This document shows positions 1 to 64,000 of a stretch of 64,000 nucleotides of DNA, one piece after another; within the stretch, counting starts at the first letter, position 1, and every line of letters begins with the position of its first letter. A program made the position numbers and the translations under genes. The DNA lies in IMG/VR virus record IMGVR_UViG_3300024261_000026, positions 1-64,000 of that record; one strand, given 5' to 3'. This stretch comes from a virus. A model generated the notes under the pieces. It was not told the DNA's origin. It saw only the letters and a list, made by a program, of their open reading frames with translations, and made no database searches.

Positions 1-56
1 GAGAAAGGAAGCATTCAACCATATAACGTCAGAAATTATTTAGGTTCGGGGTTTTG

Positions 57-377
57 ATGGAACTATTATATTTCATTCTAGTTTGTTACGGAATGACACA
101 GATAATTGTTTATGGATCTATCTTTGATAAGGTACGACCAAATCCAGAATTCTTGCGTGGTTTCGGAAAACTGTTTCATTGCCCGCTCTGTATGGGGTTC
201 CATGTGGGTTGGGTTGTTTTCTTGATGTTCTGGTATAGCGGACTTCAGATGTGGAATAACATTTATTTGGGATGTTTTCTCTACGGATGTTTGAGTTCTG
301 GAACTACTTATATTTTAAGCATGATGGTTGATGACTACGGTGCAAATGTACGAATCAACAGTGCAAAGGAGGATTAG
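57..377 (+). CDS. Small membrane protein with CPLCMGFH motif
   Basis: This 106-residue protein has three hydrophobic stretches, at about residues 2-20, 45-60 and 68-89, so it should be an integral membrane protein. A C42-P-L-C45 pair sits at the start of the second stretch and is followed by GFHVG. That arrangement resembles the DUF1360 type of small membrane protein, whose function is unknown. ATG 57 is preferred over TTG 54; a GGGG stretch at 48-51 is the only ribosome-binding signal. It lies just before the head gene cluster and ends in the strong ribosome-binding site of the next tiny frame. The role is unknown. Confidence 0.7.
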   Translation: MELLYFILVCYGMTQIIVYGSIFDKVRPNPEFLRGFGKLFHCPLCMGFHVGWVVFLMFWYSGLQMWNNIYLGCFLYGCLSSGTTYILSMMVDDYGANVRINSAKED

Positions 378-440
378 ATGTCTTTGGTTTCCATTAAATG
401 GTTTCTTCCAGTGGTACGTCATTGTTGCAAGGGCAAGTGA
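378..440 (+). CDS. Tiny 20-residue ORF with strong RBS
   Basis: An AAAGGAGG ribosome-binding site at 366-373 overlaps the end of the preceding gene and is ideally placed for ATG 378. The encoded peptide is MSLVSIKWFLPVVRHCCKGK. It has a hydrophobic core, two adjacent cysteines and a basic end. A rho-independent terminator follows within five bases, so this would be the last cistron of the upstream operon. The peptide matches nothing I recognise. An alternative frame over 328-510 has no ribosome-binding site and runs through the terminator, so it is less likely. Confidence 0.4.
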   Translation: MSLVSIKWFLPVVRHCCKGK

Positions 441-444
441 ACCG

Positions 445-466
445 TGCGGGTTGCGCCCGCATTTTT
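445..466 (+). terminator. Rho-independent terminator before gp21
   Basis: A 6-bp stem TGCGGG/CCCGCA with a five-base loop TTGCG is followed directly by five T residues. It separates the membrane-protein transcript from the prohead protease gene. Confidence 0.75.
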
Positions 467-501
467 GGATTGTGCGCAATGGAATTTGGGGATGTCTGTG
501 C

Positions 502-510
502 ACTACTTAG
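502..510 (+). promoter_or_regulatory. Late-promoter-like motif ACTACTTAG
   Basis: This is a variant of the ACTAYTTAY motif that recurs before virion genes in this window. It lies 15 bases before ATG 525 and just after a terminator. The short leader makes it weaker than the other members of the set. Confidence 0.4.
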
Positions 511-524
511 TTTGAGGGTAAAAA

Positions 525-1127
525 ATGTCTAAAGTTTTATTGAGAGAATATTATGAATTGTGTCCTGGAGGCGTTTGCCAAGATCTCCTAACCGAGGAAG
601 AGAAGAAGCAAGTCGCCGAGGGTATGGTTATTATGACGGGTATCTTGCAAAAGGCCAATACCAGGAATGGCAATGGCAGAGTATACCCAGAAGGCGTTCT
701 CCGCCGAGAGATAGATAACTATCAAAAATGTATAAAGGATAATAGAGCACTGGGGGAATTAGACCATCCAGAAGATAGCGTCATTAATCTCAAGAACGCC
801 TCTCACATAGTAACACACACTTGGTGGGATGGCGACACCGTGCTGGGTAAAGTAAAGATACTTGATACTCCTAGTGGAAAAATACTTCAGGCACTTATTA
901 AGAATGGTGTTAAGCTGGGTATATCATCGCGAGGACTCGGCAGCGTCAGAGAAAGCAATGGCGACACTATTGTTGAAGATGACTTTCAACTAATCTGTTT
1001 TGATTTTGTTTCTGAACCATCTACGCCAAACGCATATATGGCGACAAGAGTTATGGAAGGAAGCGGAAACACTTTCTCAAAAGCGGATAGAATAAACCGA
1101 CTACTAAACGATATAACGAGGAAATAA
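525..1127 (+). CDS. 21: Prohead core protease, T4 gp21-like
   Basis: This 200-residue protein matches the T4 gp21 (peptidase S77/U9) family, which matures the prohead by cleaving scaffold, capsid and internal proteins after short LxE-type motifs. The family's conserved blocks are visible: NGNGRVYP near residue 50, GELDHPE with the likely catalytic His81, and GISSRGLGS with the likely catalytic serine at 134 or 135. A conserved FDFVSEPSTPNA block follows at 159-170. The length fits the family. ATG 525 has GAGGG upstream. The gene begins the run of head genes, and the scaffold and capsid genes that it should process lie at 15.3-18 kb, split from it by the fibre genes. Confidence 0.92.
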   Translation: MSKVLLREYYELCPGGVCQDLLTEEEKKQVAEGMVIMTGILQKANTRNGNGRVYPEGVLRREIDNYQKCIKDNRALGELDHPEDSVINLKNASHIVTHTWWDGDTVLGKVKILDTPSGKILQALIKNGVKLGISSRGLGSVRESNGDTIVEDDFQLICFDFVSEPSTPNAYMATRVMEGSGNTFSKADRINRLLNDITRK

Positions 1128-1129
1128 CA

Positions 1130-1507
1130 ATGAAGATAACAAAAGGCGAATTGAAATACGTCATTAAAGAAGTGATACAAGAATACTACGATGATGATCT
1201 AGACAGGCCGTTTGATTCCAAACTAGAAGAATTCAACAAACTTATGCACGAGTTAGCAACCGAAGTTGCTGTTTATTATAAATCTCGGGGTGCCCCCCGA
1301 GGGGCGAGTCGCGAAGAGATTCTGCAAGTGATAGGCGCCGCTACTGATATTTTCAGAGAAGGATCGCCAGACGGGATGGATCTAGAGGATGTTATGCTCG
1401 ATGTGTATGATGACAATCAGGGCGAAGGTCCAGAACTTAATATGGCGGATAGGTTTGCAAAGAAGGGCAAGAGAGACTTCGGCGCAATGCAAGAAGAAAA
1501 GGAATAG
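1130..1507 (+). CDS. Unknown small protein with shared N-terminal motif
   Basis: This 125-residue acidic protein begins MKITKGELKYVIKEVIQEYY. The two following genes begin with a related block (MKKSELKE plus a hydrophobic/acidic helix), so three consecutive genes share a short N-terminal module on unrelated bodies. In T4, internal head proteins carry short N-terminal capsid-targeting sequences that gp21 removes. The position directly after the gp21 gene makes a similar role possible, but that is inference. A GC-rich hairpin (1284-1301) lies in the middle of the coding sequence. The spacing of two bases to gp21 suggests translational coupling. No catalytic motif is seen. Confidence 0.75.
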   Translation: MKITKGELKYVIKEVIQEYYDDDLDRPFDSKLEEFNKLMHELATEVAVYYKSRGAPRGASREEILQVIGAATDIFREGSPDGMDLEDVMLDVYDDNQGEGPELNMADRFAKKGKRDFGAMQEEKE

Positions 1508-1509
1508 CA

Positions 1510-1761
1510 ATGAAAAAGAGCGAACTAAAAGAAATTGTAAAAGAGGTGGTTGATGAATGGAACACCGAAGAGGTGCATCCCGAGGGATTGGCGACATACA
1601 CTTATACTGGTTTGCAAAATGATTTAGTTAGAAAGTGTGGTGATTTATTGGAACGAGCGCAGCAAGGCAGATTCACCGGAATCGGCACCGACCAACTTAA
1701 GGTTTTAGCAAATATGTGGGTCGCCATGTCTGAGAAGCAAAGAGAAATGGAAGAAAGGTGA
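1510..1761 (+). CDS. Unknown small protein, MKKSELKE N-terminus
   Basis: This is an 83-residue, largely helical protein starting MKKSELKEIVKEVVDEW. Its first 16 residues closely match those of the next gene, while the rest differs. It is the second of three adjacent genes with this module. It may be an internal head or scaffold-associated protein targeted by the N-terminal segment, judged only from location and the shared start. The gene begins two bases after its neighbour and is probably translationally coupled. No domain is recognised. Confidence 0.75.
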   Translation: MKKSELKEIVKEVVDEWNTEEVHPEGLATYTYTGLQNDLVRKCGDLLERAQQGRFTGIGTDQLKVLANMWVAMSEKQREMEER

Positions 1762-1764
1762 TAT

Positions 1765-2184
1765 ATGAAAAAGAGTGAACTAAAAGAAATGATAAAACCA
1801 ATAGTTCAAGAATGTATACAAGAGAGTGTTCAACAGATACTTCTTGAAAGCGGACTTTTGTCGTCTGTGATATCAGAAGTTGTGAAAGGATTAGATAGGC
1901 CCGCGATGGTGACGGAAAGCAAAGTAGCGCCTCCACCCCAAAAGCGATCCGCTCCCAAGAAAGATAAAGAGATTTCTAACAAACTCGTAGAAACGAGAGA
2001 GAAACTAATGAGTGCCATCGGCAAAGATTCTTATGGCGGCGTCAATGTATTCGAGGGTGTTAAACCAATGATGGCGGATGCTGGTTCCGGAGCGAGCGCA
2101 AATCCCCTAAAAGATACAGACCCGAGTGATTCTGGGATTGACATTAGTTCCATTGCGAATGCGAACTGGTCAAAACTAATATAG
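1765..2184 (+). CDS. Unknown protein, MKKSELKE N-terminus, possible internal head protein
   Basis: This 139-residue protein starts MKKSELKEMIKPIVQECIQE. An amphipathic helix (about residues 1-45) is followed by a proline- and lysine-rich linker (residues 50-70) and a glycine-, serine- and aspartate-rich C-terminal part that ends in ANANWSKLI. The helix contains a potential gp21-type site (L-L-E near residue 27). It is third in the series of genes sharing this N-terminus. The low-complexity linker fits a structural or scaffold-associated role rather than an enzyme. The function is not established. Confidence 0.7.
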   Translation: MKKSELKEMIKPIVQECIQESVQQILLESGLLSSVISEVVKGLDRPAMVTESKVAPPPQKRSAPKKDKEISNKLVETREKLMSAIGKDSYGGVNVFEGVKPMMADAGSGASANPLKDTDPSDSGIDISSIANANWSKLI

Positions 2185-2193
2185 GAGAATGAA

Positions 2194-2397
2194 ATGACTG
2201 TTGTGATAAATGATAGAGGTGGAGATCCGGAGAAGTTGGTGCAGAGATTTATCAAGAAGGTAAAGAAAGCGGGCATAATTGAGGAAGTTATCGGCAGGAG
2301 GTATTATGTAAAGCCCTCCACCAAGAAGAGGTTAGCGAAGAAAAGACAGATCGCTGAACATAAAAAGCGAAAAGCAAAAGAAAAAGGCACCATTTAG
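2194..2397 (+). CDS. rpsU: Phage-encoded ribosomal protein bS21 homologue
   Basis: This is a 67-residue, very basic protein. It aligns along its length with bacterial bS21: the N-terminal strand (VVINDRGGDPE), the RFIKKVKKAGII helix, the family signature RRYYVKPSTKKR and a long lysine/arginine-rich C-terminal helix. bS21 sits on the 30S platform near the anti-Shine-Dalgarno end of 16S rRNA and affects initiation. A phage copy could replace the host protein to favour phage messages, which is inference. It is embedded in the late head operon behind the three MKKSELKE-type genes and has a clear AGGAG ribosome-binding site at 2183-2187. Confidence 0.85.
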   Translation: MTVVINDRGGDPEKLVQRFIKKVKKAGIIEEVIGRRYYVKPSTKKRLAKKRQIAEHKKRKAKEKGTI

Positions 2398-2408
2398 TAA
2401 TGGAAAAG

Positions 2409-2417
2409 ACTATTTAT
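2409..2417 (+). promoter_or_regulatory. Late-promoter-like motif ACTATTTAT
   Basis: The motif lies 18 bases before ATG 2435, in the short gap after the bS21 gene. It is one of the closest matches to the recurring late motif. Confidence 0.55.
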
Positions 2418-2434
2418 TTTTGGAGTAAAATATT

Positions 2435-2836
2435 ATGAGCACACCAGTAACCTATAGAAACGGCATCGGCAACCAGGCAGCATATGCGGTATCGGGAATT
2501 CCCTTTGTAACTGGCGCAACGCTCGCGGCCAGCGAAGAAGACGGAATATCTTTCCCCTTTGTCACAAAAGCGGTGACAGTCATCAATACCGGAGCAGCTG
2601 CTATGAGGGTTCACTATAACGCTTCTGGTTCTGGCAATGTTGTTGATGGATTTCATTTCATCACCCTAGAACCCGCCGGCGCCACTCTGCCATTGAGTCG
2701 GTTTACTTTTAATGCTAAGTGTAAAGAAATTTTTGTATCAAGCGTGGCGGGCACCACATATGAGATATTCGCGGAACTAACCACAGTATCGACAGATCAA
2801 ATGTATGTCTTAACTGGTTCAGGTCTGACTGAATAA
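2435..2836 (+). CDS. Small structural protein, unknown
   Basis: This 133-residue protein is rich in small residues and beta-branched residues and has the look of a beta-sandwich virion component. It has its own late-type motif upstream, and the gene lies between the head operon and the giant fibre gene. GGAG at 2421-2424 serves ATG 2435. It may be a head decoration, fibre-adapter or tail component. No motif allows a choice between these. Confidence 0.7.
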   Translation: MSTPVTYRNGIGNQAAYAVSGIPFVTGATLAASEEDGISFPFVTKAVTVINTGAAAMRVHYNASGSGNVVDGFHFITLEPAGATLPLSRFTFNAKCKEIFVSSVAGTTYEIFAELTTVSTDQMYVLTGSGLTE

Positions 2837-2849
2837 AGGGGGGGCGATT

Positions 2850-2921
2850 ATGACCCTCTTCAGTGCTAGCGGCAGAGCATCCTTGAAAATAGTAAATGCC
2901 AACATCATCGTAGTGAAATAA
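2850..2921 (+). CDS. Possible 23-residue ORF
   Basis: ATG 2850 follows a long G run (2838-2844) that could act as a ribosome-binding site. The frame encodes MTLFSASGRASLKIVNANII plus three residues and then stops. The rest of the 146-base gap to the fibre gene holds only the late-type motif and leader. This may be a leader peptide or noncoding sequence. Confidence 0.3.
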   Translation: MTLFSASGRASLKIVNANIIVVK

Positions 2922-2942
2922 TGTTTAGTTTCCCCTTTTGTA

Positions 2943-2952
2943 AACTATTTAT
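2943..2952 (+). promoter_or_regulatory. Late-promoter-like motif AACTATTTAT
   Basis: The motif lies 30 bases before the start codon of the giant fibre gene, a spacing that fits a -10-type late promoter element. Confidence 0.6.
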
Positions 2953-2982
2953 GAAAGTATATAACTCAGGAAATATTTCATA

Positions 2983-5900
2983 ATGGTCAAAAAAGGTATA
3001 GCAGTATATAAGAGCGGTAGTGCTACTGATGTAACCTTCCGATTTTTAGAGGACGGATCCTCCAGACAAGGGTTCGGATACACCTCCTCTCTCCACCAAA
3101 TAACTGGTGCCTTAGACCTAACTGGCACCCTAAGACTTGATATTTCTGGCACCGCTGACGGGTATATGTTGGTGTCTGATGCTGATGGAAATGCATCCTG
3201 GAGATTCAGCGCTAGCTCGTCACAATTGCCAGGTGGCGACGACTACCAAGTACAATATAATCTCAATAATGACTTTACCGCTAGCGCAGATTTAGAGTTC
3301 AGCGCCAGTAGCACTTATAGCACTTTGCGCGTAACGGGAAGTACCGAACTCTTTGGTCCCGCCAACTACTCTTGGACACAGAAGCACCCAACTACTCGCC
3401 CAACGGCAGTAATTGATATTGCCAATGCATACGATCCAGACAGAGAAGTCATTGTTGCATTTGGTGGTGCCACATCCGCAGGCGTTGCTCAGTCTCAAAC
3501 TTGGGAATGGGATGGACAACAGTGGAATCAGAAATTCCCTGCCACATCTCCTTCTGCCCGTCGTGGACTTCTACAGTCTATGGTGTACGATCCAGATAGA
3601 AAAGTTTTTGTTCTTTTCGGCGGTAATACGGGCGGCACTTCTTTTGCCGAGACTTGGGAATATGATGGAACAACCTGGACACAGATAGTAACCGCCACTA
3701 CTCCATCTTCTAGAACACTAGCTTCTTTGGTGTATGACAAGGTACAAAAGAAAGTTATTATGTTTGGTGGAGCAACCTTTGGTCCCACAACACCAAACAA
3801 TGAAACTTGGGAATACGACGGCACGGATTGGACACTCCTATCTCCTGCCACTTCTCCTGCTGCCCGTTTCGGCGCCGGGATGGCATACGACGAGAGCAGA
3901 AACATAACTGTCTTGGCAGGAGGCACTACCACTTCCGGAGCAACACAAGAGACTTGGGAATATAACGGGACAACTTGGACACAGATCCTTCCAAGCACTT
4001 TGCCTGTGCTGGGCATCGGAGACATAGCATTTACATACGACCCGCTACAAAAGACTGTAATTCTATATGGGGCAAATAGTTCTGTACAGCTTCTGAAATA
4101 CGACGGAGCAGTCTGGACAGACATAACTGCCGAGGTAGGCACACCTACTCCTGCCGGTGCATCATCGCAAATAGTCCGAAATATAACAGAGTACGATGTA
4201 GGACGACAGGAACTGTTCGTTTACGGCGGTCTTGGGTATGAAATTCCCACACAGACCACACTTACGGGTTCTTGGGTTTTAAAGCAAGCAGATGTGCTAA
4301 CGGCAGCAGAGAGAAAATCATACTTCTTAGAAGACAAAGATTCCAAAGGACAGTTCACATACGCCCTAGGCGTCGTCAACATCTCTGGGTCGTCAAATGC
4401 CCTGCGAGTGGACACCAACCTAAGCAAGAAAGCATTATATGTCTCAGGCGACTCTGTGGACATCTCAGGGTCAACACGGATGGGAACACTATCCGGGCAC
4501 TCACATCAAGTTACGGGTGCCCTACAAGTAACCGGCACACTGAAACTAGATATCTCCGGATCTCTCATAAGTGGGTATGTACTAACAACTGATACTGCGG
4601 GTAATGCTTCTTGGCAACCAAATACTACATCATCCTTTGCCGCATATGCCGCAGAAGCAGGAAAAGTAACTAATGCTCTCAGCGACGGCACCGGAATCAC
4701 GGCATTTACTTACGATGGATCTTCTGTTGAGACTGTATCGATTGATGAGAGCATCGTTGTTACACTAACAGGATCACAAACATTAACCAACAAAATCATT
4801 TCCGGCACATTCAGTGGTTCCCACACCGGCTCATTCACTGGGTCATTCGCCGGCGATGGTGCTGGACTAACAGGCATAACTGCTGAGTGGGATGGAACAC
4901 ATGTTGGCGATGCACAGATAACAGGCACTTTATATGTGACGGAAGGTGTCGAGGCACAATCATTTACTGGTTCTTTGCTTGGCGACATTGTTGGAGACTT
5001 AACCGGAAATGTTTTAGGAACATCTTCCTTCTCCGATGAAGCAGCGAAAGTATCAAGTGAACTTACTGATGGCACAGGAATAACAGACTTTACATATGAC
5101 GGTAGCTCTCCGGCAACTGTATCAATTGACGAAAGTATTGTTGTAACCTTAACAGGATCACAAACTCTAACTAACAAGATTATATCTGGAACCTTCTCAG
5201 GATCACATACTGGCTCTTTTACGGGTTCTTTTATCGGAGATGGTTCGGGACTAACAGGACTAACAGGCAGCGTTTCAGCGGCGCTCACGGGTGCATTTGG
5301 GGTTGTTCCTTTTTCTTATGATGGATCTTCTACTGCCGAAGTTGCTATTGATGATACAATAATAGTAACCCTGACAGGATCACAAACTCTCACCAACAAA
5401 ATAATAACAGGTTCTTTTAGTGGATCTCACACTGGGTCTTTTACTGGTTCATTCGCCGGAGATGGAAGTGGGCTGACTGGTATTACCGCCGAATGGGATG
5501 GCACTCATGTTGGTGATGCACAAATAACTGGCACCCTATATGTAACCGAAGGAGTGGAAGCACAATCTTTTACTGGATCCTTGCTCGGCGATGTCGTCGG
5601 AGATGTGACTGGTAATCTTTTAGGCACTGCATCTTTTGCGGATGAAGCAGCGAAAGTATCAAGTGCACTTACTGACGGCACTGGAATAACAAATTTTACA
5701 TACGATGGTAGCTCTCCTGCCACTGTATCAATTGATCAGAGCATCGTCGTTACACTGACTGGTTCGCAGACACTTGAAGATAAAATCATCTCAGGTTCTT
5801 TTAGTGGATCTCATACTGGATCTTTTACTGGTTCGTTTATTGGAGACGGTTCAGGACTGACTGGCATAACCGCCTCTGTCATGCTGGAACCACTTACTGG

Positions 5901-8900
5901 TGCCTTTGGCATCGTTCCCTTTACTTATGACGGATCCTCCACAGCAGATGTTGCTGTTGACGACACGGTGATAGTAACTCTTACTGGATCCCAGACGCTC
6001 ACAAACAAAATCATATCAGGTTCTTTTTCTGGTTCGCACACTGGTTCTTTTACGGGATCGTTCTTTGGAGACGGATCTGGACTGACTGGCATAACGGCAT
6101 CTGTCATGTTGGAACCACTGACTGGGGCATTTGGTATCGTTCCCTTTACTTATGACGGATCATCTACTGCGGATATCGCTGTTGACGATACAGTGATTGT
6201 GACCTTGACTGGATCGCAAACCATCACTAACAAGATTATTTCGGGCACCTTCAGTGGATCCCATACTGGTTCTTTTACTGGTTCTTTTGCCGGTGATGGA
6301 AGTGGACTAACTGGAGTCACATCTATAGACACTCTTGACGATGTAACATCAAGAGGAAGCACAACCGCAAACAGCATTACTATAGGATCTTTCCTTTCAA
6401 ATGGCGACAGTGTAATCTCAGGCAATTTAGATATAACTGACACCCTCACTGCGAGAGAGTTCCATACTCAAATAATTTCATCTTCCATCATCTACGATTC
6501 TGGATCAACTAAGTTTGGAGATTCAGCAGACGATTTCCACCAATTTACTGGCTCAATTGGTCTGGTAAGTGGCAACGTTGTGGCACCATCTTTCACTGGA
6601 TCCTTTCTGGGAGACTTGGTTGGAACTGCCAGCGAAGCAGGTAAAGTAACAAATGCTCTGGTTGATGGTACTGGTATTTCTAACTTTACTTATGATGGAA
6701 GTTCTCTGGCAACGGTAGAGATAGACCAAAGTATTGTTGTAACACTAACTGGTTCACAAATACTTACGAACAAAACTGGTTCGTTCTCTGGTTCCTTCAC
6801 AGGTTCGTTTCTTGGCGATGGGTCCGGACTGACTGGTGTAACTGCTTCCTTATCGGAACCATTGACCGGTGCATTTGGTATTGTGCCGTTCACATATGAC
6901 GGATCCTCTACCGCTGATGTTGCTGTTGATGACACAGTGATAGTAACCCTGACAGGTGTACAGACTCTTACAAACAAAATTGTCTCAGGCACTTTCAGTG
7001 GTTCGCATACTGGATCCTTCACGGGTTCTTTTGCCGGCGACGGATCTGGATTGACGGGTGTCACTGCTGAATGGGATGGTACCCATGTCGGAGATGCACA
7101 AATAACTGGCACCCTATATGTGACAGAAGGAGTCGAGGCACAATCATTTACCGGATCTTTGTTGGGCGATGTCGTCGGCGATTTGACGGGCAATGTTCTT
7201 GGAAACCTAGTTGGCGACGTAACAGGAAACCTTCTTGGTAATGTTCTCGGCGATCTAACTGGTGATGTAACTGGCAATGTTCTAGGAAACTTGACTGGCG
7301 ATGTAACAGGAAATGTTTTAGGCAATATCACCGGAGATCTAGTAGGCACCGCTTCTTTCGCAACTGAAGCTTCTAAGGTAACAAGTGCTCTTACTGCTTC
7401 TTACGGTATAGTTCCTTTTACTTATGATGGATCGTCACCAGAGCACGTTGAAGTTGACACCTCGCTGATAGTTACCCTGACTGGATCACAGACGCTAACT
7501 AACAAGGTTATCTCTGGCACATTCAGTGGATCACACACTGGATCATTTACTGGGTCTTTTATTGGAGACGGTTCAGGTCTAACAGGACTAACAGGAACTG
7601 TCTCTGCGCCTCTTACTGGCGCTTTTGGCATCGTTCCCTTCACTTATGATGGATCATCTACTGCTGACGTGGCTGTTGACGACACAGTGATAGTAACTCT
7701 TACCGGATCTCAGACTCTGACCAACAAGATTATTTCAGGAACTTTCAGTGGTTCGCATACTGGTTCTTTTACTGGTTCTTTTGCTGGCGACGGATCCGGA
7801 CTAACTGGTATCACGGCAGAATGGGATGGTTCGCATACTGGCGACGCTAGCATTACTGGCACTCTTTATGTCACTGATGCCATTGAGGCACCTTCTTTTA
7901 CTGGATCATTACTGGGCGACATAACAGGGGATGTAACTGGCAATGTGTTGGGCACCGCCTCCTTCGCAACTGAAGCAGCAAAAGTGTCAAATGCTCTTAC
8001 TGCTTCTTACGGTATAGTTCCTTTTACTTATGATGGGTCATCTACTGCTCATGTCGAAGTTGACACATCGCTGATAGTTACCTTGACTGGCTCTCAGACA
8101 CTCACAAACAAAATTATATCAGGTACCTTTAGTGGATCGCACACTGGTTCCTTTACAGGATCTTTCGCAGGAGATGGATCCGGACTGACTGGTATCACGG
8201 CAGAGTGGGATGGAACACACGTTGGCGACGCACAGATAACTGGCACTCTGTATGTAACTGAAGGCGTGGAAGCACAGTCATTTACTGGATCTTTGCTGGG
8301 CGATGTCGTCGGTGATTTGACAGGAAACGTATTAGGCGATCTGGTAGGTGATGTAACTGGTAATCTTCTTGGAACTGCATCTTTTGCAGATGAGGCCGCA
8401 AAAGTATCTAATGCCCTTACCGCTTCTTATGGCATCGTCCCCTTTACATATGACGGATCATCAACTGCTCATGTCGGAGTTGACACATCGCTGATAGTGA
8501 CATTAACTGGATCACAGACATTAACCAATAAAATAATTTCAGGAACATTCAGCGGGTCTCATACCGGATCCTTTACAGGTTCATTTGCTGGGGATGGCTC
8601 TGGACTTACGGGGGTTACTGCCGCTGAAACAGACACTCTTGATGATGTAACAACTAGGGGTAATACTACAACTAACAATATTGTTGTGGGCGGCATAACA
8701 TCAAGTGCCGGCGGAGTAATTACTGGATCTTTTATAATAACTGGATCCGCCGAAATAACAGGCACACTGGATGTGCTAGGAAACGTATCTGCTTCTGGGT
8801 TCTATGGCGATTTGTTTGGCACAGCGAGTGAGGCAAGCAGCGTAACAAATGCTTTATCTGATGGAACCGGTATAACAACTTTTACTTATGATGGATCCTC

Positions 8901-11900
8901 CACTGCAACAGTAGCGATAGACAGCACCGTTGTCACTCTAACTGGTGCTCAGACACTTACGAATAAGATAATCACCGGATCTTTCAGCGGCGATTTAGTT
9001 GGTGACGTAACAGGAAATGTGCTTGGCAATGTTGTCGGAGATATTACGGGAGACGTTACTGGAAATGTGCTTGGCAACTTAACTGGCGATGTAACTGGTA
9101 ATGTATTGGGTAATATCACCGGAGATCTGGTAGGAACCGCTTCCTTCGCAACTGAGGCCGCAAAAGTATCTAATGCCCTTACTGCCTCTTATGGTATCGT
9201 GCCTTTCACATATGATGGATCGTCTACTGCACATGTCGGTGTTGACACATCGCTGATAGTGACTCTCACTGGATCTCAAACGCTTACGAATAAGATTATC
9301 TCAGGAACATTCAGTGGATCCCATACCGGATCTTTTACTGGTTCGTTTGCCGGCGACGGATCTGGATTGACTGGTGTGACAGCTGTTGCCACTCCGGGAG
9401 GTGTAGATCAAAACATCCAATTCAATTCTGGAAGTACCTTCTCTGGCTCTGACAATCTAAACTTTGATTATGGTACTAACACTTTAACACTTACCGGAAC
9501 GCTGGAAGTATCAGGATCAGGAGCAGGAGCAGTGGAAATAACTGGCACACTAGATGTGCTAGGAAATGTATCTGCTTCTGGATTCTATGGTGACCTAATA
9601 GGAACTGCCTCTTTTGCTACCGAAGCAGGCAAAGTAACAAACGCCCTATCTGAAGGCACTGGCATCACATCTTTTACTTATGATGGATCATCAGTAGCAA
9701 CTGTTTCAATAGATCAAGCTATTGTTGTTACTTTGACGGGATCTCAAACTCTTACCAACAAGATAATCACTGGATCGTTTAACGGCGATTTGGTTGGCGA
9801 TGTAACAGGAAATCTTCTTGGTAATGTTGTTGGGGATATCACAGGAGACGTTACTGGTAATGTGCTTGGCAACTTAACTGGTGATGTCACTGGCAATGTT
9901 CTCGGCGATCTAACCGGTGATGTAACTGGTAATATGTTGGGCAATATCACCGGAGATCTGGTAGGAACCGCATCTTTTGCTACTGAGGCAGGAAAAGTAT
10001 CCAACGCACTTACCGGTGGGACAGGAATTACTTCCTTTACTTATGATGGATCTTCCACCGCAACGGTGGAGATAGATAGCACGGTTGTTACTCTCACTGG
10101 AGTTCAGACACTTACCAACAAAACAATAACTGGTTCGTTTAGCGGTGATTTGGTTGGCGATGTCACAGGCAATGTGCTTGGTAACCTAACTGGCGATGTA
10201 ACTGGCAACGTGCTTGGTGATGTGGTTGGAAACCTTACAGGTAACGTTCTAGGTAACTTGACTGGCGATGTAACTGGTAATGTTCTTGGTAACTTAACTG
10301 GCGATGTAACTGGTAATGTATTAGGTGACGTGGTAGGAAATCTTACAGGCAATGTTCTGGGGAATTTGATTGGCGATGTAACTGGCAACCTTCTTGGAAC
10401 TGCTTCTTATGCTGACGAAGCAGGCAAAGTAACCAACGCTCTTACAGGTGGCCACGGCATTGAAGCATTTACTTACGACGGTTCAGCAACAGCAGAAGTA
10501 ACACTTGCTTCTGGCACTGTCGCCCTAATAGACGACACTGGCAAATCGACCTTTTACACCACTTTGTCATCAGCTCTTGGGGTTTCTGTTGACGGCGAGA
10601 CTATACATGTCTTCCCAGGAGAGTATCCCGAAAATAACCTTACTGTTCCTGTTGGTGTAACTGTTAGAGGCATTGGCGGATGGGCAGTAACACGAATTGG
10701 AACAACATCTTCTCTATCAAACATCATGACACTCAGTGATGACTCGTATATAGATAATCTGTCATTCAATGTTCCAACCGGGTCTAACTTGGCATCTGTC
10801 GTATATACTGGATCAGCAGGAAAGACATCCGGCATCAGTAACTTGACATTCTTTGGTGATGGTGCCTCTGGTCTTGGAGACGGAATTGTTATTGAACACT
10901 CTGGGTCTGGCAACAGCAGCAAGATGATAGGGTCGGAGATTAGGTTAGATCTCGGCGGTGTCAATAGTTTAGCAACAGTTCGAAGTGGGATAATGGCTTT
11001 TGAGTCTATCCATGTGCCAGCAAGTGCTGGGACAGTAAACAATGTTATACAGGCGATAGGAACAGGCAGAACCCAGATTATTTCACTCAATGTCGGTAAC
11101 TCGAATGTTACGAATGCCATGTATATGAGCGGCACTTCAACAAACAATGTTTTTAATGTTAACTTGTTTAATTGCTTAAACGCATTTTATTTTGCCGAAG
11201 ACGGCGTAGATTTTGACCTCGCGGGAGGCAAGGTGGAAGTGGCACAATTTACGGGTTTTGTGGACCCTGCGGTGACATTCACTACTGCCAGTTCCATCTC
11301 TTTGAACGGTGTTTTTGAACCAGCATTCTCATTCCCCCCTGCCGCCCTAGATGCTGATTTTGCGATGCAGTTCTACCAAAAGAATTCAACAACAAGGACA
11401 GCGGCATTGCGTGTTCTTGGTTCGGACCTAAGAGTCGGGTTTCCAGAGAAAGGCAACAGCACACTTATGGGTCAAGGTGGTCAGTATGGCGACAAGGTGA
11501 CTTTTCTGTCAACTGATGATACCGCCACCACTGTCTCTGATGGTGGTAATTTCATCGACATCAGTACCGAAGCATCTTCACTAACAGGTTCTACATTTAC
11601 ATTTCAAACCGCCTCCGCTGGATCTACCATATTGATGTGTAGCAATCGATTTTCATCCACAAATCTAAGTTTGAAACATTACGGGTTTCAACACAAAACA
11701 TCTGTCGGAGATATAAGCGGGTCTTATGCTTTCGATGTATGGAACGGAACGGCATGGGAAGAAACACCCGCCCAAGCAACCTCAGTCGTACACAGTCACC
11801 GATACGCGAACAATGTGTTTATGAGAAGCAATATAAAAGAAGACATTCAATACGGGGAAGCATCGACAGTTAGTGGAAGTTGGGTAGAAAAAACAATCAG

Positions 11901-12666
11901 AGGTATTGAGGGGTACTGGTCTAGAATAAGAATAGTTGCAACTGGTTCTACTGCCCCTGTGTCTCTTGAATACATCAATCTATCGCCACACATTGCCACC
12001 TTCAATGGCATCGGTCAAAGAAATGCAAACGGGTTGGCGATGTGGAGAGAAACTATCGCTGGAACAGGCAACATCTTTGGCGAGACGGGCGGAGTAATCA
12101 GTGCCAATCCCGCTATCGGTTCTGGCGGCGGAGTTACTGGGTGGAACCACAACATGAAGAACAGTCTACTGAACCAAACAGGAGATGCTATCTATACACA
12201 GTTCGCATTGCCAGGCGGTATATGTACCTCATACCCTTTGCGAGTAAATCTGATTTATAGTTTGTCAAATAATTCTACACAAACATCTCCCCCAACTGGA
12301 ACGATGTCACTGTTAGCTCTTGAAGCCGCCGGGGTAGAAGTGGCAGACCCAGCTGGCGGCGAAGAACCAGTTTTACGATCTTTTAGTGCTACGGAAACAT
12401 TCACCGCAAAGGCAGCATCAGCAATTGTGGCGAATCTCATCCCAGATGGAATAACACTCCCGGCAGCAAATCTAGACAGTAAGGTGATTAAAACTCACTT
12501 TGATTCATACGACATCAGTTCTTATTATGAGGATGATATAATAGCGATTAGGTTTGAACTTACTAATGATGGCACACCTAACCAAGATATTACTGTATGG
12601 GCAGTTGTAATCGAAGGTGTTAAATTTTCAGATGGTAAGGTAGTAGACCATGCTCATCATATTTAG
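2983..12666 (+). CDS. Giant modular tail fibre protein, 3,227 residues
   Basis: This is the largest gene of the window. A short N-terminal part is followed by about six Kelch-like repeats (residues about 130-425) carrying TWEYDGTTWTQ-type and VLFGG-type motifs, as in beta-propellers. Residues about 560-2140 are tandem modules built on VTLTGSQTLTNKIISGTFSG, GSHTGSFTGSF and GDGSGLTG, interrupted by GDVTGNVLG microrepeats that continue to about residue 2470. A pectate-lyase-like right-handed beta-helix starts near 2520, and the C-terminal 400 residues look like a receptor-binding head. Fibres of this composition bind host surface polysaccharide or receptor. ATG 2983 follows AGGA at 2968-2971. 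The QTLTNK repeat type is common in phage fibres. The number of copies and the Kelch domain are unusual. Confidence 0.88.
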   Translation: MVKKGIAVYKSGSATDVTFRFLEDGSSRQGFGYTSSLHQITGALDLTGTLRLDISGTADGYMLVSDADGNASWRFSASSSQLPGGDDYQVQYNLNNDFTASADLEFSASSTYSTLRVTGSTELFGPANYSWTQKHPTTRPTAVIDIANAYDPDREVIVAFGGATSAGVAQSQTWEWDGQQWNQKFPATSPSARRGLLQSMVYDPDRKVFVLFGGNTGGTSFAETWEYDGTTWTQIVTATTPSSRTLASLVYDKVQKKVIMFGGATFGPTTPNNETWEYDGTDWTLLSPATSPAARFGAGMAYDESRNITVLAGGTTTSGATQETWEYNGTTWTQILPSTLPVLGIGDIAFTYDPLQKTVILYGANSSVQLLKYDGAVWTDITAEVGTPTPAGASSQIVRNITEYDVGRQELFVYGGLGYEIPTQTTLTGSWVLKQADVLTAAERKSYFLEDKDSKGQFTYALGVVNISGSSNALRVDTNLSKKALYVSGDSVDISGSTRMGTLSGHSHQVTGALQVTGTLKLDISGSLISGYVLTTDTAGNASWQPNTTSSFAAYAAEAGKVTNALSDGTGITAFTYDGSSVETVSIDESIVVTLTGSQTLTNKIISGTFSGSHTGSFTGSFAGDGAGLTGITAEWDGTHVGDAQITGTLYVTEGVEAQSFTGSLLGDIVGDLTGNVLGTSSFSDEAAKVSSELTDGTGITDFTYDGSSPATVSIDESIVVTLTGSQTLTNKIISGTFSGSHTGSFTGSFIGDGSGLTGLTGSVSAALTGAFGVVPFSYDGSSTAEVAIDDTIIVTLTGSQTLTNKIITGSFSGSHTGSFTGSFAGDGSGLTGITAEWDGTHVGDAQITGTLYVTEGVEAQSFTGSLLGDVVGDVTGNLLGTASFADEAAKVSSALTDGTGITNFTYDGSSPATVSIDQSIVVTLTGSQTLEDKIISGSFSGSHTGSFTGSFIGDGSGLTGITASVMLEPLTGAFGIVPFTYDGSSTADVAVDDTVIVTLTGSQTLTNKIISGSFSGSHTGSFTGSFFGDGSGLTGITASVMLEPLTGAFGIVPFTYDGSSTADIAVDDTVIVTLTGSQTITNKIISGTFSGSHTGSFTGSFAGDGSGLTGVTSIDTLDDVTSRGSTTANSITIGSFLSNGDSVISGNLDITDTLTAREFHTQIISSSIIYDSGSTKFGDSADDFHQFTGSIGLVSGNVVAPSFTGSFLGDLVGTASEAGKVTNALVDGTGISNFTYDGSSLATVEIDQSIVVTLTGSQILTNKTGSFSGSFTGSFLGDGSGLTGVTASLSEPLTGAFGIVPFTYDGSSTADVAVDDTVIVTLTGVQTLTNKIVSGTFSGSHTGSFTGSFAGDGSGLTGVTAEWDGTHVGDAQITGTLYVTEGVEAQSFTGSLLGDVVGDLTGNVLGNLVGDVTGNLLGNVLGDLTGDVTGNVLGNLTGDVTGNVLGNITGDLVGTASFATEASKVTSALTASYGIVPFTYDGSSPEHVEVDTSLIVTLTGSQTLTNKVISGTFSGSHTGSFTGSFIGDGSGLTGLTGTVSAPLTGAFGIVPFTYDGSSTADVAVDDTVIVTLTGSQTLTNKIISGTFSGSHTGSFTGSFAGDGSGLTGITAEWDGSHTGDASITGTLYVTDAIEAPSFTGSLLGDITGDVTGNVLGTASFATEAAKVSNALTASYGIVPFTYDGSSTAHVEVDTSLIVTLTGSQTLTNKIISGTFSGSHTGSFTGSFAGDGSGLTGITAEWDGTHVGDAQITGTLYVTEGVEAQSFTGSLLGDVVGDLTGNVLGDLVGDVTGNLLGTASFADEAAKVSNALTASYGIVPFTYDGSSTAHVGVDTSLIVTLTGSQTLTNKIISGTFSGSHTGSFTGSFAGDGSGLTGVTAAETDTLDDVTTRGNTTTNNIVVGGITSSAGGVITGSFIITGSAEITGTLDVLGNVSASGFYGDLFGTASEASSVTNALSDGTGITTFTYDGSSTATVAIDSTVVTLTGAQTLTNKIITGSFSGDLVGDVTGNVLGNVVGDITGDVTGNVLGNLTGDVTGNVLGNITGDLVGTASFATEAAKVSNALTASYGIVPFTYDGSSTAHVGVDTSLIVTLTGSQTLTNKIISGTFSGSHTGSFTGSFAGDGSGLTGVTAVATPGGVDQNIQFNSGSTFSGSDNLNFDYGTNTLTLTGTLEVSGSGAGAVEITGTLDVLGNVSASGFYGDLIGTASFATEAGKVTNALSEGTGITSFTYDGSSVATVSIDQAIVVTLTGSQTLTNKIITGSFNGDLVGDVTGNLLGNVVGDITGDVTGNVLGNLTGDVTGNVLGDLTGDVTGNMLGNITGDLVGTASFATEAGKVSNALTGGTGITSFTYDGSSTATVEIDSTVVTLTGVQTLTNKTITGSFSGDLVGDVTGNVLGNLTGDVTGNVLGDVVGNLTGNVLGNLTGDVTGNVLGNLTGDVTGNVLGDVVGNLTGNVLGNLIGDVTGNLLGTASYADEAGKVTNALTGGHGIEAFTYDGSATAEVTLASGTVALIDDTGKSTFYTTLSSALGVSVDGETIHVFPGEYPENNLTVPVGVTVRGIGGWAVTRIGTTSSLSNIMTLSDDSYIDNLSFNVPTGSNLASVVYTGSAGKTSGISNLTFFGDGASGLGDGIVIEHSGSGNSSKMIGSEIRLDLGGVNSLATVRSGIMAFESIHVPASAGTVNNVIQAIGTGRTQIISLNVGNSNVTNAMYMSGTSTNNVFNVNLFNCLNAFYFAEDGVDFDLAGGKVEVAQFTGFVDPAVTFTTASSISLNGVFEPAFSFPPAALDADFAMQFYQKNSTTRTAALRVLGSDLRVGFPEKGNSTLMGQGGQYGDKVTFLSTDDTATTVSDGGNFIDISTEASSLTGSTFTFQTASAGSTILMCSNRFSSTNLSLKHYGFQHKTSVGDISGSYAFDVWNGTAWEETPAQATSVVHSHRYANNVFMRSNIKEDIQYGEASTVSGSWVEKTIRGIEGYWSRIRIVATGSTAPVSLEYINLSPHIATFNGIGQRNANGLAMWRETIAGTGNIFGETGGVISANPAIGSGGGVTGWNHNMKNSLLNQTGDAIYTQFALPGGICTSYPLRVNLIYSLSNNSTQTSPPTGTMSLLALEAAGVEVADPAGGEEPVLRSFSATETFTAKAASAIVANLIPDGITLPAANLDSKVIKTHFDSYDISSYYEDDIIAIRFELTNDGTPNQDITVWAVVIEGVKFSDGKVVDHAHHI
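3370..4260 (+). repeat. Kelch-like propeller repeats in the fibre
   Basis: About six units of 45-50 residues repeat the pattern YDPxRKxxVLFGG, then ETWEYDGTTWTQ, then a proline/serine-rich turn ending in AR. This is the Kelch/galactose-oxidase type of blade. Such propellers commonly bind carbohydrate or protein. No catalytic residues are claimed. Confidence 0.7.
4660..9400 (+). repeat. Tandem fibre modules, 12 copies of GSHTGSFTGSF
   Basis: The protein motif GSHTGSFTGSF occurs 12 times, each time within a larger unit with FTYDGSS, VTLTGSQTLTNK and GDGSGLTG. The DNA copies differ strongly at synonymous positions: the first GSHTG copy uses ggttcccacaccggc and the next uses ggatcacatactggc. The protein repeats are therefore far more similar than the DNA repeats. 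Confidence 0.9.
7160..10395 (+). repeat. GDVTGNVLG-type microrepeats
   Basis: Four clusters (about 7160-7345, 8995-9130, 9783-9965 and 10140-10395) consist of 8-9 residue units of the form G-D/N-V/L-T-G-N-V-L. Each cluster ends in GTASF or GTASY. Copy number differs between clusters, which suggests expansion and contraction of the fibre shaft. Confidence 0.85.
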
Positions 12667-12691
12667 AGCATAGAAGGAAGGAAGAAAGAAA

Positions 12692-13672
12692 ATGGCAGGT
12701 GGATTTGTAGCATTATATACGCAAGACTTTACTACGACCAGTTCTATAACTGTAACACATAACCTCGACAGGGTGGTTTGTGCAGTAAGAGTGCTAATAG
12801 GGTTTGAAGTAAGGAACGACCTTGTTGAGAGTGTCATCCCATCAGCGGCAGATCCGCGAAATGTGATTATTGTCACCCTGAAAGCATCTAATAGTGGTGT
12901 AATGCAGATAATAGACTCTGATTATATTTGGGGTTCATTGCCGACACCAGAAGGTGCAGCAGCATTGGAGAACAATATAAGCGGATCTACTTTCAGCGGA
13001 TCTTTCACTGGATCGTTCATCGGTGACGGAACAGCATTATCGATTACAGAAACCGATACATTAGATGATGTAACAGGCAGAGGTAACACCACAACAAACA
13101 GCATTACTGTTAATGGAATAACTTCTAATTCAAATATCATTTTAACTGGTGCTCTAGATGCAACAGGCGATATTGATAATGCAGGAACTTACAATGGAAT
13201 ACAACACTATACTAGTTCGGCAACAGATCCAACTGCACCAGCTCCGTCAGATGGGGACAGGTATTATAATACAGCACTAGATATGGAGATGAGATACGAT
13301 AACACAAGAACAAAATGGTTATCAGTAGAATCTTCTGTGATGGAATTTGGTAGAAACGGAAATACTGGCGGCGGTTCATACTATAGAGGCCCTGGAAATC
13401 GAGCATATTCCTCCGCCTCTGGGCGTACTGCTGAATTTAATGGCACCATAGTTTCAGTTTCATATACGAGAACCGATACTGATTCTGCGACATTTGAAGT
13501 CACCGCGAATGGGACAGGAATAGCAACCCTTGCTTCGTCAGCAGCTACGGGTAAAGATATAACACTTAACGGAAACTTTACAGCAGATCAGATATTGGCA
13601 GTAAAAAACCAAACTGGATCGAATACAACTAGGAACGTTTTAGGGTGGATAAGGATTAAGTGGAGGGTATAA
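12692..13672 (+). CDS. Accessory tail fibre protein sharing modules with the giant fibre
   Basis: This 326-residue protein opens with a beta-rich domain (THNLDRVVCAVRVLIGFEV). It then carries one copy of the fibre module (SGSFTGSFIGDGTAL) and a TDTLDDVTGRGNTTTNSITV block that also occurs in the giant fibre. The C-terminal 130 residues form a separate beta-rich domain. It is probably a fibre tip, adapter or short fibre that assembles with the 3,227-residue protein. It follows that gene by 25 bases and has GGAAGGAAGGAAG before ATG 12692. Confidence 0.75.
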   Translation: MAGGFVALYTQDFTTTSSITVTHNLDRVVCAVRVLIGFEVRNDLVESVIPSAADPRNVIIVTLKASNSGVMQIIDSDYIWGSLPTPEGAAALENNISGSTFSGSFTGSFIGDGTALSITETDTLDDVTGRGNTTTNSITVNGITSNSNIILTGALDATGDIDNAGTYNGIQHYTSSATDPTAPAPSDGDRYYNTALDMEMRYDNTRTKWLSVESSVMEFGRNGNTGGGSYYRGPGNRAYSSASGRTAEFNGTIVSVSYTRTDTDSATFEVTANGTGIATLASSAATGKDITLNGNFTADQILAVKNQTGSNTTRNVLGWIRIKWRV

Positions 13673-13673
13673 T

Positions 13674-14990
13674 ATGTCAACAGTCATTGTAGCAAAAAAT
13701 CAAACAGGATCCCCGCTGACACTTGAGCAGCTGCCTGTTCCTTCCGGCAGTCTCCCCGCTTCCCCTGGTGAAGTCACTCTCACAGATTATGCATCAGAGA
13801 TGGAAATCCAATCTGATAGTGAGTTACTGGCATACATCACTGCCGGCAACGTGATACTATCAGTTAATGGTGTAACTTTCACACAGTCAGGTTCAATAGC
13901 GGTTGGAGAAACATTTGTTTCGACGTTTCCTCTTTATGGCGACTTTTATGACTCTGGTACCACAGATGTTGGTACATCTCCTACGACACTAGCACTTGAT
14001 ACTGTGCGGCAGAATAGCGATGGATCATTTGGGGCGGCATTTGCCCTATCTGGCGACCAAGTTACTGTCCAGGCTAATGCTGGCGGTACTTATGTGGTTC
14101 GATATGATGTGACATTTGGAGAAACTGGCGGAGATAACAGGATCTGCGATCTATGGCTTGAATTAAACGGATCTGAGGTTCGCGCAACCCGCGCAGAGGT
14201 CGTATATTGGACTGAACATGGAGCGGAAAACAATGGCACTGCTGGTCGAAGTGCCATTATCACATTGGCACCCACGGATGTCCTTCGTGTTCGTGGCCAA
14301 GTAACGAGTGGAGCTGCCAATTATACTACTGTTGCAGGTGGGGTGGGATTGACCATATATGCTATCGGGTCTAACGGCATTATTGGTCCTGCGGGGAGCG
14401 ACGGTGCTCAAGGTCCAGCGGGTTCTGGCACCACGATTACTGTTGAGGATGAAGGAGCCAACATTCCAAACACCCCACACAGCAATTTGAATTTTGTAGG
14501 TGCTGGAGTCACAGCAGCGGACGGAGGATCAGGAGTAGCAACTATAACTATCCCTGGTGGAGGAACGGCAAACATCGCTCAGTATAGACAAACGGGAAAC
14601 CTAACCATCGCCACAAGTGCGACAACGGTGGTTCTCAATGCGAACGACTTTGAAGACTCTAATTATACTCGTTCGGGCGAGAACATTACCATTGACACCG
14701 CAGGTATTTATCGGATAAGTTATAGTATTTTCTTCGACACCACTGCGAACGCCCGTAGAACTTGTGATGGCTGGGTCGAGCAGAATACTACCGAAATAGT
14801 TCCATCCCGTGCCAGTGGTTATACTCGTAATAATACTGATGACACTGCTAGTTTATCTGCCACATTCTTAGTTCAACTTGCCGCCACTGATGTTATTCGC
14901 CTTCGCTGCCAATCTACAGGCACGAGCGGTACAGCACAAGGTGTAGGCAATAGAATGTGGATTACACTTGAATTTGTGAGGGCTCCATAA
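13674..14990 (+). CDS. Adhesin-like protein with two C1q-like domains and a collagen-like linker
   Basis: This 438-residue protein has an N-terminal beta-rich region and then two jelly-roll-like domains of similar design (about residues 88-228 and 298-438). Each contains an AGTYVVRYDV or AGIYRISYSI strand and an R-x-C-D-x-W element. Between them is a short collagen-like stretch, GPAGSDGAQGPAGSG. The layout resembles C1q/TNF-like trimeric adhesins found on many phage virions. It probably forms a trimeric receptor-binding or virion surface component. The ATG follows the preceding stop codon by one base, and its last base is shared with the next start codon. Confidence 0.75.
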   Translation: MSTVIVAKNQTGSPLTLEQLPVPSGSLPASPGEVTLTDYASEMEIQSDSELLAYITAGNVILSVNGVTFTQSGSIAVGETFVSTFPLYGDFYDSGTTDVGTSPTTLALDTVRQNSDGSFGAAFALSGDQVTVQANAGGTYVVRYDVTFGETGGDNRICDLWLELNGSEVRATRAEVVYWTEHGAENNGTAGRSAIITLAPTDVLRVRGQVTSGAANYTTVAGGVGLTIYAIGSNGIIGPAGSDGAQGPAGSGTTITVEDEGANIPNTPHSNLNFVGAGVTAADGGSGVATITIPGGGTANIAQYRQTGNLTIATSATTVVLNANDFEDSNYTRSGENITIDTAGIYRISYSIFFDTTANARRTCDGWVEQNTTEIVPSRASGYTRNNTDDTASLSATFLVQLAATDVIRLRCQSTGTSGTAQGVGNRMWITLEFVRAP

Positions 14991-15148
14991 TGGCTACTAA
15001 AATGTTATTTCTTTGTTCGTGTGGAGAATCGTTTGAAATTGACGATTCTACTGGAATGACGGATCATATCGATGCTAATACCACCCATACTGTCTCAGAG
15101 GAGTATGTTCATGCTTCTGTTATCGCCTCTGCTTCTGGTAGCCAGTAG
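14990..15148 (+). CDS. 52-residue protein with CxC motif
   Basis: The frame starts in the TAATG overlap with the previous stop codon, which implies translational coupling. The protein begins MATKMLFLCSCGESFEIDDS and has histidines near residues 26, 33 and 41. C9-x-C11 with downstream histidines could bind one zinc ion. It is too short for a family assignment. Position makes a fibre chaperone or small virion protein possible. Confidence 0.6.
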   Translation: MATKMLFLCSCGESFEIDDSTGMTDHIDANTTHTVSEEYVHASVIASASGSQ

Positions 15149-15217
15149 TAAGAGTGATTAGTTTTGGGCACGATTACAGATAATAGGTAATAAACATAGA
15201 TTTTAGTGAAGTTTGTT

Positions 15218-15227
15218 ACTATTTACT
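15218..15227 (+). promoter_or_regulatory. Late-promoter-like motif ACTATTTACT
   Basis: The motif lies 36 bases before the scaffold start codon at 15264. It is in the 115-base gap after the CxC protein, which otherwise holds nothing recognisable. Confidence 0.55.
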
Positions 15228-15263
15228 GGGAGAAAGATCTTTTTATTTTCTAGGGAGAAGAAT

Positions 15264-16289
15264 ATGTCTAATAAAATGCTAGAACAAGCAATCATTGACG
15301 CTAATGCGCTAAAAGAAGTTGCGCTTAAGAATGCCGAAGCAACAGTCGTCGAGAAATACTCTCGGCAAATTAAAGAGGCAGTTGATAATATGCTGGAGCA
15401 AGATGAAGAAGAACTCGATCTGGGCGCCCCAATTGGTGGCGAAGAAGAAGTAGCGATTGGACCAGATGTCGGGGATCAAATACCGCTGGCAGCTACTGAT
15501 GGCGAAAAACTATGCCCGTGCCCAGAGGAAGAAGAAGCAATTGAGATTGATTTTGATGATTTGCAAAACTTGATGGGTGCCCCCGCAGAAGAACCAACAC
15601 CAGAAGAGGTTCTCCCACCAGCACTGGAAGAAGAAATCACCCTAGAAGAAGACGAAGATGAAGTGATGTTCGAGTTGGATGATATTGTGGGAGAAGCAGA
15701 TAACATGGGAATGCCCGAAGATGCAGAGTCTGAAGAGGCGAAACAGACCGCTGCCGCATCACTCGAAGAAGATTCCGGCGAGAAGGAAGCAGAGCATATC
15801 GCCCTTCGGGAATCCAAGAAGAAGGCGTTACGAGATAATGCTACATTATCAAAGAAAAACTCCAAAGTTCTTGCAGAAAACAAGAACCTCATCTCAGAAA
15901 ATACGACTTTAAAAGAAAACCAGAATAAACTCCTTGGAGAAAACAAGGGATTTAGAACACTTCTGGAAAAACTTTCACACACATTAGAGAGTGTAAATCT
16001 TTCTAATGCGAAATTAATTTATACGAATCAAATTCTAGGTAGCAACTCCTTGAATGAGCGACAAAAGATGAAAATTGTCGAGTCTATTAATGATGCTGAT
16101 TCTGTTGAAACGGCGAAAGCGGTATTTGAAACCCTTCAAAGCGCAGTGGGATCATCATCTGATGACGGTCCAAAATCACTAAGCGAAGTAGTATCAAATA
16201 ATCGCGCTACAATGTTTAAACGAACAGAAAAAAAACAAAGCAAGACAGATTCCTATTCTAATAGGATGAAGAAACTTGCAGGCATTTAG
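15264..16289 (+). CDS. 22: Prohead scaffolding core protein, T4 gp22-like
   Basis: This 341-residue protein lies immediately before the major capsid gene, as gp22 does in T4. The first 170 residues are very acidic (long Glu/Asp runs). A lysine-rich helical stretch with coiled-coil heptads follows at about 195-255 (LAENKNLISENTTLKENQNK), and the C-terminus is basic. This fits the T4 scaffold, which is destroyed by the gp21 protease. ATG 15264 has AGGGAGAAG upstream; the frame is open 51 bases further upstream, but that region carries the promoter motif. Sequence identity to T4 gp22 is not obvious, so the call rests on composition and gene order. Confidence 0.8.
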   Translation: MSNKMLEQAIIDANALKEVALKNAEATVVEKYSRQIKEAVDNMLEQDEEELDLGAPIGGEEEVAIGPDVGDQIPLAATDGEKLCPCPEEEEAIEIDFDDLQNLMGAPAEEPTPEEVLPPALEEEITLEEDEDEVMFELDDIVGEADNMGMPEDAESEEAKQTAAASLEEDSGEKEAEHIALRESKKKALRDNATLSKKNSKVLAENKNLISENTTLKENQNKLLGENKGFRTLLEKLSHTLESVNLSNAKLIYTNQILGSNSLNERQKMKIVESINDADSVETAKAVFETLQSAVGSSSDDGPKSLSEVVSNNRATMFKRTEKKQSKTDSYSNRMKKLAGI

Positions 16290-16315
16290 CTTATCATTTA
16301 AGGAGGAAAAACAAT

Positions 16316-17992
16316 ATGTCTATTTTAGAAAAACTAACAGAAGGCATCGTTGAAAGGGATCTTCAAAGGGAAAGTCATTCTCTCGTTGAGAAATGGGAAA
16401 AGACTGGACTTTTAGAGGGACTTGGAAACGAGGCCAAAAAGAACACCATGGCGTGTTTACTAGAAAACCAAGCGAAGGAACTTCTTCGCGAATCATCCAG
16501 CATGTCAGCTGGTGATGTTGAAGGATTTGCAGCGGTTGCATTTCCAATTGTGCGACGTGTGTTCGCAGGATTGATTGCCAATGATTTGGTATCAGTCCAA
16601 CCGATGAGTCTACCTAGTGGTCTTATCTTCTTCTTGGACTTTACCAAGGATCGAGCACGATTAGGCGACGAGCTCGGCGACTCAGTATATGGTGGTGGCG
16701 CAGTCGCTAACCAGATTACTGGTGGCGTATCTCTTGTTGACGGTGATATTTCGAAATCATTCTACAACTTGAATAACGGTTACTCATCTCCAACGGGAAG
16801 TGGCAATGTCAATGTTACTGACCTCTTATCGGGTACTGTCGGCGGACCAGATGCCGTAGACAAGGCACTTGAGGAGATTCTACGTTATGATCCCGATATC
16901 GCTTCTGGGACGGCAGCATATGTCGGAACAGTGCCTATCACCGATATGGATCAGCTTAACTTGGATGATCTTATTACTGTCACTGTCACCCCCGGATTAG
17001 GCCGCCAAGCTCGACGATTGACTCAATTGAGTGGTACCGCAGGTACTGACTTGCTTATTGTTATCGCTGCTTCGGGTAGTGAAACTCCGGATGAATTGAA
17101 TCCGGCAGGTGGAGTTGCGGCTCATGCAGCGTCTTGGGCAATTGTTGATGATTTCACCACGGGCGGAGCAATCGGCTCAGTTGTGGGTCGGCAAGATTGG
17201 GGATTGGAAGACAATGTTAATATTCCAGAAATCGACATCAAGGTTGATAGTGTTGCAGTGACAGCACAAACTAAGAAGTTGAAAGCGAAGTGGACTCCAG
17301 AATTGGGTCAAGATTTGAATGCATATCACAATCTTGATGCTGAAGTGGAACTAACGAGCATTCTTTCTGAGCAAATCGCTCTTGAGATTGACCAAGAAAT
17401 CTTGGAAGATCTTCTCAAGGGAGCGACTGCTGGTACGCAATACTGGTCACGACGACCTGGAAAGTTTCTCAACAAGTCAACTGGACAACCAATTAGCACA
17501 TCTGCCAATGAGGCGCTTTTAGGAGCGGATTTCACGGGTACTGTGTCTGAATGGTATGAGACACTGTTGGAGACTATCAATGATGTTTCCGCTCAAATCC
17601 ATCGCAAAACGTTGCGAGGTGGAGCGAACTTCTTGGTTTGCGGACCTGAAGTTTCTAACCTTCTTGAGTTTACTGCTGGTTTTAAAGCAACCGTAACCCA
17701 CGATGATGATCGAGGAACAACGGGTGCTGTGAATGTCGGTAGTCTTTCCAAGAAATGGGATGTCTATGTAGACCCCTATTTCCCACGAAATGTTGTTCTG
17801 GTTGGACGTAAAGGAAACTCATTCCTCGAAAGTGGATATGTGTATGCTCCTTATGTGCCCCTCCAAACGACACCAACTATCTTCGGTACTGAAGACTTCG
17901 TGCCTCGCAAAGGCGTGATGACTCGGTATGCCAAGAAGATGGTGCGACCGGACATGTACGGACTTGTTGTTGTGACTGATCTTCTTGGCTAA
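16316..17992 (+). CDS. 23: Major capsid protein, T4 gp23-like
   Basis: This 558-residue protein has the recognisable gp23 N-terminus: LVEKWEKTGLLEGLG, then LLENQAKELL, then PIVRRVFAGLIANDLVSVQP. The gp21 protease should remove the N-terminal segment; an LxE site at L57-R58-E59 is the best candidate for the cleavage point. The C-terminal domain has family blocks such as YDPYF-like VDPYFPRN and VRPDMYGL. It forms the hexameric lattice of the head. A strong AAGGAGG site precedes ATG 16316, and a UUCG-loop terminator follows, as expected for a highly expressed gene. Confidence 0.95.
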   Translation: MSILEKLTEGIVERDLQRESHSLVEKWEKTGLLEGLGNEAKKNTMACLLENQAKELLRESSSMSAGDVEGFAAVAFPIVRRVFAGLIANDLVSVQPMSLPSGLIFFLDFTKDRARLGDELGDSVYGGGAVANQITGGVSLVDGDISKSFYNLNNGYSSPTGSGNVNVTDLLSGTVGGPDAVDKALEEILRYDPDIASGTAAYVGTVPITDMDQLNLDDLITVTVTPGLGRQARRLTQLSGTAGTDLLIVIAASGSETPDELNPAGGVAAHAASWAIVDDFTTGGAIGSVVGRQDWGLEDNVNIPEIDIKVDSVAVTAQTKKLKAKWTPELGQDLNAYHNLDAEVELTSILSEQIALEIDQEILEDLLKGATAGTQYWSRRPGKFLNKSTGQPISTSANEALLGADFTGTVSEWYETLLETINDVSAQIHRKTLRGGANFLVCGPEVSNLLEFTAGFKATVTHDDDRGTTGAVNVGSLSKKWDVYVDPYFPRNVVLVGRKGNSFLESGYVYAPYVPLQTTPTIFGTEDFVPRKGVMTRYAKKMVRPDMYGLVVVTDLLG

Positions 17993-18019
17993 GATTAGCG
18001 AGACAACATAAAAAAGATA

Positions 18020-18047
18020 AGAGCCTCTTCGGAGGCTCTTTTCTTTT
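18020..18047 (+). terminator. Terminator after the capsid gene
   Basis: An 8-bp stem AGAGCCTC/GAGGCTCT closes a stable TTCG tetraloop and is followed by a T-rich tract. It ends the scaffold-capsid transcript. Confidence 0.9.
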
Positions 18048-18055
18048 GTCCCCTG

Positions 18056-18065
18056 ACTATTTATA
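18056..18065 (+). promoter_or_regulatory. Late-promoter-like motif ACTATTTATA
   Basis: A full match to the recurring motif lies eight bases after the capsid terminator and 25 bases before the next start codon. This is the clearest terminator-promoter pair of the late region. Confidence 0.65.
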
Positions 18066-18090
18066 GGTGTAATCCTTGGGAGGAAATAAT

Positions 18091-19356
18091 GTGGCAGTCC
18101 CTACTCTATCACCATCTTCAACTGTAAGTGCTATTGTACTACCATCAACCGGCGTAAAGGCGGATGTTACCGGATCGCTTCCATTCGGCGTATATACCAA
18201 TGCTGATTTCATTTCAGGCGCAGTAGACCAAGTGGCATTCACTTATCGGAGACTCGGTGGCGACGTACTCGATATTGAACTTACTGCGAACAACGTATAC
18301 GCTGCCTATGAAGAGGCGGTTTTAGAATATTCCTATATAGTCAATATCCACCAATCAAAGAATACTCTATCCAACCTGATGGGTCAAACAACCGGCACCT
18401 TCGACAGCGACGGAGAACTACAGGCAGGAGATCTCCTCAATCAATTGAGCGGTACGGGAGCAGAGTTAAGATATCCGCGTTTTGATTTGGGATATGCTAA
18501 CGCACTCGCTTCGGCCGCCTCCGAGAAGGCGCAGGTAGGCGGCAACGCGACTTTCTATTCTGCCTCCATAGATATAGTGGATGGTGTCCAAGATTACGAC
18601 CTACAGTCTATCATCTCGTCTAGTGCTGCCGCCGGCGGAGTACCTTATGAGAACTTAGATGTGGGTAAGAAGGCGAATATCCAAAAGGTGTTTTATAAAT
18701 CTCCACGTTCTTTCTGGAGGTTCTTCGGATACTATGGCGGCATAAACACAATAGGGAATCTCGGCACTTATGGGCAATATTCCGACGACAGCACTTGGCA
18801 AGTAGTTCCTGTATGGCAAAACAAACTCCAAGCGATGGCATACGAGGATATGCTCAGTACACGAACCTCTCACTACTCTTATGAGATAAGAAACAACAAA
18901 ATTAGATTATACCCTGTGCCTGGTACAGATTGGGTAACAAAGGTTTGGTTTGAATTTACAATAGATACAGATCCTCTCTTTGATGATGCAGGTCTTGATA
19001 CGGGTGCTTCAGGCATCAACAACATGAACACCCTCCCGTTCGCCAACATTCCATACAACAACATCAACTCAATAGGGAAGCAGTGGATCCGAAGATTTGC
19101 TCTCTCTCTTTGTAAGGAAATGCTAGGACTCATAAGGAACAAGTTTACGACAATACCAATCCCAGGCGAGTCTGTTACGCTAAACGGCGACGCACTCTTG
19201 TCGCAAGCGAAGGAAGAGCAGGCCGCGTTGAGAGATGAACTGAAGACAGTCCTAGATGATATGACTTACGATAAGTTGATTGCCACTGACGCAGAGATGA
19301 TGGAAAACACTGAGAATCTACAGGCAAAAATTCCAATGATAATTTTTACAGGATAG
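18091..19356 (+). CDS. Neck or head-completion protein, possibly gp13-like
   Basis: This 421-residue protein uses GTG 18091, which has GGGAGG at 18078-18083; an in-frame TTG at 18076 would place the site inside the gene. It is a soluble mixed alpha/beta protein with an aromatic central part (FWRFFGYYGGINTIG) and strands such as YSYEIRNNKIRLYPVPG. Gene order places it after the capsid gene and before a gp14-like and a gp15-like gene, which is where gp13 lies in T4. Similarity to gp13 itself is not clear by eye. The role is head completion or neck by position. Confidence 0.65.
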   Translation: MAVPTLSPSSTVSAIVLPSTGVKADVTGSLPFGVYTNADFISGAVDQVAFTYRRLGGDVLDIELTANNVYAAYEEAVLEYSYIVNIHQSKNTLSNLMGQTTGTFDSDGELQAGDLLNQLSGTGAELRYPRFDLGYANALASAASEKAQVGGNATFYSASIDIVDGVQDYDLQSIISSSAAAGGVPYENLDVGKKANIQKVFYKSPRSFWRFFGYYGGINTIGNLGTYGQYSDDSTWQVVPVWQNKLQAMAYEDMLSTRTSHYSYEIRNNKIRLYPVPGTDWVTKVWFEFTIDTDPLFDDAGLDTGASGINNMNTLPFANIPYNNINSIGKQWIRRFALSLCKEMLGLIRNKFTTIPIPGESVTLNGDALLSQAKEEQAALRDELKTVLDDMTYDKLIATDAEMMENTENLQAKIPMIIFTG

Positions 19357-19368
19357 AGGGCATAGGCA

Positions 19369-20157
19369 GTGGCAGAAGATATTACTTGGAAACAACCAAC
19401 CAACCCACCTCCCCCCATGTTCCTCGGCGCAGCAGAAAGGAACTTGGTCAAGCAGGTTAATGACGAACTCATTGAGCGCGTCATTGGGCAGGGGATTATT
19501 TATTACCCTGTGAGCATGAAGCACACAAACTATCACCCACTATATGGCGAGGCGATTCATAAGAATTTCCTATCCCCCATAAAAGTAAATGCCTTGATCT
19601 CGTGGGAGGGAAGCACGACAAACACTACAAATCTCGGCATTGATAGGAGATCGAGTATCACCATTAATTTTCATAAAAGAAGACTGACGGAAGATCAGGA
19701 TTTACAGGTTCAGGAAGGCGATTTTGTCCTATATGGCAATCTGTTTTATGAGATAGTAACACTATCCCAACCCCGAGAACTATTTGGTCAGGTGGAGCAT
19801 AAGATGGAGATAGCGGCAAAGTGTATTCGCGCTAGGGATGGGGTGTTTGAGGAATCAACACTCCCACAGGTTTCAATAGATAAATTTAAATTGGCACAAG
19901 AAAAGATTGTCAACATTGAGGTTCTTACGATACCAGATGATTGCAAGATATGTGTGCCAACCCTTTCTGCGGCAGAAGTCGATTCTCTGAACTACAGGAC
20001 TTTGGAAGAGTTTGTGGCAGAACCATGCAAATACAACGGATATCAGTTCTACCTTTCGGATGCAGGGCCATCTCCAGTCGGTCCATTTATTATTTCTAAT
20101 AAGTGGTACTTTAACGAAGATTGCACATGGTATCCAAGTCCATTTTATAAGATCTAG
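19369..20157 (+). CDS. 14: Neck protein, T4 gp14-like
   Basis: This 262-residue protein has the same block order as T4 gp14 (256 residues): a tyrosine/proline segment (IIYYPVSMKHTNYHPLYGE), a strand region with ITINFHKRRL, then an EGDFVLYGNLFYEIV block matching the EGDLIYFP and FEI region of gp14. gp14 closes the filled head and forms part of the neck where tail and whiskers attach. The start codon is GTG 19369 in the context AGGCAGTGGCAG, which is not a strong site, so coupling to the upstream gene is likely. Confidence 0.72.
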   Translation: MAEDITWKQPTNPPPPMFLGAAERNLVKQVNDELIERVIGQGIIYYPVSMKHTNYHPLYGEAIHKNFLSPIKVNALISWEGSTTNTTNLGIDRRSSITINFHKRRLTEDQDLQVQEGDFVLYGNLFYEIVTLSQPRELFGQVEHKMEIAAKCIRARDGVFEESTLPQVSIDKFKLAQEKIVNIEVLTIPDDCKICVPTLSAAEVDSLNYRTLEEFVAEPCKYNGYQFYLSDAGPSPVGPFIISNKWYFNEDCTWYPSPFYKI

Positions 20158-20168
20158 GGAGATGATAT

Positions 20169-21017
20169 ATGCCTGACAACAACGAGAATGAAAAAGTTAC
20201 AATTTTAGAACCGTCAAACCTGGAGACGATAGATACGGCAGTTTTTAACTGGGTGAATGAGGGGGTGAATGTCTTCTCCAACACTAATCGCGGGTGGATG
20301 AAAATACCAGTGATTTGGGTGACAGGAGAAAGAGCCCATCAGTCGAAGTCGGATAAGAATTTGCGAGATAAAGAAGGCGCACTTATCTTTCCCATAATAA
20401 CAGTAGAGAGGACGAGCGTTGAGAAAGATTTGTCATTCAAAGGATCGCTTCAGGCGAATGTGTTTCCAGTCAACGATTACCGTGGAGGTTCAATCCCTCT
20501 CACCAACGTGATCAACCAAAATAAGACAAAGAATTTTCAGAATGCAGATGCCAAAAAGACATATGGTCAGTTAAATTTCAAAGTGAGTCCGAAGAATGAC
20601 AAGATTGTATACACTCACAAATCCATCCCTATTCCGGTATATGTGACTGCCATGTATAAGATTGTTTTGAGAGGCGAATACCAGCAACAGATTAACGAAA
20701 TGAGCCAGCCATTTATGGTAGCGACAGGTGGAATTAATAGTTTTATTTTGCGCCAAAATGGCCATCGATATGAAGCATTCCTTCAGTCCTCCTATTCCCA
20801 AGAGAATAATATTGCTGACCTCGCCGAGGAAGAGAGGATATATCAAACATCGATTGAAGTGAAGGTACTCGGAAACCTAATTGGATCCGGCAATAACCAG
20901 GAGAAACCTCACATCGTCGAGAGAGAAAACGCTGTAGAGTTTAAGTTCTCTAGGGAAAGGGTAATAATGGGAGATGACCCAACCCACCCAGATAACTGGG
21001 GTAAGTATAGAGAATAA
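20169..21017 (+). CDS. 15: Tail completion or sheath stabiliser protein, T4 gp15-like
   Basis: This 282-residue protein resembles T4 gp15 in layout: an N-terminal IPVIWVTGERAH segment, a LIFPIITVERTS strand, a YVTAMYKIVLRGEYQQQ helix-strand block and a C-terminal REDxxxFxFSRE-like end. gp15 caps the tail tube and sheath after assembly and joins tail to head. The gene follows the gp14-like gene and precedes the sheath gene, which supports the call. GGGAGATG lies before ATG 20169. Confidence 0.68.
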   Translation: MPDNNENEKVTILEPSNLETIDTAVFNWVNEGVNVFSNTNRGWMKIPVIWVTGERAHQSKSDKNLRDKEGALIFPIITVERTSVEKDLSFKGSLQANVFPVNDYRGGSIPLTNVINQNKTKNFQNADAKKTYGQLNFKVSPKNDKIVYTHKSIPIPVYVTAMYKIVLRGEYQQQINEMSQPFMVATGGINSFILRQNGHRYEAFLQSSYSQENNIADLAEEERIYQTSIEVKVLGNLIGSGNNQEKPHIVERENAVEFKFSRERVIMGDDPTHPDNWGKYRE

Positions 21018-21042
21018 AAAAGAGCATTTTGAAATTCTAAAA

Positions 21043-21052
21043 ACTATTTACA
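21043..21052 (+). promoter_or_regulatory. Late-promoter-like motif ACTATTTACA
   Basis: The motif is 63 bases before the sheath start codon at 21116, giving a longer leader than usual. The 98-base gap contains no gene. Confidence 0.55.
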
Positions 21053-21115
21053 TCAGGAAAAGAAGCGCCTAAAAAACACAATGTATATTTTATAATAAGA
21101 GGAGAACAGAAAACC

Positions 21116-23944
21116 ATGACGGCACAGAAATTTAAATTTGTATCCCCTGGAGTTTTTGTTGACGAAATTGACAACTCACAACTGCCAGAACTACCAAACG
21201 CTGTAGGACCAGTAATTATCACTAGAGCGGAAAAGGGACCATCAATGGTGCCGGTTCAAGTTAGTTCGATGGCGGATTTTGTTGAGACTTTTGGTAATCC
21301 TATTTATGGCGCAGGAAGCAGCGATGTCTGGAGAAGCGGACCCAATGTCTCCGCACCAGCATACGGAACGTATGCCGCACAAGCTTATTTGAGAAATAGA
21401 AGTCCTGCTACGATTGTTAAGTTGGCAGGTATCGAAGATGCAAACCCGACGCTAAACGGCGGAGCAGGATGGGCAACGAACACATCCGAAATGAACGCTG
21501 GTTTCGCCAACGGAGGCGCATATGGATTGTTCCTTGTAGAATCCGGGTCAAACCTGGAAGAGTCTCCCACGGGATCCCTGGCAGCAATCTTTTATTGCTC
21601 CCAAGGTTCTGTAGAACTGACAGGAACATTGATGGACGGTACCACTACCGCCAGCGGAACCGCAGGGGTATTCTTATCGGATGCCACACCACATCAATAT
21701 ACCGCACTTGTGAAAAACTCGTCAGGAACAGATACCAATAAGGTTGTGTTCAACTTCGACGAAAATAGCAAACTTTATATTAGAAACGTTTTCAACACTA
21801 ATCCGACTTTGGTTAACACTTTTGCCGGCGACAATCAGAAGACTTACTTCCTCGGCGAAACTTTCGATAGAAACATCGCCGACAAACTAAATACCGCTTC
21901 CTCTTCTTTGGGTGTTATCTTGGGACTGAAGGATGATGTTGGTAGCATATCGGCACAGCAAAACATCCAAGACATGCAACTTAGCAATGCATCTACTGGG
22001 TGGTTTTTCTCGCAAGATTTAGGAGCGGCGTCTCTCTATAATGCTTTGAATATGCAGAACCTCTTCAAGTTTGAAGCGATTTCAGGCGGAGACTGGGCAC
22101 AAGCAAATCTTAAGATTTCTATTACGAGTATTAAGGCATCCCCGAACTCAGATCAACCATACGGAACATTCTCAGTTCAGATTAGGAGAATAAATGATGC
22201 CGACGCAAGGGTTTCACCAGTTGAAACTTATAGCGATGTAAATTTGAACCCCAACTCGCCTGACTATATCGCTCGGAGGATCGGCGATTCCTATCGAGAG
22301 TGGGATGACACAAATAAACGATATCAAAAATATGGAGATTATGTAAATCAATCGCGATACATAAGGGTTATTGTGGATTCTTCTGTCGGCGCAGGCGCCG
22401 CAGATCCGAAGTTCCTTCCTTATGGGGTTTACGGACCAACGCGGTTTGATTCGTTCCAAATAATCAGCGGATCGACCGTTGACCCAGATACATACGTTAC
22501 TGACGACATTGTAGATTCAATGGGAGGTTCCGAGTTTGTAAGAACCGAACTTCCCATCACCGCTTCGTTTGAATTCCCAGAGTTACCTCTGCGAGCGAAC
22601 AGCAACGATGCTACCTTGATTAATCAAAAAGATGCATACTTCGGTGTTGTAACAAACATTGCTAACAGCAGCAGACTACAAAGGGATATCCCCGATTATG
22701 TCAAAAGAAAGCCAGACAATCTAGACAATCTAGGTGTCACTGGATCGCTTAACTATTCATGGGTTTTCAGTCTAGACGACATTTCTGGGTCGAGTACGAC
22801 GGCAGAGGCGACCTACACTTCCGGATCGCGTGCCGAGGGCACATCTCTCACTGCGGTAGGGTATACATCTCCATCGGGTCTTGTTACCTCCGCTTCGTAT
22901 GAGGCCGTACTGGCAGCGGGATTCAATAAATTTACTACAATGCTTAACGGCGGATTCGAAGGTCTGAATATCCTAGAAAGGGAGCCTTTCGCCAACCGAA
23001 TACTGTCCGGTAAGACGGCGCAGTCGAGTTATGCCTTCGCATCAATCGAGCGAGCAATCAATGCGGTTGCTGACCCGGATGTTGTTGATTGCAACATTCT
23101 GACGGTTCCTGGCATTACCAACTCGACCATCACTGGAAAGATTTTGGAAACTGCCGCAAACCGAGGCGATGTCTTGGCGGTTATTGACCTCGCGGGTGGA
23201 TACCAGCCAGAAACAGAATCAACAGAAAGCGCAGCGAACAGGGTTGGTAGCGTATCAGATACCATAAATCAACTGAACCAGCGAAATATTAACAACAGCT
23301 ACGGGTGTGCTTATTATCCATGGGTTCAAATTAACGACACCATTACAACAGGAGGTTCCTTATGGGTGCCGCCTAGTGTGGTAGTGCTCGGAACTCTCGC
23401 CTCTAGCGAAGCGAAGAGTGAGTTGTGGTTCGCCCCCGCTGGGTTTACCAGAGGCGGACTGACTGAGGGCAGCGCTGGCGTGCCGGTGACTAACGTGCGA
23501 CAGAGACTAACTTCTGACAACAGAGATGATCTCTACACGGCCAACATCAACCCCATCGCTCAATTCCCATCGGAAGGAATCGTGATTTTCGGACAGAAGA
23601 CGCTTCAGGTGACGCAATCGGCACTCGATAGAATCAATGTTAGGCGAATGCTAATCTTTGTTAAGCGCGAAGTTTCTAGAATCGCTTCCAGATTGGTTTT
23701 CGACCAGAATGTACAATCAACCTGGAACAGATTCTTGGGGCAAGTTGATCCATTCCTCGCGAGCGTTAAGACTCGGTTGGGTCTGACTGATTATAAGGTT
23801 ATTTTGGACGACACTACTACCACACCAGAATTGGTTGATCGGAATATCATGTATGCTAAGATTTATCTGAAGCCTGCTAAGGCTCTAGAGTTTATCGCTC
23901 TCGACTTCATTGTGACGAGATCTGGCGCATCTTTTGACGACTAA
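21116..23944 (+). CDS. 18: Tail sheath protein, T4 gp18-like
   Basis: This 942-residue protein has the sheath-family start FVSPGVFVDEIDNSQLPE followed by GPVIITRAEKGP. Its C-terminal domain (REVSRIASRLVFDQN, RNIMYAKIYLKPAKALEFI) is the conserved core that forms the contractile lattice. It is almost 300 residues longer than T4 gp18 (659), and the extra length is in the middle (about residues 120-500), where sheath proteins carry surface-exposed domains. A GAGGAGAAC site precedes ATG 21116. The tube gene follows directly. Confidence 0.93.
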   Translation: MTAQKFKFVSPGVFVDEIDNSQLPELPNAVGPVIITRAEKGPSMVPVQVSSMADFVETFGNPIYGAGSSDVWRSGPNVSAPAYGTYAAQAYLRNRSPATIVKLAGIEDANPTLNGGAGWATNTSEMNAGFANGGAYGLFLVESGSNLEESPTGSLAAIFYCSQGSVELTGTLMDGTTTASGTAGVFLSDATPHQYTALVKNSSGTDTNKVVFNFDENSKLYIRNVFNTNPTLVNTFAGDNQKTYFLGETFDRNIADKLNTASSSLGVILGLKDDVGSISAQQNIQDMQLSNASTGWFFSQDLGAASLYNALNMQNLFKFEAISGGDWAQANLKISITSIKASPNSDQPYGTFSVQIRRINDADARVSPVETYSDVNLNPNSPDYIARRIGDSYREWDDTNKRYQKYGDYVNQSRYIRVIVDSSVGAGAADPKFLPYGVYGPTRFDSFQIISGSTVDPDTYVTDDIVDSMGGSEFVRTELPITASFEFPELPLRANSNDATLINQKDAYFGVVTNIANSSRLQRDIPDYVKRKPDNLDNLGVTGSLNYSWVFSLDDISGSSTTAEATYTSGSRAEGTSLTAVGYTSPSGLVTSASYEAVLAAGFNKFTTMLNGGFEGLNILEREPFANRILSGKTAQSSYAFASIERAINAVADPDVVDCNILTVPGITNSTITGKILETAANRGDVLAVIDLAGGYQPETESTESAANRVGSVSDTINQLNQRNINNSYGCAYYPWVQINDTITTGGSLWVPPSVVVLGTLASSEAKSELWFAPAGFTRGGLTEGSAGVPVTNVRQRLTSDNRDDLYTANINPIAQFPSEGIVIFGQKTLQVTQSALDRINVRRMLIFVKREVSRIASRLVFDQNVQSTWNRFLGQVDPFLASVKTRLGLTDYKVILDDTTTTPELVDRNIMYAKIYLKPAKALEFIALDFIVTRSGASFDD

Positions 23945-23958
23945 AAAAGAAATAGAAA

Positions 23959-23969
23959 ACTACTTATAG
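23959..23969 (+). promoter_or_regulatory. Late-promoter-like motif ACTACTTATAG
   Basis: The motif lies 33 bases before the tail-tube start codon. The Y at position 5 is C here, as in several other copies. Confidence 0.55.
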
Positions 23970-24002
23970 TTACAAAACTGAGAACTGAGGAGAAAATAAA
24001 AA

Positions 24003-24596
24003 ATGGCATTTTGGAGTGACGCAACAGTATCTGACCCGAAGAGACAACACCGCTGGCTTGTGAGTATTGGCGCACCGGAGTTATCGTCATACATTAGTTA
24101 TGTGTGTAAGGGAGTTGCTAAACCAAAGATGACGATTGGCGAAGCAGAGCATAAGTTTATCAATCATACATTTTATTATCCTGGTGGGGTGACATACGAC
24201 CCCATCACCCTCACTCTTGTAGACCCTGCGAACCCATCCTCAACGCAAGCACTATATGATCTGATTCAAGTTTCGGGGTATAGACTCCCAGACAACATCA
24301 TTAACGCAAATCCAGGGGCATCCCCCAGCGGTCAGAATGCAGATGTTTCGACAATTAGCAAATCGAAGGGAGTCAAAGCGTTAACATCTGTTGTTATTAC
24401 TCAGATGGACGGCGATGGCAACACAGTAGAGGAGATTACTCTGAAGAACGCCTGGATCAAGAGTGTTGACTTTGGTGGTGACTTGAACTATGAAAACGAA
24501 GGTCTTGTAGAGATCTCTCTCGAACTTAGATTCGACTGGTTTAATATGGTTACCCCATCAAACCTCCTTGGATATGATCCGCGTGGTGATAGTTGA
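24003..24596 (+). CDS. 19: Tail tube protein, T4 gp19-like
   Basis: This 197-residue protein begins MAFWSDATVSDPKRQHRWLV and has the tube-family pattern: a central PGGVTYDPITLTLVDP block and C-terminal strands ending in a VKSVDFGGDLNYENEGLVEI-type stretch. The length is near that of T4 gp19 (163). It forms hexameric rings inside the sheath. It follows the sheath gene in the T4 order. The ribosome-binding site is GAGGAGAA. Confidence 0.92.
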   Translation: MAFWSDATVSDPKRQHRWLVSIGAPELSSYISYVCKGVAKPKMTIGEAEHKFINHTFYYPGGVTYDPITLTLVDPANPSSTQALYDLIQVSGYRLPDNIINANPGASPSGQNADVSTISKSKGVKALTSVVITQMDGDGNTVEEITLKNAWIKSVDFGGDLNYENEGLVEISLELRFDWFNMVTPSNLLGYDPRGDS

Positions 24597-24612
24597 TTTA
24601 TAGAGAGAAATA

Positions 24613-24672
24613 ATGTTTAAATTTTCATCTAAGATGCCTTATAATGTAGAAGGAAATCTTAGGAAGATTTAG
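24613..24672 (+). CDS. Possible 19-residue ORF
   Basis: ATG 24613 follows AGAGAG and a weak late-like motif (GATTTATAG at 24595-24603). It encodes MFKFSSKMPYNVEGNLRKI and stops 10 bases before the next gene. It may be a real small peptide gene or only leader sequence for the gp26-like gene. Confidence 0.3.
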   Translation: MFKFSSKMPYNVEGNLRKI

Positions 24673-24682
24673 CGAGGTAAAA

Positions 24683-25573
24683 ATGACAAAAAGAAATAAC
24701 GAGCAGCGTCTCGGATTACCTTCGACTGGTGCGAAGGAATCTGCCGATGTTTCCGCTGCGATAGACCCACCTTCAGAAGGCGGAGGGTTATCCTTCGTAT
24801 CCCCCACGCAAATGGTTGATTTGCCATCAGAGGGGAAATACTACCCACCAGCTCATCCGCTTCACAACGAAACATCAATTGAGATCAGGGAGATGACTGC
24901 GAGAGAAGAAGATATTTTGACATCACAGTCTTTAATACAGAAAGGTGTTGTCTTCGATAAGCTGTTACAGAATATTATTGTGGATGGCAGAATCAGTCAC
25001 CAGCACCTTCTTGTTGGCGACAAGAGCGCCATCCTTGTTGCGGCGAGAATAAGTGCATATGGCGAATTGTACGAAACCAAGGCGACATGTCCTAACTGCT
25101 ATGCAGAGCAAGATACATCGTTTGATCTCCGAGATGCCGACATCAAAGGACCGCCCAACTTAGCAGAGGTTACTGAGGAAGTGGGATCTCCCGTGCGAGA
25201 TACCGGCAACGGCACCTTTGTTGTGACATTGCCAAAATCTCAATTGGATGCGGAGATAAAATTGATTAATGGCGATGATGAAAGAAGGATGTCCGCTTCT
25301 CGTAAGATGAGAAAAAAGAGAAAGCAGATAGACAATATGCTAACTAGCACCCTTAAGGCGTGTATTGTCTCGGTGTCTGGCACTGACGACAAGCAGGAAA
25401 TTGAGAGATTCATTGAAAACATGCCAGCACAAGATTCCAGATTTATCAGGAAGGTAATGTTGCAAGTCACTCCAAATATTGATTTAACGCAAGAGTTCGT
25501 TTGCGAAGAGTGCGACCACGAGCAGGACATGGAGGTTCCTGTTACTACGGACTTTTTTTGGCCTGACGCATAA
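24683..25573 (+). CDS. 26: Baseplate or tail assembly protein, T4 gp26-like
   Basis: This 296-residue protein shows the family pattern of T4 gp26 (T4_baseplate family): MVDLPSEGKYYPPAHPL, then IREMTAREEDIL, then LLVGDKSAILVAARI and SAYGELYETKATCPNCYAE. Two CxxC pairs, CPNC near residue 140 and CEEC near 275, may bind zinc. The gene lies between tube and tape measure, the classic place of tail assembly chaperones. It ends with a seven-T run (25553-25559) that may allow a +1 frameshift into the next frame (see findings). Confidence 0.75.
   Translation: MTKRNNEQRLGLPSTGAKESADVSAAIDPPSEGGGLSFVSPTQMVDLPSEGKYYPPAHPLHNETSIEIREMTAREEDILTSQSLIQKGVVFDKLLQNIIVDGRISHQHLLVGDKSAILVAARISAYGELYETKATCPNCYAEQDTSFDLRDADIKGPPNLAEVTEEVGSPVRDTGNGTFVVTLPKSQLDAEIKLINGDDERRMSASRKMRKKRKQIDNMLTSTLKACIVSVSGTDDKQEIERFIENMPAQDSRFIRKVMLQVTPNIDLTQEFVCEECDHEQDMEVPVTTDFFWPDA
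25553..25559 (+). promoter_or_regulatory. Candidate +1 ribosomal frameshift site (T7 run)
   Basis: The gp26-like frame reads GAC TTT TTT TGG. A +1 slip of a Phe tRNA on the T run continues into a frame that is open from 25488 to 25730 and joins the small downstream ORF. A -1 slip meets a stop codon within three codons. The downstream ATG at 25584 has no ribosome-binding site at the usual distance. Confidence 0.35.
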
Positions 25574-25583
25574 ATACTCAGAG

Positions 25584-25730
25584 ATGGTGTACGAGCAGAT
25601 CTTTATCTTAAAGTATTATGGCGGGTGGAGCTTCATTGAAGCGTACAATTTGCCTGTAAAACTGCGAGAGTGGTTCGTCGAGAGATTGGCGAAGCAAATA
25701 AAAGACGAAGCAGAGGCATCAAAGAAATAA
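25584..25730 (+). CDS. Small tail assembly protein, gp51-like or chaperone extension
   Basis: This 48-residue protein begins MVYEQIFILKYYGGWSFIEA and continues NLPVKLREWFVERLAKQ. Small proteins of this type follow gp26-like genes in related phages, and T4 gp51 is the baseplate hub assembly factor. Only CTCAGAG directly touches the ATG, so independent initiation looks poor. The frame is open upstream across the end of the gp26-like gene, so the product may be made as a frameshift fusion or by coupling from the stop codon 10 bases upstream. Confidence 0.65.
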   Translation: MVYEQIFILKYYGGWSFIEAYNLPVKLREWFVERLAKQIKDEAEASKK

Positions 25731-25733
25731 TAG

Positions 25734-25758
25734 AAGGCACCCACGGGTGCCTTTTGTT
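25734..25758 (+). terminator. Terminator after the gp26-like pair
   Basis: An 8-bp stem AAGGCACC/GGTGCCTT with a four-base loop is followed by TTGTTGTT. It lies four bases after the small gene and just before a late-type motif. Confidence 0.85.
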
Positions 25759-25766
25759 GTTATAAA

Positions 25767-25776
25767 ACTATTTACC
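25767..25776 (+). promoter_or_regulatory. Late-promoter-like motif ACTATTTACC
   Basis: The motif follows the terminator and lies 19 bases before ATG 25796. Confidence 0.6.
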
Positions 25777-25795
25777 TAGTGGAGGACTTTATTCT

Positions 25796-26158
25796 ATGAA
25801 TGACAACAAAGTGAACGAGACAGAAGACGGAGATCTGGTCCCAACAGTTATTGATTTTACCAAAATGAGAGATGAGAGTGGAGAGGTAAGCGAATCTTAC
25901 CTTCTTTCTTTCGGGTTAGCGCTTCGTTGGATGATGCCTGCTTTGTTTAGGGGCGGATCAATGCCAATAAGCATCAGGGGAACCAAACCTCAAATAAAAT
26001 CTTTTGCAAATGTGATGTCGAAAGAAAAGAGATATCTTGAATCCTGGAAGAGTAATGGATTGGACAGTCCTCATACATACAAAAACAAAGCAAAATTAAA
26101 TTCAGCAATCGCAAAGTTTGAAAGAACCACTGGCGTAAAGTGGCCATTCAAGCAATAA
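25796..26158 (+). CDS. Conserved tail-region protein, unknown function
   Basis: This 120-residue protein has an N-terminal acidic part, a hydrophobic/aromatic stretch (LSFGLALRWMMPALF, residues 38-52) and a C-terminal half ending in FERTTGVKWPFK. The pattern EKRYLESWKSNGLDSP suggests a compact helical domain. I believe it is a conserved small protein of the tail block in marine T4-like phages, without assigned function. It is preceded by GTGGAGG and followed by the tape measure gene. Confidence 0.65.
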   Translation: MNDNKVNETEDGDLVPTVIDFTKMRDESGEVSESYLLSFGLALRWMMPALFRGGSMPISIRGTKPQIKSFANVMSKEKRYLESWKSNGLDSPHTYKNKAKLNSAIAKFERTTGVKWPFKQ

Positions 26159-26173
26159 GGGTAAGAAAGAAAA

Positions 26174-28690
26174 GTGGCAACAGAAGAGCAAAAACTACGC
26201 GCACTCGAAACGCGAATTAAAGAACTCCAGGAGAAGCAAGACGAGCTTAATGAGAGCAGTAGTGAATATTATGAGAAAATGCTGGATTTTGGAGAGAAGG
26301 CGCTATCTACAACCACAGACAAATACGAAATAGAGAAAGAGGCGGCAGAGAAAAAGCGAGAATCGCTGGATATAGATCGATCAATTATTGCGGAAACAAA
26401 GGAGAAGATAAGACTTGAGCAAGAAAGAAGCGGTATAAAGACGGAAGCGCAAGAATCGGAACTGGAAGCGCTAGAAAAACAAGATAAGGTTCTAAAGAAA
26501 AAATCTGAAATATTAAAAGAGCAAGAAAAGAGTCTTCACCACCAGAAAGAAATAGCAGAAAGTTCCACCAAAGCATTCGCCAATATTGCTAGCAAGATGA
26601 TGATAACTCAGAACGAATCTGCCGCCGCCGCCAAGAACATGTTTGTGATGTGGAAGAATACTGTAAAGGCGGAAGGCAGAATAAAGGGGACTGCGAAAGC
26701 TCTTATGGCGGTTGGTGGTTCATTCCTTGACGTATTCAACCCATTAAACCTTATAACATCCGCGATGAAAATGATATTCACAGCGTCATTTGAATATATG
26801 ATGCGTTCATCACAAGCGATGGCGGATTTTAGCAAGACAACTGGTGACGCTGGGATGATGGCGAAAGATCTTGGCGGCGCCATGAACTACGCCGCCGGCA
26901 TTGATATCGAAGCAGTAGCTAGCGCAGGCGGCGCGCTGGCAGGTGCCTGGACTGGTATGGCGGATGCATCGGGATCTACCAGAAGTTCGGTGATTGGCAT
27001 GACCGCAGAACTCGAAAGAATGGGGCAAAGCGGAAGCGATACTGGAAAATCTTTGAACTTCATGACAAGAGGAATGGGTATGTCGATGCCAGCAGCAGAG
27101 GATGCGATGAAGGGTCTAGCATCTAGTGCTATGGATCTCGGACAAACTCCAGGGCAGATAGGAGCAAATTTCCGTGCCATGGCAGGAACCCTCGCATTGT
27201 ATGGTGGCAGAATTCTTGATAAGTTTACCGATATCGCAGCGATGGCCAAGGCTACCGGACTAGAGATGTCAGACATTGCGACCATTGGAGAAGGTTTTGA
27301 TACTTTCGAGGGCGCCGCCACCAAAGTGGGGCAACTCAACGCTTTAGTGGGCGGACCAATGCTCGACAGCATGGAGATGCTCAGACTTCAATCCGAGGAA
27401 GGACCAGAGGCGGTCACCAAGGCGGTTATAGAGTCGTTGAAAGCGCAAGGCAAATCCTATGAGACAATGGGATACCAAGAGCGCAAAGCGATTTCAGAGA
27501 CGCTCGGAATCTCTGGCGATAAGTTCGCCATGATGATGGGGTATCAAGACGAAGAAATGAAGAAGGCGGCGAAGAAAGCGAAGAAAGAGCAGGAACTACA
27601 GAAAAGATATCAAAAAATGCTAACCGCGACAGTGAGTTTGGCAGAACAAATCAAACTTGCATTGACGGCCGTCTTCGCGAATCCCCGTGTTCAAAAAGCA
27701 ATGCTGGGATTCGTGAAATTGATCGTCGGCGGCGCCAAGGACGGGAAGGAAGGTTTTAAGAAAATGGGCGATATGCTCGCAGACTTCCTTGAGATGGCGC
27801 TTAAATTCGCTACGGAGTTTAAAGAACCAATTGTCTGGATGATCGAGAATTGGGATAAAGTTCTGATTGGGTGGTTTACTTTAAAAGGTATTTCCTTCGC
27901 AATCAGAACAAATATGATGGCAGCTGCCATGGGCGGTCCTGGATTATTTGGCAAAAGAGGTGGAAAAAGCGGCAGAGGCGCCGGACCAAGAAACACTCCC
28001 CAAAGAAAGGCATTGGCAAGAGAGAAGTTGGAGGAGCGGCGACAGGGCAAGATTAAAGAACCAATGCCAGGAAAGAAGGGGTTTTTTTCCAAGATAGGAG
28101 GACTATTCAAAGGCGGAGGCGGAAAACTCCTGAAAGGCGCCGGCAAGCTCTTGCTCAAAGGACTTACTGGTCCGCTTTTCGGCGGCCTCATCGCGCTGGT
28201 GATGAGAATCCCGCAGATATTTAGAGATATTACGGGTAAAGGCACATTTATGGAAAAGCTGAAAAAAGTGGGCATCCAGCTTGGTGCTGTCATAGTTGAT
28301 GCATTTACCCTAGGGTTCGGGGGAGACTGGTTCGTGGGTCTGTTTAAGGAACAAGTCTCTAATAGTCCGATTGAACAAGGACCAATGCGACCTGTCGGGA
28401 AAAAGATTGGTACCGCTGTGAGACTTGGCATCGAAGAGGTTTCGCCACTGGGCACCGCAGTTGATGACATCAAGAACGACAGCACCTCTATGATATCAGC
28501 AGCATCCACCAACAAATCTAATATTGGAGCACAGATAGCGAGAGAGTTCGCAAAAGAAATGAAAAAGAATAACGAGCCAACGCAAATGGAAATTAAACTT
28601 ACTTTCGATGATATTCTAGGTGTGTCATCACCAGTCCACAAAATGCTATATGACTCCATAAACAACACCCTAAAGAAAGCGACAGCGTAG
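26174..28690 (+). CDS. Tail tape measure protein
   Basis: This 838-residue protein has an N-terminal coiled coil (residues 1-140, almost all Glu/Lys/Gln/Leu), an Ala/Met/Gly-rich helical centre with hydrophobic stretches, and a glycine-rich segment near 580-680. That is the usual composition of tape measure proteins, which fix tail length and may be ejected into the host envelope. T4 uses gp29 (590 residues) in this role. The start is GTG 26174 with GGGTAAGAAAGAAAA upstream. The order tube, chaperone pair, tape measure supports the call. Confidence 0.8.
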   Translation: MATEEQKLRALETRIKELQEKQDELNESSSEYYEKMLDFGEKALSTTTDKYEIEKEAAEKKRESLDIDRSIIAETKEKIRLEQERSGIKTEAQESELEALEKQDKVLKKKSEILKEQEKSLHHQKEIAESSTKAFANIASKMMITQNESAAAAKNMFVMWKNTVKAEGRIKGTAKALMAVGGSFLDVFNPLNLITSAMKMIFTASFEYMMRSSQAMADFSKTTGDAGMMAKDLGGAMNYAAGIDIEAVASAGGALAGAWTGMADASGSTRSSVIGMTAELERMGQSGSDTGKSLNFMTRGMGMSMPAAEDAMKGLASSAMDLGQTPGQIGANFRAMAGTLALYGGRILDKFTDIAAMAKATGLEMSDIATIGEGFDTFEGAATKVGQLNALVGGPMLDSMEMLRLQSEEGPEAVTKAVIESLKAQGKSYETMGYQERKAISETLGISGDKFAMMMGYQDEEMKKAAKKAKKEQELQKRYQKMLTATVSLAEQIKLALTAVFANPRVQKAMLGFVKLIVGGAKDGKEGFKKMGDMLADFLEMALKFATEFKEPIVWMIENWDKVLIGWFTLKGISFAIRTNMMAAAMGGPGLFGKRGGKSGRGAGPRNTPQRKALAREKLEERRQGKIKEPMPGKKGFFSKIGGLFKGGGGKLLKGAGKLLLKGLTGPLFGGLIALVMRIPQIFRDITGKGTFMEKLKKVGIQLGAVIVDAFTLGFGGDWFVGLFKEQVSNSPIEQGPMRPVGKKIGTAVRLGIEEVSPLGTAVDDIKNDSTSMISAASTNKSNIGAQIAREFAKEMKKNNEPTQMEIKLTFDDILGVSSPVHKMLYDSINNTLKKATA

Positions 28691-28732
28691 GTTGTCTGCT
28701 ATATTGATACAAGCAAAAAAAACCATTCCTTT

Positions 28733-28742
28733 CTAGTTATAG
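28733..28742 (+). promoter_or_regulatory. Weak late-promoter-like motif CTAGTTATAG
   Basis: This divergent copy (G for T or C at the fourth position) lies 25 bases before ATG 28768, in the 77-base gap after the tape measure gene. Confidence 0.4.
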
Positions 28743-28767
28743 AATATAGAGAAGAGGAGATATTATT

Positions 28768-29973
28768 ATGGCAAGTGTGATCGATGACGGTAATGGCACT
28801 GGTGGAGACACCACAACGACCACAACAAATAGAGGAACAGGGAAGGATTTCTATAAAGACCTCAATAGAGGAACAGATCTCTACAGGGAGTTATCTTACG
28901 GAGAAGATCCTGGATTTGAGGGCGGCGATGGTTTAGTCTTTAATGATCCAAGCACTGGTCTGGCAATAACAAAAGGTTATTTCATTGAGATACACCATAT
29001 CATCTCTGGGAAAGATATATTTTTCAAAGCATTCCTGACAGATTTCAGCGACAACTTTACTACCAACTACAATAAAGAGCAGGTATTTGGTCGCCCCGAT
29101 CCAATTCAAACTTACCAGAATACCGAGAGGGTTATGAATGTTGCATTTGATCTTGTTTCCACCAACATAAACGAAGCGAGACAGAACCTAATCAAAGCGA
29201 ATAATCTTATCTCTATGATGTACCCGTCATATGATAGTGCCGGCACAGCGAACACCATCAAGTCCGGTCCTCTCTTCAAGGTCAAGATGGGAAACCTAAT
29301 ATGCAAACCAGGACTAACCGAGGCAGACGGCACCGCGCCAGCGTCCACCGCAGGTCTCTCGTGCACCATTGGCGGATTCAAATATGATCCGATTATAGAT
29401 GATGGATTTTTTGATCCAGAGCCAGGAATATTCTATCCTCAGACAATAAAGATCGATCTTGAACTATCCATCCTTCACGAGGAAGCGTTGGGATTCCAAG
29501 ATAATGTTCCCTTGACCAACAAAGAGGTCAACGCAACCACAAACGAAGTCACGAACAAACCATCATTCCCTTATGCGGGTGATCCAGCATTGTCGCTAAA
29601 CGGTGGCACGGGCGATGTTCGCCAAGATCTCCCCAATACCATTACACAGGGGAATTCTGTTAGGGGCGGACCATTGGTCACTGACGCCAACAGGGATGGT
29701 ATTAGGGCGGAATTGGTGGAGAATGGCAAGGTGACGGGGAATGTATATGTATATCAGGACGATGACGGAAATTCTCTCCGCGAACCTAGAGAAGGAGAGC
29801 GTCGGGGAATAAGAAGTATGGCGAGGTTAGAGCAGCGAGTTATGAGCGAAAGAGCGAGAGTTCAAGCGAACAAGATTTTATCCCCCAGAACTAGGAGTCA
29901 GATTGGGAGTGCCCTTGGGTCTCCCTATAAGACATATACTGACTTTATCACTGATGGATATTTTCCTGAATAG
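28768..29973 (+). CDS. Baseplate tube protein, T4 gp48/gp54-like
   Basis: This is a 401-residue protein. After a Thr/Gly-rich start, residues 70-165 hold the block FFKAFLTDFSDNFTTNYN, VFGRPDPIQTYQNTERVM and NLISMMYPSYDS. It resembles the core of baseplate tube-initiator proteins of the gp48/gp54 and P2 gpU-like type. The C-terminal third (residues 250-401) is polar and may be an exposed extension. The gene follows the tape measure gene and precedes a LysM-type wedge protein. GAAGAGGAG precedes the ATG. Assignment to gp48 versus gp54 is not possible by eye. Confidence 0.65.
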   Translation: MASVIDDGNGTGGDTTTTTTNRGTGKDFYKDLNRGTDLYRELSYGEDPGFEGGDGLVFNDPSTGLAITKGYFIEIHHIISGKDIFFKAFLTDFSDNFTTNYNKEQVFGRPDPIQTYQNTERVMNVAFDLVSTNINEARQNLIKANNLISMMYPSYDSAGTANTIKSGPLFKVKMGNLICKPGLTEADGTAPASTAGLSCTIGGFKYDPIIDDGFFDPEPGIFYPQTIKIDLELSILHEEALGFQDNVPLTNKEVNATTNEVTNKPSFPYAGDPALSLNGGTGDVRQDLPNTITQGNSVRGGPLVTDANRDGIRAELVENGKVTGNVYVYQDDDGNSLREPREGERRGIRSMARLEQRVMSERARVQANKILSPRTRSQIGSALGSPYKTYTDFITDGYFPE

Positions 29974-29999
29974 AGACAACACATGGAGCGTAACAACAG

Positions 30000-30347
30000 A
30001 TGCCATCTAGATACGACAACAGAAAAACAGCAATAAACAATTCCGAAATGTACAAGAAGCAGTTCGAGAATAGGGGCGTTAAGTTTGTAAGGCAATATAA
30101 GACGGCCAACATATCTTATCCTACCCTGCAAGAGAGATCCTTCCTGGACAGCCCAACAAGAGTTTGGACGGTCGGAGACAGGTTCTATAAATTAGCAGAT
30201 CAGTATTATGGAGACTCCACTTACTGGTGGATTATCGCTTGGTATAACCAGGCACCAACCGAATCACACATCAGGGTTGGAGACGTGATAGAGATCCCAT
30301 TGCCATTCGACAGAGCAATGAGCATCTATGCCAGGAGGTCTGGATAA
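30000..30347 (+). CDS. 53: Baseplate wedge protein with LysM-like domain, gp53-like
   Basis: This 115-residue protein has a C-terminal LysM-like core: VWTVGDRFYKLADQYYGD, then TYWWIIAWYN, then IRVGDVIEIPLP. T4 gp53, a wedge protein that joins wedges around the hub, contains a LysM domain, and small proteins of this type occur in many contractile-tail phages. ATG 30000 has GGAG at 29986-29989. The gene overlaps nothing and ends one base before the next start codon. Confidence 0.75.
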   Translation: MPSRYDNRKTAINNSEMYKKQFENRGVKFVRQYKTANISYPTLQERSFLDSPTRVWTVGDRFYKLADQYYGDSTYWWIIAWYNQAPTESHIRVGDVIEIPLPFDRAMSIYARRSG

Positions 30348-30348
30348 A

Positions 30349-33270
30349 ATGACAGACCCAATCAGTCTCACCGTGGCCGCAGGTGAGCCCGAAGCGAAGC
30401 GAAGACAAGAAGCACTCGCCGAAAAAGAGCGTGTTCAAGAGATATACGAAGAGGCAGACAGAGTAGATCGGGAGAATACACTGGAGAAGGCGGCCGCCGC
30501 CTTCCAGGGACCGACCATCGCGGCCGGCGAGATACTCGACGCAGATTCTGAAAAAAAACTCAATAAACTCATCGCCAAGAAAACTGATGAGATACGTGGA
30601 TTAGACAGCACCCAGCAGGTTTCGGCGGCACAGATAATAGCAAAAGATATCGTAGAAACTAACCAGTCTTATTTCAATACTGAACATACCACTCTTGAGA
30701 AAGATAAACTAATCCAGAGAATCTGGTTTGACATTTTGGCTGGACTCACTGATCGAGACGATACGCCCACGCTTCCCGAAAGGGGCAACTCTGGAAATAG
30801 CAGAAATAAGCAAAAACACGCCGCCGCCGGAGAACTAGAGCAAACAGAGCAGGCATATTTGCTTCAGAACATAGACAACATCAAGGTCGATCAACAGGCA
30901 CCAGGACCAGACCAACTGCCAAGACTGATCGTGGTAAATACAGAAGGAAATCTGCTAAATAAACTGACATCAAGCAAGACACTAGGTTCTTTGATGGGCG
31001 CCTCTTCAAAAGATGTTTCTAGTTTGACTCCATTTATTAGGATCGCCAAAAGAGACAAGAACCCGGATGGAACTGAGCGAGTGAGAGAATTCAAATTCTC
31101 ATCGCATAGTCCAGATTTGAGAACATATTTTGCCAAAGGCAGCGCCGCCGGCAGAGAGGTAGGTCTAAAGAGTTTTGATTTTGAGACAACTGGTCAGAAC
31201 TTCTTCACCGCGACCAGGAGTCTAAAGGGGAGCATGGTTTTGTTTTTCAAGTCGTTCGCAGATTTGGACACTGGAGGCGACACTGCAAGCAACGAGGAAG
31301 AGATGCCTTGGACAGAATTGCTCTTTAACTATAACTTTGCTGCGCTGGATCCTCTTGATGACGCAGTTCCCCATGACTCAATCGATTCAGTGCTTGATGA
31401 ACTTGAAGCTCAGGCACTCGCAAAGGACTCGCCAGATAGAAAAGCAGAGATATTCGTAGAGATAGGATATAACTATTCAACCAATGCACTTGCTAGCAAC
31501 GCCGCCCTCCGCCAAGCAGTAGATAGCAGCAGAATTCTTCTTTCTATATACCCTATAACTACTGATTTTAATTTCCGTGAAGATGGTGCAGTGGAACTAA
31601 CTATTACATTTACCGCTTCCGCAGAGACAAGTGGTGATACGGCCGCCGCGAATGTGCTCACCGTTGGATCCGGAGCGGAAGAACTTGCTAAGATCGATAA
31701 TCTGAAAAAGAAAGTTACCATAGCGCAAGCAAACCTTAGCGATGAGGAAGGCGATGGCAGCGCAAAGACAAAACTTGAAAATAAACTGGAAGCAACAAAA
31801 GAAGCATACAACAAGAAACTAAAAGGTCAGAAATTATCAAATTATGCTAAGTTCATAAAATACGTGTATGATATTGGAAGGTTGTATAGTTTTACGATAT
31901 CAAACGACCAATACCACAAGGGAATATTGCCGGATAAAAAATCCAATAAAGTAAAAGTCACTCAGGCAGCGATTAGCGCGCTGATTACTGAGGGCAAAAC
32001 AAAAGCATTACAAGGAAAGGGGCTAGAGAAAAAAGAGCGAAAGCGTGGCCAACGCACCATAGCTTACTTCTATCTTGGGGATCTCATCAACTATTATGCG
32101 ACGGCTCTGATCGATCCCGCAGACCTCGCAACCCATGGTGTGGATATATATAGTCCCAATCCACTCATTCCACAATCAAGAGAGGTTGTTGTTGGAGATT
32201 ATGTATTTCATATATTTCCCAAAAAAGAACCGCCGATCAAAGGCGCCACACCGGAAGACATCGCGGAATTCAAAAGAGACGTTAAAGCAAGAAGAATCAA
32301 CTTATCAAAACTCCCCATATCAGTAAGCATGTTTAACTCTTTTATGTATAAGCGCGTCATGAAGCACAGCAGTGATATTTTGACTTTTGATTCGTTTCTG
32401 AAATGGGCAGTTATGGAACTGATCGACAACGCCTTAGACTCATTTGTTGAGGGGCGCAAATGGAAAGCACTCAGGCAGGCGTTTTCAGAGAGGAGAGTGT
32501 CGGTATCGATGTCAACTGTTACAGGGAAAGCAGCAGGATTGCTCAACGAGCGCACGAACCCCCCTAAACGATTTCAATTCACTGGTGATGCCTTGACAGC
32601 GCTCGGCCCTGCCGTCCAAGGCGCCCTCGATCTTGATGGTGTCCCTGCTGAAGAAGCACACAAATTTGAAATCAGACCATCATCGATGGACGAGATTATA
32701 CTGCATCAGGAGAATGATTACTTAGCTATTAAAGTCGAAGACGCCAGATCTTTTACCATTATACACGGTTCGAGAATTCCTGCTATCGGGAACGATGCAA
32801 ATCCAGTTGGCGCCAACGAAGATGAAGATCAGGCAAAGGGGATATATCATCTAAGCCCTGGCCTAGACAGGGGCATCGTAAAGAATGTATCTTTTACGCA
32901 GCAGTCGAGCAGAATCAGAGAGATCAATTTACTAAAATCTCTAGATTCAGGGGCAAACCCAGGCGTGGGTATCTTGAAGATGCCGTATGACGCAGAGGTA
33001 AAGATCTTTGGTAATCCGACATTTTATCCGGGACAATTTGTGGTGATAAACCCTGCTGTTGTGGGGGTGGGCACCCTCGCTTCTCGCAACTCCATTGCTA
33101 ACAAATTGGGTCTTGGTGGTCTGTATGCCATCATAAGCGTACAAACCAGACTTTCGTCGGGACTACTAGAGAGCACGCTGACATGCAAATGGAACAATTA
33201 CAAACCCAAGGTTGACGAGGCGCCATTTGGCACAGGCACCAGTAGCGAAAATTATGTGGAAGAGCAATGA
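30349..33270 (+). CDS. Large baseplate or tail structural protein, unknown
   Basis: This 973-residue protein starts at ATG 30349 with AGGAGG at 30333-30338; an in-frame ATG at 30328 lacks a site and overlaps the previous gene. The N-terminal 170 residues are charged and helical. A central part has beta-rich segments and a coiled stretch near 455-500. The C-terminal 170 residues include GVGILKMPYDAEVKIFGNPT and FVVINPAVVG, which looks like a compact beta domain near the end of a hub or wedge component. The neighbours are all baseplate genes. No T4 counterpart is identified. Confidence 0.7.
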   Translation: MTDPISLTVAAGEPEAKRRQEALAEKERVQEIYEEADRVDRENTLEKAAAAFQGPTIAAGEILDADSEKKLNKLIAKKTDEIRGLDSTQQVSAAQIIAKDIVETNQSYFNTEHTTLEKDKLIQRIWFDILAGLTDRDDTPTLPERGNSGNSRNKQKHAAAGELEQTEQAYLLQNIDNIKVDQQAPGPDQLPRLIVVNTEGNLLNKLTSSKTLGSLMGASSKDVSSLTPFIRIAKRDKNPDGTERVREFKFSSHSPDLRTYFAKGSAAGREVGLKSFDFETTGQNFFTATRSLKGSMVLFFKSFADLDTGGDTASNEEEMPWTELLFNYNFAALDPLDDAVPHDSIDSVLDELEAQALAKDSPDRKAEIFVEIGYNYSTNALASNAALRQAVDSSRILLSIYPITTDFNFREDGAVELTITFTASAETSGDTAAANVLTVGSGAEELAKIDNLKKKVTIAQANLSDEEGDGSAKTKLENKLEATKEAYNKKLKGQKLSNYAKFIKYVYDIGRLYSFTISNDQYHKGILPDKKSNKVKVTQAAISALITEGKTKALQGKGLEKKERKRGQRTIAYFYLGDLINYYATALIDPADLATHGVDIYSPNPLIPQSREVVVGDYVFHIFPKKEPPIKGATPEDIAEFKRDVKARRINLSKLPISVSMFNSFMYKRVMKHSSDILTFDSFLKWAVMELIDNALDSFVEGRKWKALRQAFSERRVSVSMSTVTGKAAGLLNERTNPPKRFQFTGDALTALGPAVQGALDLDGVPAEEAHKFEIRPSSMDEIILHQENDYLAIKVEDARSFTIIHGSRIPAIGNDANPVGANEDEDQAKGIYHLSPGLDRGIVKNVSFTQQSSRIREINLLKSLDSGANPGVGILKMPYDAEVKIFGNPTFYPGQFVVINPAVVGVGTLASRNSIANKLGLGGLYAIISVQTRLSSGLLESTLTCKWNNYKPKVDEAPFGTGTSSENYVEEQ

Positions 33271-34517
33271 AATATAGTTTTGGATCAAACGAGCTACCTG
33301 CTAGTTCTTCTTACAACGAGAGGGATAGATATGCAAAGAATTATCCAAGAGGGTATTCTCAGCATGTCTCTGTGGACTACTGGTACGACAATATGCTTTT
33401 TGGCAGAATCGATCAGAACCAAGATGTCATCTATCCCGCCACGGATGCAATAAAAGTATTAGATGGTGATGGTCAGGTTAGCGCGATCAACTTTGTTGCA
33501 GATGCTTTTAATGCAATGCGAAATGATGTAAAAGAGAACATCAGGGTTGGCGCGATACCATCATCGGGGTTTGGCATTTTAGCGGGCGGACTGGAAGCGA
33601 AGAAGGGATGGCAAGATCCAAGACAAGATTACTTTTCTTTTATGAGAAATTTATATTCTCAGAGCCTTTTCCCGTTCCTCAAGAGACCAGAGATAAACAA
33701 TGATATTCTAAATTTCTCAGACTTTGTGGATCAGTTTACATTGTTCATTGATCGTATTACTCTCTTGCAACCATATACGATGACGGATTATATTACGAGC
33801 AACCTAGGAACACCACTCTACAGCGGATGGGCAATTGAAATCAATGACTCGCTGGATCACGGGGAAGATATATCAAAGATTGCGCTCTATGTAAATGATC
33901 CGCAGTTCGAGACATATCGACAGATCGCAGCAAGTAACGGATTCAACCTAGACAAGAATGCGCCGTGGAGATTGGTGGCGATACCATATGCCCCGCAGAT
34001 AAGCACCATGGTGGAGAGATACCTCCCTATTGAAACAGATACAGCGGAGAACATCCAAGTTCAAAATATCTACGATAGAGTAATCAAGGAACTCTATAAC
34101 AAGTCTCACTTTTCCGACATCCCAGATCTTAAATTTTACTTGAAAGATTTTTATAATATCTTTGTGAAGCGCAAGCCCACCGTGCACGTTCCGCTGATAA
34201 AGGGAGAAAATCGAAAAAGAAGCTTGACAAGGGTTGTGAGGCGTGATATTATGACGGACGAGCAATATAAAGAAGAGTGGGAACCAGACAACGCCTTTTG
34301 GATACGCCTGTATGTGTATGTCAGAGCGAAAGAAACAAACCGAGATTGGAATCAGTACAAATTTGAGCAGGTGTCAACAAAAGCACTTCAGTTCTTTAAG
34401 TATTCCGGAGAAGAAGCGGCGCATAAGTTTATCAACAAGGAAGTTAGAAGACTGTGGGGCGAAGATAGAGCAATCGGAAAGTACCGCAGAGGGAATTTTA
34501 GATTTCAAAGAAAGTGA
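33267..34517 (+). CDS. Baseplate-region structural protein, unknown
   Basis: This 416-residue protein starts in an ATGA overlap with the stop codon of the 973-residue gene, so the two are translationally coupled. It is soluble and aromatic-rich, with segments such as YWYDNMLFGRIDQNQDVIYP and DFYNIFVKRKPTVHVPLI. It is the last gene of the contiguous structural block. A sigma70-type promoter (34224-34252) lies inside its coding region and may serve the replication genes that follow. No domain is recognised. Confidence 0.68.
   Translation: MKYSFGSNELPASSSYNERDRYAKNYPRGYSQHVSVDYWYDNMLFGRIDQNQDVIYPATDAIKVLDGDGQVSAINFVADAFNAMRNDVKENIRVGAIPSSGFGILAGGLEAKKGWQDPRQDYFSFMRNLYSQSLFPFLKRPEINNDILNFSDFVDQFTLFIDRITLLQPYTMTDYITSNLGTPLYSGWAIEINDSLDHGEDISKIALYVNDPQFETYRQIAASNGFNLDKNAPWRLVAIPYAPQISTMVERYLPIETDTAENIQVQNIYDRVIKELYNKSHFSDIPDLKFYLKDFYNIFVKRKPTVHVPLIKGENRKRSLTRVVRRDIMTDEQYKEEWEPDNAFWIRLYVYVRAKETNRDWNQYKFEQVSTKALQFFKYSGEEAAHKFINKEVRRLWGEDRAIGKYRRGNFRFQRK
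34224..34252 (+). promoter_or_regulatory. Sigma70-type promoter inside the last structural gene
   Basis: TTGACA (34224-34229), a 17-base spacer and TATTAT (34247-34252). It would start transcription about 270 bases before the family A polymerase start codon and so feed the replication block independently of late transcription. Confidence 0.5.
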
Positions 34518-34524
34518 GGGTAGA

Positions 34525-35700
34525 TTGTTTTATACAATCCTCGACTCAAAAGAAGAGTGCTTAGGATATTATTATGACGGTGGTATCCACGAGCAAAAAC
34601 CAGACACCAGCAAACACTATATAACTTGGGACTACAAGCACCACCACCACCAGGACGGTGCTCAGTATCTGAATTTGTATTGTGGGGGGAAACCTATCTC
34701 TGCCTTTTGCCCGCCCCACTTGCAGAGAGAGTGGGAGATCTCCCAGGAGAAAAAGAAGGCATTCGGTAATGCTATTTCCAACAGCAAGGTAAAGATAGAT
34801 GATGTCTGTATTTATGATCTCATTCCTTTGTGGTTTCTGAGGGAGAACTCTCAGCTGAGATGTGAGATACTCCAAGAGATACACAGTACAAGAGATAGAC
34901 CAAAGTCGTATGATTTTATGCTCGAACTGGAAAAACTCTTTGGGGAGATATCGCAAAATCAACTTAGTGTTGATATTAGTGCGCTCCGTGATAAGAGGGG
35001 CCAGACTGCGGTTAGAAACTTTATCAAGAGGATAAAGGGAAAGACAACGATTAAATATAACCAGTTCGGCACCGTGACTGGAAGACTAACTGTGTCTAGC
35101 GATAGTTTTCCCATTATGAATGTGAATCATTCTTTTCGGAATATCCTAAAACCAAACAACGATCTTTTTGTGGAGTTTGATTATAACGCAGCAGAGTTGA
35201 GAACCCTTCTCGCCCTTTCGGAAAGAGAGCAACCACAAGAAGACATACACGAGTGGAATATTAAAAATGTTTTTAAACGACACATGACAAGGGAAGAGGC
35301 GAAGAAAAAGATATTCGCGGCGATATATAACCCGAACACAAAACAGGATTATTATCAAATAGACAAGGTGCTGGAAAAGCACTACGCCCAAGGTCAAGTC
35401 ACTACTCCCTTTGGCAGAGAGATAGACTGTGACGACGGACACGCTCTAAACTATACACTTCAGAGCACCACCAGCGATTTGGTGCTGGAACAGACCATAA
35501 AGATAAACAAACTCCTGGAGGGCAAGAAATCAAAGATTGTGTTTTTGATTCACGACAGTTTTGTTGTCGATTTGGCACAGGAAGAGCGATCTCTGATTTT
35601 CGAAATCAAGGAAATTTTTTCTCAGAACAGATTTGGAGATTTTTTGGTCAATGTAAGTGCCGGTAGGGACTTTGGCAGCATGAAGGAGATTGCTATATGA
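34525..35700 (+). CDS. polA: Family A DNA polymerase, short form
   Basis: This protein has about 391 residues from TTG 34525, which has GAGGG at 34516-34520 overlapping the previous stop codon. The frame is open further upstream, but only inside the structural gene. Polymerase motifs are all present: a T-motif (TVTGRLTVSSDSFPIMN), motif A DYNAAELR (Asp219), motif B R256-x3-K260-x3-F264-x3-Y268-N, and motif C HDS (343-345). Motif C has Ser where most family A enzymes have Glu. About 200 N-terminal residues do not show exonuclease motifs. A second, family C polymerase is encoded at 46.4 kb, so this enzyme may be accessory (repair or primer removal). Confidence 0.82.
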   Translation: MFYTILDSKEECLGYYYDGGIHEQKPDTSKHYITWDYKHHHHQDGAQYLNLYCGGKPISAFCPPHLQREWEISQEKKKAFGNAISNSKVKIDDVCIYDLIPLWFLRENSQLRCEILQEIHSTRDRPKSYDFMLELEKLFGEISQNQLSVDISALRDKRGQTAVRNFIKRIKGKTTIKYNQFGTVTGRLTVSSDSFPIMNVNHSFRNILKPNNDLFVEFDYNAAELRTLLALSEREQPQEDIHEWNIKNVFKRHMTREEAKKKIFAAIYNPNTKQDYYQIDKVLEKHYAQGQVTTPFGREIDCDDGHALNYTLQSTTSDLVLEQTIKINKLLEGKKSKIVFLIHDSFVVDLAQEERSLIFEIKEIFSQNRFGDFLVNVSAGRDFGSMKEIAI

Positions 35701-36539
35701 TTAACGTAATTGGACTCGGAAATGCGGGATGCGAGATAGCAGAGAGGTTTTCGCAATACCCTCAATACGAGGTATATAAGATAGACGTATCACTCAAGAA
35801 GCAGAAGAATTGTTTTTCTATGCCAAGCAGGAAAGCCGTAGAGGAATATGAAAGCAAGTTCCCGGCGAGGATACTAACATCTCTCAGAAAGATTCAGGGT
35901 GACATCTTGTTCATCGTTGGAGGAGGGGGAGAAGTATCATCAGCATCTCTTAGGATCTTAGAGGCGGTAAGCAAAAATAAGATAGAGGTGCTCTATGTAA
36001 AGCCGGATGAATCTATTGTCTCTGATGACGAAAGACTTCTCGATAAGATATCCTTTGGAGTGTTACAGCAATATGCTCGCTCGGGCCTTTTTGAGAGATT
36101 GTATCTTGTTTCTAATTCTGAGATCCAGAGAACAGTGGGAAATATCCCTATTAGCAAATATTACGATACCCTCAACGAGATCATTTCCTCTACGATCCAT
36201 ATGGTGAATGTATACAGAAACAGCAAGCCGACCATTTCAAGTTTTCCGAAGGAATCTGAGGTTTGCCGTATTTGTACCATAGGAATCGGGGAGATAGAAA
36301 AAATGACAGATCAGATGTATTTTTCTCTTGACAACACGAACGAAAAGAGGTATTATTTCGCTATCAACAAAAAGGAATTAGAAGAAAGCACCACTTTGCT
36401 AGCAAAGATCAAAACGAGGGCGAGGCAGAAGGATAATGACATAAAAGGAGGATTTGGAATATATCCGACAGAGTATAAGAAGAACTACATTTATATCGTC
36501 GAGCAGACGAAGATAATTCAAGGAGAAAATCATGGTTAA
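35697..36539 (+). CDS. Divergent FtsZ/tubulin-like protein
   Basis: This 280-residue protein is coupled to polA by an ATGA overlap. The N-terminus MINVIGLGNAGCEIAERF matches the first nucleotide-binding loop of FtsZ. Residues 69-84 (GDILFIVGGGGEVSSAS) match the FtsZ strand plus tubulin signature loop, although the canonical GGGTGSG is altered. A following EVLYVKPD strand and a LFERLYLVSN strand (Asn140) fit the next FtsZ elements. The C-terminal T7-loop aspartates needed for GTP hydrolysis are not apparent. It may be a filament-forming phage tubulin, or a degenerate regulator that binds host FtsZ. Only fold-level similarity is claimed. Confidence 0.55.
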   Translation: MINVIGLGNAGCEIAERFSQYPQYEVYKIDVSLKKQKNCFSMPSRKAVEEYESKFPARILTSLRKIQGDILFIVGGGGEVSSASLRILEAVSKNKIEVLYVKPDESIVSDDERLLDKISFGVLQQYARSGLFERLYLVSNSEIQRTVGNIPISKYYDTLNEIISSTIHMVNVYRNSKPTISSFPKESEVCRICTIGIGEIEKMTDQMYFSLDNTNEKRYYFAINKKELEESTTLLAKIKTRARQKDNDIKGGFGIYPTEYKKNYIYIVEQTKIIQGENHG

Positions 36540-36816
36540 AGTTTTTACAGGAACTTTTCAGAAAAAGAATAATGATACAAGAAGCATGACATTTGTTAAA
36601 CTAGAAGATCTGCCAAAGGATTTTTTAGGATCAAAAGTCAAGAACGAAAACTCAACACGCACCCTTCCAGAAGGACTGGAGTTGGTGTGGGATATTGACA
36701 GTGCCGGATTTCGCACCTTCAATTGGCAATCTGCCGTAGGCGATGTCAAGGTGGAAATCCTCAAGGGAAAAGAAAAAGACGATTTCGAAACAAAACACTT
36801 GACAGAGCAAAAGTGA
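36532..36816 (+). CDS. Small conserved phage protein, unknown
   Basis: This 94-residue protein begins MVKVFTGTFQKKNNDTRSMT and has a central block EGLELVWDIDSAGFRTFNWQ. It looks like a small beta-rich domain. It overlaps the FtsZ-like gene by eight bases and has AAGGAGAAAA before the ATG. The promoter of the SSB gene overlaps its 3' end. I recall similar small proteins next to replication genes of marine phages, without function. Confidence 0.65.
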   Translation: MVKVFTGTFQKKNNDTRSMTFVKLEDLPKDFLGSKVKNENSTRTLPEGLELVWDIDSAGFRTFNWQSAVGDVKVEILKGKEKDDFETKHLTEQK

Positions 36817-36827
36817 TCTGTTATAAT
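36799..36827 (+). promoter_or_regulatory. Sigma70-type promoter of SSB, TGATCTG class
   Basis: TTGACA (36799-36804), a 17-base spacer and TATAAT (36822-36827). The spacer ends GTGATCTGT, which gives an extended -10 (TGT-TATAAT) and the TGATCTG element shared with three other promoters. The SSB start codon follows 32 bases later. Confidence 0.85.
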
Positions 36828-36858
36828 AAGCAAATCAACAACGAAAAGGAGTCATAAT

Positions 36859-37605
36859 ATGGCTATTGATATGAAAAAGATGAAAGCGAAATATAGTAAC
36901 CTCAAGAACCGTGCTGGTTCTGGTTCGAGTGGGTTTTGGAAACCCTCGGAGGGATCACAAACATTGCGTATTGTTCCCACTGAGGATGGAGATCCATTCA
37001 AGAGTTACTCTTTCCACTATGGAGTAGGAAAGGAAAACGGATTTTTATGCCCAAACAAGAATTTTGGGGATGATTGTCCTGTGTGCAGTTTCGTTCGCGG
37101 ACTGTATCAGGAAGGTGATGAAGAAAGTAAGGCAATGGCACGCCAACTAGGTGCCAAGTCTCGGTTCTTTTCTCCGGTGCTGGTTCGCGGAGAAGAGGAT
37201 GCGGGAGTCCGAGTTTGGGGATTTTCCAAGACGGTGTATGAAACCTTATTGAATCTGGTTTTGAATCCTGATTATGGCGACATAACGGATACTGAGACTG
37301 GTATTGATTTGGACATTCACTATGCGAAGCCACCAGGAGGTCAATTTCCTGTGACCAAGGTGACACCCAAGCGACGCTCTAGTGCCCTTTGTACTGATAA
37401 ACTTACCGAGGAACAGTGCAAAGAGGTATTAAACAATGTGCCAGATTTTGAATCGCTCTTTGAGCGAAAGACGACATCTAATGTCCAAGGATATTTGGAT
37501 GAGCATCTGGCGTCCGACAACCCTGAAGGTTTCTCTAGTGAAACGGAGAAATATTCGGGCGCAGGCAGAGTTGATAACGCCTTAGATGAATTAATGGGCG
37601 GATAA
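36859..37605 (+). CDS. 32: Single-stranded DNA-binding protein, T4 gp32-like
   Basis: This 248-residue protein has the gp32 layout. A basic N-terminal LAST-like motif (KYSNLK, residues 11-16) is used in T4 for cooperative binding. The zinc site is H53, C64, C73 and C76 with T4-like spacing, and a negatively charged C-terminus would contact replication partners. It coats single-stranded DNA during replication and recombination. It has its own strong promoter, an AAAAGGAG site and a terminator behind it, which fits the high amounts of gp32 needed. Confidence 0.9.
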   Translation: MAIDMKKMKAKYSNLKNRAGSGSSGFWKPSEGSQTLRIVPTEDGDPFKSYSFHYGVGKENGFLCPNKNFGDDCPVCSFVRGLYQEGDEESKAMARQLGAKSRFFSPVLVRGEEDAGVRVWGFSKTVYETLLNLVLNPDYGDITDTETGIDLDIHYAKPPGGQFPVTKVTPKRRSSALCTDKLTEEQCKEVLNNVPDFESLFERKTTSNVQGYLDEHLASDNPEGFSSETEKYSGAGRVDNALDELMGG

Positions 37606-37623
37606 TCATCATCAACCCACGGG

Positions 37624-37659
37624 GAGGCACAGGGTTATCGGGTGCCTCATTTTTCTTTT
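37624..37659 (+). terminator. Terminator or attenuator between SSB and UvsX
   Basis: A 7-bp stem GAGGCAC/GTGCCTC with an 11-base loop is followed by A and a T-rich tract. No promoter is seen before UvsX, so read-through of this element probably sets the lower UvsX level. Confidence 0.8.
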
Positions 37660-37670
37660 GGGAGTCTATT

Positions 37671-38789
37671 ATGAAAAACAAGAAGAGTGGTAAACTCAGT
37701 ATCGCCGACATGCGTTCGCTGATTAACAAAAAAGCAGGAATGGTTGTCGCGCACGATTTGTCCTCCGAAAACCCAACAGAGGTTACGGATTGGATCCCCA
37801 CTGGATCAACTTGGTTGAACGCTATTATTTGCCGAGGGAAGATGGCAGGAATCCCTGTTGGCAAACTCACAGAGATTGCGGGGATGGAAGCGAGTGGCAA
37901 AAGTTATATGGCCGCCCAGACTTGCGCGGAAGCACAGAAGATGGGAATTTCTGTGGTTTATTTTGATTCTGAATCTGCAATTGATCCGACATTTCTGACG
38001 AAGAGTGGTGTTGATATTGACAACATTCTATATGTTCAAGCTACGTCTGTTGAGTTTGTGTTGGAAACAGTTGAGACCCTTTTGACTTCGAGTGACGATA
38101 AATATCTTTTTGTGTGGGATTCTCTGGCGCTTACGCCAGCGATCAGTGACGTGGAGGGAACATTCAACCCGAATGAGTCCGTCGCCGTCAAGGCGCGGGT
38201 GCTGGCGAAAGGGATGTCTAAGTTGATAGTCTCCTTGGCAAACTCTCAGTCTACTCTTTTAGTCCTTAACCAACTTAAAACAAACCTCCAGGTTGTAAAT
38301 CCAAAGTATGCTACTGATAGCGAGAAGTATGTCTGCCCCGGCGGAAAGTCTATGGCATACGCCTATAGTCTTCGCATATGGTTGACCGGCAGGAAGGGCA
38401 AGAGTAGCATGATACTCGACGACAAAGGATATAGGGTGGGGAACGAACTGAAGGCGAGACTAGAGAAATCTAGGTTCGGCACAGCAGGTAGGACTTGCAA
38501 TTTTAAGATTATGTGGGGAGAGGATATCGGAGTCAAAGACGAAGATAGTCTATTTGAGGCAATTCAGAGTTCTGACCACTTGGGCAGCGCAGGACCGTGG
38601 TGGACGCTCAAATATGAAGACGGCACAGCGCAGAAATTCCAAGCATCTAAATGGGGCGACTTTATGAAGGAGAAGAAATTTAACGACAGGGTTATGCAAC
38701 TCCTAGACGAGGAAGTGGTTCTCAAGTTTGACAAGAGACTGGTGGAGGCGAGTAACTTCTACGAGGAAGAGGAGGTCGAAGAAGCGTGA
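37671..38789 (+). CDS. uvsX: RecA-like recombinase UvsX
   Basis: This 372-residue protein has the RecA fold signatures: Walker A GMEASGKS (71-78), VVYFDSESAI and the Walker B-like strand YLFVWDSLALTPA, then a LLVLNQLKTN strand (L2-like region). UvsX forms filaments on single-stranded DNA and drives recombination-dependent replication together with gp32. The length fits T4 UvsX (391). It lies between the SSB gene and small helper genes. GGGAGT before ATG 37671 is a moderate site. Confidence 0.92.
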   Translation: MKNKKSGKLSIADMRSLINKKAGMVVAHDLSSENPTEVTDWIPTGSTWLNAIICRGKMAGIPVGKLTEIAGMEASGKSYMAAQTCAEAQKMGISVVYFDSESAIDPTFLTKSGVDIDNILYVQATSVEFVLETVETLLTSSDDKYLFVWDSLALTPAISDVEGTFNPNESVAVKARVLAKGMSKLIVSLANSQSTLLVLNQLKTNLQVVNPKYATDSEKYVCPGGKSMAYAYSLRIWLTGRKGKSSMILDDKGYRVGNELKARLEKSRFGTAGRTCNFKIMWGEDIGVKDEDSLFEAIQSSDHLGSAGPWWTLKYEDGTAQKFQASKWGDFMKEKKFNDRVMQLLDEEVVLKFDKRLVEASNFYEEEEVEEA

Positions 38790-38971
38790 GCACCGATAAG
38801 TCTCTTAGAGAGACAGTAAATATAGCACTAGATGCGGTGGAGAGACTTCTTGATGAAGTCTGGACGCTGCGAGATGCTCGTGTCAAGATGAAGAAGCAGA
38901 TAAGAACTCTGCGAGATAAAATAAAGAGATTGGAAGAGAAGAATGACAAAAAAGAGGATGATGATAGTTGA
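38786..38971 (+). CDS. Small coiled-coil protein
   Basis: This 61-residue, almost wholly helical and charged protein starts at GTG 38786, overlapping the UvsX stop codon (GTGA). Heptads run through LRDARVKMKKQIRTLRDKIK, and the end is Lys/Glu/Asp-rich. Its position between UvsX and the exonuclease gene suggests a partner of recombination proteins, in the way UvsY partners UvsX, but there is no sequence support for UvsY. Its 3' end overlaps the next gene by 29 bases. Confidence 0.6.
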   Translation: MSTDKSLRETVNIALDAVERLLDEVWTLRDARVKMKKQIRTLRDKIKRLEEKNDKKEDDDS

Positions 38972-39917
38972 TGGCCATAATGCCTTCATCAGACACTACA
39001 TCGTAAACCCGACAATTTCCGCTAATGGGCAACCCATCGGCGGAATTGTTGGTTTTCTACAAGGACTCCAGAAACTTTCCAGGATGATCAAACCAGATAT
39101 GATAACCGTGGTTTGGGATGGCGCCGGCGGCAGCAGGAAGCGAAGAAGCATCATCAAAGGATATAAAGAAGGAAGGAAACCCGTCAGACTTAATCGCTTC
39201 ATACGGAACCTGCCTGAGAACGAGGAGGCAGAAAACCTTATGTGGCAGCAAGTGAGAATTCTAGAGTATCTCAATGAAACTCCAGTTGTCCAGTTTATGT
39301 TTCCCGAAACCGAAGCAGACGATGTTATTGCTTATGTCAGCACTTACCATCAGTTTGATGATTGGCAGAAGGTTGTCGTATCCAGTGATAAAGACTTCTT
39401 TCAGATCTGCGACGATTCGACAGTGCTGTACCGTCCTATTCAAGATGAGATAGTAAACAAGAACGCGATTGTGAAGAAATTCCTCATCCACCCCAATAAT
39501 TTCGCTCTTGCTAGGGCACTAGCAGGAGACAAATCAGACAACTTGCCGGGTGTGCCGAGAGTTGGCCTTGCAACAGTAGCAAAGAGATTGCCTTTTCTTG
39601 CCGAGGAGAAAAGTTATATGACTTCGGAGTTGAAGGATTATTGCGAAGAAAGAAAGGACGAAAAGGTAAGATTTTATAGGGATGTCCTCGACAACATTGA
39701 ACTGATCAGGATAAACTATAAGGTGATGCAATTATATTCTCCATCGCTATCCATACCGACATCATCAAAGATAAAGGAGACGTTCAGCAGTCACTTGCCT
39801 TTATTCAACAACACCGGTGTCGTGAAACTGCTGTTCGAGGACGGATTTCCGCAGGTTAATTTAGACGAACTATATGCTTTGTTTCGAAAAATGATTTTTG
39901 AATCTAAAACAAAATGA
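38943..39917 (+). CDS. rnh: 5'-3' exonuclease / RNase H, FEN-like (T4 rnh-like)
   Basis: This 324-residue protein has the FEN/5'-nuclease pattern: MMIVDGHNAFIRHYI near the start with the first metal-binding Asp, TVVWDGAGGSRKRRSII, the PETEADDVIAY acidic cluster, VVVSSDKDFFQI, and LAGDKSDNLPGVPRVGL, the helix-hairpin-helix. T4 RNase H of this family (305 residues) removes RNA primers from lagging strands. The ATG overlaps the coiled-coil gene. Strong match across all catalytic blocks. Confidence 0.92.
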   Translation: MTKKRMMIVDGHNAFIRHYIVNPTISANGQPIGGIVGFLQGLQKLSRMIKPDMITVVWDGAGGSRKRRSIIKGYKEGRKPVRLNRFIRNLPENEEAENLMWQQVRILEYLNETPVVQFMFPETEADDVIAYVSTYHQFDDWQKVVVSSDKDFFQICDDSTVLYRPIQDEIVNKNAIVKKFLIHPNNFALARALAGDKSDNLPGVPRVGLATVAKRLPFLAEEKSYMTSELKDYCEERKDEKVRFYRDVLDNIELIRINYKVMQLYSPSLSIPTSSKIKETFSSHLPLFNNTGVVKLLFEDGFPQVNLDELYALFRKMIFESKTK

Positions 39918-39946
39918 TTGACACGGGCACAAAAAAGATTTATTAT
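39918..39946 (+). promoter_or_regulatory. Sigma70-type promoter of the helicase gene
   Basis: TTGACA (39918-39923), a 17-base spacer and TATTAT (39941-39946). It starts directly after the exonuclease stop codon and is followed by a GGGAG site and ATG 39964. It lacks the TGATCTG element. Confidence 0.75.
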
Positions 39947-39963
39947 GTGTCTGGGAGAAGCAT

Positions 39964-41340
39964 ATGGAACAAATGAGAGATGCGACATTCGGATCCTTCG
40001 GTAAAGGATTTCAAGAGTCATTAGCAAAGATGATACTGGAAGACTCCAAGTTTTCGACGCAGATCGGGGAAGTCCTCGATATAAACTTTTTCGAATTAAA
40101 GTATTTGCAAGAATTCGTGAGAAAGATCTATTCTTACAAGAAGAAATACAAGAAGCACCCGTCAGCGAGCACTTATGAGAGCATCCTCAAGAGCGAAGAC
40201 TCCTCCTCTCAAAGTGAGATTATAAGAAAGCAAGTCAGAGAATTCTATGTTCGCATCAAGACAGGCAACTATGATGATGTTGACGAGGAGTTTGTAAGGG
40301 ATAAGTCTCTTGATTTCTGCCGTAAGCAAACTCTGCAAGGCGCCATGCTCAAGAGCGTCAAATTGATGCAAGATTCATCTTTCGACGAAGTGAGCAAGAT
40401 CATCAATGAGGCGCTCAAACTCGGGGTGAATAATGACGTTGGATATGATTTCCTTGAGGACTTCGAGAGAAGGTATCAGTTGAGGTCTAGGAATCCGGTC
40501 ACCACAGGGTGGGGCGAGATAGATAGAATCGTTGCAGGCGGTCTAGGGAAGGGAGAACTGGGTGTTGTGATAGCACCAACTGGCGTTGGCAAAAGTATGG
40601 TACTCACCCACTTAGGAACAGAGGCGCTCAAGCTTGGAAAGAATGTTGTGCATTACACTTTGGAACTCCAAGATGTCATCATAGGGAACAGATATGATAG
40701 TTGTCTCACGGGCATCCCTATCAACGATCTGTACTTTAATAAGGAAGAGATATTCGAAGAAGTAAAGAAAGTTCCAGGGAAACTTTTGATAAAAGAATAC
40801 CCTACCAAAAGTGCGACTACGCAGACTCTGAAAACTCACTTGGAGAAACTTAAGAATCGGGATTTTAGCCCCGATATGATTATTGTTGATTATGGAGATA
40901 TTTTGAAACCTATTTTCCACTCAAAAGAGAAAAGAGAAAATCTCGAAACTATTTATGAAGAGTTAAGGGCAATTGCACAAGAATTCGAGTGCCCGGTCTG
41001 GACCGCCTCTCAAACTAACAGGAGTGGGATAAACGCCGAAGTTATAACAATGGAATCAATTAGCGAGGCATTCTCGAAATGCTTTGTGGCTGACTTCATC
41101 TTCTCGGTGTCAAGAACAGGTTCGGATAAATCTAACAATACAGGTAGAATATATATTGCCAAGAATAGGAACGGCATCGATGGAGTGGTGTTTCCAATTT
41201 TTATGGATCCTGGCAATGTTGAAATAAAAGTGTTCGCCCAAACAGAGATGACGGAAGAGTCCGGCGACAATGGTCCGAGGAAAGTCTATAGATTAATGAA
41301 AGAAGAGCAGAGAACCAAACAAACAACAAAAGGAGAGTAA
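39964..41340 (+). CDS. 41: Replicative DNA helicase, DnaB/gp41-like
   Basis: This 458-residue protein has an N-terminal helical domain (residues 1-160) and a RecA-like motor: Walker A APTGVGKS (204-211), VVHYTLELQ, Walker B-like DMIIVDYGDI and WTASQTNRSG (sensor region). It should form the hexamer that unwinds DNA ahead of the polymerase on the lagging-strand template. The length matches T4 gp41 (475). No primase gene is in this window. It has its own promoter and runs into the ribonucleotide reductase gene after six bases. Confidence 0.9.
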   Translation: MEQMRDATFGSFGKGFQESLAKMILEDSKFSTQIGEVLDINFFELKYLQEFVRKIYSYKKKYKKHPSASTYESILKSEDSSSQSEIIRKQVREFYVRIKTGNYDDVDEEFVRDKSLDFCRKQTLQGAMLKSVKLMQDSSFDEVSKIINEALKLGVNNDVGYDFLEDFERRYQLRSRNPVTTGWGEIDRIVAGGLGKGELGVVIAPTGVGKSMVLTHLGTEALKLGKNVVHYTLELQDVIIGNRYDSCLTGIPINDLYFNKEEIFEEVKKVPGKLLIKEYPTKSATTQTLKTHLEKLKNRDFSPDMIIVDYGDILKPIFHSKEKRENLETIYEELRAIAQEFECPVWTASQTNRSGINAEVITMESISEAFSKCFVADFIFSVSRTGSDKSNNTGRIYIAKNRNGIDGVVFPIFMDPGNVEIKVFAQTEMTEESGDNGPRKVYRLMKEEQRTKQTTKGE

Positions 41341-41346
41341 GAAAAC

Positions 41347-43215
41347 ATGCAAGAAACAATGGAACTATCAAGTAAAATTTTGAGTGATATTACAGTTTAT
41401 ATGAAATATGCCAGGTATTTAGAGAAAGAAGAGAGAAGAGAAACCTGGGAAGAGTTAGTTACCAGAAACAAGCAGATGCACCAAAAGAAGTATCCTGATT
41501 TACACGATAAGATTGAGGAAGCATATAAACTTGTTTATGAAAAAAAGATTTTGCCATCCATGAGATCCTTGCAGTTTAGTGGGAAACCCATTGAAATTTC
41601 TCCCAACCGAGTTTACAATTGCGCATACGCCCCTGTTGATGATTGGCGCGTGTTTAGTGAGATTCTTTTTTTGCTTCTGGGAGGCACGGGCGTGGGATAT
41701 AGCGTGCAAACGCACCACGTAGAAAAGTTGCCAGAGATAAGAAAACCAAACCCCAACAAATCTAGGCGATACTTGGTCGGCGATAGCATAGAGGGGTGGG
41801 CAGACTCAGTTAAGGTGCTGATGAAATCTTATTTTCGGGGCACATCTACTATTGATTTTGATTTTAGCGACATTCGCGCCAAGGGCGCTATGTTGGTAAC
41901 AAGCGGTGGCAAGGCGCCAGGACCAGAGCCGCTTAAGACGTGCCTTCGACAAATTAAGAGTATCTTGAACCACAAGGAAGACGGCGAACAATTGTCGTCA
42001 ATCGAGGTTCACGATATTGTTTGTCATATTGCTGACGCTGTGCTTGCTGGTGGCATTCGCCGAGCGGCATTGATATCTTTGTTTTCCGCAGACGACGAAG
42101 AGATGATCTCTTGCAAGTATGGCAACTGGTTCGAACTAAACCCTCAACGCGGCCGCTCTAACAACAGTGCGGTTTTGCTGAGGCATAAAGTTGATGAAGA
42201 ATTCTTTTTTAATCTATGGGAAAAGATCCAGTTGAGCAATTCGGGGGAACCCGGCATCTACTTTTCTAATGATAAAGATTACGGCACAAACCCGTGCTGC
42301 GAGATAGCATTGCGACCCTTTCAGTTTTGCAACTTGTGCGAAGTTAACGCCTCCACTATTGAGACACAAGAAGATCTGGAAAACCGCATTGGTGCAGCAA
42401 CTCTCATTGGCACATTGCAGGCCGGATATACTAATTTCCATTATCTCCGCTCAGTGTGGCAAAAGACAACAGAGAAGGAGTCGTTGCTCGGAGTATCTTT
42501 GACGGGCATCGCGTCTAACAAGATTCAGCACCTAGACATGAAAAAGGCAGCAAGATTTGCCAAAGAAAAGAACAAGGAGATCGCCAAACAGATCGGCGTA
42601 AATCTCGCATCTCGCATTACAACTATTAAACCAGCGGGTACTACTTCTTTGGCTTTGGGGTGCTCTTCGGGCATCCATGCGTGGCATAGCAAGTATTATA
42701 TTCGCAGAATAAGAGTGGGAAAGAACGAAACCATCTATGGATATCTCGCAAAGAATCATCCAGAATTGATAGAGGATGAGTTTTTTCGCCCCCACGACAC
42801 CGCCGTTATATCAGTGCCACAGCGCGCCCCAGAGGGATCAACATTCCGAACCGAAAGTCCGCTGGATCTATTAGAGAGGATCAAGTGGTTTTCGAAGAAT
42901 TGGATTAAACCAGGCCACCGACGCGGGCAGAATACTCACAACATCTCTGCAACAATATCCATAAAGGAAGACGAGTGGGATGTTGTTGGGAAATGGATGT
43001 GGGATAATCGAGGATGCTACAACGGCATATCCGCCCTCCCCTATGGCGGGGGTTCTTATGTCCAGGAACCATTCGAGGAGTGCTCAGAGGAGACCTATAA
43101 CAAGATGATGGAATCTCTGGTTGGCGTTGATCTTACTCAAGTGGTGGAGACAGAGGATAACACAGATTTACAGGGAGAACTCGCTTGTGCCGGCGGCGTG
43201 TGCGAGATAAAATAA
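41347..43215 (+). CDS. nrdJ: Adenosylcobalamin-dependent ribonucleotide reductase, class II
   Basis: This 622-residue protein has features of monomeric class II enzymes of the RTPR type: GGTGVGYSVQTHHVEKLPEI, GGIRRAALISLFSADDEEM, the NPCCEIALRPFQFCNLCE active-site block (about residue 315), and a C-terminal CAGGVCE redox pair (residues 614-619). It makes deoxynucleotides from ribonucleotides using vitamin B12, which works with or without oxygen. It is about 120 residues shorter than the Lactobacillus enzyme. The C-terminal cysteines would be reduced by a thioredoxin or glutaredoxin; a glutaredoxin is encoded at 61.2 kb. Confidence 0.88.
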   Translation: MQETMELSSKILSDITVYMKYARYLEKEERRETWEELVTRNKQMHQKKYPDLHDKIEEAYKLVYEKKILPSMRSLQFSGKPIEISPNRVYNCAYAPVDDWRVFSEILFLLLGGTGVGYSVQTHHVEKLPEIRKPNPNKSRRYLVGDSIEGWADSVKVLMKSYFRGTSTIDFDFSDIRAKGAMLVTSGGKAPGPEPLKTCLRQIKSILNHKEDGEQLSSIEVHDIVCHIADAVLAGGIRRAALISLFSADDEEMISCKYGNWFELNPQRGRSNNSAVLLRHKVDEEFFFNLWEKIQLSNSGEPGIYFSNDKDYGTNPCCEIALRPFQFCNLCEVNASTIETQEDLENRIGAATLIGTLQAGYTNFHYLRSVWQKTTEKESLLGVSLTGIASNKIQHLDMKKAARFAKEKNKEIAKQIGVNLASRITTIKPAGTTSLALGCSSGIHAWHSKYYIRRIRVGKNETIYGYLAKNHPELIEDEFFRPHDTAVISVPQRAPEGSTFRTESPLDLLERIKWFSKNWIKPGHRRGQNTHNISATISIKEDEWDVVGKWMWDNRGCYNGISALPYGGGSYVQEPFEECSEETYNKMMESLVGVDLTQVVETEDNTDLQGELACAGGVCEIK

Positions 43216-43219
43216 AAGC

Positions 43220-43248
43220 TTGACAGAACAAAAATGATCTGTTAGGAT
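43220..43248 (+). promoter_or_regulatory. Sigma70-type promoter, TGATCTG class
   Basis: TTGACA (43220-43225), a 17-base spacer ending ATGATCTGT, and TAGGAT (43243-43248). The -10 is imperfect, but the extended -10 TG and the TGATCTG element are kept. It drives the GapR-like and GroES-like genes. Confidence 0.8.
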
Positions 43249-43281
43249 AGATACGCATCTTAAATAAGAAGGAGAAAAGAG

Positions 43282-43557
43282 ATGACAAAGAGTAGTTTAA
43301 AGGTTGTTGAGTCGGCAGAAGTTAAAGAAGAAAAGATTGTTGATTACATCAAATCGTTGTCGGCCCTCGAAGAAGAGATGGAGCCCTACAAAGAGCAAAA
43401 GCGGGCATTGAAGCAAAATTACATCGAGAACGGATGGCTCAGCAAAGAAGAGATCTCGGCGGCAGTTAAGGCATTTCGCCTGATGAAGAGCGAGGTTGAC
43501 CTAGAGCAGATGAAGGATTTCTTTGATCTATATTCGAAGACGAAGGTGTGCGGGTGA
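43282..43557 (+). CDS. GapR-like (DUF2312-type) helical protein
   Basis: This 91-residue helical protein has the pattern LSALEEEMEPYKEQKRALKQ, then a GWLSKEEISAAVKAFRLMK segment and FDLYSK. It resembles the layout of DUF2312/GapR, a small protein that binds overtwisted DNA ahead of replication forks in alphaproteobacteria. Glu/Lys spacing and the R-L-x-K turn fit, but identity is low, so this is tentative. It shares its promoter class with SSB and DnaE. AAGGAG before ATG 43282 is a good site. Confidence 0.4.
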   Translation: MTKSSLKVVESAEVKEEKIVDYIKSLSALEEEMEPYKEQKRALKQNYIENGWLSKEEISAAVKAFRLMKSEVDLEQMKDFFDLYSKTKVCG

Positions 43558-43829
43558 AGTATATACCATTTAACCGGCACTTGGTGCTAGAGGAGCATGA
43601 CACTAATGAGGAGACTTCTGTTTCGAAGGTATTGGTACCTGACGACTATAAAAGCATTAAAGATCATGGTATTTATAGGATTGTGGGCAAGTCTCTGGAC
43701 TGCTCTCCAGTATTTGCCACTGGTGCTAGAGTGGTTGTAGAAGAGTCGATGGTGAGAGCTATCGAGATGGGCGCCGAGAAAATATTTTTAATCCCAGAGA
43801 ATTTCGTACTTCTTTATGAGGACGGATGA
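43554..43829 (+). CDS. GroES-like co-chaperonin
   Basis: This protein is about 91 residues from GTG 43554, which has GAAGG seven bases upstream; GTG 43548 is also in frame. The sequence reads MKYIPFNRHLVLEEHD, then a polar loop, then VSKVLVPDDYKSIKDHGIYR, TGARVVVEES and EKIFLIPENFVLLYED. This follows the GroES beta-barrel plan (N-terminal strand, mobile loop, V-L-P, G-x-x-V-V, final strand). T4 encodes gp31, a GroES replacement needed to fold gp23. A phage GroEL is encoded at 58.5 kb, which supports the call. Confidence 0.6.
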   Translation: MKYIPFNRHLVLEEHDTNEETSVSKVLVPDDYKSIKDHGIYRIVGKSLDCSPVFATGARVVVEESMVRAIEMGAEKIFLIPENFVLLYEDG

Positions 43830-44632
43830 ATAAACAAATATATGAATATGAAAGAATAATAATTGGCGGATCCTTGGCATCATTACTGTATGGATATTAT
43901 AATGGCATACCTGTAATATATTCGGTGCCAAGGATTCCACTTTTTTACGAGACAGATGGCGAAGGAAACAGCAAGCAGCATCTGTGGCAAAAGTTGTCAT
44001 TCGAGATGTCGCTAGCTGGGTTGCTTCCCATGGGAAACAAAACAGAAAGTATGCGATCTGAGGGAGACACCCTCAAGGCGTTCACCGCCGGACCGGTTTA
44101 TGGGGCATTCAGGTTCGAAGATTTGATTGTGTTTGACGATACTGGTTTGGTGGGATGGGACGGAAACCTCAAGAAGAAAAAAGAGAGAATGGTCCTTGAT
44201 TGGATTAACGACAGAAAGAGTTCCCCTCACGATGTCAAGCACCTTGCGGGTTCGGACAATTTTGTGAGGGATATACATTTTTATCCCTCCGAAAGGATGG
44301 ATGGCAACCCGAAGAAAAAGAAAGATATTTTAGCGATATCTTACTTGACAGAGAAGCAACTATCGTCAACAGAATATACAGATGCCTATGTAAAATTTAA
44401 GGTTCTTGATATGATGAAAGAGGCAGGAATACAAGGCATCAAAAATGGCACCGATGCTCGCACCGGGAAGATAAAGCGACTATCGATTAGGATTGAAACC
44501 GCAGAGAGAGAAGTATTCACTATTCCGATGGAACCATATGGCGAAGACGACCTCCTGAGAAAATACCGCGAGTCAAGACCAAGAAACAAGTATTCGGAGA
44601 AATTAAGAGAGTATCTCTGTGGAAAACACTAA
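43826..44632 (+). CDS. Conserved protein with Rossmann-like N-terminus, unknown
   Basis: This 268-residue protein overlaps the GroES-like gene by ATGA. The start YERIIIGGSLASLLYGYYNG resembles the nucleotide-binding turn of FAD- or NAD-binding folds, but no further oxidoreductase motif is clear. Lysine-rich segments (NLKKKKERMVLDW, NPKKKKDIL) flank the centre. The next gene overlaps its 3' end, so the two are probably made together. I recall this pair as conserved in marine T4-like phages without function. Confidence 0.6.
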   Translation: MNKQIYEYERIIIGGSLASLLYGYYNGIPVIYSVPRIPLFYETDGEGNSKQHLWQKLSFEMSLAGLLPMGNKTESMRSEGDTLKAFTAGPVYGAFRFEDLIVFDDTGLVGWDGNLKKKKERMVLDWINDRKSSPHDVKHLAGSDNFVRDIHFYPSERMDGNPKKKKDILAISYLTEKQLSSTEYTDAYVKFKVLDMMKEAGIQGIKNGTDARTGKIKRLSIRIETAEREVFTIPMEPYGEDDLLRKYRESRPRNKYSEKLREYLCGKH

Positions 44633-45560
44633 ACCCATACAAGACACGTCATATTTCACGCTGGCAGGTATCATACCAGTGGCAGGTCCACCATTGGATT
44701 TTAACTTCCCTTGGCACGATAGTTTGATGCCGATTGGGAATGACTACTTGGCAGTCGAGAGGAGCGTGTATGAGTGTGCAATGGCCGGATGCGAGAGTAT
44801 CTGGATTGTGTGTCACAAGGAGATGCAGTCGCTAATCAGGCATCGAATCGGAGACTGGATCGTGGACCCGGTTTGGACTGCTGGCGGCCGCCACAAATAT
44901 GGGTTTGCGTTCGGGTCAGAGCAAGAGAAAACCATTCCGATTTTCTATGTTCCTATTCACCCCAAAGATAGAGACAAGAGAGACTGCCTATCGTGGAGCG
45001 TTATCTATGGTTCCATGCGAGCGTGGTCCCTTTCGAAGATCATAAGTAAGTGGGTTGTTCCTGATAGATATTATGTCTCGTTTCCATATGGAGTCCACAG
45101 CGTGAGTAGTTTGCGGAAGCACAGAAAAGCGATATCAGACAATAAGAAGAAATTTTATATCTCTCACCAAGGGAAGACAATAAAAGATGGCGAGTATCTT
45201 TCTTTTACCTTTGATGCGGAGGATTGGAAAAAGTTCCGCAGAACCATCAGAGAAGACGGAACCGGAGTATATGAACCAGGGTCATATTTTGACGAAGAAG
45301 AGAACACAGTCAAGGGAAACAAACTTCCTATCGACGAGAGATACAGTGCTAAATACTTCTCGCTAGAGAAGGTCTTTGGCCAGATCGATATTAGTGATCA
45401 AACCTTGCTTGAGACTGAGAGATATTTTAATATAGATAACTGGGAAGGATATGCGACATACATGGGGAGCGAATACGCAAAGTATGTCGCAAAACCAAAG
45501 ATGATCCTGAGATACCACGAGCATAATCCATTTGGAAAAGATGCAATAGAAGATATCTAG
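44619..45560 (+). CDS. Nucleotidyltransferase-fold-like protein, unknown
   Basis: This 313-residue protein starts at GTG 44619 inside the end of the previous gene. The N-terminal part reads LAGIIPVAGPPLDFNFPWHD, then IGNDYLAVERSVYECAMAGC and ESIWIVCHKEM. That order is like the G-x-G, P-K and strand layout of nucleotide-sugar pyrophosphorylases (N-terminal Rossmann-like sheet). A central IPIFYVPIHPKDRDKRDCLS is strongly conserved-looking. The role could be nucleotide or sugar-nucleotide handling, or DNA modification. Function is not established. Confidence 0.55.
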   Translation: MENTKPIQDTSYFTLAGIIPVAGPPLDFNFPWHDSLMPIGNDYLAVERSVYECAMAGCESIWIVCHKEMQSLIRHRIGDWIVDPVWTAGGRHKYGFAFGSEQEKTIPIFYVPIHPKDRDKRDCLSWSVIYGSMRAWSLSKIISKWVVPDRYYVSFPYGVHSVSSLRKHRKAISDNKKKFYISHQGKTIKDGEYLSFTFDAEDWKKFRRTIREDGTGVYEPGSYFDEEENTVKGNKLPIDERYSAKYFSLEKVFGQIDISDQTLLETERYFNIDNWEGYATYMGSEYAKYVAKPKMILRYHEHNPFGKDAIEDI

Positions 45561-45561
45561 A

Positions 45562-45571
45562 TCTATTTATA
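45562..45571 (+). promoter_or_regulatory. Late-promoter-like motif TCTATTTATA
   Basis: The motif lies 21 bases before ATG 45593, between two genes of the replication region. It marks a late gene placed among middle genes. Confidence 0.55.
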
Positions 45572-45592
45572 ATAGCAATTGAGGAGAAAACT

Positions 45593-46300
45593 ATGAAAAA
45601 GATTATCAACGAATGGCGGAACTTTACTACCTTGACTGAAGGTCGCTCATTGCCGCAAATCTTGCACACTCTTATGGGTGGCAGAGAAAGCATCCAAACT
45701 GTTGGCATCTTAACGGCAGAGAACCCTAGGGGCGAACAGGCCTCAGCAGAGTTCAATAAAGAAGCGAACGATAAGTTGATGGGCGACTTGCGAGATATGA
45801 ATCTCGGCTTCCGCCGCATTCGCGGTAGTTTTGGCAGCAAAGAAGATTCTCTTCTGGTTCCCAACATAACTCGCGAAGAAGTGGTTAAGTTTGGGAGAAA
45901 ATATGATCAAGTTTCTGTTATTTGGGGGAGCAAGCAAGATGACGGCATGGTCTTTGAGTATATTGAATCTGCTGATGGCGAAACAAAGCAAAAGAGAAAC
46001 GTAGTTCTCACGGGCGACGACGTTCAGTCGCGTGAAGATTTCTATTCTCAAGAGCCCAAAGGTCCAGAAGCGGAAGCGGGAAAATTCCTTGTGCCGTTCT
46101 TTGACGATAAATATGAGATGCTAGATGAGGCAGAAGATCTCGATGAAAGATCAGAGACTGAAAAGGTTTATGCGGAAATCAACAAAAGAGTTGGAGAACT
46201 CCTAAGAGAAAACAAAACAGGAAAGTTCCGCTGGGAGCAGCGTGGAATGATCAAGCAACTAAAGAAGAAATTGGTATTGCCGAAGAAGATCTCTTCGTAA
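45593..46300 (+). CDS. Late protein of unknown function, possibly internal virion protein
   Basis: This 235-residue protein has a late-type motif upstream and a GAGGAG site. The N-terminus MKKIINEWRNFTTLTEG is an amphipathic helix reminiscent of capsid-targeting starts. The core (residues 38-110) reads GILTAENPRGEQASAEFN, then RRIRGSFGSKEDSLLVP and QVSVIWGSK, which recalls DUF3293-like proteins. The C-terminal part is highly charged. It may be packaged in the head and injected. No enzyme motif is seen. Confidence 0.55.
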   Translation: MKKIINEWRNFTTLTEGRSLPQILHTLMGGRESIQTVGILTAENPRGEQASAEFNKEANDKLMGDLRDMNLGFRRIRGSFGSKEDSLLVPNITREEVVKFGRKYDQVSVIWGSKQDDGMVFEYIESADGETKQKRNVVLTGDDVQSREDFYSQEPKGPEAEAGKFLVPFFDDKYEMLDEAEDLDERSETEKVYAEINKRVGELLRENKTGKFRWEQRGMIKQLKKKLVLPKKISS

Positions 46301-46332
46301 ATCAAGCACTTATAAAAAACACAACAAATACC

Positions 46333-46361
46333 TTGACAAGATATGGGTGATCTGCTATAAT
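46333..46361 (+). promoter_or_regulatory. Sigma70-type promoter of DnaE, TGATCTG class
   Basis: TTGACA (46333-46338), a 17-base spacer ending GTGATCTGC and TATAAT (46356-46361). It fits start codon 46396 with a leader of about 28 bases. Confidence 0.85.
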
Positions 46362-46395
46362 GCACATCGAACCTTAAATGACAGGAAAATCTACC

Positions 46396-49300
46396 ATGGA
46401 AAGAAAAGAATCATCGATTCCGTTCGTTGGATTACATGCACACAGCGTTGCAAGCGTTTTCGACGGGTTAGGATACCCAGCGGAACATATGGATTTCGCT
46501 TACAGCAACGGTATGGACGCACTCGCTCTGACTGATCACGGCAGCATGAATGGGTTGGCATATCAAGTAATGCACGCCAAGAAGATGGAGAAAGAGGGGA
46601 AGGATTTTAAGCCAATTTTCGGGGTGGAGGCATACTTCATTCCGTCCGTGGAGGAATGGAAGGGCGACTTCGAGCGGATCAAGAAAGAAAGATCTGCCTC
46701 CAAGAAGAGACAATCAAATATAGATGGTGACGCCGCCGGTGCCACAGTAGAAGATGAGCAGGAAACAAAGAAAGCTATCAAGAGTGTCCTCAACAAGCGG
46801 AGGCATATGGTGCTCTTGGCGCAAAATCAGGTGGGACTAAATAACATCTTTCAGATGATAAGCAAGAGTTATAAAGAGGGCAACTTCTATCGCTTCCCTC
46901 GCGTAGATTATGCCATGCTCCAAGAACACTCTGATGGTGTCATAGCGGCATCTGCCTGCCTAGGCGGCGTGTATGCGGGAGACTTCTGGGAAAACCGTGA
47001 GACAGGCGATGATGCGGTCTTGGAGGCAATGAGGGAGACAACACGACGAATGGTTGACATCGTCGGAGACAGATGGTACGCCGAACTCCAATGGAACAGG
47101 ATCGAGGAACAGCATCAACTAAATAATTATATTATTCAGGTTGCCAAAGAGTTTAACTTGCGTATGATAAGCACAGCGGATAGTCACTATCCGAATCCAG
47201 GACTGTGGAAGCAGAGAGAGATTTATAAAAAACTAGGTTGGTTGAAGAAGGGAGACACAGGAGAAGATCTTCCCGACACCCTTAAGGAGATGCCTTATGA
47301 GTTGTACCCAAAAAACGGAGACGAGATGTGGGAGTCATACAAAAGATACTCAGCAGACTGCGGATTCGAATACGATGATAATCTGGTCCGCGACTCTATC
47401 ACCGAGACGCATAATATTGCCCATGAGAGAATATCCCGGTTTCTACCAGATAACAGGGTACAGTTACCAAGTTTTGTGGTCCCCGAAGGTAAAACAGCCT
47501 CCGGCGCCTTGGTTGATATATCAACTGAAGGATTACACAAATCCGGTCTGGGTAAAAAACCAATTTATGTAGAGAGACTCAACGAAGAACTTGATGTAAT
47601 CAATATGAATAACTTTGCCCAATACTTTCTGACGATGAAGGCAATATCTGATATTGCTTGCTCTAAGCAGTTGGTGGGACCAGCACGCGGCAGTGCGGCA
47701 GGTTCTCTTGTCGCATATGTGCTGGGCATTACTCAAGTCGATCCTATCAAATATGATCTTCTCTTTGAAAGATTTATGACAAGGAACCAGAAAGAAATGG
47801 GTTTTCCAGATATTGATTATGATGTCTCGGATCCTATGGGACTAAAAGAGGCGTTGATTGAGGAATGGGGCGATGACAAGGTGGTTCCTATCAGCAACTG
47901 GAACACCCTCCAACTAAAGTCTCTCCTGAAAGACATCAGCAAGATGCAGGGCATCCCCTTTAGGGATGTCAACGTGGTCACGAACGTGATGATGCGAGAA
48001 GCGACTCCCGCGGCCAAGGCAGCGAAAGGCATTACATCGGGAATGTATATTCCGGGATTTGAAGAGGTGAAGGAGCACAGCCCATCTCTTCGCGATTTCT
48101 TCAGAAAGTATCCAGATGTGGCAACAAATGTTTCTGCTTTGTATGGGCAAGTGAGGAGTTGTTCTCGCCATGCCGGAGGCGTTGTGGTGGGCGATAACCT
48201 AGACAAGCATATGCCCCTGATCAATAGTGGCGGAGTCAAACAGACCCCGTGGAGCGAAGGTCAGAATGTTAGGCACTTAGAACCGATGGGGTTTATCAAG
48301 TTTGACATCTTGGGATTGACTACCCTGCGGATGATGGAAGGAGCAATCACTCATATACTTAAACGTCACTACGACAAAAAGGATCCATCCTTCGATGAAA
48401 TAAAAGAATTTTATGATAAGAACCTTCATCCCGATATCTTAGATATGAACGATCAGAAGGTATATAAGAATGTCTTTCAGAAAGGCAACTGGGCAGGTGT
48501 CTTTCAGTTTACGGAGGGCGGCGCACAGAGGTTCTGCGAGTTGGTGAAACCAGCAAACATCGTTGACCTCTCCGCTATCACTAGTATCTACCGACCTGGA
48601 CCTTTGTCAGCAAAAGTCGATAAGCACTATATCGCAGCAAAGAAGAATCCAGGCGACATCAAATATGCTCACAAGATTGTGAAGGAAGTTACCAAGGAAA
48701 CTTATGGGTTCCTTATCTTCCAGGAGCAGATTGCATTGTTGGCGCATCGCCTAGGGAAGGATCTTAGTCTGGATGAGGGAAACCTATTGAGAAAGATCCT
48801 AACGAAGCGAGGAGCTGGCAAGGATAAGATCAAAGAAGGTATCCACAACAAGTTCATAACAGGATGTTTGGAGAAGGATATGCGAGCAGATGAAGCACAG
48901 AAACTGTGGGACACCTTCGAGTTCTTCTCGGGGTATGGATTCAACAAGTCTCACGCCCTGAGTTATAGTATTCTATCGTTCCAGTGCGCGTGGTTGCTGA
49001 ATTATTATCCATCAGAGTGGGTAGCGGCATTCCTCGATAAGGAACCAGAGGCTCGCAAAGAGAAGGCAATCAACATTGCATGCAGCATGGGATTCAGCAT
49101 ACAAAAGTTAGATGTCAATACTAGCGGTTTTACTTGGGAGATCAGCGAGGATGGAAAAACATTAACTCAGCCGCTCTCTAGCATAAAGGGTCTCGGGAAT
49201 GCGGCAATTAAAGAGATTGTCGATCACCGCCCATTCAACACGATTGAGGAGTTCTTGTTTGACGATAGGATGCTTTACTCAAAGGTAAACAAGAAGAGCG

Positions 49301-49830
49301 TTGATGCCTTGGTTCGCTCGCAGGCGCTGAATGGTCTGATAGATGATCGGTTCAGCGGAATGAAGCACTTCTGGATGTCGGTTGCGAGTGAGCGGCCACG
49401 CAAAGAAAAGAATTTAGTAGAGAACATAGAGAAGTACGTCAAAGAGGGTGATTTCACTTCGGAAGAAAAGATGGAGAACCTCATTGATCTGACAGGGTTG
49501 TTTCCCTTCGACTTGGTAATGACAAGGGAAGTAGAGAGAAGACTAGAAGAAAAGTTTGTTCCACCGATTAGTGAATACGATCCAGACTTGGGTGTTGTAT
49601 GGTTCATACCTCGCAAGATAATCCCGAAGAAGACGAAGCATGGTAAAGACTGGTGGCTCGTCGAGGCGATTGACAAGAACAGCACGGTGACAGCTATCAA
49701 GTGCTGGGGCGTTCAGAAGGGGAAAGATTTGATCCACGTCAATCGCCCCTATGTAGCAAAATTAGAGCACGATCCCGTGTGGGGATTTAGCACTAGAAGT
49801 GTACGACATACTTTTAGATTATTAGGATAA
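46396..49830 (+). CDS. dnaE: Family C DNA polymerase, DnaE-type Pol III alpha subunit
   Basis: This 1,144-residue protein starts at ATG 46396, which has AGGA ten bases upstream; ATG 46378 has no site. The N-terminal PHP domain is clear (FVGLHAHSVASVFDG, ALTDHGSMNGL). The polymerase core has GPARGSAAGSLVAYVLGI and the catalytic pair D472/D474 in FPDIDYD, with D637 in KFDILGL as the likely third carboxylate. A helix-hairpin-helix (IKGLGNAAIKEI) and a C-terminal OB-like domain follow. The length is close to E. coli DnaE (1,160). T4-like phages normally use a family B polymerase (gp43), so this is a replacement. A clamp or clamp-loader is not seen in this window. Confidence 0.92.
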   Translation: MERKESSIPFVGLHAHSVASVFDGLGYPAEHMDFAYSNGMDALALTDHGSMNGLAYQVMHAKKMEKEGKDFKPIFGVEAYFIPSVEEWKGDFERIKKERSASKKRQSNIDGDAAGATVEDEQETKKAIKSVLNKRRHMVLLAQNQVGLNNIFQMISKSYKEGNFYRFPRVDYAMLQEHSDGVIAASACLGGVYAGDFWENRETGDDAVLEAMRETTRRMVDIVGDRWYAELQWNRIEEQHQLNNYIIQVAKEFNLRMISTADSHYPNPGLWKQREIYKKLGWLKKGDTGEDLPDTLKEMPYELYPKNGDEMWESYKRYSADCGFEYDDNLVRDSITETHNIAHERISRFLPDNRVQLPSFVVPEGKTASGALVDISTEGLHKSGLGKKPIYVERLNEELDVINMNNFAQYFLTMKAISDIACSKQLVGPARGSAAGSLVAYVLGITQVDPIKYDLLFERFMTRNQKEMGFPDIDYDVSDPMGLKEALIEEWGDDKVVPISNWNTLQLKSLLKDISKMQGIPFRDVNVVTNVMMREATPAAKAAKGITSGMYIPGFEEVKEHSPSLRDFFRKYPDVATNVSALYGQVRSCSRHAGGVVVGDNLDKHMPLINSGGVKQTPWSEGQNVRHLEPMGFIKFDILGLTTLRMMEGAITHILKRHYDKKDPSFDEIKEFYDKNLHPDILDMNDQKVYKNVFQKGNWAGVFQFTEGGAQRFCELVKPANIVDLSAITSIYRPGPLSAKVDKHYIAAKKNPGDIKYAHKIVKEVTKETYGFLIFQEQIALLAHRLGKDLSLDEGNLLRKILTKRGAGKDKIKEGIHNKFITGCLEKDMRADEAQKLWDTFEFFSGYGFNKSHALSYSILSFQCAWLLNYYPSEWVAAFLDKEPEARKEKAINIACSMGFSIQKLDVNTSGFTWEISEDGKTLTQPLSSIKGLGNAAIKEIVDHRPFNTIEEFLFDDRMLYSKVNKKSVDALVRSQALNGLIDDRFSGMKHFWMSVASERPRKEKNLVENIEKYVKEGDFTSEEKMENLIDLTGLFPFDLVMTREVERRLEEKFVPPISEYDPDLGVVWFIPRKIIPKKTKHGKDWWLVEAIDKNSTVTAIKCWGVQKGKDLIHVNRPYVAKLEHDPVWGFSTRSVRHTFRLLG

Positions 49831-49840
49831 AGGAGTAAAT

Positions 49841-50026
49841 ATGAAAAAAATTATAGTAGCGGGCATTTTGTCCTTGACAGGGTGCATAGAAGATGATAGA
49901 GTATTATGCAATGAGTCTGACGCAGGTTTGTCGGACGCTGGCGAAGTTGTGGATGCGGGCGATGTTGCTTGTGTTAGCGAGCAGTTTATTGCTTTTCCCG
50001 ACCTGCTAGTAAATGTTGAACGATAG
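49841..50026 (+). CDS. Small lipoprotein with Asp-Ala-Gly repeats
   Basis: This 61-residue protein has a short signal peptide and lipobox (MKKIIVAGILSLTGC), so Cys15 should carry the lipid anchor. The mature part contains SDAGLSDAGEVVDAGD, a repeat seen in lipoproteins of Myxococcota-like bacteria, and two further cysteines. It may be a spanin-like lysis lipoprotein, a superinfection-exclusion lipoprotein or a host-derived surface protein. Spacing to DnaE is ten bases with AAAGGAG upstream. Confidence 0.65.
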   Translation: MKKIIVAGILSLTGCIEDDRVLCNESDAGLSDAGEVVDAGDVACVSEQFIAFPDLLVNVER

Positions 50027-50035
50027 GATAAAAGA

Positions 50036-50494
50036 GTGAACATTTTTGTTTTAGACGACAACCCCATCGATGCCGCAAGGCACCAGATAGATAAGCATGT
50101 TGTAAAGATGCCTCTAGAGTCCGCACAGATGCTTTGTGCGGCACTCGTAAGGTACGGGTGTGAAAATGCCCCATACAAAGCAACGCACAAGAACCATCCC
50201 TGTACTTTGTGGGCAGGCGAAACAAGACAAAATTTTCAATGGCTTGTCGAGCATGGAATTGCTTTATGTGAGGAATACACATCTCGGTACAGCAAAAGGC
50301 ACAAATGTCAAGATGTAATTGAGTGGTGCTCAGAAAACGATCACAGAATACCGCACGGTAAGATGACTAATTTTGCTCAAGCAATGCCAGAGCAGTATAG
50401 GAACTCAGATCTAATTGTGGCATATCGACAATATTACAAGGGCGAAAAGGATAGTATTTCATCCTGGAAGCAAAACAAGCCATTGTGGTATTGA
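50036..50494 (+). CDS. Conserved phage protein, possible pyrimidine-dimer glycosylase-like
   Basis: This is a 152-residue protein from GTG 50036. Conserved-looking blocks are MNIFVLDDNPIDAARHQIDK, HVVKMPLESAQMLC, YKATHKNHPCTLW and YRQYYKGEKDSISSWK. I recall this family from marine T4-like phages, often labelled as a DenV-like pyrimidine-dimer glycosylase. The histidine-rich HVVKM and HKNHP segments fit a small nucleic-acid enzyme. That assignment is a recollection rather than proof. The site before GTG is AAAAGAG. Confidence 0.55.
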   Translation: MNIFVLDDNPIDAARHQIDKHVVKMPLESAQMLCAALVRYGCENAPYKATHKNHPCTLWAGETRQNFQWLVEHGIALCEEYTSRYSKRHKCQDVIEWCSENDHRIPHGKMTNFAQAMPEQYRNSDLIVAYRQYYKGEKDSISSWKQNKPLWY

Positions 50495-50527
50495 GATCAC
50501 AACGGAACTAAGAAAAGGAGAAAGAAG

Positions 50528-50701
50528 ATGATTAAAATGGAACTAGTAAGAGATCCTAATGGAAGAGAAGACGATTTCACTGTTGTTGACATCGACGGAA
50601 AGGTTGATGCTTATCGGGAGACTGAGTTTGAACTCGATATCAATGGAAGTAAGAAACTTGTTAAACCGCTGACTAAATCAATGACAAAGAAATTGAACTA
50701 G
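50528..50701 (+). CDS. 57-residue unknown protein
   Basis: ATG 50528 has AAAAGGAGAAAG upstream, a good ribosome-binding site. The product starts MIKMELVRDPNGREDDFTVV and has alternating strands, so it may be a small beta protein. It sits between the glycosylase-like gene and the dUTPase gene in a tight operon. Confidence 0.6.
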   Translation: MIKMELVRDPNGREDDFTVVDIDGKVDAYRETEFELDINGSKKLVKPLTKSMTKKLN

Positions 50702-50710
50702 GAGAAAGTA

Positions 50711-51232
50711 ATGATTTTAGAGTATGTCAGGGTAAGAGACAATGCTATCCCGCCAGATAGAGCGAATCCTAGTGATGCGGGGTTGGATTTGTATTTCAAC
50801 CCAGAAGACGGGCAAGAGATAACGCTGGATCCGGGAGAGACCGCCCTATTCCAAACGGGATATAAGTTTGGCATTCCTCACGGTTATTGCTTGGAGGTGA
50901 AGAACCGATCAGGCAACGCTTCAAAGAAAAGTTTGATTGTTGGAGCGTGTGTTATTGATCCTGGATACGATGGAGAGGTTTTCGTTAACCTACACAATAT
51001 TGGAAAAGGATCCCAAACGATCTACTTGGGCGACAAGATTGCTCAGGTGGTAATGTACCCAGTTGTACACTTTAAGGCTTTTGAGAAACATGATAAAGAC
51101 CTGTACGACTACTATCCTATCGCGATGAGCGACAGGAAAGATGGTGCTCTGGGTAGCACCGATAACAAAGTCCCTCGCCAATTACAACTTCAATATGCTG
51201 ATATGTATTTTGATAGTGAAGGCGAGAGATAA
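50711..51232 (+). CDS. dut: dUTPase
   Basis: This 173-residue protein carries all five trimeric dUTPase motifs in order: DAGLDLY, VKNRSGNASKKSL, VIDPGYDGEV, GDKIAQVV and DRKDGALGST. It hydrolyses dUTP to dUMP and pyrophosphate, keeps uracil out of phage DNA and supplies dUMP. The extra C-terminal tail (about 25 residues) is unlike the usual length of about 150. GGAGAAAG precedes ATG 50711. Confidence 0.93.
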   Translation: MILEYVRVRDNAIPPDRANPSDAGLDLYFNPEDGQEITLDPGETALFQTGYKFGIPHGYCLEVKNRSGNASKKSLIVGACVIDPGYDGEVFVNLHNIGKGSQTIYLGDKIAQVVMYPVVHFKAFEKHDKDLYDYYPIAMSDRKDGALGSTDNKVPRQLQLQYADMYFDSEGER

Positions 51233-51243
51233 AGGAGAAAAAT

Positions 51244-51912
51244 ATGAAAAACTTAATATATGCCCTGGGGGCGACATTTTTGATTGGGAGTAGCGCAGTT
51301 TCTGCGCAATCTCATGTAAGGTTGTCTACCACGGGAGAAGTTGATGTCGCTGGAGTCACGCTCTCAGCAGAGGAGCAGGTGCGGGAGAACTTCCTCGACT
51401 TGCAACCTACGCTGTTGCCATCTTACGTTCACACTGAAGTTGGGGTGAGCAAAGGATTGTTCGGGTATTTTACGCTCGGGGCAGGCGCCAGGAACGTCAG
51501 TGAATTTGGAGAAGTTTCTAATCGACTTCATTTGGATGCGGCCGCAAAGGGGGACTACGAAGGTTTGTTCGCCTCTACGCGATTGAGACTCCAAGAGGTG
51601 ATTGGCACTGACTTGTCTGAGCATAGTTTAGATTCATTTGCTATCCGAAATATGGCGACCGTGGGATACACTCTTCCTGAGTTGTATAATGTGAAATTGG
51701 GCATTCATTTGTCGGAGGAGCATTTCTTGACGACTTCAGGATTTAGTGAGAACAGGGTTATTCTGGGGTCCACCGTGACCCTATATGAGAACTATTCTCT
51801 TGTTGGTGAGTATTTTCTACAAACCACAGGCGAAATTGTCAATACCAGTTTTGGTCTTGGCGAAATCCAAAATAGTCATGTTGCTGCTTTGAATTTGAAA
51901 GCATCTTTTTAG
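51244..51912 (+). CDS. Predicted outer-membrane beta-barrel protein
   Basis: This 222-residue protein has a signal peptide (MKNLIYALGATFLIGSSAVS, cleavage probably after AVSA). The mature part is rich in alternating strands ending in aromatic residues (GYFTLGAGARNV, LHLDAAAKGDYEG, RNMATVGYTLPEL) and ends in F, as outer-membrane barrels do. The layout resembles the DUF2490-type barrel. A phage copy could alter host permeability or block superinfection. It is flanked by dUTPase and a terminator. AAAGGAG precedes the ATG. Confidence 0.7.
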   Translation: MKNLIYALGATFLIGSSAVSAQSHVRLSTTGEVDVAGVTLSAEEQVRENFLDLQPTLLPSYVHTEVGVSKGLFGYFTLGAGARNVSEFGEVSNRLHLDAAAKGDYEGLFASTRLRLQEVIGTDLSEHSLDSFAIRNMATVGYTLPELYNVKLGIHLSEEHFLTTSGFSENRVILGSTVTLYENYSLVGEYFLQTTGEIVNTSFGLGEIQNSHVAALNLKASF

Positions 51913-51934
51913 GGCGACACTCATAGTCCTGACC

Positions 51935-51971
51935 GGGAGGGCAGGATGAATCGCGGAACCCTCCCATTTTT
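51935..51971 (+). terminator. Terminator after the barrel gene
   Basis: A 7-bp GC stem GGGAGGG/CCCTCCC with a 17-base loop is followed by ATTTTT. It ends the dUTPase/barrel transcript. Confidence 0.8.
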
Positions 51972-51994
51972 CACATTATAGAAAGGACCACAGA

Positions 51995-52474
51995 ATGGAC
52001 AAACACACAAAAAAGGTGATGTTTAGCAGCAAAGATATGAGTTGGGAAACTCCGCAGGATTTCTTCGACAAGCTAGATCGAGATTTTAACTTTGACTTAG
52101 ATCCGTGCGCGACAAAAGAAACTGCGAAGTGTAAGGATTATTACACAGAAGAAGACGATGGGTTATCTAAGGATTGGGGTCCGTGCAAGACAGTCTTCGT
52201 AAACCCCCCTTATGGTAGGGATATCAAAAAGTGGATTAAGAAAGGATACGAAGAGGCGCAGAAGGACAAGACTACTGTCGTGATGCTTATACCAGCAAGA
52301 ACTGACACTTCTTATTGGCACGAATACTGCATGAAGGCATCTCAGATTTTCTTCGTGAAGGGCAGATTAAAGTTTGGTACCGCCACGACTGGCGCTCCAT
52401 TTCCTTCTGCTGTGGTGGTTTTCAAGTGGTATTCGGGAGGTGAAACTCCACAGATGGGTACCATTGACAGATAA
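51995..52474 (+). CDS. DNA N6-adenine methyltransferase, phage Dam type
   Basis: This 159-residue protein has the small phage N6-MTase pattern: SWETPQDFFDKLDRDFNF, then FDLDPCAT (33-40, SAM-related), and the catalytic NPPYGR (70-75). It is only a catalytic core, so it probably recognises a short site. Enzymes of this family often methylate GATC. Several phage promoters carry GATC, so methylation may affect regulation or protect from restriction, which is inference. AGAAAGGACC precedes ATG 51995. Confidence 0.85.
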   Translation: MDKHTKKVMFSSKDMSWETPQDFFDKLDRDFNFDLDPCATKETAKCKDYYTEEDDGLSKDWGPCKTVFVNPPYGRDIKKWIKKGYEEAQKDKTTVVMLIPARTDTSYWHEYCMKASQIFFVKGRLKFGTATTGAPFPSAVVVFKWYSGGETPQMGTIDR

Positions 52475-52491
52475 TATACTAGTTACTTATA

Positions 52492-53121
52492 ATGTACAAA
52501 GGAATCTTTTACCCTGTCTTCGCTTTGGTGGTTTTTGTATTTATCGCCATAGGGTGCCTATCACTCAACAGCGACATTCCGGATAAAAGAGAAAGCAATT
52601 GTACTTCTAAGAACGAGCTAACGAGAATACCAGGGTGGAAATATTCTTACCAGATAGAGTCAGACTGCAACATACCTAATCCAGGCGATGTCTCTCTTGC
52701 TTTGCAAGTGTTTTACATAAATTGGTACCAACGGTTCGGAGATCCTGCTGACGCTGTTTTGAATAACCTCAACAACATCGTGGTTGAGTGGAGAGCAAAA
52801 AAGATATATTTCGAGCGTGGATACAGAGTGGACGGAACTTTCATCGAAAATGGGCAAGCAATCGGACTAACTATCGACAAATCTCACATCATTGTGATGA
52901 TGAGTAGGTACCAGAAGATATATGACACTTCTCTGGCTCACGAATTGGTTCATGCTTCGATACGCGCCACAACCGGGCAAAGAGGAGATCCGGATCACGA
53001 GGGTGACAAATATAGCGGATGGACAAAACAACACACATCTCTTATTAAAGAGATAAACGAGATTCTTAGATTAATGGATTTAAATTATGCCGAAGAAAAT
53101 AAAAAGGGTTACGAATTCTAA
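52492..53121 (+). CDS. Lipoprotein with HExxH metallopeptidase-like motif
   Basis: This is a 209-residue protein. The N-terminal hydrophobic stretch ends in a lipobox (AIGC, Cys22), so it should be membrane-anchored and face the periplasm. The C-terminal half has LAHELVHASIRATTGQRGD with H150-E151-x2-H154, a zinc metallopeptidase-type motif, followed by a possible third ligand in DPDHEGD. It may be a surface or cell-wall-acting peptidase. The start codon has no clear ribosome-binding site; a TATAAT-like element overlaps it. Confidence 0.65.
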   Translation: MYKGIFYPVFALVVFVFIAIGCLSLNSDIPDKRESNCTSKNELTRIPGWKYSYQIESDCNIPNPGDVSLALQVFYINWYQRFGDPADAVLNNLNNIVVEWRAKKIYFERGYRVDGTFIENGQAIGLTIDKSHIIVMMSRYQKIYDTSLAHELVHASIRATTGQRGDPDHEGDKYSGWTKQHTSLIKEINEILRLMDLNYAEENKKGYEF

Positions 53122-53344
53122 AAAGCAGGCAAAGAAAGACTTACAGCAAAAAATGAATATGTTCGATAGGCTTCCAGACGAGTGTAGTGCTTGCTTGGCT
53201 CCTTTCAACAAGAAAGATAAAGACATGGTAATGTCGTGGCATGTTGTTGTGAGAGAAGAAGAAGGTATTGTAAGACTTTATTGCCCTGACTGTTGGAGAA
53301 AAGCAACTTCGCTTGTCGAGAGCGTTATAATGGAGGAGAAATGA
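53087..53344 (+). CDS. Small zinc-ribbon protein, conserved
   Basis: This 85-residue protein has a basic N-terminus (MPKKIKRVTNSKKQAKKDLQ) and four cysteines in two pairs (CSAC near residue 33 and CPDCW near residue 68), so it probably binds zinc. It overlaps the lipoprotein gene by 35 bases and runs into the ClpP gene by an ATGA overlap. I recall similar proteins in marine T4-like phages. Function is unknown; nucleic-acid binding is plausible. Confidence 0.7.
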   Translation: MPKKIKRVTNSKKQAKKDLQQKMNMFDRLPDECSACLAPFNKKDKDMVMSWHVVVREEEGIVRLYCPDCWRKATSLVESVIMEEK

Positions 53345-53979
53345 GAAGAAGAGATATGAGAAATGTGAATGAATACTGGGGGACCGGCCCACACGCTGAG
53401 GATGATCCATATAATGGACCAGAAAGCAGCGAAAACCAGGTATCGGTGGCCAACAATAGGATATACTTCTATTCAGAAGTGACACGACCAGAGTGCTTGA
53501 CATTCAATAAGAGCGTCCAGGTGTTATCCGATGCGATGGTGGCGACAGCACACAACTACGGAGTGCCAGTCCCGCCAATAAACATGCATATCAACTCTTA
53601 TGGTGGCAGTGTGTTCGCTGGACTATCGTCGGTTGATAGCATCCTTGCCGCACCGTGTCCTACCCACTCTATTGTCGAGGGGTGCGCCGCATCTGCCGCT
53701 ACCATTATGAGTGTGGTGGCCAATAAGAGATCTATACGAGAGAACTCGTTTATGTTGATACACCAGTTGTCTTCTGGGATGTGGGGTAAGTATGAGGAAC
53801 TAAAAGATGATATGAGGAATAACGAAGTGCTTATGAGTACGATTAAATCAATCTACACAAAGCACACCCAAATTCCCAAGAAGCAACTTTCCGACATTCT
53901 CAAGCACGATCTATGGTTTGATGCAAAGACATGTCTGGAGTATGGTCTAGTTGATGAGATACTGAGTTTAGGCAAGTGA
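53341..53979 (+). CDS. clpP: ClpP-like serine protease
   Basis: This 212-residue protein starts at ATG 53341 with GGAGGAGAA upstream. The family blocks are visible: NMHINSYGGSVFAGL (oxyanion glycines), EGCAAS118A with the catalytic serine, LIH141 with the catalytic histidine, and KHD190LWFD near the catalytic Asp, then CLEYGLVDEI. ClpP is a barrel protease that works with a AAA+ unfoldase, none of which is seen here, so it may use the host ClpX or ClpA. Head maturation has its own protease (gp21), so ClpP probably serves regulation. Confidence 0.88.
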   Translation: MRRRDMRNVNEYWGTGPHAEDDPYNGPESSENQVSVANNRIYFYSEVTRPECLTFNKSVQVLSDAMVATAHNYGVPVPPINMHINSYGGSVFAGLSSVDSILAAPCPTHSIVEGCAASAATIMSVVANKRSIRENSFMLIHQLSSGMWGKYEELKDDMRNNEVLMSTIKSIYTKHTQIPKKQLSDILKHDLWFDAKTCLEYGLVDEILSLGK

Positions 53980-54278
53980 TTATTGGGTTTGAAGACACGG
54001 ACACCACTTATGCCAATCTGCTAATCAAGTTGAAACACGAGGGAATCACAAAGCGGCAGTTTTTTAGGGGCGTTGTCGCATCTTTTCTGGAAGACGATCC
54101 TAGTTTCATAGAATACATAATAGATTTCAAGAAAAGAAAAAACCTTTATGTAAAAAACAAGCAGAAAACACTTGACAAAGAGAGAAAAGTGTCTCATAAT
54201 ATAGAGAAGAAGTTTAGACTATCAGAAGACGAGATTGAAGATATGTTTGATATGCTTGAAGAGGAGATGGATTTATGA
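53976..54278 (+). CDS. Small helical protein, unknown
   Basis: This 100-residue protein starts at GTG 53976, overlapping the ClpP stop codon. The helices EGITKRQFFRGVVASFLEDD and IEYIIDFKKRKNL suggest a small DNA-binding or adaptor protein. The C-terminus (LSEDEIEDMFDMLEEEMD) is very acidic. It overlaps the next gene by ATGA. A sigma70-type promoter lies within it. No family is recognised. Confidence 0.6.
   Translation: MIIGFEDTDTTYANLLIKLKHEGITKRQFFRGVVASFLEDDPSFIEYIIDFKKRKNLYVKNKQKTLDKERKVSHNIEKKFRLSEDEIEDMFDMLEEEMDL
54172..54200 (+). promoter_or_regulatory. Sigma70-type promoter inside the small helical gene
   Basis: TTGACA (54172-54177), a 17-base spacer and CATAAT (54195-54200). It would give the sigma-like Cys-rich gene at 54275 its own transcript. 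Confidence 0.6.
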
Positions 54279-54514
54279 AGGAGTGTGCCAGTAAGTGCAT
54301 GAGTGCTGACACAGCGTGCGAAAAGATGGATTGCCGAATGTGGGTGGATCACGAGGAAGAGTATAATTGCGCACTGGTGTCCATCCAGAGGAATGGCGAT
54401 ATGACTTTGCATGAGGTTGCTGACAGGATGAAGATTAGTTATGTAAGAGTGAAACAGATTCAAGATAAGGCGCTGGAAAAGGTAGGCAAAAGATTGGTTG
54501 CTATGGAGAAATGA
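54275..54514 (+). CDS. Cys-rich protein with sigma-region-4-like helix-turn-helix
   Basis: This is a 79-residue protein. The N-terminal part has cysteines at 4, 8, 15, 20 and 32, a possible metal- or cluster-binding knot. Residues 44-72 read TLHEVADRMKISYVRVKQIQ followed by DKALEKVGK. This matches the region 4.2 helix-turn-helix of sigma70 factors (TLEEVGxxxxxTRERVRQIE-type). T4 uses gp55, gp33 and gp45 for late transcription, so this may be a late factor that reads the ACTAYTTAY motif. That link is inference. It is coupled to the upstream gene by ATGA. Confidence 0.6.
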   Translation: MKECASKCMSADTACEKMDCRMWVDHEEEYNCALVSIQRNGDMTLHEVADRMKISYVRVKQIQDKALEKVGKRLVAMEK

Positions 54515-54537
54515 AAAGGGTTTTTCTAAATCTGGAT

Positions 54538-54549
54538 ACTACTTATTAG
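54538..54549 (+). promoter_or_regulatory. Late-promoter-like motif ACTACTTATTAG
   Basis: The motif lies 54 bases before ATG 54604 and gives a longer leader than most copies. Confidence 0.5.
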
Positions 54550-54603
54550 TGATTTGGAATTTCTATGCCACGATGATGGCGCTTTAGAGGGAGAAAGTGA
54601 AAT

Positions 54604-55194
54604 ATGTCTAAGAAAAGTTTACTAGAAGAAGGATCGGTTCGTCAATTTATGAAGTTGGCTAACCTCACTCCTTTGTCAGATAATTTCGTTAGCGAAACAT
54701 ATGTCAAAGAAGAGGAAGAAGTCAGCGAAGAAGTCAGCGAAGAAGTCAACGAAGAAGTTGTTGATGAAGACGTGACAGAAGAAGTTGTCAAAGAAGAGTT
54801 TGAAGAGGAAGAGGCAGAGATGTCTGCCGAAATGCCCTTCGAAGAGCCAGCTGCTGAACCAGAGATGGATATGGCAGAAGAACCACCCGCCGCAGGAGGT
54901 GATATTGCAGGGTTGGTCAAGGCGATTGCTGATGCTATCAGTGCTCACACTGGAGTAGAGGTTGCTGTCTCAGGAGAAGCAGAAGAAGCAGGCGAAGAAG
55001 CGGAACTTGAAGAGCCAGGCGAGGAAGCAGAAGCAGAAGCGGGCGAAATGGAATTTGCCGCCGAAGAAGACGAAGCGATTGAGGACGAAGCACCCGCAAT
55101 GCGAGATGAATATGAAGAGAGTTTGAATCTGGATGCCATCGTCGCAGAAGTCACCAAGCGAGTCAAGAAGCGATTATCTAAGTCAAAGAAATAA
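54604..55194 (+). CDS. Acidic low-complexity late protein, probably virion or prohead core
   Basis: This is a 196-residue protein. The N-terminus MSKKSLLEEGSVRQFMKLAN looks like a conserved helical targeting segment, and LLEE holds a potential gp21-type site. Residues 35-160 are mostly Glu, Ala, Val and Pro in repeated EEVSEEVSEEV-like units. A basic helix (VAEVTKRVKKRLSKSKK) ends the protein. Such acidic coils are typical of prohead core proteins. A late motif precedes it, a GAGGGAG site is present, and a terminator follows. Confidence 0.7.
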   Translation: MSKKSLLEEGSVRQFMKLANLTPLSDNFVSETYVKEEEEVSEEVSEEVNEEVVDEDVTEEVVKEEFEEEEAEMSAEMPFEEPAAEPEMDMAEEPPAAGGDIAGLVKAIADAISAHTGVEVAVSGEAEEAGEEAELEEPGEEAEAEAGEMEFAAEEDEAIEDEAPAMRDEYEESLNLDAIVAEVTKRVKKRLSKSKK

Positions 55195-55223
55195 GATACC
55201 CGTAATAACTACATTACAATGAA

Positions 55224-55257
55224 AAACCACCTGTGCCCTTTAGCAGGTGGTTTTTTT
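55224..55257 (+). terminator. Terminator after the acidic late gene
   Basis: A 10-bp stem AAACCACCTG/CAGGTGGTTT with a 10-base loop runs into a T tract. It is the strongest terminator of this region. Confidence 0.9.
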
Positions 55258-55288
55258 ATGCCCTAGAGCAGAAACACATCTGCTTAGA

Positions 55289-55300
55289 ACTACTTATAAG
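55289..55300 (+). promoter_or_regulatory. Late-promoter-like motif ACTACTTATAAG
   Basis: The motif lies 45 bases before ATG 55346, directly after a strong terminator. Confidence 0.6.
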
Positions 55301-55345
55301 CGAAGAGATTCGCAAACAAATACAATCCGAAAGGGAGAAAATAAA

Positions 55346-57475
55346 ATGAAAGATGGCGCCAAAACATTATCAGAGTTCATTGATAGAGAGTTAGGCATAA
55401 ATCCAAAGAAAAGTGTTAATGCAAAGAAGCACCCTCTATTAGAGTTTATTGATAAAGAGATAGAGGGTTTTTTGGGGATTCTGAAGGAGGGCGCCTCATC
55501 TTTGAGTGGTCCCGAAGCGGAGGCAAATCTTACTGCACTAGGACATAAACCTCCCGCTGGAACTGCTGGTGCTACTGTTTATGAGACTTGCGCCCTTATT
55601 GTGGCGAAACTGGATGGCGACCGAACCCTTCCAACCACAGAAGAGATCAGCTCGCTGGCCAACGAACACGAAAGTGTGGATATGATCCCCAAAGGCGCCG
55701 CTTGGATGCAGAAAGTTTTGAAGGATCCGGAGGCGCATGATGCGTTGCCCCCCTTCATCCAGTGGGTAGGCGGCGACATCAAGAAACTTCCTCCTGTCAA
55801 AAAATGGGGCACTGGGTTGAGTCTGATCAACGCCAGCATTGGGGATTACTATTCGGCCATTGCTAACCACACGGATGCCGAAAAACTTAACTTTACGAAA
55901 TCAGAAAGAAAAGATATAAAACCGAATACGGCAGACATGGTTATTGTTACCAAGGGCACTAGAGGCGATCTCTTGACGGCGCTAGCAGAAAACAAATCCG
56001 TGGAAGCTAACGAAAAGACGGGTGTTGTTACGGTGGGGGGAGACATAGAATTTATACAGGTTTCGCTTAAGAAATCTAAGAAAGGCGCCAGAATCGGCAA
56101 ACTTTCTAGGACATTCAATGATTACCTGGGACAATTGTCGGTATCGCCAGAGCAACTTATGAAGACGGCAGGATTAGATATGTCGTTGGGGCGCATGAGG
56201 GATGAGGGCGCAGCGCTAGATATTTTTATTGCAGCAATCGCTTATGCAGCAGGCGACATTAAAAAACAGGACCAACTGTCGGCGAACACAGATCAGTTGG
56301 GCGCGTGGATGCGAGAAACCCACGGTGATAACTGGTGGAAACTATCAGAGGAAAAGTTAATAGCGTCCGGAGTTATGTACTATGACCAAGAAATCGCCGG
56401 AGGACTCAATGAAGGTGCGTTCGCTGATTTCGCCAAAAAGGGATTGGGGTTTATCAAATCAGCATATGAAAAAGTAAAAGAATTCATTTCTGGACTCGCC
56501 AAGAAGGTTTGGGGCGCGGGACAGTCCGCCGCCACAGAAGCGGCCGGCACCGAAATGAATGAGGCGGGTGATGAACTCTTTCACCTCTTGCAATCAATGG
56601 AGGGTGCGGAAAACCTAAGCGAAGGAGAAAGAACACAAATCACGGTAGAACTCTATAACCAAGTGAAAGCATTGAGCGAAGTGATGTTGTCACCAGCAAA
56701 CTCGGGTCAATTTGAAAAAGAAAGAAAGATGATGATTGAAAAGATTGATGCCATCAATGGGTTGTCAGGCGGACCAGATTTGGTTAGATTTATAGATGGA
56801 AACTCTGAATTTTCGAAGGATAACATCGCCGCCTTTCGGAAGTCTGCCGAAGCTTTGCTAGAATACATGGGTGACACCACCGATGTAGGAAAAGAGGATT
56901 ATGATGAACCTGCAAAAGGAAGACCCAGGATGGAAAGAGTTATAGAAAAAACTCTTTTGGCAAACTGCGTAAAACTATGCACCAATTTCGCCTCCTTCCA
57001 GACTCTCAATCAGATGCTCCAACAAATCTTAAATAGCAGCAAGACTGCCGAAGAGGCGAGATCCGCCCTGGTTCAAACCTCTGTTGACACCATTGCTGAT
57101 GCGAAATTTGGCAACACCAAACTCCCTCTATTCATCGCTTATGGAACTGGCGACGGGGTATGGGGACCAAAGACTGTAGAACAATACAAGGAATCTTCGA
57201 AAAAGGATATCGAAAAGGGGAAATTTGATAAATATCCTCTCATGGAAATTCAGGTTGGCAAGAGCAGCGCCAAGATGCTGGATGGATCAGAACCAAACTA
57301 TAATGCTTTTTACGTCTCTATGATGACGGGAGCGAGGATGAGCGAGAAGACTCAATCCCTTGAGCCCGTTTATTTGAAATTGCAGTTTATCAACAGGTTG
57401 GCCAACTTTAGTTACAAGATAGAGGGAATGGCAGAAGAAACCGCTTCCAAATTTAAAATCAATCCATACTCATAA
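55346..57475 (+). CDS. Large late protein, possible PD-(D/E)XK-like core, internal virion candidate
   Basis: This is a 709-residue protein from ATG 55346 with AAGGGAGAAAA upstream. The N-terminus repeats a short LSEFIDRE/LLEFIDKE motif. Residues 190-260 hold ADMVIV (Asp197) followed by a strand and IQVSLKKSKKGARIGKL (Q238, S240, K242). That spacing could form a degenerate PD-(D/E)XK nuclease core, and similar SLKK-GAQL segments occur in marine phage virion proteins. A C-terminal conserved-looking block (NYNAFYVSMMTGA, VYLKLQFINRL) follows. Size and late motif suggest a packaged, injected protein. Function is unproven. Confidence 0.6.
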   Translation: MKDGAKTLSEFIDRELGINPKKSVNAKKHPLLEFIDKEIEGFLGILKEGASSLSGPEAEANLTALGHKPPAGTAGATVYETCALIVAKLDGDRTLPTTEEISSLANEHESVDMIPKGAAWMQKVLKDPEAHDALPPFIQWVGGDIKKLPPVKKWGTGLSLINASIGDYYSAIANHTDAEKLNFTKSERKDIKPNTADMVIVTKGTRGDLLTALAENKSVEANEKTGVVTVGGDIEFIQVSLKKSKKGARIGKLSRTFNDYLGQLSVSPEQLMKTAGLDMSLGRMRDEGAALDIFIAAIAYAAGDIKKQDQLSANTDQLGAWMRETHGDNWWKLSEEKLIASGVMYYDQEIAGGLNEGAFADFAKKGLGFIKSAYEKVKEFISGLAKKVWGAGQSAATEAAGTEMNEAGDELFHLLQSMEGAENLSEGERTQITVELYNQVKALSEVMLSPANSGQFEKERKMMIEKIDAINGLSGGPDLVRFIDGNSEFSKDNIAAFRKSAEALLEYMGDTTDVGKEDYDEPAKGRPRMERVIEKTLLANCVKLCTNFASFQTLNQMLQQILNSSKTAEEARSALVQTSVDTIADAKFGNTKLPLFIAYGTGDGVWGPKTVEQYKESSKKDIEKGKFDKYPLMEIQVGKSSAKMLDGSEPNYNAFYVSMMTGARMSEKTQSLEPVYLKLQFINRLANFSYKIEGMAEETASKFKINPYS

Positions 57476-57481
57476 TATCCC

Positions 57482-57510
57482 TTGACAACCACATAAGATG
57501 CGAGTATAAT
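57482..57510 (+). promoter_or_regulatory. Sigma70-type promoter of the Mom-like gene
   Basis: TTGACA (57482-57487), a 17-base spacer and TATAAT (57505-57510), all consensus. It lies just after a late gene and drives the Mom-like/GroEL operon. It lacks the TGATCTG element. Confidence 0.85.
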
Positions 57511-57541
57511 AGAACAGATCACTTTATTGATCGGAGGAACA

Positions 57542-58456
57542 ATGTCAGATCCACACAAAAGATGGAAAGACTACGATAAAGAACATTGCTGGCAGTATCA
57601 GATGAGAGAGGATAATCTCGGGGAAGATCTTCAAAATCTCCCTCCGTGGGTTGATTATAGAGAATTATCCACAAAAGATTTCGATTTTGAATATGTGGAC
57701 AAATCGGAAAAAGAGAAGTGCGATGAGATTCGTGATTTTATAAAGAAGCATGAGTGGCTAGGTAAACTACCAAATAGACCTACTCATCGATTTACTGCTC
57801 GCCTCAAGGAAGGAAGCATCCTCGCTGGCGTTATTATTATGGCAGTGCCGAATACATTTTCCCATTTGCTCGGGAAAGAAAACAGCAACCTTGAAAAACT
57901 AATCTCTCGTGGTGCATGCATTAGTTGGTCACCTAAGAATCTTGGATCGTGGCTGATAATGAAGTCTGTCAAGTGGATGGTTCAAAATACCGAGTTTAGG
58001 TATTTCACGGCATACTCCGATCCGGAAGCGAAAGAACTTGGAACGATCTATCAGGCGTGTAATTTCCTTTACCTAGGTAAGGGCGCAGGAGTGACAAAGC
58101 AATACTTTGATCCGAACAATCCCAAACAAGGGTGGTTTAGCGGGAGAGAGTTCAGAAAGAAATCAAAGTATTACAGATACGCCCAGGAGGTAGGCATCAG
58201 CAAGGAGCAATGGGCAAAGTGGATGAAGAAGTATAGCCCAGATTGGAATCTTGTGCCGACAATGGCGAAAAGTATGGTCAAGGAAAGAGAAAGAATATAT
58301 CGAGATAGTTGCCATGTTCGAGAGGTAGTTTCGAAGCACAAATATGTCTATATTCTCGGGAAAAGCAAGAAAGAGACAAAAAAGTTGAAACAAATCTTTA
58401 AAGAAAAGAACCCAAAATTGTATGATATGTCATACCCCGCTCATCGCGGGGAATAA
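57542..58456 (+). CDS. Mom-like GNAT-fold DNA modification protein
   Basis: This is a 304-residue protein from ATG 57542 with GGAGG upstream. The central region reads ILAGVIIMAVPN, then a strand, CISWSPKNLGSWLIMKSVKW, then AYSDPEAKELGTIYQACNF and LYLGKGAG. This order resembles phage Mu Mom, a GNAT-related enzyme that adds a carbamoylmethyl group to adenines and blocks restriction. A basic C-terminal tail (KSKKETKKLKQIF) may bind DNA. It sits in one operon with GroEL. It could also be an ordinary GNAT acetyltransferase. Confidence 0.65.
   Translation: MSDPHKRWKDYDKEHCWQYQMREDNLGEDLQNLPPWVDYRELSTKDFDFEYVDKSEKEKCDEIRDFIKKHEWLGKLPNRPTHRFTARLKEGSILAGVIIMAVPNTFSHLLGKENSNLEKLISRGACISWSPKNLGSWLIMKSVKWMVQNTEFRYFTAYSDPEAKELGTIYQACNFLYLGKGAGVTKQYFDPNNPKQGWFSGREFRKKSKYYRYAQEVGISKEQWAKWMKKYSPDWNLVPTMAKSMVKERERIYRDSCHVREVVSKHKYVYILGKSKKETKKLKQIFKEKNPKLYDMSYPAHRGE
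58435..58451 (+). other. Hairpin at the end of the Mom-like gene
   Basis: A 6-bp GC stem CCCCGC/GCGGGG with loop TCATC includes the last codons of the gene. No T tract follows, so it is probably a processing or stabilising hairpin rather than a terminator, and GroEL is likely co-transcribed. Confidence 0.45.
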
Positions 58457-58467
58457 CTGGAGGAACA

Positions 58468-60039
58468 ATGTCGAAAGAGTATCTCGATACGCAAAAAGGT
58501 CTAAACCAAAAGATATTAGACGGAATAAACAAACTGGCAGATAATGTCGCCGCCACAATGGGACCAAGAGGAAGAAATGTCATCCTCCACCCCAAGAACG
58601 GCAACCCAATAATCACGAAAGATGGAGTAACTGTTGCACGATTTATCGACTTCGATGATCCATTTGAAAACGTGGGTGCACAAGTAATCAAACAAGCGAG
58701 CGAGGAAACCAATGCCAGAGCAGGTGACGGCACCACAACTGCTATTGTCTTGTCGCGAGCAATCTTTGTGGAAGCACAAAAGCACATTGCAGCAGGAGCG
58801 TCCCCGGTTGAACTCAAGAGGGGAATTGATAAGGCGACTGATGTGATAGTCAGTAACCTTAAGACCATCGCGAAGAAGGTGACGAAGCTCGAAGACATTG
58901 AAGACATCGCCACAATATCAGCGAATGGCGACAGAACCATTGGCAAACTTATTTCAACAGCAATAGACATGATAGGAAAGGATGGGTCCATTACTATAGA
59001 GGATGGGAAGTCGCTTGAGACGAGCCTAGACGTCGTAGAAGGGTTTAGATTTGACAGTGGGTATGCCGCAGGTGCATTCGTCACAGACGAGCGTAGAGGC
59101 GTCCTCAAGCACAATGATCCACTATTCCTTATCACTGATGAAAAGATAGAATTTGTTGAAGATATCCTCCCAGTTCTAGAACTAATCGCCAGAGATGGGC
59201 GCCCACTGATTGTGGTAGCAGAAGACATCGAAGGGCAAGCACTCGCTGCAATGATTATGAATGCAGTGAGAGGAACTATGAAGGTCGCGGCAATCAAAGC
59301 ACCTAGGTATGGCGAGGAGCGCCGAGGCATCTTAGAAGACTTAGCTATCAGCGTGGGAGCGACATTTGTTTCTCGCGCATCAGGTCTGAAGATGAAGGAT
59401 GTTAAGTTATCTCACTTGGGTAGCGCGAAGACTGTTGAGGCGTCCAAAGTAATGACAACGATTGTTGGCGGAAAGGGCGATGATGCTTTGGTTGGGGAGC
59501 GCATCGATCTGCTTAAAGCGCAATTTGAACAGACAGACAACATGCAGGTGTGCGAGAGAATTCAGGAGCGCATCACCAGGTTAGCGAGCGGTATCGCCAT
59601 TATTAATGTGGGGGGTAACACCGAGGTTGAGATGGTGGAGAAGAAGCACCGAATCGAGGACGCCCTAGAGGCGGTGAAGTCAGCGCAGCAAGAGGGGATG
59701 GTCTCCGGCGGCGGCATGGCACTGCTTGCTGCATCCAAGAACATAGAGATAGACGCCACGAACGCAGATCAGGAACTAGGAGCGAAGATAATCCTTAAAG
59801 CGGTTGAAGATCCGCTGCGCCAAATGGCTCTGAACGCAGGGAATAAACCAGACGTTATCCTGGAAAAGGCATTCTCGGCAAAAGAAGGGGAAGGGTTTGA
59901 TTTGGCGACAGGCGAGATAGTAAATCTGATGGAGAAGGGTATTATAGATCCGGTAAAAGTAACTAGGTGTGCCCTTCAGAACGCCGCATCGGCAATCGGG
60001 ACGCTAATTACTACCAGTCATGCAATTATAGATAAATAG
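58468..60039 (+). CDS. groEL: GroEL-like chaperonin
   Basis: This 523-residue protein has the Hsp60 layout: MGPRGRNVIL, ITKDGVTVAR, the ATP-site GDGTTT (86-91, Asp87 equivalent to E. coli), an intermediate domain, VSGGGMALLAA, and the C-terminal block VKVTRCALQNAASAIGTLIT. The usual GGM-rich tail is absent, and the protein is slightly shorter than E. coli GroEL (548). It should form the folding chamber with the GroES-like protein at 43.6 kb and may fold gp23. GGAGG precedes ATG 58468. Confidence 0.92.
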   Translation: MSKEYLDTQKGLNQKILDGINKLADNVAATMGPRGRNVILHPKNGNPIITKDGVTVARFIDFDDPFENVGAQVIKQASEETNARAGDGTTTAIVLSRAIFVEAQKHIAAGASPVELKRGIDKATDVIVSNLKTIAKKVTKLEDIEDIATISANGDRTIGKLISTAIDMIGKDGSITIEDGKSLETSLDVVEGFRFDSGYAAGAFVTDERRGVLKHNDPLFLITDEKIEFVEDILPVLELIARDGRPLIVVAEDIEGQALAAMIMNAVRGTMKVAAIKAPRYGEERRGILEDLAISVGATFVSRASGLKMKDVKLSHLGSAKTVEASKVMTTIVGGKGDDALVGERIDLLKAQFEQTDNMQVCERIQERITRLASGIAIINVGGNTEVEMVEKKHRIEDALEAVKSAQQEGMVSGGGMALLAASKNIEIDATNADQELGAKIILKAVEDPLRQMALNAGNKPDVILEKAFSAKEGEGFDLATGEIVNLMEKGIIDPVKVTRCALQNAASAIGTLITTSHAIIDK

Positions 60040-60041
60040 CA

Positions 60042-60051
60042 ACTATTTATA
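60042..60051 (+). promoter_or_regulatory. Late-promoter-like motif ACTATTTATA
   Basis: The motif overlaps the start of the short gap after GroEL and lies 22 bases before ATG 60074. It suits a lysis gene that must be expressed late. Confidence 0.6.
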
Positions 60052-60073
60052 CACATTGCGCGAGGTACCTGTG

Positions 60074-60346
60074 ATGGAAGATTCCACTAAAGAGATATGT
60101 TTGACAGTGATGGACGGCAAGTTGGATAAACTGAGCATGAAGATCGATGAAGTGAAGGAAAAACAAGAAGACATGGCAGAGGATATCTCCAAAGTAAAAG
60201 AGGCGGTATACCATCCAGATGAAGGTCTGTACGCGAGAATAAGAGAGTTAGAGGGTTGGAAGAATACATCATCTAAGGTGATGTGGATGCTCATTTCTTC
60301 CATGATAGGTGTTGTATCTTATATAGCAACGAAAATACTTGGATAA
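60074..60346 (+). CDS. Holin candidate (XhlA-like coiled coil plus one TM)
   Basis: This is a 90-residue protein from ATG 60074, with GAGGT eight bases upstream; GTG 60071 and TTG 60056 are alternatives. An N-terminal coiled coil (residues 10-45) is followed by GLYARIRELEGWKNTSSKVM and one transmembrane segment (residues 68-88). This soluble-coil plus single-helix design occurs in XhlA-like and holin-type small phage proteins. A late motif precedes it. No endolysin gene is recognised in this window. Confidence 0.55.
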   Translation: MEDSTKEICLTVMDGKLDKLSMKIDEVKEKQEDMAEDISKVKEAVYHPDEGLYARIRELEGWKNTSSKVMWMLISSMIGVVSYIATKILG

Positions 60347-60352
60347 AAAAGG

Positions 60353-60381
60353 TTGACAGGCGAAAAGTAATGTGCTATACT
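60353..60381 (+). promoter_or_regulatory. Sigma70-type promoter after the holin candidate
   Basis: TTGACA (60353-60358), a 17-base spacer ending TGTGC and TATACT (60376-60381). It has an extended -10 TG but not TGATCTG. It drives the small-gene operon at 60.4-61.9 kb. Confidence 0.8.
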
Positions 60382-60401
60382 TCCAATGGAGGTATAGATT
60401 T

Positions 60402-60737
60402 ATGAATTCAAGTTCAGGTGTGAAGATTTCGTTTACGACAATTCTGGAAGATATCCCAAGAGAAGTTCAGGCGATGATCGACAATGTGCGCAAGAGAATG
60501 CGAGAGATCGAAGATATTTCGCTGTTGGGCATATCCGACTCACTGGAGAGTTCTGGGAAAGTGAGAGATTGCAACGAAGCAATCGTCGTATTAGACTCGG
60601 CCAGAAAGGAATTATCAAAGATTGACGCGAGGATGGAGGATTGCATGAGCATCCTTCACCAATATTGTAACGTCACCATTCCCGACGCAGAACCGGAAGA
60701 GACTGACTCTCAAGAGGAGAGGGATGAAGAAGGGTGA
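60402..60737 (+). CDS. Small helical acidic protein, unknown
   Basis: This is a 111-residue protein from ATG 60402 with GGAGG at 60388-60392. Helices with heptads (VQAMIDNVRKRMREIEDISL and VLDSARKELSKIDARMEDCM) point to a coiled-coil dimer. The C-terminal 20 residues are acidic. It overlaps the next gene by 14 bases. First gene of a five-gene operon behind a sigma70-type promoter. No function assigned. Confidence 0.65.
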   Translation: MNSSSGVKISFTTILEDIPREVQAMIDNVRKRMREIEDISLLGISDSLESSGKVRDCNEAIVVLDSARKELSKIDARMEDCMSILHQYCNVTIPDAEPEETDSQEERDEEG

Positions 60738-60981
60738 TCTAGTACATATTCCGTCAAATGTTTTGCTTGTTGATAAGTTCCTTGCGCCAGGTAAATACAG
60801 ATTCACTACCAAGCCGGAAGTGGGTATTTTTATTGAAAGCGGCGACGAATTGAAATATTGCCGAGCATTTGTTTTGGGAAAAGTCTGGAGAATAGAAAGG
60901 GAGTGTATGTTTGAATTTGCAACGGGAGGAAAAGATGTTGGTGAGATTAGTAGAAGTAAGATGGGAAACAACAACAAATAA
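60724..60981 (+). CDS. Small SH3-like protein, unknown
   Basis: This 85-residue protein starts MKKGDLVHIPSNVLLVDKFL and has alternating beta strands like a small barrel. ATG 60724 follows GAGGAGAGGG within the previous gene. The next gene begins inside its last 47 bases in another frame. It is probably a small regulator or adaptor. No family is recognised. Confidence 0.55.
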   Translation: MKKGDLVHIPSNVLLVDKFLAPGKYRFTTKPEVGIFIESGDELKYCRAFVLGKVWRIERECMFEFATGGKDVGEISRSKMGNNNK

Positions 60982-61219
60982 GCATGAGATGAAAGAGGTA
61001 TATGTCAACCCAGAGAATGTGGTAAGCGTGAGACTCGACGAAGAAACAAATCAGATGCTCAAAGAGGGCGCACTTCCTTGGGATCTCCATCGGGGACAAA
61101 CTTTCTCGCTGGTGACAATACAGTCTGGGGCGAAACCGAAAGACATCACGGTGGTAGGATCTCCATCGCAGATTGTGGAGAAATGTTACGCCTCAAAGAC
61201 AAGACTTTTGAAAGGGTAA
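60935..61219 (+). CDS. Small conserved phage protein, unknown
   Basis: This is a 94-residue protein from ATG 60935, which has GGGAGG seven bases upstream; an earlier ATG-like start at 60911 has no site. The block EVYVNPENVVSVRLDEETNQ, then EGALPWDLHRGQTFSL, then VVGSPSQIVEK suggests a compact beta domain. I recall similar small proteins in marine T4-like phages. It overlaps the SH3-like gene and precedes the glutaredoxin gene by one base. Confidence 0.6.
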   Translation: MLVRLVEVRWETTTNKHEMKEVYVNPENVVSVRLDEETNQMLKEGALPWDLHRGQTFSLVTIQSGAKPKDITVVGSPSQIVEKCYASKTRLLKG

Positions 61220-61220
61220 G

Positions 61221-61487
61221 ATGATGACGGTGTTTGATTTTTTCCACCTTTTTATAAAGGTGGATTGCCCTTATTGTAAAGACGCAGTAGATTTGCTAGA
61301 AAAGATGGAATCACAATATGTGATCACAGTTGTGGACAAGGCAGAAAACTATCTTCAGATGGTGAAGCACCAATTTGGGCACCAAACAGTCCCGGTGGTC
61401 TTAAACTGTGACAGCAGGGGCAAAATGGATCTTATTGGCGGATATACCGAACTTGAAGCGCATTTAAATAAAAGCAGGAAGAAGTGA
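61221..61487 (+). CDS. nrdC: Glutaredoxin
   Basis: This 88-residue protein has the glutaredoxin plan: the dithiol active site CPYC (16-19), the cis-proline TVPVV near residue 56, and GGYTELEAHL near the end. It passes electrons from glutathione to the ribonucleotide reductase, here most likely the class II enzyme at 41.3 kb. The start may be ATG 61221 or 61224; both follow AAAGGGTAAG. Confidence 0.85.
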   Translation: MMTVFDFFHLFIKVDCPYCKDAVDLLEKMESQYVITVVDKAENYLQMVKHQFGHQTVPVVLNCDSRGKMDLIGGYTELEAHLNKSRKK

Positions 61488-61490
61488 ACT

Positions 61491-61880
61491 ATGGAAATTT
61501 CGTGCAAGTGGAAACCGATTGATGAATATATTCTAGCAGATAGCGGAGAAAAAAAGGAAGGCAGGTATCACGGGTCGATGTTCTGGAATATTAAAGGATT
61601 CGGGAGTAAGCGATGGGTTGTTGCAGGTTACCTAGATGTGCCCGACTGTCAACAATATTTGGATGAGGGCATCTCAGAGAGGGAAATGGTGGAGTGTTGC
61701 TTGGCCCACCTAAATCAACCTCCCCCCAGAAGGAAATTCCAAAGAAAGCAGCCAAACTCTCTATATGGGCATTTGGAATATTACAAGCACAAGATCACGC
61801 CAGATGGTATTGAAGTTCTGGTGATCACAAATGAAAGAAAGAATAGTCGGTTTTGGTCAGAAGGCACCGCAATTTCATAG
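61491..61880 (+). CDS. Unknown protein with basic middle segment
   Basis: This 129-residue protein starts MEISCKWKPIDEYILADSGE, has a central CQQYLDEG and a proline/arginine-rich stretch PPPRRKFQRKQ. It may bind nucleic acid through the basic stretch. Last gene of the small-gene operon. No family is recognised. Confidence 0.6.
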   Translation: MEISCKWKPIDEYILADSGEKKEGRYHGSMFWNIKGFGSKRWVVAGYLDVPDCQQYLDEGISEREMVECCLAHLNQPPPRRKFQRKQPNSLYGHLEYYKHKITPDGIEVLVITNERKNSRFWSEGTAIS

Positions 61881-61905
61881 AAAACAAAAAACATTGAGAA
61901 ATAGC

Positions 61906-61934
61906 TTGACAGATTAAATGTGATCTGTTATAAT
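61906..61934 (+). promoter_or_regulatory. Sigma70-type promoter of the GHKL-nuclease gene, TGATCTG class
   Basis: TTGACA (61906-61911), a 17-base spacer ending GTGATCTGT and TATAAT (61929-61934), a full consensus with extended -10. GTGATCTGTT is repeated directly downstream at 61935-61944 as part of a palindrome. Confidence 0.88.
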
Positions 61935-61936
61935 GT

Positions 61937-61952
61937 GATCTGTTGGCAGATC
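61937..61952 (+). promoter_or_regulatory. Palindromic operator-like site at the start point
   Basis: The inverted repeat GATCTG-TTGG-CAGATC begins two bases after the -10. It overlaps the expected transcription start, where a repressor would block initiation. It holds two GATC sites, as does the promoter upstream. In the transcript it would form a hairpin of 6 bp. Confidence 0.6.
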
Positions 61953-61978
61953 AACAAGAGAGAAAGAAGGAGTAGCAT

Positions 61979-63895
61979 ATGAAAAGGGCGATGTCATACA
62001 AGTCTTGCCGAAGCCGCGTCGCTGGCGGGAGCACTAAAAGCGCTATAAAGGAGGCGTGGGCAAATGTTCATGCGGCGGCACATAAATTCGGTGTCCGTGC
62101 TCCTGTTATGGAATTCGGTCTTTTTTTGGAGACCGATGACAACACCGAACAAATTTCGGTATACGCTTTAAAGATCTCGGATAACGTCGGAGGCGTTGCT
62201 GGTCAGAAAGGTCGTGATTGTTTGCACAAAATGGGAAAAACAGGAACACACCAAATCGAACTCACGTCTGAGCATGGGAAGGGTACTTCCTATATATTTC
62301 CTCAATATATCAAGGCGGAATTAGAGAAATATCAGGAAAAGATCCACTTTGCGACCACTTTTGTGCCAGATAGAGAATCCGGACGTGTTTTTGCGACCGA
62401 TTATAGTACCAATCCAGGCGCGGATGATGTATGGGACGACGAGGAAATGACTAAAGAGGAGGCAGAACGGCGTCTCTCTGAATTGTGTCGCCTCGAAGGT
62501 CAAGGTCCACCAAACCCTATTCAGGGGATGGTTTATTTGTGGAAAGATCCATATTTACCGGAGATCACATCACCACTCACCAAGTGTAAACCTAAAAACA
62601 TTAAGAATGTAGTGAAAACTGCGATGAATAAACTCTTGCAGCAGATTTGCTCTATCACTCCTTTTTATGATGAATTCTTAGACGCCACCAATGCCGCCGC
62701 AGGACTCTATGGGTGGTCTCCGATTGATTCTATTGAGACTCGGGTAACTGTTCGTTTAGATGGCGAGGAGATCTTTGCAGAAGGAACTATTGACGCCCAC
62801 AGGCAAGGCGCGGGCGCCCATCCAGTGAGAGATATAACGAAATCAGGCGCCTTCGTCATAGGGGAACCCCCATCACCATCACGAAAACTGGGAGCATATA
62901 GTAGTGGACCGTTTGTTCCAATCGGCGAAAAAGGCACAGGCACCACAGCGCGACTCATTTATGGAGAGTCTCTTCCTGCAACGTGCAACGATACAACCAA
63001 CATCGCCGCCCAGCGGAAACTAGACTATGGGTCAATCGAACACCAGTGGAATGAAAATGCGAAAGTGAATGGTTTCACCAACGACCTCCTGTTGGGCGGA
63101 AAAACATCCCGAGCCTCGCACCTGCTTTCAGTAGTGGTCAATGGTGTTGAGATCGCCAAAGAAGACATCTTTTCTAGAGATGACATAGGTTTGCTCTATA
63201 CCCTTCGCGCAAAGGATGCCACTCAATTGTATCGTTTCAATCGGGCAGTGACGATTCTTGACGTGAGGACCAAAAAGAAGGGTGTTAACCCCTTCCCCAC
63301 TTGCGGTCACAAGATCAGTCTTGAGAGCCCAATGTCGGCGGATATCATCACTGAGGTGCTGGAGACTTTCTCCAGAGAAGGAGAAGAAAATGCATTTGTC
63401 AAACACGTCAAAGCAGTCCGCTCCAACAAAGAAGAAGGTGCGCATGAAGTAGATGATGTGCATCCTGCGTTTCAAGAGGTTGCGGAGAACACGCAGGATG
63501 GGGATAAGTGGTCTTTTGAAGTTGCACCTCCCGCCGAGGGCAAGCACCTACTTTGGGGAAATGGCGTCCCGGCAGTGGATGCCTTCCACCCTAGTCGTGG
63601 ATTCGTGGAATTAAAGACGGGACACCTGACTTGGATTAACACCATCGACCAAGCTCTGAGATACGGGATTCCCATCTTGGAAGAAGGTAAACACGATCTT
63701 ACTTTTGTTTCGGAGACTGTGGAATCCGGTTTGCAGGAAAAGATAGACCACATTACAGCACCATGGAGTACGGAAACAAAAACACAAGTCCGTGTACTGA
63801 CCTATGAACAATTCGATAAGTTTATGTGTGATGTCATATCGATGAAGTTAAAAGAGAAAGGTATAGTCTTCCCCAGATCCCGAGAAATAACATAA
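61979..63895 (+). CDS. Predicted GHKL ATPase fused to a PD-(D/E)XK nuclease
   Basis: This is a 638-residue protein. Residues 20-35 hold E25-x3-N29, the GHKL N-box that positions ATP and magnesium. Residues 66-73 (ISDNVGGV) match the D-x-G-x-G box, with one glycine shifted. Residues 83-100 (HKMGKTGTHQIELTS, GKGTS) fit the third glycine-rich box. A long central region (200-520) may be the transducer. Near the C-terminus D534-x9-E544-L-K546 and Q558 with LRYG match a PD-(D/E)XK nuclease core. The design recalls MutL- or MORC-like ATPases with a nuclease. It has a strong promoter with a palindromic site. It may attack host DNA or defend against other phages. Confidence 0.6.
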   Translation: MKRAMSYKSCRSRVAGGSTKSAIKEAWANVHAAAHKFGVRAPVMEFGLFLETDDNTEQISVYALKISDNVGGVAGQKGRDCLHKMGKTGTHQIELTSEHGKGTSYIFPQYIKAELEKYQEKIHFATTFVPDRESGRVFATDYSTNPGADDVWDDEEMTKEEAERRLSELCRLEGQGPPNPIQGMVYLWKDPYLPEITSPLTKCKPKNIKNVVKTAMNKLLQQICSITPFYDEFLDATNAAAGLYGWSPIDSIETRVTVRLDGEEIFAEGTIDAHRQGAGAHPVRDITKSGAFVIGEPPSPSRKLGAYSSGPFVPIGEKGTGTTARLIYGESLPATCNDTTNIAAQRKLDYGSIEHQWNENAKVNGFTNDLLLGGKTSRASHLLSVVVNGVEIAKEDIFSRDDIGLLYTLRAKDATQLYRFNRAVTILDVRTKKKGVNPFPTCGHKISLESPMSADIITEVLETFSREGEENAFVKHVKAVRSNKEEGAHEVDDVHPAFQEVAENTQDGDKWSFEVAPPAEGKHLLWGNGVPAVDAFHPSRGFVELKTGHLTWINTIDQALRYGIPILEEGKHDLTFVSETVESGLQEKIDHITAPWSTETKTQVRVLTYEQFDKFMCDVISMKLKEKGIVFPRSREIT

Positions 63896-63918
63896 GAGGG
63901 GGGCAGCCCCCTCTTATG
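63891..63918 (+). terminator. Very strong hairpin after the GHKL-nuclease gene
   Basis: A perfect 12-bp stem CATAAGAGGGGG/CCCCCTCTTATG with loop GCAG begins just before the stop codon. No T tract follows directly (GGTTATC), so it may act as a transcript-stabilising or processing hairpin for the downstream tRNA, or as an atypical terminator. Confidence 0.6.
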
Positions 63919-63945
63919 GGTTATCAATCTTGTTGAGCATTTTTT

Positions 63946-64000
63946 GGACTTGTAGCTCAGCGGTAGAGCGACCCGCTCATAACGGGTTGGCCGTAGGTTC
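63946..64000 (+). tRNA. tRNA with CAU anticodon (Met or Ile2), truncated by the window edge
   Basis: The 5' acceptor strand GGACTTG is followed by TA, a D-arm (GCTC-AGCGGTA-GAGC) and a 5-bp anticodon stem ACCCG/CGGGT with loop CTCATAA, so the anticodon is CAT. The T-arm starts GTAGGTTC and the 3' part lies outside the window. CAU could read AUG, or AUA if the C is modified to lysidine. It may be the first of a tRNA cluster. Confidence 0.85.

Follow-up and report, generated by a model that had tools for sequence, protein, structure and literature searches.

We report a 280-aa phage protein that appears to belong to the tubulin/FtsZ superfamily, as a branch with a degenerate catalytic site, and to be a core part of the replication module in uncultured marine T4-like phages, a reading to which we give a probability of about 0.5. 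Its gene lies in a 64-kb stretch of a 65.9-kb virus record (the whole of the DNA analysed, hereafter the window), and TUB is used here as a label for the protein of the open reading frame (ORF) at 35697-36539 (Table 1). To our knowledge, the tubulin relatives described in phages are dynamic GTPase filaments. If our reading is right, a static role in replication is also open to the tubulin fold, given that TUB keeps the base contacts while its catalytic loops are gone, and that it accompanies one polymerase gene. TUB would then be a core replication gene of an abundant marine phage group, for which no cultured member was found here, and it is an obvious candidate for structural and binding studies.

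Table 1 Features of the TUB locus, of the rest of the window and of two records that encode T2, a second phage tubulin. Positions refer to the window unless a record handle precedes them, and residues to TUB.
Feature	Position	Strand	Evidence or remark
3227-aa ORF	2983-12666		Upstream of structural genes
Stand-alone family-A DNA polymerase, polymerase domain	34312-35700	+	Pfam DNA_pol_A, E 1.4e-15; PHROG 17
ATGA overlap, TUB start and polymerase stop	35697-35700	+	Likely translational coupling
TUB, 280-aa divergent tubulin/FtsZ-like protein	35697-36539	+	ATG ORF; dN/dS; family of at least 593; profile match
T1-like phosphate loop GLGNAGC, residues 6-12, retained	35712-35732	+	G6 95/97, G8 97/97, G11 85/97
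T3-equivalent, motif EEYE....P, residues 44-57	35826-35867	+	Paired by hhalign with FtsZ xPExG
Degenerate T4 signature VGGGGEVSSAS, residues 74-84	35916-35948	+	Family GSGxISGAS
Family-specific invariant Q124, R128, S129 (QQYARS)	36066-36083	+	97/97 each
T6-equivalent with N140, putative guanine contact	36111-36125	+	N 96/97; pairs with the T6 Asn of FtsZ, CetZ and T2
H7-equivalent YYDTLNEIISSTIHMVN, residues 155-171	36159-36209	+	Aromatic Y156 and N160; invariant H168, N171
T7-equivalent lacking the catalytic aspartates, residues 176-190	36222-36266	+	No position >67% acidic, n = 97
94-aa protein, start overlapping TUB end	36532-36816	+	PHROG 1086, E 3.8e-4; function unknown
gp32-like single-strand DNA-binding protein (SSB)	36859-37605	+	Pfam gp32, E 6e-15
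UvsX/RecA-like recombinase	37671-38789	+	PHROG and Pfam matches
5'-3' exonuclease (FEN/RNase H type)	38943-39917	+	PHROG and Pfam matches
DnaB-like replicative helicase	39964-41340	+	PHROG and Pfam matches
Ribonucleotide reductase (RNR)	41347-43215	+	PHROG 367, E 4e-125
Weak GroES/Cpn10 match	43548-43829		E 0.006
Dam methyltransferase	51995-52474		E 1.5e-32
Mom-family (DNA modification) match	57527-58456		E 3e-12
GroEL-like chaperonin	58468-60039		PHROG 5725, E 4.5e-143
T2	L390:1226-2359	+	FtsZ/tubulin-family GTPase, predicted from sequence
T2	L391:887-1981	-	FtsZ/tubulin-family GTPase, predicted from sequence

TUB is a real gene because, in comparison with a relative that shares about 89% protein identity, dN is 0.063 and dS 0.99 (ratio 0.06), and it is under strong purifying selection. 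It is joined to the preceding polymerase gene by a literal ATGA overlap that likely represents translational coupling, and the arrangement is seen across the family, with the 4-base overlap at 72 of 158 loci and a TUB start no more than 29 nt from the polymerase stop at 128 of the 158. At its other end the gene overlaps the next ORF. A first-pass annotation of the window had described a divergent FtsZ/tubulin-like protein coupled to the polymerase gene, and both the coupling and the motifs it cited (GLGNAG at residues 6-11 and VGGGGEVSSAS at residues 74-84) are present as described.

Searches with single TUB sequences gave no match above the cut-off in Pfam, PHROGs, NCBIfam, PADLOC or the PDB. 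Below threshold, NCBIfam ftsZ was the model matched by most members (over residues 136-168, T6-H7, in the window protein); in Pfam, where all matches were likewise sub-threshold, TrkA_N was found in more members than Tubulin, which ranked second. Sporadic hits to unrelated families, each in an individual member, were put down to chance. A profile of 97 family sequences, compared by hhalign with a combined FtsZ, T2 and PhuZ profile, scored 93.9% (P 1.6e-7) over 163 co-linear columns, and still 65.2% (P 6e-5) over 113 columns after removal of residues 1-39. The score was 82.5% (P 9.7e-6) against divergent FtsZ, 77% (P 2e-5) against a single archaeal FtsZ and merely 18% (P 1e-3) against a Pseudomonadota-rich FtsZ alignment; it varies with the FtsZ sample, and the top value comes from the composite profile. 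The combined, divergent-FtsZ and archaeal-FtsZ alignments all cover residues 3-170 in the same register, from T1 to H7. T2 alone was not significant against TUB and is useful only within the combined profile. The C-terminal third (residues 188-276) found no profile match (P 0.2-0.65), although its length would fit an alpha/beta domain after H7.

Among the controls, reversed or column-shuffled profiles reached at most 0.4%, eleven other gene families from the TUB loci gave P 0.004 or worse, and the minimum P for 127 unrelated single proteins was 0.025. When an FtsZ profile was run over 1414 viral ORFs, TUB members filled the first 52 ranks, and they kept the first 23 once 60 or 85 aa had been cut from the end that bears the glycine loop. 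Because all of these members belong to a single family, the ranking counts as just one independent draw and is modest evidence by itself; more weight rests on the profile-profile values and the accompanying controls. The same comparisons make it quite unlikely that TUB is a Rossmann-type nucleotide-binding replication protein of non-tubulin descent, with a likeness due to its glycine loop and convergence. Such an origin would suit the single-sequence Pfam matches, which favour NAD-binding domains at sub-threshold E-values, as well as the unmatched C-terminal third. However, NAD-type profiles, drawn from three NAD-Rossmann families singly or in random mixture, cover the loop only, score at most 33% over 17 columns in most draws and 47 at most, and collapse to at most 0.7% without residues 1-39, whereas FtsZ/tubulin keeps its 113 columns; the T6 and H7 positions are, moreover, near-invariant in TUB. 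A NAD-dependent enzyme was likewise rejected as an identity for TUB, given that the match stops at the glycine loop. At the level of sequence, residues 3-170 are homologous to the FtsZ/tubulin GTPase domain, and the divergent relationship that had been proposed is supported by the profile-profile comparison and its controls.

The nucleotide pocket has been kept on one side and lost on the other. Besides the T1-like loop, TUB retains N140 in T6 and, on H7, N160 (96/97) and an aromatic residue at position 156 (Y/F/W in 85/97), which we take to be guanine contacts, as established for FtsZ and tubulin; H168 (96/97) and N171 (95/97) are also conserved on H7. In tubulins, T3, T4 and T7 form the longitudinal interface and the active site. 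The T3 glycines (GLGAG in FtsZ) are lost in the TUB family, in which EEYE is invariant (family alignment A2), and the T4 motif GGGTGTG (GGG[TS]G[TS]G) is replaced by the consensus GSGxISGAS. No acid is conserved in residues 172-195 (the highest value is 67% in 97 sequences), whereas the reference tubulins (FtsZ, CetZ, PhuZ and T2) have the first T7 aspartate in 22/22 and the second acid in 21/22. The family alignment thereby confirms two features pointed out earlier for the window protein, a changed signature loop and an absence of hydrolysis residues, the latter being those of T7. Judged by its motifs, which include neither the T4 nor the T7 signature, TUB does not read as a canonical tubulin/FtsZ GTPase, and we infer that it probably binds but does not hydrolyse a guanine nucleotide, either GTP/GDP or dGTP/dGDP. 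The family's own invariant residues are Q124, R128, S129, H168, N171, R191 and Y219, together with EEYE, and these may form a new surface for contacts or for a ligand.

Pattern and tblastn scans of IMG/VR retrieved 12, then 123 and then at least 593 TUB relatives, carried by hundreds of uncultured marine bacterial virus contigs of up to 190 kb, with one copy per record in the 17 records searched whole. No relative was found by tblastn with two members in 50,697 annotated phages, or in one scan of genome_contigs. In bacterial genomes the A2 family profile did not retrieve FtsZ directly, its sole match (E 0.06) covering model positions 4-44 only, and in the part of the open-access literature that title, abstract and full-text searches reach, no description of the family was found. 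The window virus itself is, by its predicted genes, a T4-like myovirus, because it encodes a major head protein, a tail sheath, a tail tube and a T4 baseplate protein. The window further contains a large ORF upstream of these genes, Mom and Dam matches that suggest a modified genome, and a GroEL-like chaperonin with a weak GroES match elsewhere; a survey of jumbo phages found tubulin to correlate with HSP60 (PMC7824862).

The surroundings of the TUB gene are highly regular, and the recurrent order is polymerase - TUB - (94-aa ORF) - SSB - UvsX - FEN - DnaB - RNR, with the 94-aa ORF found at just 8-10 loci. The polymerase lies immediately 5' of TUB in 72 and the SSB immediately 3' in 77 of about 88 loci, and both are present at 155 of 170. 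In the reverse test, 77 of 78 polymerase loci retrieved independently of TUB carry it, and the one locus without it is on a contig that breaks off 1.6 kb downstream, beyond other genes. The linkage of TUB to one stand-alone family-A DNA polymerase is near-obligate, which is evidence of shared function or regulation and not of physical contact. As to the polymerase itself, its relatives align from residue ~70 of the window ORF, and the true start is probably near 34515. Its motif C reads HDS in place of HDE (an automatic motif count over 76 pattern-matching relatives gave E in 51 and S in 15), and a PolIII-like polymerase is encoded elsewhere.

In the mechanism that we envisage, a distant tubulin/FtsZ relative would have become a core component of the phage DNA-replication module, where, loaded with nucleotide, it would serve a polymerase/SSB/recombinase complex as a stable scaffold or as an accessory subunit and not as a dynamic filament. 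The most specific version, that a tubulin/FtsZ-fold protein serves hundreds of marine phages as an obligate, non-hydrolysing and non-cytoskeletal accessory subunit of the polymerase or replisome, we put forward tentatively, as somewhat doubtful.

T2, a second and different FtsZ-like protein of 364-377 aa, was found by PF00091 in two TUB relatives and matches FtsZ structures at E 4e-7. Unlike TUB, it has intact T4 (GGGGGTGS) and T7 (SFDxxD) motifs. IMG/VR holds at least 216 relatives of T2, and tblastn with one member gave no match in annotated phages. TUB occurs in 8 of 21 T2 records, including the three largest, and most of the TUB records searched are without T2; because T2 was not detected in five TUB records of 155-190 kb or in the window record, TUB seems not to depend on it. 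Beside T2 in L391 lies an ORF that reads, by eye, as a T4 gp55-type late sigma factor. A diverged FtsZ-like protein is also found on a Marinomonas plasmid (L181:161-1123), where it is annotated as hypothetical, adjoins a PcfJ-domain gene and has its second T7 acid replaced (RIDFAH).

About ten records carry an intact FtsZ-like GTPase alongside TUB, and a degenerate paralogue without T7 could poison a filament. In such a scheme TUB might be a decoy subunit, incorporated into or capping host FtsZ or the FtsZ-like GTPase that the phage itself encodes, and would thereby prevent assembly. We regard this as very unlikely, given the five large TUB records without a detectable second tubulin and the invariant place of TUB in the replication operon; the phage FtsZ inhibitors known to us are small and variable. 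The suggestion in the first-pass annotation of a host FtsZ antagonist gained no positive evidence, and the same invariant place points elsewhere.

Among known systems, bacterial and archaeal FtsZ (TIGR00065, PF00091) is the best profile match. TUB likewise has the T1 glycine loop, the order of elements through H7, the T6 Asn and an aromatic and a polar residue on H7, but it is without the FtsZ motifs T3 GLGAG, T4 GGGTGTG and T7 NxDxxD and the FtsZ C-terminal tail, and it belongs to a replication operon whereas FtsZ belongs to a division cluster. The TubZ segregation proteins of plasmids and phages, compared here by description, are members of the same superfamily. TubZ is a cytomotive GTPase whose dynamics require a C-terminal tail (PMC5322520), and in the TubZ of phiKZ the T7 aspartate works across the subunit interface (PMC3678025). 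TUB has neither a long tail of this kind nor the T7 acid. That TUB is nevertheless a PhuZ- or TubZ-like filament, which positions or segregates replicating phage DNA by a non-canonical interface or very slow hydrolysis, is unlikely in our estimate. Its superfamily homology and its co-expression with replication genes would fit such a filament, as would the intact FtsZ-like GTPase of some TUB phages, which places tubulin biology in the group, but besides the missing tail, T3, T4 and T7 are degenerate or lost and the similarity to PhuZ is weak. A static, degenerate member of the superfamily within the replication module remains our preferred reading. A particular link to PhuZ had been drawn in the first-pass annotation, and it is not upheld by the PhuZ profile, which scores at most 3.8% in hhalign (P 0.01-0.12). 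PhuZ of phiKZ-like jumbo phages is, like TUB, a phage-encoded superfamily member thought to serve replicating phage DNA; it retains a GG[GA]SG-type T4 and an LDxxD T7, unlike TUB, and its phiKZ-like carriers differ from those of TUB, which are T4-like by their structural genes.

Follow-up and report, generated by a model that had tools for sequence, protein, structure and literature searches.

Introduction

Fusions of a GHKL domain to a nuclease are known as bacterial anti-phage proteins. In paraMORC3, described by Iyer, Abhiman and Aravind in 2008, a GHKL domain, an S5 domain and a nuclease of the RE fold are joined in one chain (PMC2292703). VcSduA, reported in 2025, blocks phages, has a GHKL-nuclease architecture and is classed as Shedu type I-D; the substitutions E27A and K557A each abolish its defence, and control of the nuclease by the ATPase half is still a hypothesis (PMC12137116). 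Among phage proteins, the rIIA orthologs of big phages carry GHKL at the N terminus and a variable domain at the C terminus (PMC7824862).

Here we report the gene of P0001, a protein encoded by a marine T4-like phage, with its motifs and how they are conserved, the site where it is inserted and the promoter in front of it, and propose a function for it. A first-pass annotation of the sequence had read P0001 as an undescribed fusion of a GHKL ATPase to a nuclease, a novelty that does not stand because the same domain order is already present in paraMORC3 (PMC2292703) and VcSduA (PMC12137116). P0001 is a divergent phage-borne version of this known layout and not a new kind of system, and with its ATP lid almost absent such a version would test the need for ATP turnover.

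Results and discussion

The phage and its gene for P0001

The window analysed here is a stretch of 64,000 nucleotides from an IMG/VR record, a virus fragment of 65.9 kb. The phage is a distant relative of T4, and many IMG/VR contigs encode matches to its major capsid protein. Its nearest isolates, at about 38-42% identity, are Flavobacterium immuto phages, Microcystis phage Mel-JY01 and Rhodothermus RM378. It also encodes a gp32-like SSB, a RecA-like protein, a PHP-type DnaE, GroEL and Hsp20. The genes for GroEL (58468-60039) and Hsp20 (4118-4540 of L002) flank the region of interest, and groEL was found in 6 of the 10 related phage records searched.

Two further proteins of this phage are recorded here as side observations. 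The first, a 280-aa protein encoded at 35697-36539, starts MINVIGLGNAGCEI, has GGGGEVSSAS further in and by eye recalls FtsZ/tubulin-like GTPases; it had no match in Pfam or PHROGs. The second, encoded at 4903-5907 of L002 (window coordinates 64902 onward), looks secreted and carries metal-binding repeats of the MopE type (Cu-binding_MopE, 5e-30); it is conserved in several relatives, is unusual for a phage and is a possible clue to the host.

The features of the P0001 locus are collected in Table 1. E25 and N29 are present in the protein, residues 66-73 read ISDNVGGV, residues 83-100 read HKMGKTGTHQIELTSEHG, and D534, E544-L-K546 and Q558 sit where the first-pass annotation had placed them. 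Every residue named there was found as described and is kept in the sole homolog, and Y562, which was absent from it, completes a Q-x3-Y motif. Among the 25 ORFs of at least 300 aa in the window, P0001 is the only match to either of two loose motif strings, one written for each end of the protein.

Table 1. Positions of the gene, its motifs and the surrounding signals, in window coordinates.
Feature	Coordinates	Strand	Remarks
ORF with putative GHKL-like domain and, C-terminal to it, PD-(D/E)XK nuclease (P0001)	61979..63895	+	ATG start, 638 aa
Predicted helix with N-box E25-x3-N29 (KEAWAN), residues 19-36	62033..62086	+	
D-box-like ISDNVGGV, residues 66-73, after predicted strand	62174..62197	+	
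G-rich segment, residues 75-108: short helix, then beta-hairpin QIELTSEHGKGTSYIF	62201..62302	+	HATPase_c profile alignment of 92-108
Nuclease core motif D534-x9-E544-L-K546-T-G-x9-Q558-x3-Y562	63578..63664	+	
Sigma-70-like promoter, perfect TTGACA-N17-TATAAT, GTGATCTGT ahead of -10	61906..61934	+	homologous to empty-site tRNA-Met promoter
Inserted cassette (leader, gene and 3' hairpin), approximate extent	61936..63945	+	comparison with empty sites L089, L090
12-bp hairpin directly after stop codon, also in homolog	63891..63918	+	z -3.7
tRNA-Met(CAT) gene, 5' part; runs beyond window to ~64020	63946..64000	+	L002 3947-4021

A probable PD-(D/E)XK nuclease in the C-terminal part

The C-terminal part of P0001 carries the hallmark of PD-(D/E)XK nucleases, a D...[DE]xK core with a later conserved glutamine or helix residue, as D534-x9-ELK546 followed by Q558-x3-Y562. 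A loose form of this string arose in 266 of 20,000 shuffled versions of P0001, and the exact string D-x9-E[VIL]KTG-x9-Q-x3-Y in 0 of 20,000. A search for the spacing in 85,000 species genomes, with the position of L545 opened to residues whose codons have T at the second base, returned 40 stretches, about half of which are small PD-(D/E)XK proteins as judged by eye, and 7 of the 7 matches tested hit PDDEXK_3 (PF13366) with E-values of 1.2e-23 or better. The motif spacing therefore points strongly to the fold. The small PDDEXK_3 nucleases share the spacing D-x9-E-[LIV]-K-T-G-x9-Q-x3-Y identically with P0001; they are mostly single-domain proteins of 120-140 aa, whereas P0001 has 638 aa and no Pfam match to PF13366.

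The AlphaFold model of this part is poor, and the strands predicted around D534 and E544 (533-537 and 542-545) have a pLDDT of only about 35-55. Its elements follow the order strand (D534)-strand (E544)-helix (Q558)-strand-helix-strand-helix, which is that of the superfamily core. Taken together, the spacing, the shuffles, the conservation in the homolog and the predicted element order bear out the first-pass assignment of a nuclease, and we strongly infer a PD-(D/E)XK fold here. An hhalign match to a PDDEXK_3 profile was dropped as independent evidence; the similarity was gone once the motif letters were masked, and the match was partly circular because the compared sequences had been picked by motif.

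A GHKL-like N-terminal half

The predicted elements of the N-terminal part are helix 19-36, which holds the N-box E(x3)N as KE25AWAN29, strands 48-52 and 59-62, the D-box, helix 76-84, and strands 93-96 and 103-106; this order of helix-strand-strand-D-box-helix-strand-strand is that of the Bergerat fold. The D-box reads DNVGG and comes after a predicted strand, with the aspartate and the glycines present and shifted by one relative to DxGxG. The hairpin QIELTSEHGKGTSYIF looks like the last hairpin of histidine kinases (HATPase_c). The ATP lid and second G-box of GHKL proteins are not in evidence, as D68 and G86 lie only 18 residues apart and there is no canonical GxxGxG; with the lid nearly gone, ATP hydrolysis may be lost.

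Residues 18-76 aligned with a HATPase_c_3 profile of 30 sequences, with N-box on N-box and D-box on D-box in register (P 0.035), and residues 92-108 with a HATPase_c profile of 24 sequences, with the closing hairpin in register (P 0.0065). In 200 column shuffles the first of these scores fell at about the 95th percentile and the second between the 95th and 99th. Each of the controls (MutL, HtpG, GyrB, T4 rIIA, EnvZ and a paraMORC3) scored 1e-6 or better against one or both profiles, and P0001 falls short of this level of known members. In a shuffle test against HtpG, both P0001 and its homolog gave p 0.013, a value comparable to that of MutL and rIIA, a known pair (0.023). AlphaFold models reached a pLDDT of 32.8 for full-length P0001 and 35.7 for residues 1-277 with a two-row alignment, and Foldseek searches with both models returned noise. 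In the AlphaFold and Foldseek check that had been proposed for both ends of the protein, the element order fits both folds, and the low pLDDT and the Foldseek noise stand on the other side.

These data leave room for a protein whose nuclease is real and whose N-terminal half is not GHKL, carrying either coincidental motifs or a regulatory domain of an unrelated alpha/beta type. Profile and pairwise scores that barely exceed chance or merely equal it, a non-canonical D-box and the missing lid point in that direction, as do a loose N-terminal motif string that occurs in 71 of 20,000 shuffles of P0001 (0.36%) and AlphaFold runs that gave no confident model. Against it, three motif blocks stand in the right order, in the right predicted secondary structure and in exact register, and are invariant in the homolog, and we consider this reading somewhat unlikely. 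The GHKL ATPase of the first-pass annotation is consistent with the order of motifs and of predicted secondary structure and is weakened by the marginal profile scores and by a lid segment that is nearly missing. We judge a GHKL fold at the N terminus of P0001 probable, and ATP hydrolysis by the protein less so.

A single homolog under purifying selection

One full-length homolog, 63-64% identical to P0001, is encoded in IMGVR_UViG_3300025282_000084 (G051; L098/L099). Finding it took a degenerate DNA pattern for D-x9-ELKTG-x9-Q-x3-Y; of the three places in viral contigs that fit this pattern, one was a true homolog. Identical in the two proteins are V14-A-G-G, K24-E25-A-W-A-N29, D68-N-V-G-G-V and E98-H-G-K-G-T-S-Y at one end, and D534, E544-L-K546-T-G, Q558 and Y562 at the other, and conservation is strong along the whole chain, the nuclease part included. 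The ratio dN/dS is about 0.43 (0.28/0.65), indicating purifying selection on the gene. The homolog lies in the corresponding slot, flanked by the same neighbours, and is less conserved (63%) than most of them (70-90%), the exceptions being some small or low-complexity ORFs. The family is thus sampled by two sequences, and the phage records are fragments.

The same homolog was the only match when viral contigs were searched with exact peptide words (from whole P0001, from both ends and from the two-row alignment), when 50 related viral records were compared with P0001, and when 27 records, five reference phages among them, were compared with the two-row alignment; a D-box pattern search found it again and nothing further. 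No homolog appeared in genome contigs by peptide-word search with P0001 or in phages and plasmids by tblastn (E up to 10 and 1), and a search for further syntenic loci with the neighbour gene at 61491-61880 found no relatives. Compared with Pfam, PHROGs, NCBIfam, PADLOC and PDB, P0001 gave no match to GHKL, SduA_C or any other family.

Insertion between a tRNA gene and its promoter

In the relatives G002 and G003, the conserved gene corresponding to 61491-61880 is followed by a promoter and tRNA-Met(CAT) with no ORF between them, a clean empty site; in one relative, G051, the site is filled. An alignment of the four flanks shows homology between the promoter of the occupied sites and the one that serves the tRNA gene at the empty sites, and homology restarts at the start of the tRNA gene, so that about 2.0 kb (roughly 61936-63945) sits between the tRNA gene and its own promoter. 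In G004 and G006, neither the P0001 gene nor the tRNA was found at the locus. The simplest reading of these presence/absence data is that the gene was gained in the lineage of this phage (G000) and G051. GC, GC3 and codon use of the gene are ordinary for the phage, suggesting that the insertion is old or that the donor genome was similar. The tRNA-Met gene overlaps the end of the window and was missed by a tRNA scan of the window only; the Hsp20 gene comes next. The hairpin downstream of the stop codon possibly forms the 3' end of the transcript or a processing signal.

The P0001 gene is an accessory insert at this promoter/tRNA-Met slot, which is the new aspect of the case, and judging from the flank alignment its promoter is the inherited promoter of the tRNA. 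A phage may thus gain a gene without building a promoter for it, when the gene comes to lie between a tRNA gene and the promoter already in place. The first-pass annotation had assigned this promoter to the class serving SSB and DnaE, and the assignment is correct: the spacer end GTGATCTG[T/C] is common to the promoter at 61906, to that at 36799, 32 bp before the gp32-like SSB gene, and to that at 46333, 17 bp before dnaE. A weaker member of the GTGATCTG[T/C]TATAAT promoters lies at 60353. These promoters are possibly an early-promoter class of the phage.

Proposed function and alternatives

An accessory insert behind an early-type promoter is a reasonable location for a phage effector, as P0001 had been called; the data do not support a choice among the roles offered with that name, namely host degradation, exclusion of rivals and recombination. 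With a probability of about 0.42, we propose that P0001 is an accessory nuclease with a GHKL-type switch, directed against rival-phage or host DNA that does not carry the modification of this phage. P0001 would be an accessory (moron-type) protein with a GHKL-like domain at the N terminus, a PD-(D/E)XK DNase at the C terminus and a middle segment between them, made early from a host-type promoter. It would dimerise or close on DNA in an ATP-dependent manner, and closure would license the C-terminal domain to cut foreign DNA of a competing phage or of the host, while the phage's own modified DNA would be spared. If true, a virulent-type phage would wield a defence-like nuclease on competitors or host.

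ATP gating and the DNA target are suggested by analogy, as is self-protection, which may be provided by two enzymes of the phage. A Mom-like DNA-modification protein is encoded at 57527-58456 (Pfam Mom, 3e-12; PHROG Mom-like, 2e-17) behind a perfect TTGACA-N17-TATAAT promoter of its own at 57482, and a Dam-like DNA methyltransferase at 51995-52474 (PF05869, 1.5e-32), near groEL in six related contigs too. The Mom-like gene lies beside groEL in G000 and G051 and elsewhere in G003, and was not found in the fragments G002 and G004. Mom is present in 2 of the 2 phages with the P0001 gene and in at least one without it, an empty-site relative, a co-occurrence too sparse for us to claim linkage to P0001; the suggested tie between P0001 and modification is drawn solely from gene content. 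In a bolder version, P0001 would represent a new family of weapons against rival or host DNA, each a single phage-encoded protein, captured here between the tRNA gene and its promoter, with a lid-less GHKL switch, a nuclease and Mom-type self-protection giving a virulent T4-like phage its own Shedu/paraMORC-like system; this version appears unlikely to us.

The promoter class common to SSB and DnaE would also suit a DNase of host takeover that degrades host DNA to feed early replication, from which the DNA-modifying enzymes could shield the phage's own DNA. However, the gene is missing from close relatives, which marks P0001 as dispensable, and known lytic T4-like phages have no homolog by tblastn, making this role distinctly unlikely. 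The clean pair of filled and empty sites at a tRNA gene could instead reflect a selfish endonuclease of the homing type, which would spread through cleavage of the unoccupied promoter/tRNA-Met site, and there are known homing enzymes with a PD-(D/E)XK fold at tRNA genes (I-Ssp6803I); but a chain of 638 aa with a GHKL-like half far exceeds known homing enzymes in size, and its strong conservation extends over the whole chain, beyond the nuclease, and we regard homing as improbable. That P0001 is a highly divergent T4 rIIA-type protein, with a GHKL and a variable C-terminal domain, serving in counter-defence is suggested by the T4-like source phage and is very improbable, given that P0001 has no similarity to T4 rIIA (p 0.99 and 0.27), that its gene is an accessory insert and that, to our knowledge, rIIA has no nuclease motif.

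Comparison with known systems

The proposed GHKL-switched nuclease resembles paraMORC3 in order and size, the latter being laterally mobile proteins of about 650 aa with an N-terminal GHKL domain, a middle domain (S5) and a C-terminal nuclease of the RE-fold/RecB type. Two predicted strands of P0001 within 251-272 may hint at an S5 domain. The two differ in the D-box, which is DNVGG in P0001 and not DxGxG, in the distance from D-box to G-box, which is about 18 residues in P0001 and holds a full ATP lid in paraMORC3, and in the nuclease motif, which is ELKTG in P0001 and ELKRP or EMKRP in paraMORC3. A 659-aa protein of the paraMORC3 type from a bacterial genome (L163) scored above the Pfam cut-off for HATPase_c_3 and just below it for SduA_C; PADLOC models match this protein and not P0001, which showed no pairwise or profile similarity to paraMORC3 members. 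A z of 5.0 between the nuclease part of P0001 and L174 was dismissed, as the C-terminal part of L174 is unlike the paraMORC3 nuclease and the homolog gave p = 0.067. Phage carriage is not unique to P0001, since a P2-like coliphage has an annotated paraMORC3 beside a Dcm gene.

VcSduA combines GHKL with PD-(D/E)XK, as P0001 probably does, and its essential E27 and K557 compare with E25 and K546 of P0001. It is a single-gene anti-phage system with an SduA_C domain (DUF4263), whereas P0001 is phage-borne and has no Pfam match to SduA_C / DUF4263 (PF14082), and membership of P0001 in Shedu was rejected. Alignment by hhalign with SduA_C sequences gave P 0.04-0.06 from short in-register matches at Q558-Y562 and the last strand, near the 95th percentile of shuffles. 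T4 rIIA is a phage-encoded protein of GHKL type, as P0001 probably is, and differs from it in having no sequence similarity. By analogy P0001, which we class as a member of neither group, may work as paraMORC3 and VcSduA do.
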